64,000 bases of DNA from Eutreptiella sp. 'Long Island Sound 2002' (taxonomy: Eukaryota; Euglenozoa; Euglenophyceae; Eutreptiales; Eutreptiaceae). The stretch is taken from contig OZ038384.1 in NCBI GenBank assembly GCA_964036045.1, positions 21,629,000-21,692,999 on the forward strand. The letters run 5' to 3'. A program made the translations under genes and the position numbers. Below the pieces are notes generated by a model. It did not search any database. It saw only the letters and a list, made by a program, of their open reading frames with translations, and had not been told where the DNA came from. This document shows positions 1 to 64,000 of this stretch, piece by piece (the first letter of the stretch is position 1; every line of letters starts with the position of its first letter).

Positions 1-550
1 TTGATGTGTGGCCCCCCGCATGGTATGGCATGGCCCCCCTCAAGGTGGGGCGTGCTTTGGCGGTGCTTGGCCCCCCGCTTGGTGGGGCGCGCTGTGTTGG
101 TGCGTGGCCCCCCCCTCGGTGGGGCGTGTCCTGTTGCTGCTGGGCCCCCCTTATGGTGGGGCCTGCTGTGGTTGATGCCTGGCTCCCCTCATGGTGGGGT
201 GTGCTGTGTTGGTGCCGGGCATCCTCCATGGTGGGGCGTGTTGTCTTGGTGCGTGTGATGCCGCCTTGTTGGGGCTTGCTGGGGCCGTTGGCCCCCCGCT
301 TTGGTCGGGCGTACTGTGGCGCTGCATGGCCCCCCTCATGATTGGGTGTGCTTGTGATGGTGCGTTGCGCCCCGTATGCTTGGGCGTGGTGTGGCAGTGT
401 GTGGCCCCCCTCACAGCGGGTGGCGCATGGCCCCCTTCATGCTGGGGCGTGGTGCTTTGGTGCGTGGCCCTCCTGATGGTTGGGCGGGCGTGATGGTGCG
501 TGGCCCCCCTCATGGTGGGGTGTGCTTTGTTGGTGCTGCTGTCTGTGTTT
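1..550. repeat. 37-38 bp GC-rich minisatellite
   Basis: Degenerate tandem repeat whose unit runs roughly GGCCCCCCTCATGGTGGGG followed by a TG/GC-rich spacer. Successive GGCCCCC starts at 69, 106, 143, 181 and 218 give steps of 37-38 bases. Each unit holds a C-run facing a G-run across an ATG-containing loop, so single strands could fold into hairpins. Long open frames on both strands here come from the lack of A/T-rich stop codons and show no protein-like composition. I see no gene. Confidence 0.8.
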
Positions 551-1380
551 GTGGTGAGCGGTTCGGTTTTTGGTTGGTTGTGGGCTTGCCTGGCCTGGTC
601 GGGCGGGCCGGCCTCCAATGCGCGTGCGGTGTGCCACCCGTGTTGCCGTTTCGCGGCCGTCATCGCCCTGCCGCTCGTTTTCCCTTGTTCGCCCTCCTCT
701 TCCCTGTGTCTGCGAGGTTGCTGGCCGGGTGCTGGCGGTTGTCCCCGCTCTCATGTGCCCCCCTTGCCTCCCCCTCGGGTTGTGCTGCGCGGATGTCATC
801 ATCGCACTGCTGTTCTTCCCCTCTCCGTGCTGGTCGGTTGCTGCTGTTAGCCGCCCACCACCCCCCCCCGCCAGATGATTCGGGTTTTGTGGGTGTTTTG
901 CTGCTCATTTTCGTTTGCACGCGCTCTGCCTTGCCACCGCTGCGCGCCCTTTCGGTGTTCCCCGGCGGTTTTGGTTTCCTGCTGCGCCCCCCCCCCCCCC
1001 CCGCTCCGGCTGACTGGGGTTTCGTGGCGGTCCTGCTACTCGTTTTCGGATGCGCGCGTTCTGCTTTGCCTTTGCCCCCTTGTTCCTGTCTTCCTGCTGC
1101 CGACCTCCCCTCGTGGTTCCTGTCGCTTGGTCGTTGGGGGCCCGTTGCTCGTTTTTCCTGTGTGCTCTCTGCTTGGTGTGTCGGCGCTGGCTGTTGCACC
1201 CGCCCCCCCCCCCTTCCCCCCTTGGTTCGTGTTGCGCGGATGTTTTTGTCCGCTTTGTGCTCGTTCCGCCTTTTTGCTGTTGCCCGTCTGTTTGCCGTTT
1301 GTTTCTGCCTGGTGCTGCCCCCCCCCCCCCGCCGCCTTGCGCCTCGTTCTGTGTCGCGGGTGTCGTCGCCCATGTGGCTT
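551..1380. repeat. Pyrimidine-rich low-complexity block with C-runs
   Basis: C/T/G-rich stretch with homopolymer C-runs near 868-878, 987-1002 (16 C), 1203-1213 and 1318-1330. A phrase around 883 (GGTTTTGTGG) recurs near 1018 (GGTTTCGTGG), which suggests an imperfect module of about 135 bases. Open frames on both strands are Pro/Cys/Arg-rich or Gln/Thr/Arg-rich and look like composition artefacts. No promoter or gene is recognisable. Confidence 0.6.
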
Positions 1381-2578
1381 GGTGCTTTGCCGTGCTGCCT
1401 GCTGTTTTGTGCGGTCCTGTGCCGTGTTGTGTCCTGTCTTTTTGTCCTTCGTGTGCGGTGCGGTGCCCCTTTGTGCTGTTTTCGGCCGCCGTGTGCTGAG
1501 TGATGTCCTCCGGTGCTGTGTGGCGTCGGGGTGTGTGGCGTGGCGCTGTGTCATTTGCCCTGCCGTGCCGCCCGTGTTTTCTGCCCTGTCTTTGGGCACG
1601 GTGTCTTGTGGCATTGCGGCGTGCTGTTCGCATTGTGTCTTGCTGTGCCGTCTTGGTCTGCATTTCTGTGTGCTGTGCTGTGTCTCTTGGCGCTGTGCTG
1701 CGCTGCTTTGAGTCTTGTTGCTCCGTGCAGTGCAGTGCTGTTCCGCACTGTGTTGTCTGCGTGGAGCTGTGCTGCTTCTTTGCCCGCTTTGCAGTGCTGC
1801 TTCGTGCTGTGCCGTGCCCTCGGGTGCTGTGTTCTGTGCCGCGCGCTTTGCTATGCTGTGCTTTGCTGCAGTGTGTTGTGCTGTGCATTGGGGGGTGGTG
1901 TCTTGGTGCACTGTGCTGTGCTGTTTGCGTTGTGTCTTGCTGTTGTGTCTGGGTCTGCTTTTCTGTGTGCTGTGCTGTGTCTCCTGGCACTTTGCTGCAC
2001 CACGTCGCGTCGTGTTGTCCTGTGCTGTGCAGTGCTGGTGTGCACTGGGTTGGCTGCTTGGTGCTGTGCTGCTTTTTCTCGCTCTGTTGAATGCTGCTTC
2101 GTGCTGTGCCGTGCCCTCGGGTGCTGTGTGCTGTGCTGCGTGCTGTGCTGTGCTGTGCTGTGCAGCTGTGTGTTGTGCTGTGTCCTCGGGTGTGGTGTCC
2201 TGGTGCGCTCTGCTGTGCTGTTCGCGTTGTGTCTTGCTGTTTTGTCTGGGTCTGTGTTTCTGTGTGCTGTGCTCTGTCTCTTGGTGCTGTGCTGCGCTGC
2301 GTTGCGCCCTGTTGTTCCGTAGGGTGCTGTGCTGTTGTGGACTGTACTCTGCGCGTGGTGCCGTGCTGCTTTATCTCGTGCTTTTTGGCGCTGCTGCGTG
2401 CTGTGCCCTGCCTTCAGGTGTTGTGCGGTGCACCGGGATGCTATGCCGTTTGGTTCGGCGCTTTGCTGTGTTGCCCTGTGCTGTGTGTGTTTTGTTCTTG
2501 TGCTGGGGTGTGTGCTGTTTTTGCTGCCATCCGTTGTGCTGCTGGTGCCGTGTGATGTCCTGCTCTGTGCATTTTTGA
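1381..2578. repeat. CTGTG-rich satellite with 297-bp higher-order unit
   Basis: Built from CTGTG/GTGCTGTG words arranged in a longer unit. GTGCTGTTcGCgTTG begins at 1621, 1918 and 2215. GTGCTGTGCC(G/C)TGCC falls at about 1804, 2101 and 2398. Both series keep spacings of exactly 297 bases. Because 297 is divisible by three, reading phase is preserved, and several frames on both strands stay open for 200-360 codons, giving repetitive Cys/Val/Leu or His/Ser/Thr/Gln proteins. I treat these as satellite shadows rather than genes. Confidence 0.8.
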
Positions 2579-4127
2579 ACACAGAAAAACTGTTTCCACC
2601 GTCCACCTGCTGTGCCGTGTGCACCCTGTCCTCACTGCATGCAACAAGATCACACACTGAAAAAACCAGCCTGCTTTATTTACTTAATTCCTAGACTGCG
2701 GCGTACCCCAGGTTGTGTTCTTGAGCTTCTCCGTTGTGTGCTTGGTTGAGTCCGTGCACCTGCAGCCAAAAGGGGGGGGGGGCAAACGCGACGGGGGTGG
2801 GGCAGAAGCAGTGTTGGGGCAGTCCAAACAATCGATGACAAAATTTGATTGAGTGTACCCACATGAATGCATGGACACGATCATGAAAAGGGGAACGAAG
2901 AAGACAATGTCGGGCAAAGGGAGAGGAAGAACCAGAAGTAACAGTGAAGCCCTGGAATAGAATATGCAAATATCGAAGACGATGCTGCATCCCTACTCCA
3001 AGAATCCATTGAATCTACCATGCACAATCCAACTACGGACATATGACACCATGCGGACACAACCTCGATGCAACAGTTTGAAAAAAATGATATTGACTCA
3101 CGGGCGGTCATGCGCCGCAAAAAGACATCAATGACGTCCATATCGTACGTGGCAAAACAGAAAGCAATCATACACAACACAACGGCATCAGCGGATTCAA
3201 CATGAGCGTGGCCCCACATGGCCCACCCTCACCCTTGGCTTCAAGATGGCAAAAATGGAATTGAGAAATACGAGAAATGTTCCAACCTTCGATCAAGCAT
3301 GACACCATGGCCTCCATGAAGACAAAGTGCGGCGTGACCACATACATGACTTGTCCACACTCATGAAGCACCAATGATCACCTGTACACAGCTTGCGCTG
3401 AGGATCACCAAATATGAGTCGGGAGAGTGATCTCACAGCAATACCTGACACCTGCCATGTGTGACACATCACATGTATCATCATGCTGGCAATGCCTCGG
3501 GAATTCACACCGAACCTCGGGGGCCTATCAATTAGCAATAATATACACAATGGCCAGCAGGTGAAAGTTGGCGAGTTTAATTGCTGCTCCCGATCAAGGC
3601 ATCAAGAAGGGCCAGCCCACCAAAGCTCAAGTGGCTAGTGTATGCTAAATACTGATTGCCGGGCTCCTGCGGTTAGAATGTCGCGAACCAAGGGCAAGAA
3701 TAAACTGCAAAGCCAACACACCACATATGCCTCATGCCCTCAAATGCATAGACATGCCACTCAGTCCCATCACCTGGTGCCTAATTGCTTGGAAACCATA
3801 GGCATAGACAGACATAATCGTCAGGTGCATTGGAAACAATCCGTACATGGACATGTGAAACCAGTATTGCCTAATTGCATGTTGGTGTGACACGGAACCA
3901 ATTCAATGCATGCTACTTAGAGAGAGATTGGGCAAGAGAGCTTGGGTAAGAAGAGGCCCCGGGTCACATGAAGAGACCTAGACCCAGCCCGCAGAGAGAG
4001 TGCAAATGGAGAGATATCCTGGGTCCGATGAGAGCACATCCATGGTGAGATTGTCCTATCGGAAAGGGAGGTAGTGCCGCGTCAAAGAGAGATGGTCCCG
4101 CGCTAATCCAGGCCTTGAGAGAGATGG
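2579..4127. other. Unassigned sequence
   Basis: No protein family, RNA gene or clear repeat was recognised. Open frames are short (up to about 112 codons) and without recognisable motifs. A G-run sits near 2771-2781. This may be flanking DNA or decayed transposon sequence outside element G. Confidence 0.4.
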
Positions 4128-4380
4128 TTCTGCCCCAGTCCATGCCCTGACAGAGAGACCCTCACTAATCCATGCGCTAGGAGAGAGAATCTAACCAATC
4201 CATGGCGGAAGAGAGATAACCTCACCAAAACCAAATCCCTAGCGCATAGCCCCGCCATGACCCATGCAAGCATGCATATGAAGAGAGACTTTCGCCTAGC
4301 CTTGACCCATGAGAGCATGCATATGGAGAGAGACTTTTGCGTAGCCATGGCACATGAGAGCATGCATGCACTTGAAGTGA
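4128..4380. repeat. Minisatellite with 45-bp unit
   Basis: The core CATGCATATG/CATGCATGCA followed by AGAGAGACTT recurs at 4271, 4316 and 4361, exactly 45 bases apart. Upstream, shorter steps of about 31 bases carry ATCCATG and AGAGAGA words (near 4138, 4169 and 4199). The minus-strand open frame across it shows a 15-residue repeat (MLSWV/MLAWV), a by-product of the unit length. Confidence 0.65.
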
Positions 4381-5716
4381 GAATCTCCCACATTGATTGA
4401 GGACTATCCCTACATCCAATTGACAAATCAAATGACCTATCCTGACGCCACACTGCATGTTGACAAAATTGACATAGTGCATCACCAACCGTGTTCGACC
4501 AATGATATGAAATCACCAAAGGTCAACGAAGTAGGATGGCATACAAGAGGTAGGCAACCAGGGCATAGGTGCAATTCTCGACCTTTAACATGTTCACCCA
4601 CTGCACGTGCACCGAACATGTTCCACACACACCATCTCCAAACATTGATTTACCATGACTCACACGCAAGGCGAACAAAGGACAAACAATATAAGTAGAA
4701 GACATTCATGGCGGAGCAACAACTGACTTATTTTGTTTTTGCCCGGTGCGCCTATCTCAGCCAGTTCCACTTCAACTCCTCCTCAACTAGGGCCTTACCA
4801 GCTTCAAGGGACTCGTGATCCCCCATAGACGTAGAAGTTGCAACTGCCGAAGTAAATGCGCCCATTAACGTGTACCAATCCCTTTTCACTGGGCCTGCCC
4901 GTGTGGGCGGAGGTACCACACCAGGGTTTAGCCAGATCCGAGTCCGGGCCTCCTATCATCGACTGGAGTTGCCCTAGCTTCCATTACACGTCCATTTCTG
5001 GAACAGGATAGAATCTAGCACTCTTAGCACCCGTTAGGAAGAATTTTTAGACGATCAGCACGCATAGAAGAACAAAGAGCACGCCAGAAACACGAGGAAG
5101 GCGCACACACACACAGCAGGCCTGCTCTGAACCAGAAATGCTAAATCCTCCATCCTGTGTTTTATAACTAATATAATTTCGTAATTCTCCTGAATTCATT
5201 TCCGAAATCCCTGGAATCGCAGACTTCGCTGACATATGGAACAGTGCCTCCGAATGGGATCCGAACCAGCTTCCGCCTCCCTCCCAGAGCATTCACACCT
5301 CCTCGGAAGGACATGAAGAGAACGGGAGCATCCCGGTTGTTCCCTTGGCGCCCCCCTCGTTGCCAGAGGGTACCACATACACCGTGACCACCCGCCAGAG
5401 TAATCAGGGGGGGGAAGGAGCTCACAAGAACGAAATCCCTCCTGTCACCACTAAACCTACAAACATAGGCTCAGCAGATCAAGCATAGACAAAAGCAACG
5501 TCGTCCACCGATCTACAGAAAAAGACCACAAACAGTAATATGATGCCTGACATGCACAGCATGAAGCCCTCGCATGACACGCACTTCCACCTGGAGACAT
5601 GAGAGCAATGCATCACCGTCAGGCGACATTGGCATTAGGGGGGGGGGGGGGCTGATCATGCATCATGACAAGCGTAGCCACGAACAATGTAGGTTTTTTG
5701 TTTTTTTCTGGAAAAA
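4381..5716. other. Unassigned sequence with a G14 run
   Basis: No gene, RNA or mobile-element domain is recognised. A run of 14 G lies at 5638-5651. This sequence abuts the left boundary of the 4.22-kb tandem duplication at 5717. It may be the remainder of element G's 3' LTR or its flank, but nothing here proves that. Confidence 0.4.
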
Positions 5717-6082
5717 AGTTTTTTGCGAAAAATATTTTCGGTCCAATTTTCAGAATTATCGGACTCCAGGTGCAATCTGCGCTCAAGCGAACGTCGGCAT
5801 CAGGTCTGGCTTGCAAAAAAAAAGGTCGTGGATCCGCTCGGACTGTCCCAAGGTGCCAAGAATGCGGAGAAACAAGAATAATGTTTTCTACCAAAAACAG
5901 TAACATTTGTTACAAAAAATAGCGCAGGCGAAAAATGGAGATCTGCAAACTGGGGGACCCTGGAGGGAAACCGACCCCAACAATGCGACCGCAACGAATA
6001 TGGAGTGGTTTTGGATTCAGACGCAACACAAAACGGGGCCTGCAGGACCAAGCTTCAAAAATTGAAATCTTGTTTTTGAAAA

Positions 6083-6098
6083 TAGAACAATTGTTCTA
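6083..6098. repeat. 16-bp perfect palindrome
   Basis: TAGAACAATTGTTCTA is its own reverse complement and is followed by another TAGAAC. The same palindrome stands at 10307-10322 in the second duplication copy. It lies downstream of element G's pol, perhaps in its 3' LTR. It could be a protein-binding site or chance. Confidence 0.5.
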
Positions 6099-6673
6099 AA
6101 AATAGAACGTGGTGTGCTAAAGATAAAAATAGCACTTGGGGAGGGGTTTAGCACATCTGGTGGTCCGCATTGCCTCCGGCAACCTTCCAATAGGTCGAAT
6201 TGCAGGAAGAAGTGGCGAAAACAAAGCAACAAAACAACGTGGGTAAAGAGAGCAAAACGGATAAATATCAATTTCATATCCCCCCCAAACTCCGGAATTC
6301 CAACCCAGAAGTCCACAAGCGATCCAATATAGCGGGGGTGTCGCTCCTGCCGATGAACTTACCAAAGGCTCCACCAACAAAAATACCGAAGATGAGTGGG
6401 TCTTGACACATATTGATCCGTGCGAATCTCCTGAGCAACCCGTGACCGACCGTGCACAGAAAAACCTTGAACACAGTCCGAGACTGATCTTGGTTCCATA
6501 TGCCCGTCTCATCTCAAGGAAATTGGCATGGGGGTTACTTGGGAGGCATTGAGCCATGGTATGTGCATCCCTGCGGCAAATCAATGAGAAACAAACAATG
6601 GTGTCAAGGGTTAAAGCAGAGGTATCTCAATCCCGTTTGTGCATGATCAAATGCACCCAAGCATCCTTGAAAT

Positions 6674-8731
6674 CTAGACTAATCCCCTTTTTCTTGAGGT
6701 AGTCAGGCCACGACGTGGTATACCTCCGGACAAAACTGCTGGGAGGCTCCCACGAGTCTCGCAAAGCGGCAAATCTTTTCCAACGGACCTTGTATAGCCT
6801 CCCCCCAGCGTGGTGGGGTCCGGCTTGTCCGTTAGGACTCGCTCAGCGGTATAGTTTTCCTCCTCACCATCATCGCCGGAGTCCAGGTCTCCCGCCGTGA
6901 ACTCCAATGTCACCTCTCCCCCGCTGGGATCCGGCGCCCCTGGCAGGAGTAGGGTGTGGTCACGATCCAGGATCTTGTTGTCCCCCACCTGGACGGCATA
7001 CACATCTTGTCCGATCTTGCGCACGATGATCCCTGGGATATACCACGATTGCTGGCGATGCCGGGTTAGCACGTCCTTGTGATGGTGCTCCACCCAAACG
7101 GTGTGCTTAAGGGAGTACTTGTGGATCTTGACTTCCTTGGAGTACTTGACCCTCGTCTCATGCTCATCATGCAAAGACCTGCAAAGCTTGGCCGCAGTGG
7201 CATCCGCTTCGCTAATCATGGCATCACGAGCAACCTTGCATTGGTTCATGCACGGGAGAGTTGGGAAAGCTCCGTCCCGTAGGAATAAAAAGCGGTGCAG
7301 GGACAATCCCGTAGGTCCTGGTAAGTCACGGAAGGCTTGGAAAACCATCCAAAGAGAGTGAAACCAATTCCTCTTCGGATCCTCGATGTGCAATTGGCAG
7401 AAATTCTCCAACATTTGCCTCCCGGCGACCTCCGTGTGGCCGTTTGACCGGCTGTGATATGCCACGGTCTTTGCATGCCGAATCCGCATATGCTTGCACA
7501 TGCTTTTGAAACATGAGCCCACGAATTGACTCCCCCGGTCGCTGCATATGACTGCTGGGACGTCAAAGATTGTCAGCCAATGCCTGATCATGGCTCGGGC
7601 GACGGTCTTGGCTTGGAGGCCGATTCCATGCTTGTCTTTTGTGTCCTTCTTCTTGGACTTCTTACCCGCAACCGCCACAATATACCCGCTATGTCGGTCC
7701 ACGGCAGAAAACTACAATCATGTTTTTCCATCTCAACCGTGACCTCGGGCATGGCAAACACGTCCATGGCAATGGAGCGCATCGGTGCCCCGGGTATCGC
7801 TGTATAAACCAGGGTTCCCCGCTGTAGAGTTGTTGGAGCTTTTTGTGGCTCTACATACGGCACAATTGTTGCAATAACGTTTGAAGGTTGCGTAGTATCC
7901 CCGAGCGAACTGAAACCTCCACTCAAGATCCCGTTGCATCTTGTCTCGGCCTGGATGCATAAGTTGGGCGTTGTGCCAGTGGTCATTGAGCGCCTCAACC
8001 CGGTTTTCCAGAAACAATAGCTTGTCATTGAGGAGGAGGTTGTGCCCGTCCTCCGTTACGCCTTCGGGCCACTCATCATCCAAAGGGGCACTCACGGTGT
8101 TCCAAACCTTGTTCCAATGCTCCGAGGCGGCATAGTCCCCCGAACAATCCTCCATGGGCACCGACTCCAGATACCCAATGGGTGCCATGAGAAATCCCCC
8201 CAAATCCTCTTCCATCGAGACCTGAACTAGGGCATCCCGTTGTTGGCTCAACTCCGCCTTGGCTGCCATGACCACAAAGAACTTGATGTCACCCTCTTCC
8301 ATGGCGGTTTCCAGCTCAATGATCCGTTTGGCATCCTCCGTTTCCTCAGCGTCTCCATGGCTAGATATGTCCATCCAAGGCTTGCCAGCGGGACAGGTCC
8401 AACGACTGAGGCACTGGGCCACAGTGTTGTCCTTCCCGGGGACATAGACGACGCTGAAGTCGAACTTCGCAAACGTCTCGCGCCATTGGGCACGCCTTGC
8501 CGCTGGACCAGAGGGGGTATCCACATGCTTCTGGTGCCAGCTCTGAAGCGATTGATGATCGGTGCATACCATTACGGGTTGAAGTCCGATGTGGGCCAAC
8601 CATTTCCGGCGCAAGTACTTCTAATGTGCTTCGATGAGCTTGTCGTCCGTCTTGTCCTCGGTGCCCGACCCAATAATGATATCATCAACAAATGGGTTTG
8701 GCAAAATGTCGAACGGGTTGCAGGAGATCCT
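6674..8731 (-). pseudogene. Element G pol, 3' part (copy 1): RT tail, RNase H tail, integrase
   Basis: Closely related to the pol of element A. Read on the minus strand it starts with the RT catalytic patch (FVDDIIIGSGT, near 8690-8650). It then jumps across a missing RT thumb and early RNase H directly to the late RNase H (TDHQSLQSW). Next come the linker, the integrase HHCC zinc module (HWHNAQLMHPGRDK ... CNNCAVC) and the DDE core (MDVFA, ICSDRGSQF, HTEVAGRQ). It ends with the C-terminal integrase tail close to 6674. At least two frameshifts (near 8000-7800 and 7720) and an in-frame stop after LIEAH break it. It is severed upstream by an X LTR at 8732 and is a dead fragment. Confidence 0.88.
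8727..8731. repeat. X target-site duplication (copy 1)
   Basis: ATCCT on the plus strand (AGGAT on the minus) directly flanks the LTR that begins at 8732. It matches ATCCT at 45768-45772 beyond the other X LTR. Confidence 0.8.
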
Positions 8732-9512
8732 TGCAATAAGCTAGTCCCAAAGGGGGGCAGAGCAACTAGCTCATTATCTAAACTCCCGGCTAGGGAGGAG
8801 TCTCCTAAGAGTCCTACCCAATCCCGGGCGTAGCCCAGGGGCTCATGCCTAAGCTACACTATCAAAAACCGTAAAATTTAAAATAAAATCCCAAATCCCT
8901 TAAAATACTAAAACAATACCCAAATCCCTACACACACACAGTGCAAGTGCAAAAGACCATGATCACCATGTTGCCGCTGGCTGCCGGACTTTGCCACCGG
9001 CCTTGGTTCCTTGCTTGGCTTAGCGATTGCCAAGCGGCCATGGTGGGGGGGTGGCTCACCAAACCCTCATGTCTAAGAGACAATGAAGATGTGAACACAT
9101 GCATTTGCACTGTTACACTTAACACTGCACAAACATGCATAACACATACACAGCTAACATTAACAATCACAAAATATTATCTAAACGGAAAACTGTCACC
9201 TCGGAACGTCCCGTTAACGCCGTAACATCGGCACATGTCTAAAACCGACAAATCTACATTAAATTCCTACAGAACTAAACGGAATCGATTTACAGACTAA
9301 CACACAACAAGCGGCAACAGAGAAATCCAGCACATCGCCATTTGCGACGCGCGCACACCAACAGGAAATACACTGAAAATACAACTCTAAATCTAAGCAC
9401 GCAAATAATGAAAGTTTATGTACCTATGTAAAGCTAAAACAATTACGCAAGCATCTGGAACATTGCTGAAGCCTGAACTGCAATCTGGGCTAAATTGAAC
9501 GTCCTTATTACA
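8732..9512 (-). repeat. Element X 3' LTR (duplicated copy)
   Basis: 781-bp LTR, near-identical to 12951-13731 and 44987-45767. On the minus strand it runs TGTAATAAGG ... CTTATTGCA, so it has TG/CA ends. The polypurine tract GTGGGGGGAG sits immediately upstream on the minus strand (plus 9513-9522), and AGGAT follows it, marking it as a 3' LTR. It contains a CA microsatellite near 8930. No coding sequence is evident. Confidence 0.85.
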
Positions 9513-9523
9513 CTCCCCCCACA
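9513..9523 (-). other. X polypurine tract (copy 1)
   Basis: Minus-strand TGTGGGGGGAG abuts the TG start of the LTR. This is the expected second-strand primer position of an LTR retrotransposon. The same tract stands at 13732-13742. Confidence 0.7.
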
Positions 9524-9940
9524 GAATATGAGTTGAGGTGTAAAGGAATGAGGTGAAACACACCAACGAGTGTTCGATAAGGTTCAAAACAATAAGGTAA
9601 GGGCAAATTAGGACAGATTGAGGTCAGTAATCTCAGCACTGAAGTGGTCTCCCACCTCAATACCTGAGACAGCAAATGAGGCGTAACCAGAAATGAGTAG
9701 CTCAAGAGTACTTCTCGCAGGTGCTGCTGCAGATGTCACACTGTCATCACTATGATATACCGAAAAAAAGTAGACACTCCAAAGGTGTATCTAAACTGGA
9801 CCAGCACTTCTAATGGGAAGGTGCAACATTGACCTGAGGTGCACCAATGTCATGGAACACAATGTCAGTGCAATCAGGGGATACACACCATAACACAGAT
9901 ACTCAGCAGAACTCCAGTCACAGAACCATAAAGACCTTAC
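9524..9940 (-). other. Duplicated X internal sequence, noncoding
   Basis: Same sequence as 13743-14156. No protein domain is visible. It ends at the tandem-duplication junction near 9938-9941. Confidence 0.6.
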
Positions 9941-10505
9941 AGTTTTTTGCGAAAAATATTTTCGGTCCAATTTTCAGAATTATCGGACTCCAGGTGCAAT
10001 CTGCGCTCAAGCGAAAGTCGCCATCAGGTCAGGCTTGCAAAAAAAAAGGCCGTGGATCCGCTCAGACTGTCCCAAGGTGCCAAGAATGCGGAGAAACGAG
10101 AATAATGTTTTCTACCAAAAACAGTAACATTTATTACAAAAAATAGCGCAGGCGAAAAATGGAGATCTGCAAACTGGGGGACCCTGGAGGGAAACCGACC
10201 CAAACAATGCGACCGCAACGAATATCGAGTGGTTTTGGATTCAGACGCAACACAAAACGGGGCCAGCAGGACCAAGCTTCAAAAATTGAAATCTTGTTTT
10301 TGAAAATAGAACAATTGTTCTAAAAATAGAACGTGGTGTGCTAAAGATAAAAATAGCACTTGGGGATGGGTTTAGCACATCTGGTGGTCCGCATTGCCTC
10401 CAGCAACCTTCCAATACGTCGAATTGCAGGGAAAAGTGGCGAAAGCAAAGCAACAAAACAACGTGGGTAAAGAGAGCAAAACGGATAAATATCAATTTCA
10501 TATCA

Positions 10506-10515
10506 CCCCGAAACT
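10506..10515 (-). other. Possible polypurine tract and LTR start of element G
   Basis: About 0.4 kb past the end of the integrase frame, the minus strand reads GAGTTTCGGGG then TGATATGAAATTG. That spacing is comparable to the 0.53 kb between pol and the polypurine tract of the related element A. In copy 1 the same place reads GTTTGGGGGGG. A second LTR to confirm it is not in the window. Confidence 0.3.
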
Positions 10516-10918
10516 CTGGAATTCCAACCCAGAAGTCCACAAGCGATCCAATATAGCGGGGGTGTCGCTCCTGCCGATGAACTTACCAAAGGCTCCACCA
10601 ACAAAAATACCGAAGATGAGTGGGTCTTGACACATATTGATCCTTGCGAATCTCCTGAGCAACCTGTGACCAATCGTGCACACAAAAACCTTGAACACAG
10701 TCTCAGACTGATCTTGGTTCCATATGCCCGTCTCATCTCAAGGAAATTGGCATGGGGGTTACTTGGAAGGCATTGAGCCATGGTATATGCATCCCTGCGG
10801 CAAATCAATGAGAAACAAACAATGGTGTCAAGGGTTAAAGCAGAGGTATCTCAATCCCGTTTGTGCATGATCAAATGCACCCAAGCATCCTTGAAATCTA
10901 GACTAATCCCCTTTTTCT

Positions 10919-12945
10919 TTAGGTAGTCGGGCCACGACGTGGTATACCTCCGGACAAAACTCCTGGGAGGCTCCCACGAGTCTCGCAAAGCGGCAAATCC
11001 TTTCCAACGGACCTTGTATAGCCTCCCCCCAGCGTGGTGGGGTCCGGCTTGTGAGTTAGGACTCGCTCAGCGGTATAGTTTTCCTCCTCACCATCATCGC
11101 CGGAGTCCAGGTCTCCCGCCGTGAACTCCAATGTCACCTCTCCCCCGCTGGGATCTGGCGCCCCTGGTAGGAGTAGGGTATGGTCACGATCCAGGATCTT
11201 GTTGTCCCCCACCTGGACGGCATACACATCTTGTCCGATCTTGCGCACGATGACCCCTGGGATATACCAGGAGTGCTGGCGATGCCGGGTTAGCACGTCC
11301 TTGTGATGGCGCTCCACCCAAACGGTGTGCTTAAGGGAGTACTTGTGGATCTTGCCTTCCTTGGAGTACTTGACCCTCGTCTCATGCTCATCATGCAAAG
11401 ACCTGCAAAGCTTGGCCGCAGTGGCATCCGCTTCGCTAATCATGGCATCACGAGCAACCTTGCATTGGTTCATGCACGGGAGAGTTGGGAAAGCTCCGTC
11501 CTGTAGGAAAAAAAAGCAGTGCGGGGACAATCCCGTAGGTCCCGGTAAGTCACGGAAGGCTTGGAAAACCATCCAAAGAGAGCGAAACCAATTCCTCTTC
11601 GGCTCCTCGATGTGCAATTGGCCCAAATTCTCCAACATTTGCCTCCCGGCGACCTCTGTTTGACCGGCTGTGATACGCCACGGTCTTTGCATGCCGAATC
11701 CGCATATGCTTGCACATGCTTTTGAAACATGAGCCCACGAATTGACTCCCCTGGTCGCTGCATATGACTGCTGGGACGTCAAAGATTGTCAGCCAATGCC
11801 TGACCATGGCTCGGGCGACGGTCTTGGCTTCGAGGCCGGTTCCATGCTTGTCTTTTGTGTTCTTCTTCTTGGACTTCTTACCCGCAACCGCCACAATATA
11901 CCCGCTATGTCGGTCCACGGCAGAAAACTACAATCATGCTTTTCCATCTCAACCGTGACCTCGGGCATGGCAAACACGTCCATGGCAATGGAGCGCATCG
12001 GTGCCTCGGGTATCGCTGTATAAACCAGGGTTCCCCGCTGTAGAGTTGTTGGAGCTTTTTGTGGCCCTACATACGGCACAATTGTTGCAATAACGTTTGA
12101 AGGTTTCGTAGTATCCCTGAGCGAACTGAAACCACCACTCAAGATCCCGTTGCATCTTGTCTCGGCCTGGATGCATAAGTTGAACGTTGTGCCAGTGGTC
12201 ATTGAGTGCCTCGACCCGGTTTTCCAGAAACAATAGCTTGTCATTGAGGAGGAGGTTGTGCCCGTCCTCCGTTACGCCTTCGGGCCACTCATCATCCAAA
12301 GGGGCACTCACGGTGTTCCAAACCTTGTTCCAATGCTCCGAGGCGGCATAGTCCCCCGAACAATCCTCCATGAGCACCGACTCCCGATACCCAATGGGTG
12401 CCATGAGAAATCCCCCCCAATTTCCTCTTCCATCGAGACCTGAACTAGGGCATCCCGTTGTTGGCTCAACTCCGCCTTGGCTGCCATGACCACAAAGAAC
12501 TTGATGTCACCCTCTTCCATGGCGGTTTCCAGCTCAATGATCCGTTTGGCATCCTCCGTTTCCTCAGCGTCTCCATGGCTAGATATGTCCATCCAAGGCT
12601 TGCCAGCGGGACAGGTCCAACGACTGAGGCACTGGGCCACAGTGTTGTCCTTCCCGGGGAAATAGACGACGCTGAAGTCGAACTTCGCAAACGTCTCGCG
12701 CCATTGGGCACGCCTTGCCGCTGGACCAGAGGGGGTATCCACATGCTTCTGGTGCCAGCTCTGAAGCGATTGATGATCGGTGCATACCGTTACGGGTTTG
12801 AAGTCCGATGTGGGCCAACCATTTCCGGCGCAAGTACTTCTAATGCGCTTCGATGAGCTTGTGGTCCGTCTTGTTCTCGGTGCCCGACCCAATAATGATA
12901 TTATCAACAAATGGGTTTGGCAAAATGTCCAACGGGTCGCAGGAG
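10919..12945 (-). pseudogene. Element G pol, 3' part (copy 2): RT tail, RNase H tail, integrase
   Basis: Duplicate of the 6674-8731 fragment with the same domain order on the minus strand: RT tail (VD(D/N)IIIGSGT), the same thumb/RNase H deletion, late RNase H, HHCC zinc module and DDE core with ICSDQGSQF. It has its own damage: an 8-base loss near 11655 shifts the frame just before the catalytic Glu of integrase. Extra frame changes lie near 12415 and 11940. The DNA continues directly from the pol 5' part at 45773-47472 once X is removed. Confidence 0.88.
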
Positions 12946-12950
12946 ATCCT
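12946..12950. repeat. X target-site duplication (right half of split G)
   Basis: ATCCT next to the LTR tip at 12951. The partner copy is at 45768-45772. After collapsing the pair, the minus strand reads ATGGAGGAT then CTCCTG, which restores the RT context seen in element A (MMEDLL). Confidence 0.85.
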
Positions 12951-13731
12951 TGTAATAAGCTAGTCCCAAAGGGGGGCAGAGCAACTAGCTCATTATCTAA
13001 ACTCCCGGCTAGGGAGGAGTCTTCTAAGAGTCCTGCCCAATCCTGGGCGTAGCCCAGGGGCTCTTGACTAAGCTACACTATCAAAAACCGTAAAATTTAA
13101 AATAAATTCCCAAATCCCTTAAAATACTAAAGCAATACCCAAATCCCTACACACACACAGTGCAAGTGCAAAAGACCATGATGGCCATGTTGCCGCTGGC
13201 TGCCGGACTTTGCCACCGGCCTTGGTTCCTTGCTTGGCTTAGCAATTGCCAAGCGGCCATGGTGGGGGGGTGGCTCACCAAACCCTCATGTCTAAGAGAC
13301 AATGAAGATGTGAACACATGCATTTGCACTATTACACTTAACACTGCACAAACATGCATAACACATACACAGCTAACATTAACAATCACAAAATATTATC
13401 TAAACGGAAAACTGTCACCCCGGAACGTCCTGTTAACGCCGTAACATCGGCACATGTCTAAAACCGACAAATCTACATTAAATTCCTACAGAATTAAACG
13501 GAATCGATTTACAGACTAACACAGAACAAGCGGCAACAGAGAAATCCAGCAGATCGCCATTTGAGACGCGCGCACACCAACAGGAAATACACTGAAAATA
13601 CAACTCTAAATCTAAGCACGCAAATAATGAAAGTTTATGTACCTATGTAAAGCTAAAACAATTACGCAAGCATCTGGAACATTGCTGAAGCCTGAACTGC
13701 AATCTGGGCTAAATTGAACATCCTTATTACA
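12951..13731 (-). repeat. Element X 3' LTR
   Basis: 781 bp, TG...CA on the minus strand (TGTAATAAGG ... CTTATTACA). It is identical in length to the 5' LTR at 44987-45767, with a modest number of substitutions, so the insertion is not very recent. Confidence 0.88.
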
Positions 13732-13742
13732 CTCCCCCCACA
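13732..13742 (-). other. X polypurine tract
   Basis: Minus-strand TGTGGGGGGAG sits directly before the LTR. It closely matches the tract ending GGGGGAG before the LTR of element F. Confidence 0.75.
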
Positions 13743-16411
13743 GAATATGAGTTGAGGTGTAAAGGAATGAGGTGAAACACACCAACGAGTGTTCGATAAG
13801 GTTCGAAACAATAAGGTAAGGGCAAATTAGGACAGATTGAGGTCAGTAATCTCAGCACTGAAGTGGTCTCCCACCTCAATACCTGAGACAGCAAATGAGG
13901 CGTAACAAGAAATGAGTACCTCAAGAGTACTTCTCGCAGGTGCTGCTGCAGATGTCACACTGTCATCACTATGATATACCGAAAAAAAGTAGACACTCCA
14001 AAGGTGTATCTAAACTGGACCAGCACTTCTCCTGGGAAGGTGAAAAATTGACCTGAGGTGCACCAATGTCATGGAACATAATGTCAGTGCAATCAGGGGA
14101 TACACACCATAACACAGATACTCAGCAGAACTCCAGTTGCAGAGCCATACAGACCTGAGACCTGATCCTGAGACTCAACACAAAAACCTTGCATGAGGTC
14201 CATAGACACTCTGAGATGGTTCTCTCGGGTCAAACTGCCGGTATATCCACACGTAGTTCCAATAAAAAGAGGGGGAAGAAGACTGATGTGCCCTGGCAAA
14301 CTACAATACCACTACAAGGCCAGACATATCTGGGACGTGGGATATCCCTCAACAGCATGTGGTCCCACAGCGTGGAATCTAAGGGAAGGGAAAAGGATCC
14401 CACATGCTGGTTGTGCCACACCATGCATGAGCACCTTCACTCAGGGATTCAAAACAATCAGGAAGACCACATAGACTAGGGGGGGTGGTACCCTGTAGAA
14501 GTCCTACAGTCATTCCCACTGCCACACAATACATACTGTATACTGTACAAGTTAGTTTAGATGTGGGGAAATGAATACAGCAACTGACAGCATCCATGGC
14601 TGACATGTACAACAAATCAGGGGATAGAATGCAATGCATACAAACAATGCATACAAATATCTCCCACTCTCATACGTTACGACTAGTATGAGGAGAAGTG
14701 GAGAAGAAGAGAAGAAAATCTGCATCTCTGACCTCCTGACAGCCTAGAGCCAGTTGGGGGGTGTTATAAGTATGTATATGCCAAAGGTGTGTCAGTAAAA
14801 TGGCTGCAGACAATGCGTGAACATGCAGTGCACATATGGAAAGAGGCATGAGAACTGTCATGGTACACCAGCTGTACCAACTCGAAAAATACCTCAAAAA
14901 GTGTCTTGTCTCACACAAAAATGACTGAAAAACACAACAATACAACTCAGGGGAGTCCTCCAAACTGAAGTCGAAGGCTTGACGTCCGTGCTGAAGATAA
15001 GTGTAGACGGACGGTACTGTTTGGGGGTCATAGGGAAGTTTTGGCTGTCCAGGGAACAAATGCAGGGGGGGGGTTCCACAGAAGATCAATAACTACAAAG
15101 ATAATTCCTTGATTGTAATAATGTCACTCAACATGCACAGTTCCTCAGCCAATCCAGACTCAGTCCCCTCAGCTGACTCGCACGCCAAGACGATGGCGGA
15201 CAGAATTCTCTACCAAAAGCTCAGTAGGGGGGTAGTCCCAGGAAGTGCCAGACCCAAGGGCGGGCCAACCACGGCGTGGCCGTGGCTCAGGGGCAACAGT
15301 GCTTGTAACCCTGGCAGGTCAGTCTCCACCTCCCGAGCCTTACATACTGCGCACGACGGCGCCAGCAGTCATTCATATGCCCCTCTTACACTCTAGGCTC
15401 GAAGGCCGACTGGAGGCAGGGATGTCCCTGGATGTCTAAAACTTTTCTGCCCCCTTCTGTCTTGTGCGCGGACACCGTCACCCAGAATGCATGCCTGGTG
15501 CTGATTTTTTGAGCTGTCCCGGCCTCAACTCTTCAAGCCACCATCGGCGATAACCTGTCGACTGGGGCACTCAGCCTGAGCCGCCAAAAGACCAGCAAAG
15601 CCCTAAAGAAAATGATATGAACCACAAAACTTCAGGCAAAAGTCAGGGAGGGGTTCCACGTTCACGGGGCGCTCCGACAACCGGTACAGCTCAATCGGTG
15701 GGGGTTGGGGGGGGAGATACCATACTCTGGGGTTGGGGTACGAGATACTTACCATACCAATTCCCGTCCAGAAGTCTGGCACCAGGATACGGCCTAAAAT
15801 CAAACCTCAAAGGCTGGACAGCTCACGTACCCTGACGAAGGCCAAAAAGACATCCCATCCCAGCTTGATCCCAATAGATCTAAGCGGCCGAAGCGGTTAG
15901 CCGGACAGCTCTCATGAGAAACCCGGCCGAAGCAGGACACCGAACATCTCACACAGGTAAAAAACAGTGACAAAACTGCCACAGGAGCAGAAGTCAGCAC
16001 CGCATTGAACGGCCGAACCAACCGTTTCGAAATGACGTGAAGATAACCCGATAGGGGGAGAAGAAGAGTAGTTTGGGTGGTGTTTTGCGATGGGGAGAGG
16101 GCCCTGCCAGGTAATGAGAATCATCCGAAGGGGCTACCACCCTCCACGGGCTTTCCCTTATTTTCGCCACCATCCCCAATCTACCCTTGGTGCTGAACTC
16201 AGCACGCGCATATCACTGCCCAAACTGAGTCCCGAATGAATCCAGAGAACAGTGATACTGACGGACACTCCCCTCACACGCTTGCCGACACCCGTTCCAA
16301 AAACTTGGAACTCTGCGGGGGTGGGGGAAATGGCGCATTACGGGCTGTGGTTGCCTATCATGGGGTGGGGTCGCCGTGCCTTCAGTCCTAGCCAAGGACT
16401 GCCATACATAA
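13743..16411 (-). other. Element X internal region, 3' side, noncoding
   Basis: About 2.7 kb between X's polypurine tract and the left LTR of element C. Open frames are short and carry no recognisable domain. I see no RNA gene, and the GC content is mixed. The region after 14156 is single-copy in the window. Confidence 0.5.
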
Positions 16412-17192
16412 GTTTTATAGTGATTTCAACACTGTGTTTGTGCCTCTCCTGCTGCTTGCTGCTGGTGTAGGGTTTCCTGCTGCTTGTTTCTGATGAGTAA
16501 AATGTTTTTTTTGCTGAAATACAACAAATGCAGGATAGCCCAAGCCAGAGATAAGCAAGTAGAAGAGAATCAGGATCAAAGCATGAAGGGCTGCAGTGTA
16601 AACAGTGAAAGATGGAAGAATATTCACAGAAACTGCAACTCAGGGCAAATCGGATTGCATAATCAAAAAGATAGCTGAAATGTTTTCGAAAAAGAGTTGG
16701 AAAAATGCCCCATGGTCACTCAATCTCCATAGTGCCATCTCAGGAGATGTGCACTCTTTGTTTTTGGTCCCATATGTGCTGAGGTGGCAGGGCATGTGGC
16801 GATGAGGTCACTGCCATGTCACATGGGATCTTCCTACTCAGCTAGGCTGACCGGGAATTGAACCCAGGACCTCTCAAAAAGAGGTGCCCAGCCCCCTAGG
16901 GTGCATACCACTAGGACAGCTAAGAATTCATGAGAAAACATAGATAAATTCATAGGCTCTGCCCTCGATATGTCAGTTCTCAGTCGACTCAGGAAAAGAT
17001 GAATAGCCTCACAATGATAGGGGATTAAGAGGTCCACTCCATATCCTGATTTAGTGTTTGGTTCCATAGGTCAAAATGTGTTATCACCACTTTCGGTTGG
17101 GCCAATACTAAGATAGAAATCCCTGTGTGCTTGGAGCATCTCTAATACAACTAGAGTATACCCTAAAGCATTGGAAAAGCACTTTTTCTTAC
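16412..17192 (-). repeat. Element C 3' LTR
   Basis: Direct repeat of 40099-40879 with equal length. On the minus strand it begins (G)TAAGAAAAAGTGC after a polypurine tract and ends CACTATAAAAC. It lacks the usual TG/CA tips. It contains a tRNA-like segment (16843-16922), also present in the other LTR. Confidence 0.75.
16843..16922 (-). repeat. tRNA-like sequence inside C's 3' LTR
   Basis: The minus strand shows an A-box-like CCTAGTGGTATGC and a B box GGGTTCAATTCC. The T-arm is well formed (CTGGG, seven-base loop TTCAATT, CCCGG). An ACCTC/GAGGT stem closes a seven-base loop TTTTTGA, which would put TTT in the anticodon place. The D region is enlarged and the variable loop is too short, so it is a tRNA-derived (SINE-type) sequence rather than a working tRNA. 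Confidence 0.6.
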
Positions 17193-17201
17193 CCCCACTT
17201 T
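17193..17201 (-). other. Element C polypurine tract
   Basis: Minus-strand AAAGTGGGG(G) directly precedes the LTR start TAAGAAAAAG, the expected plus-strand primer position. Confidence 0.6.
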
Positions 17202-19377
17202 GTGCTGTGGTGGCCACCACTGTCGCACTTTCAGGAAAAAGCGTTTTTTTTCTTGGCCTTTCCTTGGTTTCCACATCTACCTTAAAATACCTATACTTTC
17301 CCTCACACAGAAACATGGACGCTCACCATGGCTGGCGCCTTTTTGCTGCTGTGTTCGTGACATTTCCTACAGAAGGCTCAGCGCTCATGGCGCTGCCGGG
17401 GTTCCTGTGGCTTGGTTGGGTCAGTTTGGGAGCATGCCAAAAACATATGCATGTGCATCCCTCCCTCCAAGACGCAGCGCGACACTAACCCTACGCCAGA
17501 CTCTGTATGGACATCCGCTCGGGTTGTTAAAACCTGCTGGCGACCTGCAGTCCTGATCTTAGGGCGAAGGGACTCGTCAAGAAATTATATTGCCCCTTGG
17601 TGGGGTCTGGGGTTCTGCTCAGTCTCCTGGCTGCTGCTTTTCGGCCCTGAAAGCGGCCTACTCAGCGACGCTTTCGCGAGGATATCTGCAGAGGCAGGAA
17701 TGGGAGAATTATGGACGAATCCACGCAAGCGCGAAGCGACAACACCTAAATCCGTCAAATGACGGCCTACAATTTTTCTCAGACAACACACCTGAGCAGA
17801 ATCCAATTGTGCATCAGAAGCACATTTTTATATAAAAATTTTAATCATCTCTCGATTTTTCAATCAAGAAATTCGTACGCATAAAAAGGCGGCGCGCAGG
17901 AACGGCTCCTAGCGAAGCGCCGGAAAATACAGAAATAATGAGATTATAAACGTCTGTCTCACGTAGACTGGAAAATGACGAGACACACATTAATAGATAA
18001 AAGTACAGATTCCACCCACACTGACAGTAGGAATCAAAAATCCAAGAATTCCAAAATCAACGAAAAGACTTCAATGAATCAGGTTTAAACCCCAGGTGTG
18101 CTCGTCTCGTATGCAGCATGCACATTGCTTGTCTCGTGTCTCCGTGAACGAGTCTTGTAGCAGCGCTGACAAACGATAGAGGGCTAGATTAGAAAGATTG
18201 CAGATGATTAGAGGTCAGATCAGGGTAATTAGACATACACACAAGTGCATAGCGACGTTTTTCGCTTGCGCCTCGTTTCACGTTCCTACTTGCTCTCTCT
18301 CTCCAGCGGTAGGTAAGGTAGGTAAGCCCAGGCGGGGCCAGCCCCGGGTGGAGTTCGTGATCGTGGGTTAGATTTGTAGGAAAAACAGTGATTGGAACAG
18401 GTTGTTTGCAAACTCGTGCATGTTCGTGCATTCACACGTGCATTAAAGGGTAGGCCACGCGAAATGCGCACGGTAAACCTTGTTTAGGTTACCCAGGGGC
18501 TCCTCGGTACGTTCTTTGAGAGAATCTGAGGAGTCTCCTAACGCTTGCTTGCTTGACAGGGTGTGTTTGAGGACAGTGTATTATAAGTCACACTGAGAAG
18601 CGTATAATACGTGGAGTCTGGCTTGGTTCCTCAGCCGCAAACACCCCTTCATTGGCCTTTGCTTTACAGGTGGGCAGGTAGGGTGGTTGGTGCAGCAGCA
18701 TACCATTTCTTTCTTGCCCTGCTAAACAAGGGCGCTGATCACACAAACAGTTGACTGCACCTCCGCCAGGAGTGGCAAAGGCAGTTCGACTCCATCACCA
18801 TCCACGCTGTGCACGCATCGAGAGCACCTCTTCCCTCCAAGCCCTCGCAGGGGAAACGCGTTGTGGCGTCCCCTGTTAGGCCACAATTGCTTAGCAGCGC
18901 CGTGTTCTCTTGTCTTCTTCACAGAAGGGTCATCAGGACTCACGACTTGACCTCCAACAACAACCAGTAGAGCGTGAGTGTAGGAGTGATAATCCTGAGT
19001 GGGGGCTTGAGCCAGTTGCAGAAGTGCTCGCCCACCAGGATGGGGCCACTGTAGGTAGGGTGTGTAGTGTAGTGGTGTCTCCTGTCCCGCGTGCTTTTCC
19101 TCGTGGGCAGGGGAGTGCGTTAGCTTTTGGCCTTTAGCAAAAATGGGCGTTTTGTATGCCCTTAGCACACTTGGCCACCCCTCCCCTCTAGTAGGTAGGG
19201 CTTTTGCCGTCTTCCCCCAAGGATCGGCGCCAGCACAGAAATTGGGCGCCATAGGAGTGGTACCAGTACCTGACTAGGACCTTCGGTCCGACATCAGCGA
19301 AGCCCGGTCTCCGGGAGCCACGCCCAGGAGAGAAGTGAGACACACACAGACATACGTAGCACACTTAGGGGTAAGGT
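17202..19377 (-). other. Element C 3' untranslated region, about 2.2 kb
   Basis: Lies between the chromodomain frame and the polypurine tract. The largest open frame (18722-19252, minus, 176 codons) is Pro/His/Gly-rich with no family I recognise. A minus-strand TGGCGCCCAA near 19250 recalls a lysine-type primer site but is not beside an LTR. No RNA gene is evident. Confidence 0.4.
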
Positions 19378-19860
19378 TCAGTCCCTAGCTTTAGTCTTGG
19401 AGGCAAGAGTCTCAGCGAGCCTCAGCAACTCACCAAGGTTGTTCTCGGACAAGTAGTCAACCAGAACTGAGTTTAGGTGTCCCTCAGGTAGAACAAACGC
19501 AGAGAAGGGCTCCCAGGTGGCCTCTTCGACTCCGAACCCTTCCCAGAGGGTGAGGAAGCGCCAACCCTGGCGATAGTGGTGGCGTAGGACAGACTTCACC
19601 AGGTAGAAGCCCTCCTTAACCATATCCTCGGCGTTCATGTCGGGGAGTTTCCCTTCAACTTCCATAGGGCTGGCAGCCCCTTGTAGGTCTAGGGCGGCGA
19701 TTTCCTCGTCGTTCAGCTCCCACTCCTCCCCACAGAGTTCTTCAGGATCATAGTAGCGCTTCAGGTGTTGAGCAGCGCACACCAGGGTCCCCCCTAAACG
19801 AGGAGAACACCGCGGGGTGATACGGTGTCCATCCACTGATAGAATCTTGTACGGCCCGAA
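19378..19860 (-). pseudogene. Element C integrase tail and chromodomain
   Basis: C-terminal end of C's pol. An acidic linker (ELNDEEIAALDL) leads to a chromodomain: YLVKSVLRHHYRQGWRFL, then LWEGFGVEEATWEPFSAFV, with the W-x-G-F and WEP signatures typical of chromoviruses. In known Ty3 elements this domain guides integration to marked chromatin. It is in the same frame as the upstream integrase, with one UAA between them (19861-19863, after DDP), so it is part of the same polyprotein now cut by a stop. Confidence 0.8.
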
Positions 19861-20928
19861 TTATGGGTCATCGCTGGTAGAGCGTGACCAGGCGGGTAGT
19901 CGACTGTGGTGCACTAGCACCCAGTCCCCCTCTTGGTGGGTGGCCGGTATTCGGTGCTTGTTCTTCTTGTGCCACTGACGCTCTCTCACTCTCTGGAGCA
20001 TAGCCTTTGCCTTGTCCACCTTCGCCCGTTGTTCTTGGACCCATTCACCCACAGAACAATGGGTGTCCTCTGGATAGGGGGCATGTAGGAACCATGCCGG
20101 GCGCCCTAGGAATAGCTCATGGGGCGAGTAGCCAGTAAGTGAACTCTCTTGGGAGTTCATCATCAAGGATATGACGGGGAGTAGTCTCACCCAGTCTCTG
20201 GTGCGTTCAGTTTTGCACCATATCTTTACAATCTCCTTGAGGACACGGATCTGTCGCTCACATAGGGGGTTGCTCGTGTGCGAGTAGGGGATCCCCGTAG
20301 ACACCTGGACATTGAGGGATCTCAGGACCCTCCTGTACCAACTGGTATCTGAGCGTACTCGTACGTCCTCATCGGAGTTGATCTCCTTGGGCGCCCCATA
20401 GACACAAAACCACTCCTCCAGGAGTATCTTGATAGTCTCCTCCCCAGTAATGTGCTTGGTACATGGGAACACCCTGGTAAACCTGGTCAACCCACAAGTT
20501 ACCACGGGGGCGAAGTCATAGCCCCCGAACTTCGGCATCTCCGTGTAGTCCACGTATAGAACACTGTTAGCACAGTGAGGGATGGGCAGGGTCGAGTAGA
20601 GACCTCTGTCCCTGATATCCCCTGGTTTGCAGGACCTGCACGGGCACTTGTCCACGATAGGCTCGAGGGTTTTCCGCAGTTGGTCGTCAGTCCACGTAGT
20701 GTGGAACCACCGCTTGAACAGCCTCAGGGTACGGTCAGCACCCGCATGACCGCTGGACTCATGGGTCCACTGCAGCAGCGCTGGGACTCTGTCACTAGGC
20801 AGCACGAGACGGTCCTCGTGCCAGAGGTAGCTCTTGTCCCTCTTCCACTGATCTTGGTTGACCAGGAGGGGTTCAAGGCGTTTCTCCAGGCGCTTGTAGA
20901 TATCCCCAGACTCCTTCAGGTATTCCGA
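19861..20928 (-). pseudogene. Element C integrase (zinc module and DDE core)
   Basis: Zinc-binding N-terminal part (HESSGHAGADRTLRLF ... CPCRSCKPG) followed by the catalytic core: first Asp in YVDYTEMPKF, second Asp in INSDEDVRV, Glu in NPLCERQIRVLKE. The distal part leads to SH3-like sequence (KKNKHRIPATHQEGDWVLVHH). Role: strand transfer of the cDNA into the host chromosome. An in-frame UAA at 20931-20929 separates it from RNase H. The 41 codons between that stop and the first start-like codon are open, so the split is by mutation. Confidence 0.85.
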
Positions 20929-21468
20929 TTATTGGAGTCCATCCAGGGGGCGTATCATTGTCATGTTGAGGTCCAAGTGGACGTCCATACGGCTTAACGC
21001 CTCCTTAGCCAGCGCTTCAGACCGGACACCAATCAGGGCGTCGAAGTTGTTGCGGCTGATGTAGTCTGCACACTCGTTCTTCACTCCCTGGATATGGTGT
21101 ACCGCCAGCCGTAGTTGACTGAGGTAGGTCCACCAGCGCCGTAGCTTGGCCTTCTCAGGTGGGGGGCCCTTCTGGAAACTGCGGACTGGTTCTTGGTCGC
21201 ACAGCCAGACCACAGGGTTACCCCCCAACAGTCCTGCTTGTGAGGATAGCACTAGCATACCCGCGAGCAATTCCTGCTCATAAGTGGGGTAGTTCCCCCT
21301 GGCCTCGTTCCGTTTCCAGTTCCAGTGGCCCAGAGGTACTAGGACCCACTTGTCGTCAGGGTAGCTGTGCTTGAGGGTTCCATCTCGGTTGAGACCTTCC
21401 GTCCCCCATTGGGAAATGGCCGAGTCCAACTCCTCTTTCTCTAGTGCTTGCTATTGGAACAACGTTCC
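20929..21468 (-). pseudogene. Element C RNase H, distal part
   Basis: Continuation of RNase H after the element A insertion. Features are YPTYEQELLAGMLVL (catalytic Glu region), VVWLCDQEPV (Asp), HHIQGVKNECADYISR (final Asp). The first bases after the insertion carry an in-frame UAG in LFQ*QALEKEE, apparently a former Gln codon. The proximal part is at 34669-36699. Confidence 0.8.
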
Positions 21469-21473
21469 ACCAC
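21469..21473. repeat. Element A target-site duplication, left
   Basis: ACCAC, repeated at 34669-34673 directly after the right LTR. It joins the two halves of C's RNase H. Confidence 0.9.
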
Positions 21474-23828
21474 TGAAGCCGGTTCGGACCCCCGTGGCCA
21501 TCTTGGGGTCACTTGGGGTGTGTATCTATGTGCCGGCAAGCCGCCATTGGCTGATATCATACTCTCCCATCCACCTGACCTAACCCGATGTGATAGTGTG
21601 ATAGGTTTGGCCATTCCGGCTATGAGCGGCCATATTCAGTACCGAGGCACCGCCAGCAGAGATTTATATATCGGAATATCAGGAATCAACGGGGTTTTAT
21701 TATCATAATGTTTCCGTAATTTTTCAGCCTTTCGTTCTGATAGTCAATGTATCGGCGACTGTCAGTTGGCTCGCGATTTTGCGTTAACCGATTGGTTAAC
21801 TGTTATTTCCAGATATTTTGACGGATATTCCGTTGAAGGGTCAGATCTCATCAGCAAAGGGTTCGTTGCTTCCGCAATTCTCTAAATAAGCACTCAAAAT
21901 TTTAATCAGAATTTTTCGCGATGTCGAAATCGGATTTTCGACTTCGACATCGCCGCACTTGATTTGGACTTCTTCGAGTGGTCATACTCCTTTCCCTATG
22001 CCCGAATCAGGTTTCCCTTATACTTGCCACCCATTTGACTTGGAGATATAAGGGAAACAAAAATGAATCGTGGGACCACTTTGAAGGACCATATCTACGC
22101 GCGAGTGTGAGGAAAGAGAATAAGGAAGGTTGGGTTGCAAACGCCTTGGTCTCAACTTGATTTAGGAAGCACCAAACGCCTTTGGTGTGTACACATGCCC
22201 GATATAGCAAGGGATAATGGTCAAGAGGGTATAAAGTGATATATAACTCTTGGACCGTGCAACCGAACATTTTATTGTGACTTTCGAGTGTACCGCATGA
22301 GTGTTGGGGTTGCATAGCAATTTTCTTTGGGTTCCTACGTATTTTTAACGTGAAGTTATGTCAATGGAGGGACATGGCATATCATGGTGGGAGCCATATT
22401 TTGAGGGTATGTGTTGTATGCATGGTATATGTTTGATATGCTCACGCCCATGTTATATATCTTCGTGTGGCCGAAGAGATGGGGAGCCATACGCGACAAG
22501 GGCCTTGCCCATGTCCCAATTGTGGAATTCAAAGCGCTAGACCAAGTCTACCGCGTATGTATTGCTCATGGTATGTTTGACAAAGAGATCCATGGGTGCA
22601 CTCCCATTTTCACGGGGCATGTAGATATTAGTGGCGAAACTATCTCCATGCGCCCGATTGGGGATCCAAGTGGGGGAATTGTTCGCAAATGGTTCCAATC
22701 ATTTGTGTATTGAATCATGAGCGGATATCATGGGTGAGCATAGAGATATAGTATCATGACAACTTGGTATTTGGACATATTTTCATGTTTTTGACCTCAT
22801 TTTATGCTCATTTTTGTGTTTTATGTGCTCAACTGGTCGGCTAACAGCAAAGTGCCTAGAGATCTGTGAACTATGGTATGTTGCTTATATGTTGGCATAT
22901 GCTTCGATGTTGTACCTGACCATATGCCGGATCACGTGGTCACTTTGGCTTGGCGCACGAGGCCTCACAAAATCAAGTCTCAAACTCATGAGCTGACTTG
23001 TGAAGCATGCCATGTACATAACTGGAGGAGTTTCGGAGCCAATGATGGGATTTTCTTGGGCATGGACCTTTGGTCTATATCACCCTTGTATATTACTTCC
23101 TGGTTTGACACATGCATGGAGCATATGAACATTTGCCATATGCATTTTTGAGTATATAATTGATTTTTGGGCATAATGGTGTGATTTGCCTGATTTTGCC
23201 ATGTTGTGAGGTCATCTTCATGGGGCAGTTCTCCAAGCCCATTCGATGCCAAGTCCAACCAAGGTTATGTCAGGGTAGGGCATGGTCCTGAGTGCGACTC
23301 TAGGCCATGACACGCCACCTCCCCTATTGGGCTAGGATTTAGAGGCTTGGGAGTGAACACATTTTTGGGGTTTATGTAATGACTTTTGACATGTGGCATT
23401 TAACCATCTTATTGGACTGGGTTCAGGGCATCATGTTGGTGAGTCAAGGGAAGGTCTTGAGTCCAGGGAATGAGGGGTCTATGGCTGTGATTGTATAAGT
23501 TTCCATCTTTCCCCAACTTTGCTTTATTTGTGTTCATATGCCAATTCCAGGGCTTTCTTCCTTGGTGCAATTCTTGTACATGCCCGCCACCGTGAGACGA
23601 CCGGTGTGCTGAACGAAAGCCCGCAGCCTGATTTGGATTGTGAATTGGGTTATTGCTGTATTTGTGGGATCTGGTTGCCATTCATGGTTGAAGGAGGATT
23701 TTATTTTCTATATTTTTGGATTTGAAACCTTGGATTTTGAGCAATGCAATCGTTGATCAGGAGCAAATCGGCAGGGGTTACAGGCGGAAGGGGTACAGCG
23801 GGGGCCGGTCCTGGTAGGGACCTTCTTT
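21474..23828 (+). repeat. Element A 5' LTR
   Basis: 2,355 bp, starting TGAAGCCGG and ending CTTCTTT. This is unusually long for an LTR. It holds two clear inverted repeats: GTTAACC/GGTTAAC (21783-21800) and CGATGTCGAA/TTCGACATCG (21919-21952). An ATG at 23744 near its 3' end opens the gag frame. Other open frames within it are 60-100 codons and lack recognisable motifs. Confidence 0.92.
21783..21952. promoter_or_regulatory. Paired inverted repeats in A LTR
   Basis: Seven-base arms GTTAACC and GGTTAAC with a four-base gap, then ten-base perfect arms CGATGTCGAA and TTCGACATCG with a 14-base gap. Both are kept unchanged in the right LTR (32623-32640 and 32759-32792). They could form hairpins or bind dimeric proteins. 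The regulatory role is inference. Confidence 0.35.
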
Positions 23829-26800
23829 ATGGTAGCAGAGGCTTACCTGCTGCCCCTACCTACCGCCGACCCGGGGACTTGGGCCCTCATGAGCCCTGCC
23901 CAAGTACGCCCCGGGTGCGTATTGTGGACTCGGTGGACACCACGCCGGAGATTGGAGCCATAGAAGGACCGAGACGTTCAAGAGCATGGCGAACTCCGGA
24001 AGTTGAAGCCCGAAGAGAAGAACGACACTCGGGAAGAGGAGGACGTGACATGGAGGACCTGGTCTCCATGTGTGAGCGTCGCTGCCGAAAGACATGCAAC
24101 CTCCGCTCCGCCGCGGAGGACTCTGATGAGGCCTGCCATTCAGGCAGCAGTGGAGGACGGGCCCGGCGCTACCGGAAGCGCGGGTCACCCAAGTCCGCGG
24201 CAAGGGACGCCGGGGCTATGGACACGGACCCCAGCCCGGTCAGGCTGTGGGAATCCGAGGGGCACTCCGAGGGCTATCGGACAGCCTACGAGCCACCTTC
24301 GGAGCCAGAGATGTCCGCGCCGATCGCCAGGGCGCATACGGCCCCTGAGCCCGCCCTGCAGCACGACGCCGAGGGCTTGGAGAGGCCAGCCAGGGCCCGG
24401 ACGGCACCTGTGCCCCGGCACACGGAACCAGAGGCAGACGCCATAGGCGATACGCCCATGGGCGATGAGTCTGAGGTGCCGGGAACCGCGGGATGTGCTG
24501 AATCCGGCGGAAAGCACGCTGCGTGCCACTGCGAGCACGTGTCCTTCCTCATGGGCAAGTACCCAAAGATGGGGATGGACGCAATCGTGCATCACCTTGA
24601 CTGCCTGGACAACGCAAAGGACGCTCTAGAGGAGGACGTCGCGGGGATCCTGGACGACCAGTCGGCCGCGGAGAACCACATGGAGGAGCTGCGAGCGGAT
24701 CAGGCCCGGTACCAGGAGAATCTGGAGCTGGCCCTGCAGAAGCAGCAGCAAGTGGTGGACAGCCTCCTCCACTTAGTGGAGGACATGTCGGGACGCCTGA
24801 GAAGGCTAGAGGAGCGACAGCCCCTCGCCTCGGGTCCGGAGCTCCCGGCAAAGCCGGCCGCGGTAGAGCTGGTGGAGCGGGTTAAGACCCTCAGGAGCGC
24901 CATGGAGAAACCCATGGGCGGCCCTGCAGAGGCACCATACGCGCCTCCGCGTGTTGACCCGGGTGCGCTGCCGTTTGTTCCCATGTTCAGCGAATCCACA
25001 ATGCTCGGGGAACATACGGCACCGGCTGGGTCCATGCGGGAAGGGCACGTAACCACGGACCCGAGGAGCCTGACGGTGCAGATGTCCCATGCCGCCCAGG
25101 ATGTACCGATCACGACAAATATGGTTGTCTATGCGGAAGAGAAGATCGAGATCCAGAACCAGACCATGCAGGGGCGAAACATGGGAAGCGCCGACGGACA
25201 TGGTCGAGGCCATCCAAGCGGAAACCTGTGGGCGAAGGACCCCAATACGGGGATATGGACGGCCGATGGAACAAGTCCTTCCCGCATTCCAAACCCCATG
25301 GGTTCAGGCCCAACTGGACCGCACTCCATGGAGGAGAGGGATGTACGGGGAGTGTACTCACACTTCCCGGCCACAGGTGGTATCCGTCTCGGTGGAGTGG
25401 TAGCTGGAGACGTCGGAGACGCCATCAGGATTGACGACCTCAGGGGAATCAAGATCCCCTATTACCACGGGAACCCCTCCAACCTGGATGACTTCATCCT
25501 GGACTGGGAGGACTTCGCCGAGGAGGTCGTCGGCGAGATGCGGGGAGCGCCGCGGGACAAGTGGGTATGCCGGACATTCCCACACCGTCTGGCGCAGGAC
25601 CTGAAGGAGGAGCTGCGGGATCAGATCCGGGAAGGACTGATCAGGACGGAGCAGGCCTGCCTCCAGTGGTTGGAGGATGAGGAGCGGGTGGACGCTCCGA
25701 ATCAGAAGCTGGAGGACCTGTGGTCCATTCCACTGCCGCTGGACCGCGGTGAGTTGCGGGTCCGGGAGTGGAACCGGTATCTGCGGAAGTACCGCAGATG
25801 CCTCAAGTTGGTGGAAGACTGGAACGAGGCCAGTGAGATCCGCCACTTGCTGAAGGAGGTCCTCCCGGGCAACTGGAAGAGGAGAGTGGAGGACGAGGAG
25901 AAGAAGAGGGCCAAGAAGCGGGTGGCGGTGAGGATTATGGCGGCGGAGGATACCCACGCGGGTATCATGGAGTACTTCAGGAGGAACCTGGGCGAACCCA
26001 ACCGGATGTTGGGACTGAAGAACGCCGTGTATGTGGAGGTATTCGGAGACTCCATGGGGCAAGAGTTGCTGCGCCTCAACAACGTGGAGTGGAGGCGCGG
26101 GGAGCCGCTGAGGATGCAGGTCATCTTCGCCCGCATGAGCCTGGACGAGATCGTGAAGTACATCACGGTGGAGTCGAAGCTCAATGCGAAGAACGAGTCC
26201 CACGTGCAGGATCGACATGGTCATGGACAACGAGGCCACCGAGAAGACCGCCATCATCGGGAGATCCAGGAGGACACGGCCAACTCTGCGGAGGATGGTA
26301 GTGGAAGTGGCCAAGACCACTGGTCCCGGGAGGATCACGAGGAGGCCCATTTCTTCGCGTTTGTGGCGCACAACGTGAAGAACCATGGGCAGGATCGGTC
26401 CAGATGGAGCCAGGTGGGACCCAAGAAGGGCAAAGAGCCAAGGAAGATCGGGAACCCACCGCTCTCGTTCCGGGAGTACAGGTCTCAGCACGACGGGTGC
26501 TGGGTCTGTTATGGCAAGGGAAACAACCATGCACACGACCACCGTCAGTGCAAGGTGTATGAGGCGGACAAGAAGGCCTACTTCGCAGCTCACCCCGAGA
26601 AGAAGCCCAAGGAGCAGCGGATTTCCGATTGGAAAGCGAAGGGCGGAGACGGGGGAAAAGGCCAAGGCAAAGGCCAAGGAAAAGGCGGAGGAAGAGGCTA
26701 TGGTGGTGGACCTGGCCAAGACCGACGAGTGAGGTCGATCGAGGATGTTGCTGAGGACATGTTGAGGATGTTGGAGGAACTCAAAGCCCAGCAACGTGGT

Positions 26801-26854
26801 GGACAAAGTCCTGGCGGATCGCAGCCGGAAGGGGCTGTGGGAAGCCAAGTCTAG
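23744..26854 (+). CDS. gag: Element A gag polyprotein
   Basis: 1036-residue frame with its ATG at 23744 inside the 5' LTR. The primer-binding site is translated as YGSRG near residue 30. A Pro/Arg/Glu-rich N-terminal third leads to a Cys/His patch (CHCEHV, about residue 262) and a predicted coiled coil (about 290-360). A capsid-like helical region follows (about 560-820). Near residue 920 is a zinc knuckle of CX2CX8HX4C spacing (CWVCYGKGNNHAHDHRQC) in place of CX2CX4HX4C. A Gly/Lys-rich basic tail (KGQGKGQGKGGGRGYGGG) follows. It ends at a UAG that is in frame with protease downstream. A later start after the primer site cannot be excluded. Role: virus-like particle shell and RNA packaging. 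Confidence 0.8.
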   Translation: MQSLIRSKSAGVTGGRGTAGAGPGRDLLYGSRGLPAAPTYRRPGDLGPHEPCPSTPRVRIVDSVDTTPEIGAIEGPRRSRAWRTPEVEARREERHSGRGGRDMEDLVSMCERRCRKTCNLRSAAEDSDEACHSGSSGGRARRYRKRGSPKSAARDAGAMDTDPSPVRLWESEGHSEGYRTAYEPPSEPEMSAPIARAHTAPEPALQHDAEGLERPARARTAPVPRHTEPEADAIGDTPMGDESEVPGTAGCAESGGKHAACHCEHVSFLMGKYPKMGMDAIVHHLDCLDNAKDALEEDVAGILDDQSAAENHMEELRADQARYQENLELALQKQQQVVDSLLHLVEDMSGRLRRLEERQPLASGPELPAKPAAVELVERVKTLRSAMEKPMGGPAEAPYAPPRVDPGALPFVPMFSESTMLGEHTAPAGSMREGHVTTDPRSLTVQMSHAAQDVPITTNMVVYAEEKIEIQNQTMQGRNMGSADGHGRGHPSGNLWAKDPNTGIWTADGTSPSRIPNPMGSGPTGPHSMEERDVRGVYSHFPATGGIRLGGVVAGDVGDAIRIDDLRGIKIPYYHGNPSNLDDFILDWEDFAEEVVGEMRGAPRDKWVCRTFPHRLAQDLKEELRDQIREGLIRTEQACLQWLEDEERVDAPNQKLEDLWSIPLPLDRGELRVREWNRYLRKYRRCLKLVEDWNEASEIRHLLKEVLPGNWKRRVEDEEKKRAKKRVAVRIMAAEDTHAGIMEYFRRNLGEPNRMLGLKNAVYVEVFGDSMGQELLRLNNVEWRRGEPLRMQVIFARMSLDEIVKYITVESKLNAKNESHVQDRHGHGQRGHREDRHHREIQEDTANSAEDGSGSGQDHWSREDHEEAHFFAFVAHNVKNHGQDRSRWSQVGPKKGKEPRKIGNPPLSFREYRSQHDGCWVCYGKGNNHAHDHRQCKVYEADKKAYFAAHPEKKPKEQRISDWKAKGGDGGKGQGKGQGKGGGRGYGGGPGQDRRVRSIEDVAEDMLRMLEELKAQQRGGQSPGGSQPEGAVGSQV
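23830..23841 (+). other. Element A primer-binding site
   Basis: TGGTAGCAGAGG, one base after the LTR. It is complementary to a tRNA 3' end CCTCTGCTACCA, as in initiator-Met tRNAs that begin AGCAGAG. Confidence 0.85.
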
Positions 26855-27562
26855 AGGAGCCCCCACGGGAGTGGGACCTCGGAGGTCTCTCCTCCGAAAA
26901 TCAGTGGAATCCAAGAAAAGGCGAAGGCACATCGGGTGCCGAAGAAGGCTCCGGAAGAGCCAAAACCACTGAGTTTCGCCACTCCCAACCCCTGGAGCGC
27001 CCTGGCAAGGGAAGTACAGGTGGGTACGGGACATGGCAAGAAGGAAGAAGCGACCACGGAGAGCCCCGTGGACGGGCAGGACCAACCCAAGATCTACACC
27101 ATCCGTGACCATACCCTTGAAGTCCTGATGCACCCGGACATGCTAGAGCTGCATGCCGTGAGAGTCGTCCATACACCACATGGCGACGAGCGGCAGTTGC
27201 ACTTGAAAGTGCGAGTACGGTGCGGACGAGAGGAGAAGGTGGTGGATGTGTTAGTGGATACGGGTGCCCAGGTGAGCCTGGTCCGGAGAGGGTTGTTCAA
27301 GGAGGAACTCCTGCAGCCCAGCCGGAGACCGGTCCGCCTGAAGGTCGCCAATGGAGAGATCATGGGTGGTGGCACCCATGAGGCCACTATCAGTATGGAA
27401 TTCTGGGAACATGAGCGCTTGAACCGCCCTGATCAGGCGAAGAGAAGCATTCTATCCGGGAACTTCTATGTGGCCGACATTACTGATTGGGATATGATCA
27501 TGGGGTACGACTTCATGGTGGCGAACGCCATTGGAGCCCTCCCCCATCGCGCAACGCTCTGA
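26855..27562 (+). pseudogene. pol: Element A protease region of pol
   Basis: Same frame as gag, directly after its UAG (UAG AGG AGC). The 27 codons before the first start-like codon at 26936 are open. It carries a retropepsin-type active site VDVLVDTGAQVSLVRRGLF, then an aspartic-protease-like second half ending DWDMIMGYDFMVANAIG. Role: cutting the Gag-Pol polyprotein. The frame stops at 27562 and the following domains continue in another frame, overlapping by 76 bases. This could be a frameshift site or a decay indel. Confidence 0.8.
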
Positions 27563-28815
27563 CGCTGGTCCGGGAGGACGATGAATGCCTCACATGGCTG
27601 TCCACGGATTATGTGTGCGGGTCATCCCAATGGAATGCTGAGGAAGAGGATCGGATCGTCCGAGCGGTGCAAGCTGTGGGTGCCAAGTCCAGAGGAGACC
27701 GTGGAGTTCAGCTCACGGAGTATGGAATGGCGCCGCAAGTGTACGCCAGGATGATTCAGACGCTGGGAGCTGAAGTGCCCGAGACGGACGTCTTCGCTTC
27801 CCGGGATGCCCCACTTTTGCGGAAGTGTAGGAGGCATTGGCATCGAGGAGACTCAGCCTGGCACAGGCATTGGGGTATGAAGGAGTGGGGGCCCATGTAT
27901 TGGCATGGCTCCCTGGATAACACCAGACGTACGGTGGGGAAGATCATCGCGGATAGGGCGAAGGTGATCCTGGTCATAACCGGCATAGGATCCACCCCAT
28001 GTCCGCTGGACGGTCTCAAGTCGACGCTGGACTCCATCACCCTGAACGAGATGTCATTTGGGCCAGACCAGGAGTTGTTCATCGACGCCAAGGGTGTATT
28101 AATGCCCTCCCCGGGTCAAGCGTGGGGTACCAAGGCTTTCCTGGTGGATGGGGCGCAAGCCCAGCCCACGGGTGATGAAGCATTCATCCGTAGGGTGGAG
28201 GCGGTGCCCATGAAGGTCATGTTTGAGCCCAAGGAGGGGACGGATCAGCCAATTGATGGCATTGACGTCCTGTCCCACGCCGGGATCGACGACGTCGTCA
28301 ACTACATGCGGATGGGGATGCACGACCGTGTGGCAGCCAAGAAGAGGCGGGCCATGGTCACATCTCCGCATTGGTGGGATGACAAGATGTTGGTCACCGG
28401 CAAGTACGAGAAGGACGAGTTCGTGGCGAGGGTCATGGATCACATCGCGGACCAATACGATGGTCCGGTTGGATCGGACCCACCAACATGGGATTTTCCA
28501 AGAATGGGTGCCGATAGCGACAGTCACCAGCCCGAGGCCGCAAATTTCCGAAGATTATCGGTGGGAAGAGCTCCCCACGACGATGAAGACGGCATATCGG
28601 ACGAGGAGAAGTCGGAATCGGACCCAGAAGGGGCCTATACCGCAGTGCGGTCGGTTGTATCTATACCGAAGCAAGCGGCTGAAGAGGCCCAGGAGAACCC
28701 GAAGGTCGCCGAGCTGAAGGAGAGGCTGATCAAGGCCTATCCGTGGCGTTCAGTGGCGTCGCCAACAAGAACCCTCCAGATCGTGGGAGGTTTGGTACAG
28801 CGAAGATCAAGCTGA
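27487..28815 (+). pseudogene. pol: Element A pol middle: Dam-methyltransferase-like domain and linker
   Basis: Frame of 442 codons between protease and RT. Residues about 85-190 follow the plan of Dam-type N6-adenine methyltransferases: TDVFASRDAPLLRKCRRHW (the DVFAS..N.KC pattern), a W-H-R-H-W block, and IIADRAKVILVITG. The catalytic NPPY/F position reads YWHGSLD, so the catalytic motif is lost. The rest (about 200-420) is an acidic linker including a VNYMRMGMHDRVAAKKR segment shared with element G. The frame changes again at 28743-28815 before RT. The methyltransferase link rests on pattern, not on a search. Confidence 0.6.
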
Positions 28816-29321
28816 AGCCGAACCCGAAGATCTATCGTCATCGGGAGTACCAACTTCAGGGCGATCGGGCCGAGGCCATGAAGAAGCTCTTGGCCGAGTT
28901 CATTGAGCGGGGATGGATCGAACCCTCCGACAGTGAGTGGGCCAGCCCAGCCTTCATCGTGCCCAAGAAGGAGAAGGGCGAGTGGAGGTTGGTGGTTGAT
29001 TACAGGGGTTTGAAAGAGCAAACCGAGCACGACTCGTACTCGCTTCCCCTGATCGACTCCATCCTCCAAAAGCAACAGAAAAAGCGGATTTTCACGGTGT
29101 TGGACCTGAAACACGGTTATCACCAGATGCCGCTACACCCGGACTCCAGGCCCTGCACAGCGATGTCGACGCCGCTGGGGCCCATGCAGTGGAAAGTGGT
29201 GCCCATGGGCGCCAAGAATGGCAACGCCGCTTTCCAGCGCATGATGGAGGACCTACTCGGTCCTGTTCGGGACTGTGCCGACCCCTTCGTGGATGACATC
29301 ATCATCGGGTCCGGCACGTAG
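28743..29321 (+). pseudogene. pol: Element A reverse transcriptase, N-terminal and palm
   Basis: Typical Ty3 RT: EFIERGWIEPSDSEWASPAF, WRLVVDYRGLKEQ, VLDLKHGYHQMPL, then the catalytic DPFVDDIIIGSGT (VDD in place of the commoner YIDD). A UAG follows directly (29319-29321). The matching place in element G has GAG, so this is a nonsense mutation in this copy. The frame is unchanged across the stop. Confidence 0.9.
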
Positions 29322-29324
29322 AAC

Positions 29325-31772
29325 ATGACTGAGGACGAGCTCATCGACGCGCATGAGAAGGATCTGCGCCGAGTGCTCAGCGAGTTGGACAAGCACAACA
29401 TGGTGTGCAAGCCCACCAAAGCCTCACTATTCGTGAAGGAAGTGGAGTTCGCGGGTCACGTGGTTGGTCACGGGCAACGCCGTCCCATGCCTGGGAAGCT
29501 GGCGTCCCTGCACCACTGGGAGAAGCCCCAGACCATCAGCGAACTCCGGTCCTTCATGGGGTTCTGCAACTACTATTCGGGCTATGTCCGGATGTATGCA
29601 GAACTGTCGGGGCCGCTGCACAAGATGCTGCAAGTGGGCAAGTTCGATGGCCGCAAGGGGAGCAAGAAGAAGCTTGCCTGGACCCCTGAGGCTGAGGATG
29701 CGTTCAACAGCCTGAAGGAGCGACTCCTGGGGCAGTTGGGGCTATTCCTGGTGGACCCGGACAAGGGATTCGTGCTACGGACGGACGCCTCGGACTATGC
29801 TGTGGGGGCAGTCCTCGAGCAGAACCGAGACGACGGGTCACATGTACCCGTGGCGTTCTGGAGCCGGATTCTGGCCGAGGGCCAACGCCGCACCTGGACC
29901 GCGAGGGAGAAGGAGACGTACGCCATTGTTTGTGCGCTCAGGAAGTGGTCTGGCCACATCGGATTGCAACCGGTGGTGGTTTGTACAGACCATCAGTCCT
30001 TGCAGAGCTGGCACAAGGAGCACGTCGACACCCCCTCGGGACCGGCGGCAAAGAGGGCCCGGTGGCACGAGACGTTCGCCAAGTTCGACCTCAGCGTCGT
30101 ATACGTCCCGGGGAAGGACAACACTGTGGCAGATTGCCTCAGTCGAAGGGCCTACCCCGCGGGCAAGGCTTGGATGGACATATCCAGCCATGGGGACGCC
30201 GAGGAAACCGAGGAGGCCAAGCGCATCATCGAGATGGAGAAGACCATGGAGCAAGAGGGGGTCAAGTGCTTTGTGGTGATGGCAAACCATACGGACCTGG
30301 CCAAGTTCCGGGGTGCCCGCGTCCAAGCTATTCGAGAGGAAACCCTCGAGCAATGGATGGTGGCCCCTGTAGAGCTAGTCAGGTCGGTGCTCACAGAGGA
30401 CTGGCCGGATGACTACGCGGCATCCGAGCACTGGAGCAAGTACTGGAATGCCGTGAGCGCCCCGTCAGACGACGAGTGGCCGGAGGGCTTGACCGAGGAT
30501 GGCGACAAGTTGTTCCTCAAGGACAAGCTGCTGGTGCCCGAAAACCGAGTGGAGGAGCTCATTGACCATTGGCACAACGCCCAGCTCATGCACCCTGGCC
30601 GGGACAAGATGCAGCAGGACCCTGAGTGGCGTTTCAAGTTCCCTCCGGGGTACTACGCCATCCTGGATAGGTACTGCAGCGACTGTGCCGTGTGTCGGGC
30701 CACGAAGAGCCCTAACCACTCCGCAGCGGGCAACCCGGTGTATACGGCTATACCGGAGGCCCCAATGCGGTCCGTGGCCATTGATGTATTCGCCATTCCT
30801 GAGGTCACCGTGGAAGGAGAGACCTACGACTGTGTCATCCTGGCGGTGGATAGGCACAGTGGGTATATCGTGGCGGTCCCTGGCAAGAAGTCCAGGAAGA
30901 AGGACAAGAAGGACAAGCATGGAGTGGGGCTGCAGGCCAAGACCGTCGCTAATGCCATGATCAGGCATTGGCTGACGATTTTTGATGTCCCGGCTGTCAT
31001 CTGCAGCGATCGGGGCAGTCAGTTTGTGGGGACGTGGTTCAAGACGATGTGCAAGCACATGGGTATTCGGCACGCCAAGACCGTGGCGTACCACAGCCGG
31101 TCGAATGGCCGAGCCGAGGTGGCCGGGCGGCAGATGTTCAAGAAGTTCCGCCAGCTGCACATCGACGAACCGGGCCGGAATTGGTATAATTCGCTGTGGA
31201 GAGTACTCCAAGCGTATCATGACCTTCCGGGACCCACTGGACTGTCGCCCCATCGTATCCTGTTCCTACAGGATCGAGTGTCACGCACTCTCCCGTGGAT
31301 GAACCATGGCAAGGTGGCCCGGGATGCGAACGCTATGATGGCTGAGGCGGACGACACGGCGGCCAAGGTGTGCAAGGCACTTCAGGACGAGCATGACAAG
31401 AGGGCCAAGTACTTCAAGCAAGGAAAAGTCCAGAAGTATGCTCTCCAAGACACCGTGTGGGTGGAGCGGCACCACAAGGATGTCCTGTCCAGGCATCGGC
31501 AGGCATCTTGGTATGTGCCGGGGGTAATCGTGCGGAAGGTCGGGCAGGATGTGTATGCGGTTCGTGTGGGGGATGACAAGATCCTGGACCGCGACCATAC
31601 CCAGCTTCGTCCCCGAGCACCAGACCCCAGCGGACGTCCCGTCACCTTTGAGTTCACGGCCGGCGATATGGACTCGGACGACGAGGCTGAGGACGACGAT
31701 TTCACCGCGGAGAAGATCCTGGCGGACAAGCCGGACCCGGGGACGCCTGGGGGAAGGCTTTATAAAGTTTGA
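29325..31772 (+). pseudogene. pol: Element A RT thumb, RNase H and integrase
   Basis: 815 codons in the same frame as the RT palm. RT thumb/connection 1-140 (MGFCNYYSGYV). RNase H 145-275 with LRTDASDYAVG, TDHQSLQSW and GKDNTVADCLSR. Linker 275-400. Integrase zinc module 410-458 (HWHNAQLMHPG ... CSDCAVC). DDE core with Asp487 (AIDVF), Asp562 (CSDRGSQF) and Glu598 (RAEVAGRQ). SH3-like tail about 690-770. I see no chromodomain: the end is acidic (DSDDEAEDDDFTAE) and stops at a UGA. All catalytic residues of RNase H and integrase are present, so this part was functional recently. Confidence 0.9.
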
Positions 31773-32303
31773 TGGAAGGGATTCGCCGCCTCCAGAGATT
31801 CGTGGGAACCTCCGAGCAGTTTTGTGCCGAGGTATACCATGGTCTGGATGGACTACCTAAAGAAAAAGAACATTTCCTTGGATGTCAAGGACGTGTTGGT
31901 CCACTTGGTAGCTGCTGTAGCACCGTAATGGATCCCCCTTGTTTGTTTCTGTGAATGGGGAGACAAGTGAGGGCGTTCATCCGGGGATTTTTCGGCCTTG
32001 ATCGGCCATATACCCCCTTCACTCGATCTCCACATATATATTTCATTGTGGTATACTTATTTAGGTCGACCGACGACCTTTTTCTATATTTGATCCCCTT
32101 GGTCCATGTTGTAGATCAAGAGGAGACCGGATATGGCGTAGGGCACCGATTTTCAGTGTCCTCACCCCTCCCTCGGGGCATGGGGGACGCCTACGACGTG
32201 TGTGGGGCCTCCATATGTCCATCGGACACGGAGGGGGGGGTTGGAGCCCATTGGGGTCCTCCCGTCCTCTCTTCAATGACTTCCGAGCGGTAACAACGCT
32301 CTG
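31773..32303 (+). other. Element A 3' untranslated region
   Basis: About 0.53 kb between the pol stop and the polypurine tract. Its beginning (GGTATACCA ... AAGAAAAAG) is recognisably related to the sequence after G's integrase (minus, 6673 downwards). Confidence 0.6.
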
Positions 32304-32313
32304 ACAAGGGGGG
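32304..32313 (+). other. Element A polypurine tract
   Basis: ACAAGGGGGG directly before the TG of the 3' LTR. Confidence 0.85.
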
Positions 32314-34668
32314 TGAAGCCGGTTCGGACCCCTGTGGCCATCCTGGGGTCACTTGGGGTGTGTATCTATGTGCCGGCAAGCCGCCATTGGCTGATATCAT
32401 ACTCTCCCATCCACCTGACCTAACCCGATGTGATAGTGTGATAGGTTTGGCCATTCCGGCTATGAGCGGCCATATTCAGTACCGAGGCACCTCCAGCGGA
32501 GTTTTCTATATCGGAATATCAGGAATCAACGGGGTTTTATTATCATAATGTTTCCGTAATTTTTCAGCCTTTCGTTCTGATAGTCAATGTATCGGCGACT
32601 GTCAGTTGGCTCGCGATTTTGCGTTAACCGATTGGTTAACTGATATTTCCAGATATTTTGACGGATATTCCGTTGAAGGGTCAGATCTCATCAGCAAAGG
32701 GTTCGTTGCTTCCGCCATTCTCTAAATAAGCACTCGAAATTTTAATCAGAATTTTTCGCGATGTCGAAATCGGATTTTCGACTTCGACATCGCCGCACTT
32801 GATTTGGACTTCTTCGAGTGGTCATACTCCTTTCCCTATGCCCGAATCAGGTTTCCCTTATACTTGCCACCCATTTGACTTGGAGATATAAGGGAAACAA
32901 AAGTGAATCGTGCGACCACTTTGAAGGACCATATCTACGCGCGAGTGTGAGGAAGGAGAATAAGGAAGGTTGGGTTGCAAACGCCTTGGTCTCAACTTAA
33001 TTTAGGAAGCACCAAACGCCTTTGGTGTGTACACATGCCCGATATAGCAAGGGATAATGGTCAAGAGGGTATAAAGTGATATATAACTCTTGGACCGTGC
33101 AACCGAACATTTTATTGTGACTTTCGAGTGTACCGCATGAGTGTTGGGGTTGCATAGCAACTTTCTTTGGGTTCCTACGTATTTTTAACGTGAAGTTATG
33201 TCAATGGAGGGACATGGCATATCATGGTGGGAGCCATATTTTGAGGGTATGTGTTGTATGCATGGTATATGTTTGATATGCTCACGCCCATGTTATATAT
33301 CTTCGTGTGGCCGAAGAGATGGGGAGACATACGTGACAAGGGCTTTGCCCATGTCCCAATTGTGGAATTCAAAGCGCTAGACCAAGTCTACCGCGTATGT
33401 ATTGCTCATGGTATGTTTGACAAAGAGATCCATGGGTGCACTCCCATTTTCATGGGGCATGTAGATATTAGTGGCGAAACTATCTCCATGCGCCCGATTG
33501 GGGATCCAAGTGGGGGAATTGTTCGCAAATGGTTCCAATCATTTGTGTATTGAATCATGAGCGGATATCATGGGTGAGCATAGAGATATAGTATCATGAC
33601 AACTTGGTATTCGGACATATTTTCATGTTTTTGACCTCATTTTATGCTCATTTTTGTGTTTTATGTGCTCAACTGGTCGGCTAACAGCAAAGTGCCTAGA
33701 GACCTGTGAACTATGGTATGTTGCTTATATGTTGGCATATGCTTCGGTGTTGTACCTCACCATATCCCGGATCACGTGGTCACTTTGGCTTGGCGCACGG
33801 GGCCTCACAAAATTAGGTCTCAAACTCATGAGCTGACTTGTGAAGCAAGCCATGTACATAACCGGAGGAGTTTCGGAGCCAATGATGGGATATTCTTGGG
33901 CATGGACTTTTGGTCTATATCACCCTTGTATATTACTTTCCGGTTTGACACATGCATGGAGCATATGAACATTTGCCATATGCTTTTTTGAGTATATAAT
34001 TGATGTTTGGGCATAATGGTGTGATTTGCCTGATTTTGCCATGTTGTGAGGTCATCCTCATGGGGCAGTTCTCCAAGCCCATTCGACTCCAAGTCCAACC
34101 AAGTTTATGTCAGGGTAGGGCATGGTCCTGAGTGCCACCCTAGGCCATGACACGCCACCTCCCCTATTGGGCTAGGATTTAGAGGCTTGGGAGTGAACAC
34201 ATTTTTGGGGTTTATGTAATGACTTTTGACATGTGGCATTTAACCATCTTATTGGACTGGGTTCAGGGCATCATGTTGGTGAGTCAAGGGAAGGTCTTGA
34301 GTCCAGGGAATGAGGGGTCTATGGCTGTGATTGTATAAGTTTCCATCTTTCCCCAACTTTGCTTTATTTGTGTTCATATGCCAATTTCAGGGCTTTCTTC
34401 CTTGGTGCAATTCTTGTACATGCCCGCCACCGTGAGACGACCGGTGTGCTGAACGAAAGCCCGCAGCCTGATTTGGATTGTGAATTGGGTTATTGCTGTA
34501 TTTGTGGGATCTGGTTGCCATTCAGGGTTGAAGGAGGATTTTATTTTCTATATTTTTGGATTTGGAACCTTGGATTTTGAGCAATGCAATCGTTGATCAG
34601 GAGCAAATCGGCAGGGGTTACAGGCAGAAGGGGTACAGCGGGAGCCGGTCCTGGTAGGGACCTTCTTT
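32314..34668 (+). repeat. Element A 3' LTR
   Basis: 2,355 bp, the same length as the 5' LTR, with scattered substitutions only. It is followed by the target duplication ACCAC (34669-34673) and then C's RNase H. Confidence 0.92.
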
Positions 34669-36772
34669 ACCACCGCCCACATTGCTGGCGTTGGTCACCA
34701 GGATAACCCCCCCCTGTGCCCTAGGCACGCCCAAGCAGTTAGCGTTGGCCACCTTGTCTTTGAGCTCGTCAAACGCTTGTTGCTCTTGTGGGCCCCAGCG
34801 CCAAGTAGTACTCTTCTTGATCAAGTCTGTCAGAATGGCGCTGGTGTAGGTGAAGTTTTTGATACGGCGGCGATAGAAGTTGCATGCCCGAATGAAACTG
34901 TGTACATCATGAAGTCCATTCTTGGGGTCTTCGTGTCGTACCTTAGCATCCATCAGGGGTTTGACCTTAGAGGCCGCTGGGGTCCACCACCCATAGCCAA
35001 CGTCAAACCCCAGGTACTGCATGGTCTCCTGCATGCACTCACACTTCTCCAGCTTGAGTCGTGTGTGGTTCTCCTGGCAGACCTCAAAGAACTCACCCAA
35101 GAGGATTAGGTGGTCCTCCTGGGTATTGGTCCCGAGGCATACATCGTCGATGTGCGCTTCCATCTGGGCCCCACGGGATATAAGCTCCTGCACCTTAGGT
35201 CTCCTTCGTAGGATTGACAAGATCTTGTTCATCAGCTCTTGGAAAAGAGTGGGTGCGTTGGCCACGCCAAATGGCATGACCTTCCACTTGAACACCCTCC
35301 CCTGAGGGGTGATGAAGGCCAGCAGCTCCTGAGCATTGGGCGTCAGGTCCACTTGCCAGAATCCGCTCCCCTTGTCCATCTTGGTCTGGTAGCGACAGGA
35401 GGCTATCTTCTCCAGGGTACACTCCATATTGGGAATGGACCCTGAGTGGTTCAGCGTTTTCTTGTTCAGCTCTCCGTAGTCCACTACCAGCCGTTTGGCT
35501 GTAGACCCAGGTTTAGCCACCAGGAAACAGGGGCTGCAGTGTAGGGGGTAGTCCTCGTCCTTGTACTCCAGGACTAGGCCAGCGTCGATACATTCTTGTA
35601 TCTGTCGCTCGATCTCGTCGGCCTGCTCTTTAGAAGCTGGATAGGGTCTCCTCCGGATCCTGTGACCCACGAACTCTGGTTTCAGCTTGAGGTCCATCTG
35701 TACCAGCTTGTCACATGAGGCTGGAGGGGGTAGTTCTCCGAACACCTCCAGATGGGTCCTTATAAGCTTCTGCAACCGCGGGTCCAATGGCTTGATCTTG
35801 TCCTCCATGTCCTTGTCAGAGTGTAAGTTGCTTGCCCCCTGAGTAATAGACGTCGGGAGGTGATCCTCCACCGACTTTACGCCCTTGGTAGTGTCCTTCA
35901 ACCCTTGGTAGGCATATAGGAGGTCTTGTTCAACCATCTCCGATGGACGATGGCAACATAGGCACGCTCGAGGGGGTTCACATACACATTCCTCCGAGAG
36001 GTCGTCCTCCTCTGGGGTCCTCACATGGGCGCCCCACACGCTCTTCATGAGCTTGAGATCTACCTCCCTTTGCCAGGTGGTGATCTTCTGTTCGAGGTCC
36101 TCCTTCAACTGAGATAGATATCCCATACGTCCTTGCTTCAGTGGCCATGAGCTGGGAGTAGGCTTAGCGTAGCATGGCTTTTTCGCCACCAACTTCCTCT
36201 TGGAGTCCACATACTCCCTTAGCCTGGATCGAGGGTCCAGCGCTTCGTCCACGGGGTCTTCCACCCTCATGGAGAGTAGGGGTTTCAGTGGGGCGACGTA
36301 CTCGGCGTTCTCCACTTCCTCAACACAGGTCTGCAAGAAGAAGGCGTCGTGCTCAGTTTCGTCATCTGAGTGGATAGAGCTAGGTAGCTCGGATAGTCCA
36401 CACTCAGAGACTCCATCAGCAACAGATACATGACAGGGAGAGTTGGGGGCGTTGGTGTCAGTCACGATGTACTCATCTCCTCCGGGTATAGTCTCAATAG
36501 CATCTTGAGGTCGTAGTTGATCCTTCAAGTCACCCAAGGCGAGTGCATCGCTTTCTCGTTGTATAGCCTGGACCAGAGTCGGGTCCAGATCCCCCCAGGG
36601 GATTCGAGGTAAGACCTCCGTCCACCACGCTGAGCATACTCCCCCATCCAGGTTTCCCAATAGGCGTCTTACGCCCCAGAGGCACGTAGATGGCCTCATC
36701 AGGTAACCGAACAGAGCTGATAGTCAGCCTGTCCAGGAGGTTTTGCCAGTACTCGTTGCCCCCATGGGCTCC
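34669..36772 (-). pseudogene. pol: Element C reverse transcriptase and proximal RNase H
   Basis: The main frame begins near 36699 on the minus strand. A long acidic, Cys-bearing N-terminal region (CVCEPPRACLCCHRP, near 35980) leads to Ty3 RT: YPASKEQADEIERQIQECID, KRLVVDYGELNKKTL, KMDKGSGFWQVDL, FKWKVMPFGVANAPTLFQEL, catalytic AHIDDVCLGTN (HIDD), connection (FIRACNFYRRRIKNF). Early RNase H ends at the element A insertion in LVTNASNVGG. The usual TDAS is TNAS here, so the first RNase H Asp is lost. The frame immediately after the protease's UAG (36775-36773) differs from the RT frame, so at least one frameshift lies near 36700. Confidence 0.87.
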
Positions 36773-37510
36773 CTAATTGGGGGGACACAGGACCATACGG
36801 GAACGTTCCAAGGCCACCTTGGTCAGGACTCTCCCCAGTTCACTGAACCTGGGGTTCCCGTAGGCCATCCCGAAAGAGGGCCAGTAAAGTTTGTAGCTGC
36901 AGTTCTTCCTCTTGCTGCAGTAAATTTCCAGTGCATGCTGTTTGTCTCTGGCGAACAACTCCAGACTCAGGTCTTCTCTAGAGTAACCCAACTCCTTCAG
37001 ACCTTGGTCTGGGACTTCCCCCAATAGTTGATAGTCCTCAGTTTTGGAGGACGCCATCATGTTCGAGGGCTCCTCCTTCGATAGCCTCAGGTAACTGGAG
37101 GTATGTTCCGACTGCTCCAGTGGCACAGACTCTCTGCCACTGCCGTGGTCCACGTACAGGAGGTAGGGCGCTTGCAGCGTCAGGGATCGTATCTGGGAGT
37201 GCTGCACGAAAACGTCAGTCCCCAATACAAAGTCGAAGGCCTCAGTGTCCATCACATAGAACCGACGGGCGATAGTCCGGGAGCCCATAGGTACCTCCAC
37301 TTCACAGTCCCCGCAGCTGTGCACCACATGTCCATCCCCCGTTCGTATAGCCGCGGTGGTCATGGTGTTCTTCAGGCTCCCACAAGGTAAAATGTTTTTG
37401 GCCACTATAGATATGGTGGCGCCAGTATCCAATACCCCCAGGTATTCGCGTCCCCCTAGTCGGATACGTACCCAAAATACCAGGTCCTGGGTGCCACGGG
37501 GGCGTCCCCG
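36773..37510 (-). pseudogene. pol: Element C protease
   Basis: Retropepsin-like aspartic protease with YLGVLDTGATISIVAKNIL, followed by MGSRTIARRFYVMDTEAFDFVLGTDVF (flap and second-half LGxD pattern). It lies in the same frame as gag, separated by UGA CGG (37513-37511) with 26 open codons before the first start-like codon. It ends at an in-frame UAG (36775-36773) after PPN, beyond which the frame stays open for some 50 codons. Confidence 0.82.
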
Positions 37511-38434
37511 TCAGAACTCCCCGGGACAGGTCACCTCGAACCCCTTGTTCCGCAGCTTGCGGGCCATCCTCATGTAACGGCTTCTCTTCTTAGCGTTGCC
37601 GTCGTCACTACCTTCGTGCTCCTGCTTGGCCCCTTGTTCTTTCTGGGCCTGCGTCTGTGAGCGTGTGGTAGGACCAGACTGCCCTCCAGAGGGCTCGGAG
37701 TTCCCCCCTGGATTAGGGTTGGGGTTGCCTCCGTTCTTGTCTGTGTTCTTGTTGTCCTTGTCTGGCTGGCGGTTAGCGCCTCCTCCTCGTCCACCTTGAC
37801 TCCTGTCTTGCCCTTGTCCACGTCCTTTCGACTTGCCCTTGCCGGAGTCGTTGCCTTTGCCTTTGCCTCCACCTCTTTCTGAGCCTTTGCCAGGATCCTC
37901 ACCCTTAAGCTTTGCCGATAGGCGTTGCTTGTGGTAGCACTCATCCTCGTAGTGCTTCCTCTTCCCACAGAAGGCACGGGCGATGGTGCACCTGTAATGA
38001 TACGGCAGCTTCGCTTTGGCGCCGGTGTTCTTCTCCTGCTGCTTCCCCTGGACTAGGAAGCAGTCTCGCTGCTCGCAGTCAGGGGCGTGCTGCAGGTGCC
38101 CCTGCTCGTCTCTGGCATCACACCAGAAGAGCTCCTTGACGTTTTCCATGATACGGGCGTGGGCGTGTTTGGGGGTAGTCCCCTGCCCAGGTCTGGATCC
38201 TTGGTACCCTTTGCCATGGCTTCCAGACCCTCCACCTCCAGGACGGTAGTTATTCAGGTGCTGGTCGCTTTCTTTCTCCAGCGCCAGCTCCAGGAGTAGC
38301 ATGCATAGATCCTCGTAGCGGAGGGATCTAGCCTTGCTCTCTGCCGTCGAACGGCACTCGTCCCACAGCTCTCGAAGGAGCTTAGCCACCAACCAGAAAA
38401 GCAGGTCGTCGCTGCTGTAAGAACCGGGCGTCAA
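37511..38434 (-). pseudogene. gag: Element C gag, nucleocapsid part
   Basis: Helical capsid end (DDLLFWLVAKLLRELWDECR) followed by a basic Gly/Lys/Arg/Gln-rich nucleocapsid with a zinc knuckle of CX6CX4HX4C form (CTIARAFCGKRKHYEDEC). Long low-complexity stretches (KGKGNDSGKGKSKGRGQGQ) follow. It overlaps the upstream capsid frame by four bases with a -1 relationship. This may be decay or a programmed slip. No slippery heptamer is obvious. Confidence 0.78.
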
Positions 38435-39327
38435 TCATCCAGCCCAGTGATCCAGGTCAGCCAACAGCTCAGAGAATTGTTGGGCAGCACGGGCAGGTTC
38501 TGGATCTCGGCCTCGATTGAGAGGTCGGTATCATAGGTCGCGTACTGCCTCTCCAAGGCAACCAACACATCGGCAAAGGTGGCAGAATTAGTCACATTCT
38601 GTCTGACCTGCTTCTCCAGGTACTTGGTCTTGCAGCACTGCAGGAGCAGATCGCACTTGACCCGTCCACTAGCGTAGGTTTGGCCGGTCAATCGGAGAAA
38701 CCGGCCAAAATTCTCAGCGAACTCGCTGAGGTCCTTGCCTGTGAACTCAGGCAGGTTCAACACGATCTTGGAGTTGGCAATAGCCTTAGCCTTCTGAGAC
38801 CTGCGTCCCTCAGGGCGTCGGGTCTTCCTCTTCTTCTTCCTCTTCTTCCCACTTGGGTTCTCGGGGTCCTCCGGGTCGTCGTCCTCCGAGGGCGAAGCAG
38901 AAGTCATCGACGGCGGCTCATCATCGGAGGGGTCTCCGCCTAGATCACTAGAGCCATAGGGCTCCACGTCAACCATTGCCCTCAAGGCTGTCAGCCCCAG
39001 CTGGTCCAGCTCCGCTCTCTTAGAATTCGTCACGTGGCTGTAGGGCGGCTCAGCCGTTCTCGGTACGAAAGGACTTCTCGGTATCGCTGCAAGGGTCGGC
39101 ATCGGTCGTCTCCTCAGGCTCCCCAGGGTGTTTGTCAGCCCTGCCACCAGGTGGTTGGCCTGTACTCGATGGTGTGACACTCCCACAGTGGTAGGTGACG
39201 CTTGGGGCGGTATCATCAGGAACTCCAGTTTATCTCGAATCTCTTGAGTGAGGTCGCCCACAATTTCAGAGGTGGCTCCTCGGAGCACCTCGTTGATCTC
39301 CGACCGCGTCAGGGACCTGTTGGAGGA
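38431..39327 (-). pseudogene. gag: Element C gag, capsid part
   Basis: Gag-like helical domain: VLNLPEFTGKDLSEFAENFG, RLTGQTYASGRVKCDLLLQC, SATFADVLVALERQYATYDT. This is the layout of Ty3 capsid N- and C-lobes. It is preceded by a Lys/Arg-rich stretch (GKKRKKKRKTRRPEGRRSQK) that could be a nuclear or RNA-binding signal. It is in frame with the 5' segment, separated only by a UGA at 39330-39328. Confidence 0.75.
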
Positions 39328-39894
39328 TCACCCTGATCCTCTACTTCTTCCTCCAAGAGACTCAGGTCCTCTCCTCAGCCCACTCAAGGTTGCATACCCA
39401 GGAGCATCAACATAGGCTCCCGTAGCGGGTAGAGGATGGTGATAGTCAGCCGCATACCATCGCGGCGCAGAACTGGAGGTCACCGGCTCACTGGCAGTAG
39501 TTGCCTCAGGAAGCGCAGTGGTAGGTGGGCCCAAACCAAAGGCAGGGTAGGTAGGCATACCAGTAAAGCCTGTGCCCTCTGCCATAGGCGGGTTGGTTAT
39601 GGGTGTGGATGTTGCAGCGGCTGGGTCTCGAATTGGGAGTGTGGTGGTTATAAGAGAGCGTGATGCGTGGAGGCCAGGAGCGCTTGTTGCGCCTTCGAAG
39701 GTAGGATCATTGGTCAGGTCTTGCAGTTGGTCTTCTCCTTCGTCTGCTATGCTTTCTCCAGCATCCTTCTCGCTCTCTCTCTTCCTCTTCACAGGATGAG
39801 TGACCCGCCCCCGGACTGAGAGGGCCCGGAAGGCCGACTGGAGTCCTTCCAACGAATCCTTCGCCACGTCCACTGGCCCATGTAAGGGCTCCAA
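39328..39894 (-). pseudogene. gag: Element C gag, N-terminal segment
   Basis: 188 codons, Pro/Thr/Ala-rich with HPVKRKRESEKDAGESIADE. No family is recognised. It is assigned to gag because it is in frame with the capsid segment past a single UGA and lies about 0.2 kb after the primer-binding site. Confidence 0.55.
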
Positions 39895-40083
39895 AGGTAC
39901 AGCCCTAGTTCAAGGTCCAGGTTCACCAGGTGCTGGCATTGCTGGTGCCTCAGGCGCTGTCTTCACGTCGGTGTCCTCTATCTTTGTGTCCATCTTCGTT
40001 CGCCCTTCTGCTTATGTATGACTGATCTCAGCGCACTGGTTGTACGGCACGGGGTTGCTGCTGGTACGCAGAGACAGTCTGCT
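39895..40083 (-). other. Element C leader
   Basis: About 190 bases between the primer-binding site and gag. A short frame starting in the LTR runs through the primer site (as PSGSKKQ) and stops at 40028-40030 before gag. Confidence 0.4.
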
Positions 40084-40094
40084 TCTTGCTACCA
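40084..40094 (-). other. Element C primer-binding site
   Basis: Minus-strand TGGTAGCAAG follows the LTR end by four bases (CTTC). It matches the CTACCA end of initiator-Met tRNA over about eight bases, weaker than in A, E and F. Confidence 0.55.
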
Positions 40095-40098
40095 GAAG

Positions 40099-40879
40099 GT
40101 TTTATAGTGATTTCAACACTGTGTTTGTGCGTCTCCTGCTGCTTGCTGCTGGTGTAGGGTTTCCAGCTGCTTGTTTTTGATGAGTACAATGTTTTTTTTG
40201 CTGAAATACAACCAATCCAGGATAGCCCAAGCCAGAGATAAGCAAGTAGAAGAGAATCAGGATCAAAGCATGAACGGGCTGCAGTGTAAACAGTGAAAGA
40301 TGAAAGAATATTCACAGAAACTGCAACTCAGGGCAAATCGGATTGCATATTTAAAAAGAAGCTGAAATGTTTTGGAAAAAGGGTTAGAAAAATGCCCCAT
40401 GGTCACTCAATCTCCATAGTGCCATCTCAGGAGTTCTGCACTCTTTGTTTTGGGTCCCATATGTGCTGAGGTGGCAGGGTATGTGGCGATTAGGCCACTG
40501 CCATGTCACATGGGATCTTCCTACTCAGCTAGGCTGACCGGAAATTGAACCCAGGACCTCTCAAAAAGAGGTGCCCAGCCCCCTAGGGTGCATACCACTA
40601 GGACAGCTAAGAATTCATGAGAAAACATAGATAAATTCATACGCTCTGCCCTGGATATGTCAGTTCTCAGTCGACTCAGGAAGAGATGAATAGCCTCACA
40701 ATGATAGGGGATTAAGGGGTCCACTCCATATCCTGATTTAGTGTTTGGTTCCATAGGTCAAAATGTGTTATCACCACTTTCGGTTGGGCCAATACTAAGA
40801 GAGAAATGCCTGTGTGCTTGGAGCATCTCTAATACAACTAGAGTATACCCTAAAGCATTAGAAAAGCACTTTCTCTTAC
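40099..40879 (-). repeat. Element C 5' LTR
   Basis: 781 bp, repeated at 16412-17192 (offset 23,687). It includes the same tRNA-like segment. No matching target duplication is seen outside it. Confidence 0.75.
40530..40609 (-). repeat. tRNA-like sequence inside C's 5' LTR
   Basis: Counterpart of 16843-16922. The B box reads GGGTTCAATTTCC-like here with one change (CCGGAAATTGAACCC on the plus strand), weakening the T-stem slightly. Confidence 0.55.
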
Positions 40880-42340
40880 TTCAGGCAGGGGGGTTGGGGT
40901 TGGGGCTGGGCGAAACAAGGGGCGCGATCCCGCCCAAAGATCGTCGGGCTGCAGCAAAGGCCCGTGGGTGAACTCAACGGTCTCGGTCATGCTGCTGGGT
41001 AGGGGCAGCAGGGAAGGAAACCCTGGGGCCCACGTCTCGGTCCTGAAGAGGAAAACGATGTTGAACCGCTCAGGGTGAAGGTCCCCATGGCGGTGGGTCG
41101 CGGAGAGTTCGCTTTCCCCGGACTGACGACTTGAACTTGATGAGGTTTCACTTCCCCATGCAGGTGGTGACGGGATTGAGTTCCCCCTTGAGGGTCGTCG
41201 GGGGTAGAGTTCTCCGGGTTGTCGTTGATGTCCCCTTTGAGGGTGGTGGCGGGGACGCTTTTTTGAGTCGATGGTCCCCCTGGGAGTCGGCCATAGGCTG
41301 TCAGGGCATGAGGGCCCTGAAGTTCTCGGAGCTCCCGAGAGGGTCGTCATGGCTTGTTGTCCTTGGCCTTCTCCTCTGCCCGCTGTGCAACTCGTGCTAC
41401 GCAGTGTCACTCAGTGCCACGGGTGAAAGGGTCGAGCACGTACACAGGGATGCGCATGCTCGCCTACCTACACCACAGTCTCAGGTTATGGGGGGGGGGA
41501 GAGTTGAATGTACCTACCCCATATAGTGGGGGTGTCGCTCTAGGCTTCCCACTCCTGTGGGAGGGCCAACCCGCTCACGGTTGGTGAAAAAATAGACAAG
41601 ATCAAGATGCAAGAACTACAACTCCTAAGTTCTAAGAGGTCAAAATGGGAGGGACACCGTCGGCTCAAGGTGGGGTTAAACGAGCGGAGGTGCATGGGGG
41701 TTTTTGGGGTAGTGGGCCTGACCGCCTACCACCGGTTTCCTCCACTAAATCCTTTGATTGACGGGTGGTGGGTCACGCATATGCGCTGGGTTCCCGCTCT
41801 TAAGCCCAGTAAACGGCTGGGGGGAACTACAAGGGGAAATGGAAAACATACAATATGAGGGTGGCAAGAGAATGGGGGGGGGTTTACTCATGAATGAGTA
41901 AAGTGGGGTCGGGTGATACCCTGGTTGGGAGGTAGGGTTTTGTAACCCATTGCACTGGGTCACCCAGAAAAATACGCTCCAAAGTTCATCTCACAAATGA
42001 ATGGATGATTGGCACTCACTAATGAAATGGTAACCCTAAAAGAGGAGAACGAAAGAAAAACCGTACGGTCAAATTTTTCATGTCGTTCGCTCCTTGGGCT
42101 GCTCAACTTTGAATGACTTTCCTTGGGTAGGGGTTTTCTCTCCAAGGGGGGGGTCAGTGGGTGTCCCCACACTGAGAATCCTTTGCCGAGAGGGAGCGAG
42201 GGGAGGGGGTTGACTTTAGGTGGGTTTTGGGGGGGAATGAGGGGGGATATCTCTGATGGTGAAAAGAATGAGCGGGAAGTATGAACGGGAGAAGGTATAG
42301 AAATAGGAGGGTGAGATGGAGGCGCAACCCTCCTGAAACA
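40880..42340. other. Element X internal region, 5' side, unassigned
   Basis: G-rich on the plus strand. The largest open frame is 40850-41410 (minus, 186 codons), Ser/Pro/Arg-rich with no family recognised and overlapping the C LTR. GTCGT(C/T)G words recur around 41180-41230. G-runs lie near 41491 and 41877. Nothing supports a gene. Confidence 0.4.
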
Positions 42341-42351
42341 TTTTGGCAAAA

Positions 42352-42445
42352 ATGTACATTCTGGCACACTGGGAATTGAACCCAGGATTCATGTGCCACG
42401 CCCGGGTCCTTTATTCACTGGAGCACTTCCTCTCTGACGTTGGCC
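42352..42445 (-). repeat. tRNA-derived SINE-like head
   Basis: The minus strand carries AGTGCTCCAGTGAATAAAGG (A-box-like) and CTGGGTTCAATTCCCAG, a perfect five-base T-stem with a TTCAATT loop, followed by TGTGCCA. The anticodon arm is not convincing. It is a tRNA-related repeat, not a tRNA gene. Confidence 0.5.
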
Positions 42446-42659
42446 GCCAAAAAAACTTTGGAGGCAGGGGTGAGACTTTGGAAAGCCCAATTGGGTGGTG
42501 TATACACAAACCCTGTGCAAAAACCTTTCCTGGGCGCCCCTGCCCATCCGCTTCACCCTGCCCTGCTCCCTCGAAAAAATGAATCCCCTGAAGAAATGAA
42601 TGACCTGACCGGATGATTTAATTGAGTAGGTAGGATCACTGCACACCCCAAGGGACCTT

Positions 42660-42690
42660 GCCAGGCCCAGGCCCAGGCCCAGGCCAAGGT
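42660..42690. repeat. CCCAGG hexamer microsatellite
   Basis: Four to five consecutive CAGGCC/CCCAGG units. Confidence 0.6.
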
Positions 42691-42779
42691 GTTCAGAACC
42701 AGGAAGGAACAGGAGCTGCTGTGCCATTGCAGAAACAATTTGAAATCTAAAAACACACAACCCTTGCAAAAGACACTCG

Positions 42780-43610
42780 TAACTGCTGGTGGGTGGCACC
42801 GCCACTCACCGGACACGGGTGCACGTATCCGACACACTCTACACACTCGAAATACACACTCGACGCGTAGAAAACACACACAGAGCGCGCGCAGCACTGA
42901 GAAACAATGGCGCCGAAGGTCACAAATACTGCATGGAATTGGGTTTGAACCTAAGTACAGAAAACTACAACTCTCCACTTTGACCACTAGGGTACATTGT
43001 ACCTACCGCATTCACCAGCTACTGCCACATAGGGAGCTCGCGCCCTAAGCACCACACACACTCCTACAGCTCGTTTACACGCATCGCGCGCTGACAGACA
43101 CACCCCGAGTGTACAAGCACGTGATACACAACACGTACACACACTCGGCGGCGCAAGCGAGTACACACAGTGCGCAGAAAACTGAAGAATAAGGTGGCGT
43201 CGGCGTCAGAAAAGGGCTTGCTCTGGGATTCGAACCTGCGACAATAGATTGGTGCCCAGCTGTCTTACCACTAGGGTACAAACAGCCTGCGTAAGCCAGC
43301 AGCAATCGCCACACTCATCATGCGCGGAATACACTCTACACACACTGCTATTCCTATCCTACACGCGCTACTCACTCACGGATACACGCCGAGTGTACAA
43401 GCACGCAATACACAACACAAACGCACACTCAGCGACGCGAGCGAACACACACAGCGCGCGTAAAACCCAAAAAACAAACCGGCGGCGGCGCACGAAGAGT
43501 GCCAACCCAAGGGTTCGAACCCAGGACTGCACGGCGCCAACCAACGGTCATGGCCGCTCGACCACATTACCCAGGGTTTACGACGCGCTGGCGACCGCTT
43601 AGGGACTTGG
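42780..43610 (-). repeat. Array of three tRNA-headed SINE-like units
   Basis: Three units with a period of about 290 bases. On the minus strand each has a tRNA-like head followed by a body rich in CGAGTGTG/GTGTAC words. Heads: about 42930-43015 (TAGTGGTCAAAG, GGTTCAAACCC), about 43208-43290 (CTAGTGGTAAGAC, GGTTCGAATCC) and about 43500-43578 (GTGGTCGAGCGGCCATGACC, GGGTTCGAACCC). The heads differ from each other, so they may derive from different tRNA genes or have diverged strongly. Stems are too mismatched for working tRNAs. Confidence 0.6.
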
Positions 43611-43679
43611 CCGCCCCGTGGAAAAACACAAGGGAGTGTTACCTAAACACAATGTAAAAAATTTTGGGCGGCGCTGCCG

Positions 43680-44330
43680 TTGCTCACCGAAGTCGACTAC
43701 ACTGGCGCGCTCGAACTCACGCACACTCGCGTGCGAGTACACACACATACTCAACACAAACTCGCTACACAAACTCGACTTTACTCCATAAACAACTCGA
43801 ACGAAAGTCTAAACTCAATACACACCTTACCCATGGTATCAAAGCCAACTAAACTCAAGGACAATCTCAACAACAACAACCGAACACGACCGAACCTCGC
43901 ATTCGAGCACTCAAACAAACACGAGTGCTCCAAGGAAAGCGCTCAAGCGCTCGGAAAAACAAGAGCGCTTCAAACAACAAAAACTGAACAACAAAGAACT
44001 TGAAAACACAAAAACAAAAACGTAACACAACAAAGCATGACTCATGAGTTGAAACTTTGATGAAAATGAACAAAATTGAAACAAAGTGGAACAAACCAAC
44101 AAAACAACAGCCAAACACATCAACATAACAGGACTTGAAGCCAAAACAAACCTCGGCTTCAAAATTCAAAGCCATAACAATAACAAACTGAAACAAGAAC
44201 AAAACATGTATGTAAAGTAACAAACACACTCAATGAACACATTATTGTCTAAACAACACTCACCACACTACAAGAGCGCACCAACACAGACAACACACTA
44301 TGACACAAGTATGGCACACATATGACAACT
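43680..44330. other. A/C-rich strand-asymmetric tract
   Basis: The plus strand is strongly depleted of T and G, with CAACAACAAC, AAACAACAAA and AACACA words. It contains short inverted repeats, e.g. GAGCACTC ... GAGTGCTC near 43910-43935. The hydrophobic Phe/Val/Cys-rich minus-strand frame at 43867-44229 is a by-product of this composition. Confidence 0.5.
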
Positions 44331-44976
44331 ATATTCCAATCTCAATGCAATTAAAAAATAAAATTGGAAATTGCTTCAAATAAAATTGAAAATTGCCCCA
44401 TGTTGGCCAAGATGAAGTCCACGACACTTCCGGTTACCAAACGGGTTTTCCGGCTCCCTTTGAATTCATATTCAATATTCTTTGGATGTGTGGGTGCCAC
44501 CCTTCAGGCCTCTCTCCCACACATCCCAAGATAACCTGTGACTCTTGGAAGTTCTTTGAAATCCAATGACCACAAAGGCCTAACACAACGGAAATCAAAT
44601 GCAACAGTTCAATGCACAATTGAATGCAATGTCAAAAGTTACATGGTGGGTTAGATGGGGTGGCAAGACAAAGATTCATTGCGTAAACATCACAAGTCAA
44701 TTGGTTGGTTAGTTGGGGAGGCATTTACCATTACCATACCAATACCAAAAATTACCAAGACAACGATTCAATGCAAAATAAATACACATAACACACAAAA
44801 ATTGTTAGAATGAGCATTAATTCAGAGGATAAAAATTGAAACACAACTAAATCGAGTCTAAAGCCAACTAAAAAAAAAATTGAAACCAAAAGTCGAAAAT
44901 GTCTAAAAAATGAAGTCGCAATCTACAGAGCCCCTAGAGGGCGGGGGGGGGGGGGGGGGGCATGGTCGCAACCTAA
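44331..44976. other. Element X leader side, AT-rich, noncoding
   Basis: AT-rich sequence next to X's primer-binding site, with a run of 18 G at 44943-44960 (C-run in X's sense). No gene is seen. Confidence 0.4.
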
Positions 44977-44986
44977 ACTGCTACCA
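44977..44986 (-). other. Element X primer-binding site
   Basis: Minus-strand TGGTAGCAGT immediately follows the CA end of the 5' LTR. It shares TGGTAGCAG with elements A, E and F. Confidence 0.75.
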
Positions 44987-45767
44987 TGTAATAAGCTAGT
45001 CCCAAAGGGAGGCAGAGCAACAAGCTCATTATCTAAACTCACGGCTAGGGAGGAGTCTCCTAAGAGTCCTACCCATACCCCGGCGTAGCCTAGGGGCTCA
45101 TGACCAAGCTACACTATCAAAAACCATGAAATTTGAAAGAAAAACCAAAATCCCTTAAAATACTAAACCTATACCCGAATCCCTACACACACGCAGTGCA
45201 AGTGCAAAAGACCATGATCACCATGTTGCCGCTGGCTGCCGGACTTTGCCACCGGCCTTGGTTCCTTGCTTGGCTTAGCGATTGCCAAGCGGCCATGGTC
45301 GGGGGGTGGCTCCCCAAACCCTCATGTCCAAGAGACAATGAGGATGTGAACACATGCGATTGCACTATTACACTTAACACTACACAAACATGCATAACAC
45401 ATACACAGCTAACATTAACAATCGGAAAATATTGCCTGAACGGAGAACTGTCACCTCGGAACGTCCTGATAACGCCGTAACATCAGCACATGTCTCAAAC
45501 CGACAAATCTACATTAAAATCCTACCGAACTAAACAGAATCGTTTTACAGACTAACACAGAACAAGTGACAACGGAGAAATGCAGCACATCGCGATTTGC
45601 GACGCGCGCACACCAACAGGAAATACACTGAAAAGACAACTCTAAATCTAAGCACGCAAATAATGAAAATTTATGTACCTATGTAAAGCTAAGACAATTA
45701 CGCACGCATCTGGAACATTGCTGAAGCCTGAACTGCAATCTGGGCTGAATTGGACGTCCTTATTACA
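44987..45767 (-). repeat. Element X 5' LTR
   Basis: 781 bp with TG/CA tips. It is flanked on the outside by ATCCT (45768-45772) and element G's RT, and on the inside by a primer-binding site. Homologous to 8732-9512 and 12951-13731. Confidence 0.88.
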
Positions 45768-47472
45768 ATCCTCCATCATGCGTTGAAAGGCAGCATTCCC
45801 ATTCTTGGCTTCCATGGGAACTACCTCTTATTGCATGAGCCCCAGCGGAGTGGACATCGCTGTGCATGGCCTGGAGTCCTCATGCAGCTTTAGGTCCAAC
45901 ACCGTGAAGATGCGCTTCTTGTGCGGCTTTTGGAGGATGGAGTCGATCACCGGTAACGAGTACGAGTCAGGTCCGGGTTGTTGCTTCAATCGCCTGTAAT
46001 CGACAACCAATCTCCATTCACCCTTCTCGTTCTTAGGAACGATGAAGGACAGGCTTGCCCACTCACTTTCGCAGGGATCAATCCAACCACGCTCAATAAA
46101 TTCCATCAAGAGCTTCTTCATCGCTTTTGCTCGTTCTCCTTGGAGTTGATATTTTCGGTGCCGATACATTTTCGGGTTTGATTTCAGCTTGATCTTGGCC
46201 GTACCAAATTTTCCGCGATCCGGAGGATTTTTGTTGGCAACTCTACTAAATAGCCGCGGAAGTGTTTCAATAAGTCTATCCTCGAGCGCGGCTACCTTTG
46301 GGTTCTCCTTTGGCTTTCTCTGCCGCTTGCCGTGGCATTGAAACTAACGAGTTCACGGCGGTGTATGCCTCTTGTGGATCCACTTCTGACATCTCCTCGT
46401 CCCATATGCCCTGTTTGTCGACGTGGGAAGCCGTAATTCGCGATAATCCTTGGATATTTCGGGCCACGGGCTCCAATTCATCGAATTTGTCACCCACCCT
46501 TGAGACACGCCATGTCAGAGGGTCGGACCCTATGGGACCATCATACTGGCCAGCCAAATGGTTCATAACTCTTGCCACGAACTCATCCTTCTCGAACCAC
46601 CCGGTCACCAACTCCCGGTCGTCCCACCAATGAGGTGACTTGGCCTGGGCTCGCTCCCTCCGAGCAGCCACTCGGTCATGCATACCCATCCGCATGTAGG
46701 CGACAACCCGGTCGATCTCAGAGTGTGGAAGTACGTCAACACTCTACGTAGGGTCACTCTTTTCTTCAAACATAACCCTCATTGGCACGGCCTCTACCCT
46801 CCTGATGACTTCATCACCAGTGGGTTGGCACTGTGGAGCATCAACCAAAAAAGCCTTGGTACTCCATGCTTGTCCCAGGGCGGGCATTGGTTTACCCTTG
46901 GCGTCGATGAACAACTGCTGCGCAGGTCCAAATTGCATCTCGTTCAGGGTGATGGAGACCGAGATTGGTTTAAGATCCTCCAACGGACATGGGCTGGATC
47001 CTATGCCCGTCACAACCAGGATACCGATTGCTCTATCCGCAATCATCTTGTCCACTGTACGTCTGGTGTCTTCTTGAGCACCCCGCAGGTACATGGGCCC
47101 CCACTCCTTCAATCCCCAAATGCGTTGACCACGCAGAGTCCCCCTTGTGCCAATGCCTCGTACAATTACTTAGCTGCGGGGCATCCCAGGAAGCAAATAC
47201 ATCCGTTTGGGTTTTTTAGCCTCCAAGTTGTTGAACCATGCAATTGTACAATTGTGGTGGCATGCCATATTCCATGAGATGACCTCCGCAGTCCCCATTT
47301 AGCTTGGTACTCACGGTCTTGACCGCCCGCACGATTCTTTCCTCCTCATCTCCGGTCCACTGAGATAATCCTCGGGCATGGTCCGAAGATAGCCAAGTAA
47401 GACGCTCCTTGTCCTGTCGAACCAGCGTTGCACGGTGAGGAATTGTAACGGCAGCAGTGACAGCACTCAATT
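45768..47472 (-). pseudogene. pol: Element G pol, 5' part: methyltransferase-like domain, linker, RT palm
   Basis: Related to element A pol and complementary to the 3' part at 10919-12945. On the minus strand: 47470-47216 (HRATLVRQD ... GGHLMEYGMPPQLYN), 47112-46744 (MKEWGPMYLRGAQEDTRRTV, VLVVTGIGSSPCPLEDL), 46695-46276 (MRMGMHDRVAARRERAQ), and 46169-45828, the RT palm (EFIERGWIDPCESEWASL, WRLVVDYRRLKQQ, RIFTVLDLKL). It stops at the X insertion just after QRMMED. The methyltransferase-like domain has lost its NPPF motif, as in A. Frame changes between the four segments, plus a short loss in the RT (the YHQMP stretch is missing), show it is dead. Upstream it is cut by element E. Confidence 0.85.
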
Positions 47473-47478
47473 CTACAC

Positions 47479-47924
47479 TGATGTGATCAGAATTTCAATG
47501 ATTCTCAGATGTACATTAGTGCAGTAAATTTTCCGCTTGTTTTAATGTTTTCCGTTCGCCGCCAGATGTCGCCTGTGAGCGCGCGTCGAGTCGCATTTGT
47601 CTTTCGTGGTTTCCCAATCGGATTTATTTAAATTATTTCGAATGATTTCACGTTGTATCATTATGTGCGATGAATGCGCATTGAGATTCTATGTCTGCTC
47701 CATTTTTGTAGACCGGGTTTTCGTACTCTTCATATTCCACCATGGAATTTAAAGGACTTACAAGTGCTTCGCATATGTCGCTCCCAGAGGCTGGATATGG
47801 GTCTGAAGATGGTTATGTGGGTTCGGAGATATCAAGGGGCAGTGTCGGGCGTTACGACCCCTGGGGCATCAAGGCTGCAGGCTTCGCAGTTACAACAAAG
47901 ATCAACCACTATGCAGCGGTTACA
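47479..47924 (+). repeat. Element E 5' LTR (approximate left edge)
   Basis: The right edge is set by the primer-binding site: GGTTACA ends at 47924. The left edge is placed at TGATGTGATCAG, where homology to element G's pol ends, giving about 446 bp with TG/CA tips. The partner LTR lies beyond the window, so the edge is provisional. The gag ATG (47674) is inside it. Confidence 0.65.
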
Positions 47925-50911
47925 TGGTAGCAGAGGAAATCATGACTCTGCTTCTGGAATCTCCACTGATACTCTGAGATCGTCGGACTTTAGCGGGGCT
48001 ATTACTCGTTCTGGGTCACTGCGTGTTCCCCCTGAGGTTACATTCGTGGCATCTCCCCAGCAAGCCGAGGATCAACCTTCAGAGTGCCCTTACTGTGGCC
48101 ATAGGCATTGGCCTGGAGTTCATACCTTTGCTGATTGTTGTATGAACGCCCCACCCAACCTTAAACCCGGTCGAGAATCTCCCTCCTCGAGTGAATCTGG
48201 TTCCAGCTCTCAAGCTTTGCCTGATCTAGAAGACAGCAGCAGCGAAGGAGAGCCATCCAATACTGGAATGGATGAGATTTCTGGTGAATACTGGGAACAC
48301 CAATTCCAGGATACCTGGAACCAAGAATTCTTGCAACGCCAGAATTGGCTGCTGGCAGAGGCGAGCTACCGTGGCCGCCTGAGGGACTGGTTCAGGGCGT
48401 CGTGCCAGTTCCTCAGGGATAGCGGCCGGTCGAGATTTGACGCCACATTGCAGGAGCAAGAGGACTGGGAAGAGCTGATGGACCAGTTCGACCACCACGC
48501 CGCCGTGATGGTGCAGATGGCCATCATCGCCGAGGAGAGACGCCAGAATGTGCATCCGCACGCTGGTCCGTTGGGCGTCTGGGGTCGGAACGACGACGAG
48601 GTCGACGAAATGAGGTGTGATTCGACACATTCGAACCTCTCCAGGGAGCAACTGTCCAAACTCCCCAGCTCTGCCTCCAGTGTTGATACTTGGGTCGACG
48701 AGGTCAGAAGCAAAGGAAAAGGTACGAGATGCCCTTCCTGTGGTGAGTGCGCCAAGGACTGCTCCTGCCGAAGACAGATTTCGTCGCTGGAGAACAGGGT
48801 GAAGGAGCTGAAGAAGGCCGCCAAGGAGAAAAAGAGGGATGATGACAGCAAGTGGAAGGAGATGGACCAGAAGCTGCAGAAGCTTACAGATCCTGTACAA
48901 AATTTGAGCACTACTGGGCTCACTGGACCAGCGCCCACGATGGCAAGCCACCCAGCACCTACCTCCTCAGCTGCACCTACATCCACGCCTTACGGCGTTC
49001 CACATTCTCCAGCAGCCCCAGCTTTTACTGGCCACCATCCAGTTTTTACTGGAATTTCTGGTATCCCCCCCACTGGATTTACAAGTCCTATTGGGTTCAA
49101 TCTGGGTACCGAAGGAGGAGAATCTTCGTCGGAGAGGTCTGTACTGTCTGTTGGTACTGTCGGAGATATTGATGGAGAAGCAAGGACCACCGTGAAGGAG
49201 CGATCAATGGCCTTGAAGAAGAAGGACCAGCAGCAGAAAGGAAACGAAGCCAAGATCAAAGAAAAGCAGAAGAAATTGAAGGAGATGAGGCTGCATCAAG
49301 CACAACCAACGCCGTTTGTGCAGCCTACTGTGGACAAGGCGTTGCTGGCGGCCGCAATTGCGCAGGCACAGGCAATGGGAGGCGCCGCTGTCAACCCGGT
49401 GTTCGTCAATCCGGTTGGCACAGCTACAAATTTGAACCTGAACCACTTGCTGAACCCTTTGCACATGAGGCTTCGAGGCTCAGTAATGAAGCAGCCCAAG
49501 TTCTCTGGGCACCCCAATTACTGGGCTTCGTTCGAACGACAGTTCATGGTGTGGCTGCAGACCGAGAAGCTGGACAAGGAAGTCTGGATCCTCGGGTTGA
49601 TGTATTGTCTGACTGGCAAACTCAGAGAGAGTACATACAATCTCTATGCGGAAAGACAAAATCAAGGAGATCCCCTGACGTATGAAGAGCTGTACCGAAG
49701 TCTCCAGAAGGAAGGCTCCCGACTTCCTGAAGATCACTACAGGAACCGTCTGGAGAACTTCAGGGCGATCAAGAAACTGTTTCTGGAAGAAATTCAAATT
49801 GCAAGGCAAGATTGGGAGTTTTTGGTGCAAGAGGCGGAGAACTCTGGAGAAGGACTTTCTGAAGGCGAAATGAAGAAGATCCTCCTGAGCAAGCTCACGC
49901 CGGAGACCAAGCAGAAGATCAGGGACTCTCAGGCGGACCAAAAAGTCCCGGGCAACTGGGTTGAAGTCCGAGGATTGCCGGAAACTATGGGAAAAATGGC
50001 AGTTCGTGAGTTGCTACACTCTATCAGTGCTACTGGATTGAAAGACATCACTATTCGTGAGGGCAAATGGAGAGTTGGTCTCCACGATTCTGAACAGTCA
50101 GAGTTTTTCTGCAGCATGGTGGATGGAAAAGTGAAGTATAAGAGTACGACCGTGGATCTTCTCGTATGGAGTCGGGCAGATCTGGGACCAACTTGAGAAG
50201 TATGCAAACTTAGAGCGCCAGAAGTCCCAGGATGCACATGGCTTCGGAGGCAAGGTCAGCGCCGTTGGTGACAAGGGATGCTCTGTGTGCATTGCCCTTG
50301 GAAAAGAAGTTCGAGCGGCGACTCACACGACCGCAGATCACAGGTGGACGCCCTCAGATCTCAAGACAATTCAGTCCAAAATGGATGGAAAGGGAAATTC
50401 TTCCAAAAATCCCCAGCAGGATGGAGCACGAGATGCTGACCAGCATGGACGGGGAAAGGGTAAAGGGCAGTCCAAAGGAAAGAACAGAGACTGGACACCA
50501 AAAGATTACTCGCAGCAAGGCGGAGATCCAAGTGGCTCAAGATGGACCGATGCTGGTGGAAAATCTGGTGCAACATCTGGTGCAAAAGGTGGCAAAGGCC
50601 AAGGAAAGTCCGGGAATCAAGATGATTCCAAAGTGAATGGCAACCCCCTGTACGCGGAGACGCCAGCGAACAAGACCTTCGGCAACAACAAGGATACTGG
50701 AGGTCGAGGCAAGGGCAGATCCAACGAATCCAACCCCAATTCCAACACCTCCAACAACAAAGGCCAAGGAGGTAAGAAAGGTGGTGGTGGAAAATCATTT
50801 GATGGTCGTGGACGTGGAAAAGAAGTGAATGCTGTCGAAGCAGGAGAAGAATGGGTTGACGAAGGACAAGTACAGGACGTACAGCCGAACGAAGAAGAAG
50901 AATGGCAATAG
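47674..50911 (+). pseudogene. gag: Element E gag polyprotein, one frameshift
   Basis: The frame opens at an ATG inside the LTR and translates the primer-binding site (HGSRG). Features: Cys/His cluster CPYCGHRHWPGVHTFADCC; basic coiled coil after a CPSCGECAKDCSCRRQ cluster (near 48730-48900); capsid region (LLNPLHMRLRGSVMKQPKF, GSRLPEDHYRNRLENF) matching element F's gag. Near 50170 one base seems lost, ending the first frame at a UGA at 50196. The continuation (frame of 50285-50911) carries CSVCIALGKEVRAATHTTADH, a CX2CX11HX4H zinc motif, and a Gly/Lys/Ser-rich nucleocapsid tail. It ends at UAG, in frame with pol. Confidence 0.82.
47925..47936 (+). other. Element E primer-binding site
   Basis: TGGTAGCAGAGG directly after the LTR, identical over 12 bases to those of A and F. 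Confidence 0.85.
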
Positions 50912-51955
50912 GGAAGCCAACTTGACCCGGTTCCCAACACAGGGGTTGAGTGGCAGGAGACAAAACCCATCAGGGTAGTTGCGGCGGTGGATGGACGCTG
51001 CTGGGACCGGCTGGCGCGCTCCTCCGTCCTCCTGTACCCTGCCTGGGTCCTCAGCGCTGCCCGGCGAGGCAAGCAGCGCCAGTTTGTCTGCTGGATCCAG
51101 GTCAGAACGACAGATGGTAAAGTTAAACTTGCCAGATGTCTGATTGACAATGGTTCAGAAGTCAATCTGGTGAGAAAAGGCTTTCTGCAGGAGGATGAGG
51201 CGGAGATGTCCCCGACACCTGTCCAGGTGGAGGGAGTCAGCGGACATCGCCTTGACGGTGGCGACAGAGAAGCAAAATTGGCAGTCAGATTGGTGAAACA
51301 ATCTGTGTGGAGCGTGGAGGAGACGGTCACCGAGGAGTGGTTTGCTGGAAACCTCTATGAGGCCAGCATAAAGTATGATTTATTCTTGGGTCAACCTTGG
51401 CTTCACGCTCACCGTGTGTCGCCCACGGGACACAGGACATGCTTCCTCCAGGATCCGTCGACCAGCAACCCGTCTGACCTGTATTATCTGCACCCATATA
51501 CCAAGAGTATCCACCAATTCAAGGAGAGAAATAAGCTGCATTTTCAGCAAGATGGGCAGGAATGGACACGGAATCAAGAAGAATTCGAGGAAGGAAAGGT
51601 GGAATCATTCAACTGCAAGAAGTGGAAGTCAGTTTGCTATCGTGTGGTCGACAAATGGCGGGACATTCTGGTGGATTCTTTCGAAAGGAACCACAATTTT
51701 CGTCCTCAGGTTGATGCCTTTGCAAACAAGAAGAATAAAAGATTTCCGAAGTTCTACCACGATGCCTGGAGTGAGGACTGGTCTGAACCTTTGTGGATCA
51801 ATCCCCCTTTCGACGTTTTTCCTCGTGTGGTGCAGAAGCTGAAGCAATCCGGCGCAAAGGCGATTTTAATTGTCCCCAAATGGCCAAGACAAAAGTGGTT
51901 CAAGGACATTATGGACATTTCAATCGACATTGTCGAGCTACCTCACAAGGGAGTG
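50912..51955 (+). pseudogene. pol: Element E pol: protease and Dam-methyltransferase-like domain, split by F
   Basis: In frame with gag after UAG GGA AGC. Protease-like: FVCWIQVRTTDGKVKLARCL then IDNGSEVNLVRKGF (D-N-G where D-S/T-G is expected) and YDLFLGQPWLHAHRV. Domain at about 51,630-51,955: YRVVDKWRDILVDSF, RPQVDAFANKKNKRF, WSEPLWINPPFDVF, KAILIVPKWPRQKWF, IDIVELPHKGV. This is the D-x-F-A...N-K-R...NPPF...ILVVP-x-W...WF pattern of Dam-type adenine methyltransferases, with the catalytic NPPF present. Element F lands right after HKGV. The frame resumes at 62977. Confidence 0.75.
51951..51955. repeat. Element F target-site duplication, left
   Basis: GAGTG, repeated at 62972-62976 beyond the other LTR. 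Collapsing the pair restores E's reading frame (GTG then AAG CCG). Confidence 0.92.
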
Positions 51956-52489
51956 TGAAAGTGCTGCCCTAGGTCGTGGATGGTGCCGGAGGGCTCAGGG
52001 CCGGCAAGACCGGGGGGGCATGCACGCGAGGAGTCGACCTGAACGCTGCTGTTGGGGGCAGAACCGGATACACGGACACCAACGGAGGCAAGAGCGGCGA
52101 CAACGGAGGCAAGATCCATGCTGATTGTTATCCGGCAAAAAATCCCAGTCTATCAAGAAAATTGATGTGGATATTCCTAAGTACATCCGAGTGTCCATAT
52201 CTATCTGAAAAGATTTATAAAAATCCGATTGTGAAAAAATATTTGGCCGATCTGGCTCGCGCACGCGCGTCAGCGGCAAATGGCGATTCCGGGTAAATGA
52301 TCGGAACGCGGCGGATTTACGATGAATGGACCGCGGAATCAGATCCGGCACATCAGAAATATATAGGTCTGATCCTGAGACTGAGCTGCGGGGCGGCGAT
52401 TCCGCCGAAGCAGAGAAAATGACCAAAATATAGCCAATCTGGGGCAGATCTGCGAAAATCTGAGCAGATGGGGGTTAGCCGCACTTACA
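51956..52489 (-). repeat. Element F 3' LTR
   Basis: 534 bp, TGTAAGTGCGG ... CAGCACTTTCA on the minus strand. It differs from the 5' LTR by scattered substitutions with no length change. Confidence 0.93.
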
Positions 52490-52502
52490 CTCCCCCTCCA
52501 AA
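52490..52502 (-). other. Element F polypurine tract
   Basis: Minus-strand TTTGGAGGGGGAG directly before the LTR's TG. Confidence 0.85.
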
Positions 52503-54384
52503 AACACACTGGGGTGTGTCCCTACCTCAACGAAGAACGTAGTGCGGGTAAGTCCCAGAAAAAAAAATAGAAATGTAGCCTCGATGGGGCGAAGTCTGCT
52601 TGATCTGACCTGATTTGGGTTGAATTGGCACTGAATCAGGATGGATGAACCTGAAATGAGACAGAATGAGGAGTGACGAACAGTCCTCCGGGCAGTAAAA
52701 CATTAGGTTAAGGGCTAAAAAGCATGCAAACGTATCGAGAAACGATACCAAACCATGCCCTGGTTGAGAATGAGGTAGATTATTGGTGGATTGAGTGGGA
52801 GAATCAAGAAATGGAGTGACATCTCGGCGCTCTGGCACAGTTTAGCTGTCGCGGGCACGCTACGGTGTCCTTCACGTACTCTACATCGTGTTACTCCCGC
52901 TTTTCTCGTTCTGAAAAGTACAGCATGTGCCTCAGATTTGGCGCATCTGGTGGATGTTCACAAGATTCAGCAAGATTGAGAATCAATTTGAGCAGAGATG
53001 AAGGAGATGAAACAGTCACAGAGAGGGAAAACAAATACAAATGTAGTCTGCAGGCCCTAAGTGAACAGAAAAACATCAGCGTCAACGAAGTTAGGCAAAG
53101 CTGTAAACAGATCTTCGAGGAATGAGAGGAGATGTCAAGGAAATCAACCTAAACTGTCCTAAAATGAGGGAATTTGCTCATTTTCCTAAGATGAAGGTGA
53201 AATGAAGCGGAATGTCTAGAACTGAAACTACTAACACCTTCGTTTAGACTAGAGTTAATATATATTGTCGTTTATTCAGCTGAATTGTGCTTTCCGGCAC
53301 GTTGGTTCGCGAGCATCCAACAGATTCCATGAAAATGTGGATCATGTGATGATGCATCATGATGGGACATGATAGCCCTGGATCCTTGGCATGTACCGCG
53401 CCGAAGGTTCGCTGAAGGCGCTTTACTGACAGTATATAACTGAGAGACACCGAATAGTCCTTTATTTACAGTGGCGGCGGTGTCAATCGACTTGGACAAG
53501 GCCCATCTTTCGATTGAGTCCCACAAGACACTTGGATTCACCATTTTCGACAGTTTCAGGTCGGATTGAGCTCACATTGGCGTGTGCCAAAAATACACCG
53601 AAGCTTACGGAAGCTCTGAGGTCCGAGAGGTTGCTGTTAGAAGTCCCTAGAGCTCCTATATGAAGGTTGTCTGAACAATTGACGTCGGGGCTTTGCTGCA
53701 CTGTTGCGCAGAATGATGGATAAACATGAGGAATTCAAGGTAAATTCAAGGAATCTGGATCTGAATCTGGACTTTGGCTTTAGCATCACGGCAAATGAAG
53801 GTAAGATCTGAGTTCCTGGCGTCGCATCTAGTTCAGCCAGTACTACAGGGGGTGCCTGTAGGGGTGAATGTCGCTGTGTGCTGTGTGTGTGAATGTCGCT
53901 GGCCAGCGTTTTTACTATGTACAATTGCTTCCATCTGCACGAGTAGCCAAATTTCAAAGATGCACAGACCAACAGAGACAAGATTACCCCGGATCTGCCT
54001 GAATTAAGCCTGAGTTTGGTTTTTTCTGGACACGGCAGCACACACCGTGGCTTTCGGCAGCGTATCTACGCCTTGTCTGCCGAACGGAGACCAAAGAAAA
54101 GTTTATTGACGTCAAATTATCAAACATTCGCAGTTCTCCACATCATGTCGTAATCAGGAAGAATGAACAGTGGATTGAGCAGAATGTGGTTTTTTCAAGT
54201 CGTCAGAACACTCACATTGGAATAAGTGGTCGACGGGGCGAGGCTGGAGCTTTTGTAGGAGTTGGACATGCAAGGGTTTTGAACCTACACCCTTGAGCCC
54301 TAGCGACGAGTGCCATGACGCCCTGGACTAGACGACTGTTACCCAGATTATGGCGTCGGCGACTCAAGTCACGACGGGTCTCCC
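52503..54384 (-). other. Element F 3' untranslated region
   Basis: About 1.9 kb between the pol stop and the polypurine tract. Open frames are up to about 134 codons without motifs. A tRNA-like stretch lies at 54261-54343. Confidence 0.5.
54261..54343 (-). repeat. tRNA-like sequence in F 3' region
   Basis: The minus strand shows CGTCTAGTCCAGGGCG (A-box-like), a possible long variable arm, and a B-box-like GTAGGTTCAAAACCC. The acceptor ends (GGTAACA and TGTCCAAC) pair only partly. Class-II (Ser/Leu) in shape but degenerate. Confidence 0.35.
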
Positions 54385-55557
54385 TCAATTCGGCCAAGCA
54401 CGAATACATGTGACCACCAACCTGTCTGGTGGGGCCCTCGTACGGCTTGGGCGCTGCAAATCAGCGGCCGAACTCGAAGCTTGGTCCTCATTTGGCTCCT
54501 GGGCTGGCCTGACCGCAGGAGGGGAGATCGACGGATCAGCCCTGGAAGGTGGCTGCTGAGGGCCGTAAAAGGCTGGATCTCGATTCACCACAGGTCTTTT
54601 TCCGTCGCTCTCCACCTGTCTGTCGGGTTTCGACAGACAGTCTGTCAGGAGTACGCCAATTTCGGGGTGCTTCTTGAGGAAGTCGATGAACCCCTTGGTG
54701 TACCCATGGACAAAAGAATGGGCTGGTTCCCAGTTGTTGTGACTGGAATCAAAGCCCCTCCACTCACATAGAAATTCCCATTCGCCCTTTTCGTCACGTC
54801 TTGCCTCTAAAATCCTCTTGAGTTCGTACTTCCCCCCTTCGATGACCCGATCGGACAAAAATTTTGAAGTCCAAAAAAGGGGTTTAACCCGATCCTTGGG
54901 GGAGGGGATCTCTCTCTTGAGGCGATCGCCCGAAACTTCAATTTCCCTGCTGACATCCACACGAATCCTCCACCTGTTCTCACCTAGACGCGCTGTAACA
55001 GCGAATGGCCCCTCCCACAAGGGAAGAAGCTTATCATCTCCGTCCAGGGTGGTTTCGGATTTTCGAAGCCAAACTCGATCATCGACTTCAAAATTGTGGG
55101 GGTTTTTTCGGCCTTGATTCTGGACCCAAAGCCAGTCAGCTTGATGCTTATCGATTATTTTCGAGACAGTTTTTTCTGCTCGTTGGATTTCGTCCAAAAA
55201 CAACGAAGCATCTTTACAAGGGCGAGGATTATTCAACGGCATGTTCCACCAACACTTCTTTCGTCCAAAGACAATTTCATTTGGAGAAAGGCCATGGTAC
55301 AATGGCGTGTTGTGGTAACGGCGAAGCAATGCGAAGAGAACTTCAAGCCAATGGAAGTCTTTCTCACTGGCGAGCTCCTTACGAAGCATATTTATAATAG
55401 AGCGGCCGGCTCTTTCGCCAGGCAGCGCTCGATGTGAGTGGATTTCACATCTTAGGTGGTGGATTCCAAGGCGAGCACATAATTCCTTCCACCATTCGGA
55501 GGTGTACTCTTTGCCTGAGTCCGTAACCACCTCGGATGGGACGTCCCAACCTCCCAT
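54385..55557 (-). CDS. pol: Element F integrase core, tail and chromodomain
   Basis: 390 codons in frame with the upstream pol, past a single UGA (55560-55558, ACC UGA ATG). DDE core: EVVTDSGKEYTSEWWKEL gives the second Asp; the Glu lies in the RALPGERAGRSIINMLRKEL region; the first Asp is in the upstream frame. SH3-like tail (NFEVDDRVWLRKSETTLDGD). Chromodomain near residues 245-300: YELKRILEARRDEKGEWEFL, CEWRGFDSSHNNWEPAHSFV. The Pro/Ser-rich C-terminus has no motif. Chromodomains of this kind direct integration to histone-marked chromatin in other Ty3 elements. The ATG at 55557 is probably not a real start: the UGA most simply replaced a sense codon. Confidence 0.85.
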   Translation of the reverse strand: MGGWDVPSEVVTDSGKEYTSEWWKELCARLGIHHLRCEIHSHRALPGERAGRSIINMLRKELASEKDFHWLEVLFALLRRYHNTPLYHGLSPNEIVFGRKKCWWNMPLNNPRPCKDASLFLDEIQRAEKTVSKIIDKHQADWLWVQNQGRKNPHNFEVDDRVWLRKSETTLDGDDKLLPLWEGPFAVTARLGENRWRIRVDVSREIEVSGDRLKREIPSPKDRVKPLFWTSKFLSDRVIEGGKYELKRILEARRDEKGEWEFLCEWRGFDSSHNNWEPAHSFVHGYTKGFIDFLKKHPEIGVLLTDCLSKPDRQVESDGKRPVVNRDPAFYGPQQPPSRADPSISPPAVRPAQEPNEDQASSSAADLQRPSRTRAPPDRLVVTCIRAWPN

Positions 55558-58500
55558 TCAGGTCTGCGCGCACCATTTGGCGGCAGCTTTGCCAGTCATT
55601 GACTCGACGTTGCAAGGCAACACCTGAATGTAGCCAGAATGACGGCATTGTATAAGGAGCACTCCATTGATCTTTTTGTTGGTCCAATGGCACTCTTCGT
55701 CGTCGAGTTCACCAAGATGGAAAAAATCACTGGTGACTCTGTTAAAGAGGCGCTCCGGAATAGGGTGTGGCCTCAGATGGCCGTGCTTCTTCGCGCTGGG
55801 GGGCGTCGAGACAGCACATTGGGCACATCCGGCGGCTACTTTCATACAATGTGTATATAGCCTTGAGCCGAACAACCTATGTTTAATCATCGACCATAAT
55901 CTACGGCCATGTGCGTGGGGGGACTCCCATTTGTGCCACCAGTTTAACACTCGGGGGGCCAGGGCGTCTGGTACGCACAATTTACCCTCCATCCACAGCT
56001 TCCCCCCATCCAACGAATATTCAGAATAAATTCCATACTTGTGACCATCTTTGGATTTGAGATTCTCAAAGACCTCTTTAAACATCGAATCATGCAGATA
56101 ATCGTTCGTCCAGTCACGGATGATAAGGGAACCTTTCGGCAGGGGTGGAGTTTTGGCCGGATCTCGACGCTTAATGCCCTGAATCAACCGAAATCCACTT
56201 ACAGGTCGGGTATACTCGAACCGTTTCACACTCCCTGAGGAGGGATCGGTGACTTTCTCCACGACTTTCAGTGATTTGGTGATAATCTCATGGGCATGCG
56301 CCGGATCTGAGAAGGCCGTGATGTCATGACACGGTAATGCATGCCGTTTAACAGAGCATTGCATGCATTCACGTCGAATGAGCTTTTTTTCTTCCTGATC
56401 CCACTCGATTACGACGTGGCGGTCCTGCTCCGTACCATGGATGTTGGTACTTTGCAGCCCCTCTGAAGCGGGGTAAGCCCATCGGCTCAGAGCATCCGCT
56501 ACCGTGTTGTGTTTTCCAGGCAAATACGACACATGGAGGTCAAACAAACTGAGAAATTCATGCCATCTGGCCCGTCGACCAGCTGGGCTCGCGACAGTAT
56601 CAATGTGTTCGGTGGCCCAATACTCCAGAGATCGATGATCCGTCAGGACCTCGACTCGATTGGTGCCAACCCACGATTGGTACTTCTTCAGAGCGCAGAT
56701 TATGGCATAAGTCTCCTGCTCACGCGGTGACCTCTGCATCTGGCGTGGAGCTAGCTTCCGAGACAAAAATGCAAGAGGGTAATGATCACCTGTGGCTTCA
56801 TCAACCTGTTCAAGGACAGCTCCAATCGCGTACCTAGAAGCGTCGGTTCTTATGTAGAAGGGTCGGTCGAATTTCGGCACATGCAACGTGGCGACTTCGC
56901 AGAGGGCCGCCTTCAAGTGATGGAAGGCCTCCTCGCACTCGTCAGTCCACTTGACACGAACCTTTGAACCTGCCTTGCCCGCATCTCTCCCTACCTTCAA
57001 TAGTTCAGTGAGGGGGGCAGCAAATTTGGCATAATTCGGCACAAAAGTGTGGTAAAAATTGCAACAACCCAGGAATCCTCTCAATTCCGTGATCGTCTCA
57101 GGGCGCTTCCACTTCTGAATAGCGACGAGCTTCCCTGGACTGGGTCGTCGGGTGCCATTCTCAAGGAGAGAGCCACAAAATTCGACTGATTTTAAAAATA
57201 ATTTCCCCTTCTTTGGCCCACAAATCAGCTGATTGGCATCAAGAATGTCCAAAACCTGGTTCAGCTGCTTTTCATGTAGGGCCACCAGCTCGGCTTGGGT
57301 CAGTCCCTCCCCCTCTGTCGCGATGATTATGTCATCTATGTACACACTCACGAAGGCACGAAGCTCAGGATGAGCTGTAAAAAGCACATCCTCCATCATT
57401 CTTTGAAAAAACGAAGGGGCGTTCTTCAGGCCCATGGGCATGACCGTCCACTGGACTGGGCCACATGGCGTGCACATACAGGTGAGAGGTCGGCTGTCCT
57501 TCCTCAACGGCATTTGGTGAAAGCCGTGACGGAGATCCAGCACAGAAAACAAACGACCTCTTGCCCTCTTGGCGATTTCCTCCTCAATGAGGGGCAGGGG
57601 GTGTGAATCCGCCTTGGTTTCGGCGTTGAGGTTGCGAAAATCAACAACCATTCGCCAACCATCAATAGTGTTCTGGTCTGCAGGCGGCGGCTTCGGGACT
57701 GTGAAGGGTGCACAGCACCACTCGCTGGTCATACAACCCTCAAGCCCACCAAATTCCCTGAGATTTCTCTCGATTATTTTTCTGAGTATCTCATGTTTCT
57801 GTCCATGGTTCTCATAAGGACGCTGTTTCTTCGCCTTGTACCCTTCACGAAGCTCGATGAAGGCTTCACCGAACTGCCCACGGACAGGGGGGTTCTTGAT
57901 CAACTTCCCCGAAAGGGTTGTGTCCTTCCGTTCCTCAAAAATCTTGTCTCTTTTCTTGGAACACAACTCAGTGTCCACCTGATCGCCAGGAATTACTGTC
58001 GAAAAAACTTTGGCGATTTCTTCGGCCTTGGCAGGAAGAATCTTCTTACGGATGTCCCTAAAAAGGTCCGTATCAACTGCCTCCTGAAGATAGGTGGGTC
58101 GAGTGTCGACATTCCAGAGATTCTCTTCGTGATCCAGCTCCTCGAAAGGATCTATGAAGGCTTCCACACGGGGTTTTTCATAAAAAACTCTGAATTTGCG
58201 GCGCGAAGAAAATTTTTTTGTCGTCCGTGCGCCGTAGATTCTTTTGGATGTAGATCGTATTGGGGAAGAGGGAGACGAGGCGGATCGATTTGACGTTGGA
58301 TCACCTTGGGCATCTGACGGACAAAAATCAGAAAAAATAGATTCATCATCAGTACCACGCTCAACCTCAGATTCAGACCCAACACAGGAATCAGTACTAG
58401 AATCAGCAAAATCAGAGTCAGAAAGCTTTCCATCCACCAGGAATGCAAGCGAACTCCAGGGCCGCTGTGGCAGGGGACCTGTGTGGTCCCTGGCATACAG

Positions 58501-59568
58501 CTTAATCTTCCTGGGAAGTTCGATGTAATCTACACAAATGTCTTGCAATTCCTGAAACCAAGGCTTGTCGTCCCACAAGGGCACAACTAAAATCGCCTGG
58601 GTTTTATCTTGCTTGATTTTGTGGATGACCTGCTGGATTAAGTGAAACGGAGGATTAATCCATAACTTCTTGTCCCATTTATGGGTCCAAGCGTCGCGAA
58701 AGTGCTTGTCAAAGCGCTTGTTCTCGCGATTAGCAAAGGCATCACACTGTGGCCAAAAGGAATGGTGTTCATAAAAATATTCACAAATTGTATCGCGCCA
58801 TTTGTCGACAACTCTGTAGGATGAAGAGTGCCAGCGCCAAGGGCGTCGTGGCTGGGTGTCCCTACGAAGACATTCTAACTCTCGGGAGTAATCGGCACTC
58901 CCATTCACCTCTGCAATGGTGACATCTTCGCCAAACTTCGGTGTAACCTTTTGCTTCAAAAATTCTTCTGCACTTTTAAACCCTGCGTGCAAAAAACGAA
59001 ATTCAGGACGCTTCAAGGGACCTGACTCCAGCAAAAAACAACGCCGATGACCTACGGGCCCCACCCTGTTCTTGCGCAGCCAAGGATGGCCCAAGTAAAG
59101 GTCATACTTTATGTCGGCACGATATAAGTAGTCATCCTTAAGGATAACTTCCTCCACATTGCCATCTTCCCAAAGGTCCTGAGCGACCAAATGAGTTGAT
59201 ATATAACAACCGCGTTGCCCACCTGCGAGAGAATGTCCAGAAACTCCCTCGAGGGTAACAGGATGAGGCGAATCAAACACGCAGTCGTCAGGCAAAAAGG
59301 AATTGGATTGGAGATTTACCTCCGATCCATTGTCACACAAACAAGTGGCGAGGTGGAAATTGCCCTTGCAATCAGAGACCCACAGCTTTGTGACAAACTG
59401 ACGGGCCCTGTGCTTGGACTGTACACCAACCTCGTCCACTACAACAGAGGGATCCGCTGCCGGATCCAGGGGAGAGGAGACAAGCGACCCTACATCAAAT
59501 AGTGGTCGAGAAGGAATCTGGGGATCATGCCTGAAATCGCCTGGGGAGAGGCGATTTTCGTGGCTCCC
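55558..59568 (-). CDS. pol: Element F pol: protease, Dam-MTase-like domain, RT, RNase H, integrase zinc module
   Basis: 1293 codons from 59439, open back to the gag UAG. Protease-like 10-130 with CLCDNGSEVNL (D-N-G) and YDLYLGHPWL. Dam-methyltransferase-like 205-315: YRVVDKWRDTICEYF, QCDAFANRENKRFDKHF, KLWINPPFHLIQQV, QAILVVPLWDDKPWF. Acidic spacer 335-400. RT 545-720 with WRMVVDFRNLNAET, VLDLRHGFHQMPL and YIDD at 700-703. RNase H 855-985 (RTDASRYAIG, TDHRSLEYW, HNTVADALSR). Integrase HHCC module near 1190-1235 (HKWESPHAHG ... CAQCAV). It ends GKAAAKWCAQT at a UGA. All RT and RNase H catalytic residues are intact. Confidence 0.9.
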   Translation of the reverse strand, partial: GSHENRLSPGDFRHDPQIPSRPLFDVGSLVSSPLDPAADPSVVVDEVGVQSKHRARQFVTKLWVSDCKGNFHLATCLCDNGSEVNLQSNSFLPDDCVFDSPHPVTLEGVSGHSLAGGQRGCYISTHLVAQDLWEDGNVEEVILKDDYLYRADIKYDLYLGHPWLRKNRVGPVGHRRCFLLESGPLKRPEFRFLHAGFKSAEEFLKQKVTPKFGEDVTIAEVNGSADYSRELECLRRDTQPRRPWRWHSSSYRVVDKWRDTICEYFYEHHSFWPQCDAFANRENKRFDKHFRDAWTHKWDKKLWINPPFHLIQQVIHKIKQDKTQAILVVPLWDDKPWFQELQDICVDYIELPRKIKLYARDHTGPLPQRPWSSLAFLVDGKLSDSDFADSSTDSCVGSESEVERGTDDESIFSDFCPSDAQGDPTSNRSASSPSSPIRSTSKRIYGARTTKKFSSRRKFRVFYEKPRVEAFIDPFEELDHEENLWNVDTRPTYLQEAVDTDLFRDIRKKILPAKAEEIAKVFSTVIPGDQVDTELCSKKRDKIFEERKDTTLSGKLIKNPPVRGQFGEAFIELREGYKAKKQRPYENHGQKHEILRKIIERNLREFGGLEGCMTSEWCCAPFTVPKPPPADQNTIDGWRMVVDFRNLNAETKADSHPLPLIEEEIAKRARGRLFSVLDLRHGFHQMPLRKDSRPLTCMCTPCGPVQWTVMPMGLKNAPSFFQRMMEDVLFTAHPELRAFVSVYIDDIIIATEGEGLTQAELVALHEKQLNQVLDILDANQLICGPKKGKLFLKSVEFCGSLLENGTRRPSPGKLVAIQKWKRPETITELRGFLGCCNFYHTFVPNYAKFAAPLTELLKVGRDAGKAGSKVRVKWTDECEEAFHHLKAALCEVATLHVPKFDRPFYIRTDASRYAIGAVLEQVDEATGDHYPLAFLSRKLAPRQMQRSPREQETYAIICALKKYQSWVGTNRVEVLTDHRSLEYWATEHIDTVASPAGRRARWHEFLSLFDLHVSYLPGKHNTVADALSRWAYPASEGLQSTNIHGTEQDRHVVIEWDQEEKKLIRRECMQCSVKRHALPCHDITAFSDPAHAHEIITKSLKVVEKVTDPSSGSVKRFEYTRPVSGFRLIQGIKRRDPAKTPPLPKGSLIIRDWTNDYLHDSMFKEVFENLKSKDGHKYGIYSEYSLDGGKLWMEGKLCVPDALAPRVLNWWHKWESPHAHGRRLWSMIKHRLFGSRLYTHCMKVAAGCAQCAVSTPPSAKKHGHLRPHPIPERLFNRVTSDFFHLGELDDEECHWTNKKINGVLLIQCRHSGYIQVLPCNVESMTGKAAAKWCAQT

Positions 59569-61389
59569 CTAGGCGTTCTGATCTCCAGTGGCTGCGTTAA
59601 CATTATGGACACACCCTGATTCGTCGACCCACTCATCTTGGAGCGGATCATCTGCTGGATTCAAGGCATTCAATTCATAATCTCGGTCCGCATCGGACAC
59701 CTGATCTGCACCTGAGACCTGATCCACACGATGGTTGCCCTTTCCACGTCCACGGCCACGGCCGCCGGATGATGGACCTCCACCTTCGCCACGCCCTCTG
59801 CCCTTACCAGAGGAAGGGGTTCCCGAAGGATTTCCCTTACCTTTACCCTGGAATCCTAGAGCATTTCCCTTGTTTGCACCGGATTGAGGGGTTTGGCCTG
59901 GATTTCGATTTCCGCCTCCAGCGTTGGTATTGGGATTTTTCTGGCCGTTTGGCTGCCCACCGGAGCCGGATGGAGTCGGATTTCCTGTGCCTTGGGACCC
60001 GCCAGGGCCTCCAGGATTTTTGTTTCCACCGGAGGGGGTCGGATTCCCTTTTCCAGCCTTCCCACCGTGCACCTGTCTGTCATTCCTGTCTGAATTCTGC
60101 GAATTACTGATATTTTCACCAATCACCTTGTGATCGTAAGGAGACCATCGGTGATTATCAGTAGAATGCATCTTAGCTCGGTTCGTAGAACCTAAAAGAA
60201 GGCAGATGCTACAGTGCTGCTGAACATTCTGGGTGTCATTCACCTTTTTGTTGCCTTCTTGGGCCCCATTTTGGGTGTTTTGCTGGGTATTCTTGTTTCC
60301 CCCAAGACCCTCATGGAAATTCTGGTTGGCGGCGTCGGCGACCCGCTCAACCTCCTCCCAGAGTTCCTTCGGGGTGTACGAAAACACCCAGTTTTTGGCC
60401 CTCAGGCGTTGGCCATGGAAGCTGACTCCCCTGTTGAGGACTTGGACAAACAAGTCCCGATCCTCGTGTTCATGAAACTTGATTTTCCACGTCTCCTCAG
60501 TGAACTTCACCTTGGAGAAGGACGTGGGGGAGCACTTTTGAAGTGCCTCCCTGACGGAAAACTTGTTGGCAGAGGCATCGAAGCCTTCCACGTCCGCCCA
60601 CCAGGTCTTGACCTTTTCTTCGGATTGTTTGTTCCGAAGGGTGGCGGCAGTTTCTGAGGGGATTTTGTCAAAAATCAGACTTTTCAGCTCGGCACTAGAA
60701 AGTTTTTCGCCTGAATGTTCAGCTTCTTCCACTAAATTCCAGAAGCGCTGTTTTTTGTCTTGCACTTCGTGCAAGATTAATCGCGAGAATGAAGGAAAAT
60801 TCTTCAACATTTGGTGGTAGTGGTCCTCTGGCAGTCGGGATCCACGTACCTCGAACTGTTCCCACACCTCATCAAAGGTAAGGGGGGAACTTGTATCCTC
60901 GCGATCACTCCAAGTCCTGAGCCAAGTGTTGGCCGGCGCTCCCTCAAGGCAATCCAAGAGGGCCATCAGGAACTGATCATCTTGGAGTTTTTGAGTCTTA
61001 ACCCACAGTTTAAATTCCCGTTGGAACTGAGGCCAACGTCGGGGGTTCCCATTATACTTCGGTTGCTTGGCAACCTGACGAAGTTGCAAGGAAGTAGGGT
61101 TCAGAAGCGAATCCAGCCCAACACCGGCCGTAATGGCAGACACCTTGGCGGCATCATTCGCCACACCAGCTCCGGCGAGGGTCTGGGCGAGCAACAGCTG
61201 GGCTAAGGTATTGGAATCAGCAGCAGGAGGGGCAGTACGGGAGGCAGTTCGCTTGGCATTTGGAGCCTCAGTCCTAGCCTTCGCCGTCCTACTCTCAGAA
61301 GGAGAGATTTTAACCCTTTCCTTTAGCTTGGTCCTGCTGATCCTTGCATCGGTGGTCCTGGAGTCCACCGAAGGAGCAATTGAAAAAAT
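59569..61389 (-). CDS. gag: Element F gag, capsid and nucleocapsid
   Basis: About 600 codons. Ala/Thr-rich start, capsid-like helices (LLNPTSLQLRQVAKQPKYNG, GSRLPEDHYHQMLKNF) aligning with element E's gag, zinc motif CSICLLLGSTNRAKMHSTDNH (CX2CX11HX4H, the same spacing as E), and a Gly/Asn/Pro/Lys-rich RNA-binding tail (GRGRGKGNHRVDQ). It ends NA-UAG-GGG AGC, and the same frame continues into protease, so pol expression by readthrough is likely. It is in frame with the N-terminal gag segment past a UAA. Confidence 0.85.
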   Translation of the reverse strand: MFSIAPSVDSRTTDARISRTKLKERVKISPSESRTAKARTEAPNAKRTASRTAPPAADSNTLAQLLLAQTLAGAGVANDAAKVSAITAGVGLDSLLNPTSLQLRQVAKQPKYNGNPRRWPQFQREFKLWVKTQKLQDDQFLMALLDCLEGAPANTWLRTWSDREDTSSPLTFDEVWEQFEVRGSRLPEDHYHQMLKNFPSFSRLILHEVQDKKQRFWNLVEEAEHSGEKLSSAELKSLIFDKIPSETAATLRNKQSEEKVKTWWADVEGFDASANKFSVREALQKCSPTSFSKVKFTEETWKIKFHEHEDRDLFVQVLNRGVSFHGQRLRAKNWVFSYTPKELWEEVERVADAANQNFHEGLGGNKNTQQNTQNGAQEGNKKVNDTQNVQQHCSICLLLGSTNRAKMHSTDNHRWSPYDHKVIGENISNSQNSDRNDRQVHGGKAGKGNPTPSGGNKNPGGPGGSQGTGNPTPSGSGGQPNGQKNPNTNAGGGNRNPGQTPQSGANKGNALGFQGKGKGNPSGTPSSGKGRGRGEGGGPSSGGRGRGRGKGNHRVDQVSGADQVSDADRDYELNALNPADDPLQDEWVDESGCVHNVNAATGDQNA

Positions 61390-62601
61390 TTATGTCGCCT
61401 CCTCCGATGGCTCTGTTGCTTGTCCCACCGATGAGGCGCCCTCAGACCGCATGTGCGTCTTGAAAAGATTTTTTATTCCCAGCGTTTGAATGATGAGGTG
61501 CATTTGATCTTTGAGCAATTGGAGCTCAGTATCTCGCTGGAATCTGCAGGAGCAGTCGGCAGGACAGTACATGCCGTGTCCTGAAGGGCCTGAGCAGGCT
61601 GTCGGACCGCTGATCTCGGTGGTCCGCAGCCAGGAGTCCACTTGGGGAGCTCCTTCAGCCCTGATTTCGAGGCTTGCCTGCCTGGCCGCCTCTAAAATTC
61701 CCTCCTCAACCGCGGCGGCTAGATCGTCGCGAATGGAAACAGGGGGATGAGGGGCGGAGGGCCCGGGAACAGGTGCCCGGACTCTCTCCTTCGGGAAGGG
61801 GCTTGCCTCCCAGATCTGCAAAAAAATGGCAAAAGAGTCATCTTCTTGAGAACGCCACCACATCCTGGTATTAATTTCGTTCTGAAGGAGGAAAAAATAT
61901 TCCGTTAAAAAATCAGAGGCGATTCTTTCTTGTTCGATCAGCTTAGACGAGGCTAAGTAACAAAGGGCCTCAAGGGCCTCAAGGTTACGGGTCACTTCTG
62001 GAGACAAATGGTTGTCCCAGTGTGCCCAAGAGGCTGGTCGATTATAGCTAGGTACCTCACCTGGACCGCCCATCTCAATGTCGTTCAGATCGGCGTCTAT
62101 GGTCTCAAATGTTGGACATCCGTAAGGAATGTTGGTACCTGTCAGCTCCGTAAGCTCCACTGGAGCATTGCCATCGTCGTAGGCCGGCGGATTCCAGCTG
62201 CTCGATGGCCAGTTTCGACTGGGATGATGGTAATCTGGGTCCCCACAGCTGCTGATGTGCGCCCTTCTTGGGCAGCTTGGACTTGCGCAAGGCATTCCTC
62301 TCAAGGCCTGGTTCGCACAGCACCAAGGCAGTGTAATCGTTACTTCTCCAGAAGCGGCGGGGTCTACGGGGCCGTACCGGGGAGCGGGCTGTGGATGGGA
62401 TGCCACTGAAGCAACATTCAGGTAGCCTCTGCTACCATGAAAGTGCTGCCCTAGGTCGTGGATGGTGCCGGAGGGCTCAGGGCCGGCAAGACCGGGGGGG
62501 CAGGCACGCGAGGAGTCGACCTGAACGCTGCTGTTGGGGGCAGAACCGGATACACGGACACCAACGGAGGCAAGAGCGGCGACAACGGAGGCAAGATGCA
62601 T
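61390..62601 (-). CDS. gag: Element F gag, N-terminal segment
   Basis: 403 codons from an ATG inside the 5' LTR. The primer-binding site is read as HGSRG near residue 53. It contains Cys-rich patches (WCCANQALRGMPCASPSCP; CPADCSCRFQRD) and, after the second, a short coiled coil (TELQLLKDQMHLIIQTLG), the same order as in element E. It ends at UAA (61392-61390). E has no stop here, so the UAA is probably a mutation that detaches this part from capsid. Confidence 0.75.
   Translation of the reverse strand: MHLASVVAALASVGVRVSGSAPNSSVQVDSSRACPPGLAGPEPSGTIHDLGQHFHGSRGYLNVASVASHPQPAPRYGPVDPAASGEVTITLPWCCANQALRGMPCASPSCPRRAHISSCGDPDYHHPSRNWPSSSWNPPAYDDGNAPVELTELTGTNIPYGCPTFETIDADLNDIEMGGPGEVPSYNRPASWAHWDNHLSPEVTRNLEALEALCYLASSKLIEQERIASDFLTEYFFLLQNEINTRMWWRSQEDDSFAIFLQIWEASPFPKERVRAPVPGPSAPHPPVSIRDDLAAAVEEGILEAARQASLEIRAEGAPQVDSWLRTTEISGPTACSGPSGHGMYCPADCSCRFQRDTELQLLKDQMHLIIQTLGIKNLFKTHMRSEGASSVGQATEPSEEAT
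62426..62437 (-). other. Element F primer-binding site
   Basis: Minus-strand TGGTAGCAGAGG abuts the LTR's CA end and is complementary to an initiator-Met tRNA 3' end. Confidence 0.9.
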
Positions 62602-62971
62602 GCTGATTGTTATCCGGCAAAAACTCCCAGTCTATGAAGAAAATTGATGTGGATATTCCTAAGTACATCTGGATGTCAATATCTATCTGAAAACATTTAT
62701 AAAAATCCGATTGTGAAAAAATATTTGGCCGATCTGGCTCGCGCACGCGCGTCAGCGGCAAATGGCGATTCCGGGTAAATGATCGGAACGCGGCGGATTT
62801 ACGATGAATGGACCGCGGAATCAGATCCGGCACATCAGAAATATATAGGTCTGATCCTGAGACTGAGCTGCGGGGCGGCGATTCCGCCGAAGCAGATAAA
62901 ATGACCAAAATTTAGCCAATCTGGGACAGATCTGCAAAAATCTGAGCACATGGGGGTTAGCCGCACTTACA
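62438..62971 (-). repeat. Element F 5' LTR
   Basis: 534 bp. It carries the gag ATG at 62601-62599 (also present in the other LTR). Followed on the plus strand by GAGTG (62972-62976). Confidence 0.93.
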
Positions 62972-62976
62972 GAGTG

Positions 62977-64000
62977 AAGCCGTATTGTGAAGACAATGGC
63001 AAGCCCTTGCCACAGCGTTCGTGGAGCACGTCGGCGTGCTTAGTTGACGGGAATCTGGGAGATTATTGGCAAGATGACAGTGAAATGGGAACAGAAGAGG
63101 TCATTTCAAATTCCTCGGAAATCGACGAAATTGAGGTGGATGAAGACGATCGAGAGCGGAATCCCGACGTATCGTCGCGGAAGGAGGGAGAGGCAATCGG
63201 CGTCCCTCAAGAGAACGCCTCCATCCATTACAATTCGTCCCCATCAGACAAGAATTAAGCCAACAAATGTCAAGATTTCAAGCAAGAATGATGACAAATC
63301 TCGAAGAATCTCGCCTGAATTGACAGGAATGAAGCTGAATTCGTCCGACCATCCCTTCAAGACATCCGTGGACCCCTTTGATTGGTGGGATCCCACGGAG
63401 GAGCGAGCTCAGGTGAGCTTCATCCACCAACAATGCGACGAAGAAGTTTGGAATGAAGTGGCCAAGAACATGAGACCACGACCAACAATTCGCAAATTGG
63501 TGGACATAATGTCGGTGATTAAATGTGGGAATCAGGTCGACGGAGACAAGATATCTCCAAGAAGGGACGCAGTGTTCGAGGATTATCAAGATGACGTGCT
63601 GAGTGGGAGGTTGTGGAAAAACCCCCCAATTCGATGTGAAAATGGGGAAGCCAGGATTGACATAATCGAAGGCTCAAAGGTGCACAAACAACGTCCATTC
63701 TATCTACACGGCACCATAGCAGATGCCCTGCGAAAGATTATTGAGCGCAATCTCTATGAGTTCGGTTGGTTGGAGGGCTGCATGAGTTCTGAGTGGTGTT
63801 CAGCACCATTTACTGTGCCAAAACCCCCACCTGCTGACCTATCCAGCATAGATGCTTGGCGTCTAGTGGTGGATTACAGAGCCCTGAATGCCGCCACAGT
63901 ACCAGACGCGCATCCTCTTCCTTTAATCGAGAAGGAGATCGCCGCGAGAGCCAAAGGCAAGCTCTTTACTGTGTTGGATTTGCGCCATGGCTTTCATCAG
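62977..64000 (+). pseudogene. pol: Element E pol, continuation: spacer and RT (runs off the window)
   Basis: Continues from 51955 in frame: KPYCEDNGKPLPQRSW matches F's region after the methyltransferase-like domain. After an acidic spacer the first frame stops at 63258. A frame change near 63240 leads to a frame open to the window end: DPFDWWDPTEER, then RT (IIERNLYEFGWLEGCMSSEW, WRLVVDYRALNAATV, FTVLDLRHGFHQ). The YIDD motif lies outside the window. Homologous to F RT residues 430-641. E is lightly damaged (two frameshifts in what is visible). Confidence 0.87.

Follow-up and report, generated by a model that had tools for sequence, protein, structure and literature searches.

A Dam-type adenine methyltransferase-like domain between protease and reverse transcriptase in Ty3/Gypsy retrotransposons

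Two nested Ty3/Gypsy retrotransposons (named E and F) in the analyzed window, a 64,000-nucleotide stretch of Eutreptiella DNA, carry within Pol a block that profile and fold comparisons support as a Dam-type (PF05869-like) methyltransferase (MT) domain homologous to phage Dam proteins. Several Ty3 families contain such an adenine-methylase-related domain, and in some of them its active-site motif is intact and maintained by selection, suggesting that such elements could place chemical marks on their own genetic material. Dam domains were previously known in DIRS retrotransposons, and their occurrence in the Pol of Ty3/Gypsy elements appears to be new; a search of the literature, with subscription papers and Repbase mostly outside its scope, found no Dam domain in a Ty3/Gypsy Pol.

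Structure of elements F and E

Element F lies on the minus strand between two direct LTRs of 534 bp (5' LTR, 62438..62971, followed by the target duplication; 3' LTR, 51956..52489), which are 97.4% identical and flanked by a 5-bp duplication, GAGTG. Its gag is split into two frames by a stop (59569..62631), and the pol frame (55558..59568) encodes a protease motif, the MT domain, reverse transcriptase (RT; PF00078, residues 625-799), RNase H and more. The integrase is divided by an in-frame stop at the end of the pol frame, and its remainder, together with a chromodomain, occupies 54385..55557 (Pfam: rve, 23.8 bits, below the cut-off of 32.6; chromodomain, 29.6 bits, above the cut-off of 25.1). 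With RVT_1, RNase H and Chromo above their cut-offs, direct LTRs and a short duplication, F belongs to the Ty3/Gypsy chromoviruses, its integrase being below the Pfam cut-off and its protease assigned by motif only. In a precomputed list, PF00665 is present in two close relatives (P0003 and P0004).

The MT domain of F, delimited by Pfam, PHROG, profile and structure comparison, covers pol residues 240-389 (58402..58851, minus strand). Alignment and retranslation place the sequence DAFANREN, counterpart of the D-x-x-A-x-x-x-N of five phage Dam proteins and putatively on the SAM side, at 58720..58743, and NPPF, the predicted catalytic motif IV, at 58645..58656. Element E lies on the plus strand, and its pol frame (50912..51958), with protease motif and MT domain, ends where F has inserted. 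F landed within E's own copy of the domain: the N-terminal part of this copy is at 51590..51955, with DAFANKKN at 51713..51736 and NPPF at 51800..51811 (predicted motif IV; both by alignment and retranslation), and a sequence match (62971-63063) shows the domain resuming directly behind the second LTR of F, from 62972 on (C-terminal end, 62974..63063). The RT of E (63368..64000; RVT_1, 22.8 bits for this piece only) leaves the window at its edge. An Rfam search gave no match, and neither did a search for a dinoflagellate spliced leader that allowed up to 5 mismatches.

The original prediction described a block of about 110 residues shared by E and F. The motifs were recovered at the claimed positions by retranslation, and the two blocks are 50.9% identical across 110 residues (tblastn, E = 6e-37); the domain itself is longer than claimed. 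Its location between protease and RT was also confirmed, with RT downstream and the aspartic-protease motif DNGSEV, recognized by eye, upstream at residue 79 of both frames. Pfam detected no protease domain in F or E at E-values up to 1.

Homology with phage Dam methyltransferases

The PHROG_111 profile, a phage DNA-methyltransferase family, matches E at 7.3e-8 and the F block at 0.0015. Comparison of the Ty3 block with five phage Dam proteins by hhalign gave 98%, with 16% identity in the profile alignment, and none of the reversed and 40 shuffled control profiles matched; RT and RNase H profiles were also run as controls. Conversely, an HMM built from the Ty3 block recovered all five phage Dam proteins. 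In a Pfam search, PF05869 matched F at 17.6 bits (E-value 0.0032), below the cut-off of 28.1 bits, and E had no match. A sequence search of the PDB returned no credible chain (best, a rat protease, E 0.026), and no relatives of the F block or of the related sequence P0143 were found in IMG/VR. Motif IV of Dam-type N6-adenine methyltransferases is (D/N/S)PP(Y/F/W), a pattern to which the NPPF of E and F conforms.

An AlphaFold model of the domain (pLDDT 83) has phage N6-adenine methyltransferases as its best Foldseek matches, and the best solved structure is PCIF1 (14% identity). The predicted fold is that of the SAM-dependent methyltransferases to which Dam-type enzymes belong; the original prediction had named another fold, from profile search or structure prediction, as the outcome that would speak against it, and neither approach gave such a result. 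Taken with the PHROG and hhalign results and with relatives above the Pfam cut-off, this bears out the earlier view that these Ty3 elements carry an adenine methyltransferase, or a derivative of one, in an unusual place.

Divergent versions in the same window

Beyond the original prediction, which also did not extend to the nesting of F in E's domain, the window contains divergent versions of the domain in two further elements (G and H) and in a G-type fragment. The Ty3 element G (21474..34669, plus strand) is bounded by LTRs of 2356 bp (21474-23829 and 32314-34669; 98.1% identical) and has, between protease motif and RT, an MT-like domain at 27661..28191 (plus strand) with HGSL in place of NPPF. 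The N-terminal part of a divergent domain, with GNPRF, is found in H (about 36776..37081, minus strand; frame broken behind), and a dead, frameshifted G-type MT and RT fragment lies at 45769..47335 (minus strand). Pfam returned no match on the G frame carrying the domain, and direct profile comparison of G alone with phage Dam gave none either; the link of G to Dam therefore rests on an iterated profile and on the fold. Since NPPF is absent from both G- and H-type domains, "derivative" is a better word for them than "methyltransferase", and the domain of G is probably a pseudo-enzyme. The motif is lost in the G type (71 of 143 aligned rows), which nevertheless persists; catalysis is therefore dispensable in some lineages.

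Relatives across the genome and selection

A Dam search of the same genome, in which 150 of 3813 candidates were scored, reported 93 matches, all of them above the cut-off. Five frames chosen from these matches were given to Pfam, and all five, each with RT downstream within the frame, passed the PF05869 cut-off: an E-family copy (L044, 28.9 bits), two of the K family (36.4 and 37.5 bits) and two of the J family (32.1 and 39.2 bits). NPPF is also present in the K family and in P0196 and P0176, and P0143 has NPPY; the J family mostly shows NAPF rather than NPPF. Motif-bearing and motif-less families coexist in one genome in many copies. Cytosine-methylase-like domains occur in related elements as well.

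Of 20 E-family copies selected on the basis of their RT, 18 retain NPPF and two have an altered motif, and the dN/dS of the MT domain in RT-chosen copies is 0.19, showing that the domain is under purifying selection in this family. A value of 0.106, obtained from copies chosen by MT similarity, was set aside in favor of the RT-chosen set because that way of choosing copies biases it.

Alternative explanations

The origin of the domain could also lie in a DIRS retrotransposon, from which it would have been acquired by recombination instead of from a phage-like source. We regard this as a serious possibility, though not the favored one. DIRS elements carry a PF05869 domain after RNase H (PMC3783388), and in some Ty3 relatives (P0022, P0053, P0090 and P0020) the domain follows RNase H or integrase; however, none of the 17 own-genome Dam loci inspected, out of the 93 reported, has a DIRS-like architecture.

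It is rather doubtful that the domain is a PCIF1-like RNA methyltransferase whose targets are adenosines of element RNA, at the cap or internally. The nearest solved folds are those of PCIF1, some entries with SAH and capped RNA, and P0143 weakly matches PF12237, the PCIF1 family (18.6 bits, 1.5e-3, under the cut-off of 31.1). Moreover, RNA methylation may matter to Ty3/Gypsy elements, because an orchid lineage carries an m6A RNA demethylase (PMC9289625). Nevertheless, the sequence is closer to phage DNA enzymes: P0143 reaches 39.2 bits with the Pfam Dam profile, and Pfam found no PCIF1 match on F or E.

An explanation that we consider unlikely is that the domain is a pseudo-enzyme throughout, its Dam-type fold serving only for nucleic-acid binding or as a structural spacer between protease and RT. 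The intact motif and low dN/dS of RT-chosen E copies argue against it, as do the NPPF or NPPY motifs of the K family, P0196, P0176 and P0143. Finally, chance resemblance or another fold, for which the poor Pfam results on E and F could be cited, can be rejected given the PHROG match, hhalign with its reversed, shuffled, RT and RNase H controls, the HMM recovery, the fold and the relatives above the PF05869 cut-off.

Proposed mechanism and significance

Our preferred explanation, which we consider probable, is that in the chromodomain-bearing E/F clade of Ty3/Gypsy elements the Dam-type MT between protease and RT methylates the element's nucleic acid, and that the motif-less types are pseudo-enzymes. 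The domain would be made as part of Gag-Pol inside the virus-like particle, where the protease may cut it out or it may stay beside RT. It would then methylate nucleic acid of the element itself at adenine N6; the likeliest target is nascent cDNA or a cDNA/RNA hybrid in the particle, and the new copy would enter the nucleus pre-marked. Genomic RNA might be an alternative substrate, since the nearest solved fold, PCIF1, is an RNA enzyme. The G and H types may have been kept as pseudo-enzymes for another role, such as nucleic-acid binding.

Tentatively, and with considerable reserve, we also suggest that a very abundant Ty3 clade places 6mA on its cDNA in the particle, so that the insertion arrives with an active-chromatin mark open to copying by a host maintenance methylase. 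If so, each new insertion would carry a self-made epigenetic passport. In other Ty3 Pols the domain precedes protease or follows RNase H or integrase, and these positions, together with the cytosine-methylase-like domains, would then represent a wider Ty3 habit of writing its own methylation. That the domain is under purifying selection in a class possessing LTRs, a DDE integrase and a chromodomain suggests that elements need it for reasons not bound to DIRS integration, and its presence in two retrotransposon classes suggests that a common step is implicated, such as reverse transcription or the early life of the cDNA.

Comparison with known systems

The Ty3 domain is colinear with phage Dam throughout (D-x-x-A-x-x-x-N, W-x-NPP(Y/F), (L/V)-x-P, W and the end strand). 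Unlike the five phage proteins compared, which have NPPY, it has NPPF; their GR-x-x-F motif is not seen in it, and it is fused into Pol ahead of RT.

Reports of Dam domains in DIRS retrotransposons go back to the early 2000s (PMC6338049 cites papers of 2001 and 2004), and their role was still termed unknown in a 2011 review (PMC3266345). Like the Ty3 elements described here, DIRS elements have a Dam domain in a retrotransposon polyprotein (PMC3266345; PMC3783388). They differ in having a tyrosine recombinase, no protease or DDE integrase, and the order RT - RNase H - Dam, whereas F has a protease motif, a DDE integrase, a chromodomain, direct LTRs, a 5-bp duplication and the MT domain before RT, and therefore does not belong to the DIRS group. 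One published sentence is ambiguous; since the preceding one attributes DAM to DIRS but DCM to both, we take it as not reporting a Ty3 Dam domain.

PCIF1, the cap-specific adenosine-N6 methyltransferase, differs as an RNA enzyme with 467-494 residues in crystals and at 14% identity. The orchid Ty3/Gypsy lineage resembles the present elements in having an accessory domain for adenine methylation, an AlkB m6A RNA demethylase; unlike theirs, it strips methyl groups from RNA and is encoded in an additional reading frame (PMC9289625). Captured cytosine methyltransferases are carried by the retrotransposons SymbioLINE-Dnmt, SymbioDIRS-Dnmt3 and KnitGypsy-Dnmt3, which thereby resemble E and F with their predicted methyltransferase; KnitGypsy-Dnmt3 is, like E and F, a Gypsy element, and has a Ka/Ks below 0.2; these enzymes differ in being cytosine-C5 methyltransferases, said to be structurally unrelated to Dam-like ones (PMC5890265).

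Homology of the Ty3 block with phage Dam

The block of about 110 residues that the original prediction attributed to E and F, two Ty3 elements of the window, could be confirmed (50.9% identity over 110 residues, E = 6e-37), and the motif order given for it was correct. However, its C-terminal end had been placed too early: the domain extends to W-x-x-x-A-F-L-V-D-G, a motif that could be aligned with the C-terminal part of the phage Dam proteins compared. Pfam PF05869 (Dam) matched F below its cut-off (E 0.0032, 17.6 bits; cut-off 28.1) and gave no match on E or on G, a further Ty3 element, and PHROG_111 (DNA methyltransferase) matched E at 7.3e-8 and the block of F at 0.0015. When 16 Ty3 blocks (15 used) were compared with five phage Dam proteins by hhalign, the probability was 98% (E 2.5e-13 for one comparison; score 86.8; 129 columns). 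Control scores were 13.2 for the reversed profile, at most 19.1 for 40 column-shuffled profiles, 10.7 for an RT profile and 15.1 for an RNase H profile; E plus F scored 57.5, F alone 49.0 and E alone 42.1, and G alone did not match phage Dam (12.1). An HMM of the Ty3 blocks recovered all five phage Dam proteins among 249 sequences (9e-7 to 1e-12). We also analyzed P0143, a relative from the protein searches in which an integrase-like stretch (by eye) is followed by the domain with NPPY. It exceeded the Pfam Dam cut-off (39.2 bits) and had weak tblastn matches in 446 of 50,697 phage records; in each of the 20 listed (E 0.007 to 4), the match falls under a feature annotated as methyltransferase or methylase.

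Elements of the window and their Gag-Pol junction

The window (52% GC, from a 2.28 Gb genome) is made up of Ty3 elements nested in one another. F (minus strand; 534-bp LTRs at 51956-52489 and 62438-62971, 97.4% identical; 5-bp target duplication GAGTG) was inserted inside E's own copy of the domain, since this copy breaks off at 51955 and the same protein resumes beyond the second LTR. The order in F Pol is protease motif, domain, RT, RNase H, integrase and chromodomain; the protease is known by its motif, Pfam listing none, and the integrase scores below the Pfam cut-off. In-frame stops break the integrase and the gag of F. G (21474-34669; LTRs 98.1% identical) has a divergent domain at the same Pol position, and H (frames 34618 to 39327, minus strand) another divergent version in a broken frame. 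G seems to have been inserted in H, because integrase-like remains (19861-20928, minus strand) lie outside its left LTR and the RT frame of H (34618-36723) stops at its right LTR. A dead piece of the G type, one that has lost the putative catalytic motif NPPF, is located at 45769-47335, and a 4.2 kb tandem duplication (5717-9937 / 9941-14156, 97.2% identical) holds remains of G-type elements.

Gag and Pol share one frame and are separated by UAG in E (50909-50911, plus strand, then GGAAGC), F (59569-59571, minus strand, then GGGAGC) and G (26852-26854, plus strand, then AGGAGC). The junction was matched in 25 of 30 E-family loci scanned, reading TAG GGAAGC in 23, CAG GGAAGC in one and TAG with another context in one. 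Judged from these sequences, stop-codon readthrough, as known in gammaretroviruses, is likely at the junction of all three elements.

Copies in the same genome and selection on the domain

The genome contains at least 14369 first-look candidates for the E block and at least 31073 for the E RT, among which related families may be counted. The 150 block candidates that were scored are 93-100% identical (8 with one stop); 150 RT candidates were also scored, and in dozens of these listed matches the open frame is exactly 1658 residues long, pointing to a recent burst of a single E-family lineage. Among at least 3813 PF05869 candidates, 150 were scored and 93 matched, every one above the cut-off (best 45.6 bits); E. 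coli was the sole positive among 14 control genomes. Seventeen of these 93 loci were read (L006-L013 and L044-L052), and they represent three Ty3 families: E's own (L044), J (mostly NAPF) and K (NPPF; L049 and L051). All nine loci of L044-L052 have the domain, with RT behind it in eight (L048 is truncated). In five frames picked from the 17 loci, Pfam placed Dam above the cut-off and RVT_1 behind it in the same frame.

Twenty E-family domains chosen from the 150 copies on the RT list, all distinct in DNA, gave pS 0.093, pN 0.019 and dN/dS 0.19 (bootstrap 0.136-0.266), which describes the family rather than a single copy because copies share ancestry within active lineages. One has a stop; D-x-x-A-x-x-x-N, the putative SAM-side motif, is present in 20/20, and the catalytic motif reads NPPF in 18, NPPI in one and SPPF in one. 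For 29 copies selected by similarity of the domain, dN/dS was 0.295 for RT, 0.19 for the protease region, 0.285 for the protease-domain linker, 0.71 for the domain-RT linker and 0.106, a biased value, for the domain itself; these values, too, hold for the family. Between E and F, synonymous sites of the domain are saturated, and pN is 0.33 in the domain and 0.45 in the protease region plus linker; between G and the dead G2, the two halves give dN/dS values of 0.13, with pS at 0.71 and thus close to saturation, and 0.26.

Distribution and history of the domain

Protein searches listed 240 relatives (the best 120 of 284, among them the five of a first search, and the best 120 of 317), and the domain was found at E <=0.01 in 133 of them (142 HMM hits minus four from the window and five phage). 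The 143 aligned rows from the 142 proteins, often fragments and hence no measure of frequency among living elements, comprise NPPF (43), NPPY (6; five phage and P0143), NPPW (1), HPPF (3), G type (71; HGSL, HGAQ and near variants), 15 rare forms and 4 not covered.

The position of the domain varies among relatives. It lies ahead of the protease motif in P0176, behind the integrase in P0143 and P0020, and, as a weaker version (hhalign 87% to phage Dam, 97% to the Ty3 block), between RNase H and integrase in P0022, P0053 and P0090, whose ends resemble cytosine methylases (17.3 to 18.6 bits, below cut-off). In P0015, a cytosine-methylase-like piece (PF00145, 18.3 bits; cut-off 22) comes first, followed by the Dam-type domain, the protease motif and RT. 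Dam-type and cytosine-methylase-like domains occur together in these last four proteins, and in P0053 the Dam-type domain is followed by a weak match to a PHD finger (E 0.09). P0018, with a C5 methylase after RNase H (36.2 bits), is the only one above the C5-methylase cut-off among the five scored by Pfam (P0015, P0018, P0022, P0053 and P0090), and P0016 has a C5-methylase motif ahead of the protease (by eye).

In an RT tree of 121 sequences (FastTree; the E family represented by P0009 and P0010, E's own RT piece being absent), F, P0009, P0010, P0014, P0015-P0018 and G form a clade with support 1.0. F groups with P0014 (0.965), H is loosely placed (0.61), and P0020 and P0022/53/90 fall outside. 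Five members of the F/G clade (P0007, P0008, P0011, P0012 and P0013) yielded no such domain, nor did the front ends, the part inspected, of P0016, P0018 and P0017, the last of which begins just before RT. The domain tree (136 columns, five phage Dam only) unites the Ty3 versions at 98% UFBoot, which does not demonstrate a single capture, as outgroups are few and DIRS is absent. The most parsimonious history would be that the F/G clade acquired the domain long ago, that G lost the motif, that P0016 and P0018 lost or replaced the domain, and that it was gained or relocated on other occasions elsewhere.

Possible role and comparison with known systems

Given its position between protease and RT and the weak constraint on the linker that joins it to RT, the domain would probably be either released inside the particle or left fused to RT there. 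Small phage Dam enzymes are not known to have a large recognition domain, and an enzyme of this kind would be suited to methylating any nucleic acid enclosed, which in the particle means RNA, hybrid and cDNA. The main rival reading is an RNA substrate, because the nearest solved fold is PCIF1. The motive for the element may lie in permissive chromatin, with which adenine methylation is associated across eukaryotes (PMC12695648).

Within the literature covered, with Repbase and most subscription papers outside its scope, no description of a Dam-type domain between protease and RT of Ty3/Gypsy was found, apart from one ambiguous sentence (PMC6338049). Other reports describe LINE, DIRS and Gypsy elements that carry cytosine methyltransferases (PMC5890265), a Sola transposon with a ParB-methyltransferase protein (PMC12477816) and an orchid Gypsy with an m6A demethylase (PMC9289625). 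A Dam domain in retrotransposons was already known from DIRS, where it lies behind RNase H (PMC3266345, PMC3783388), whereas that of E and F lies between protease and RT.
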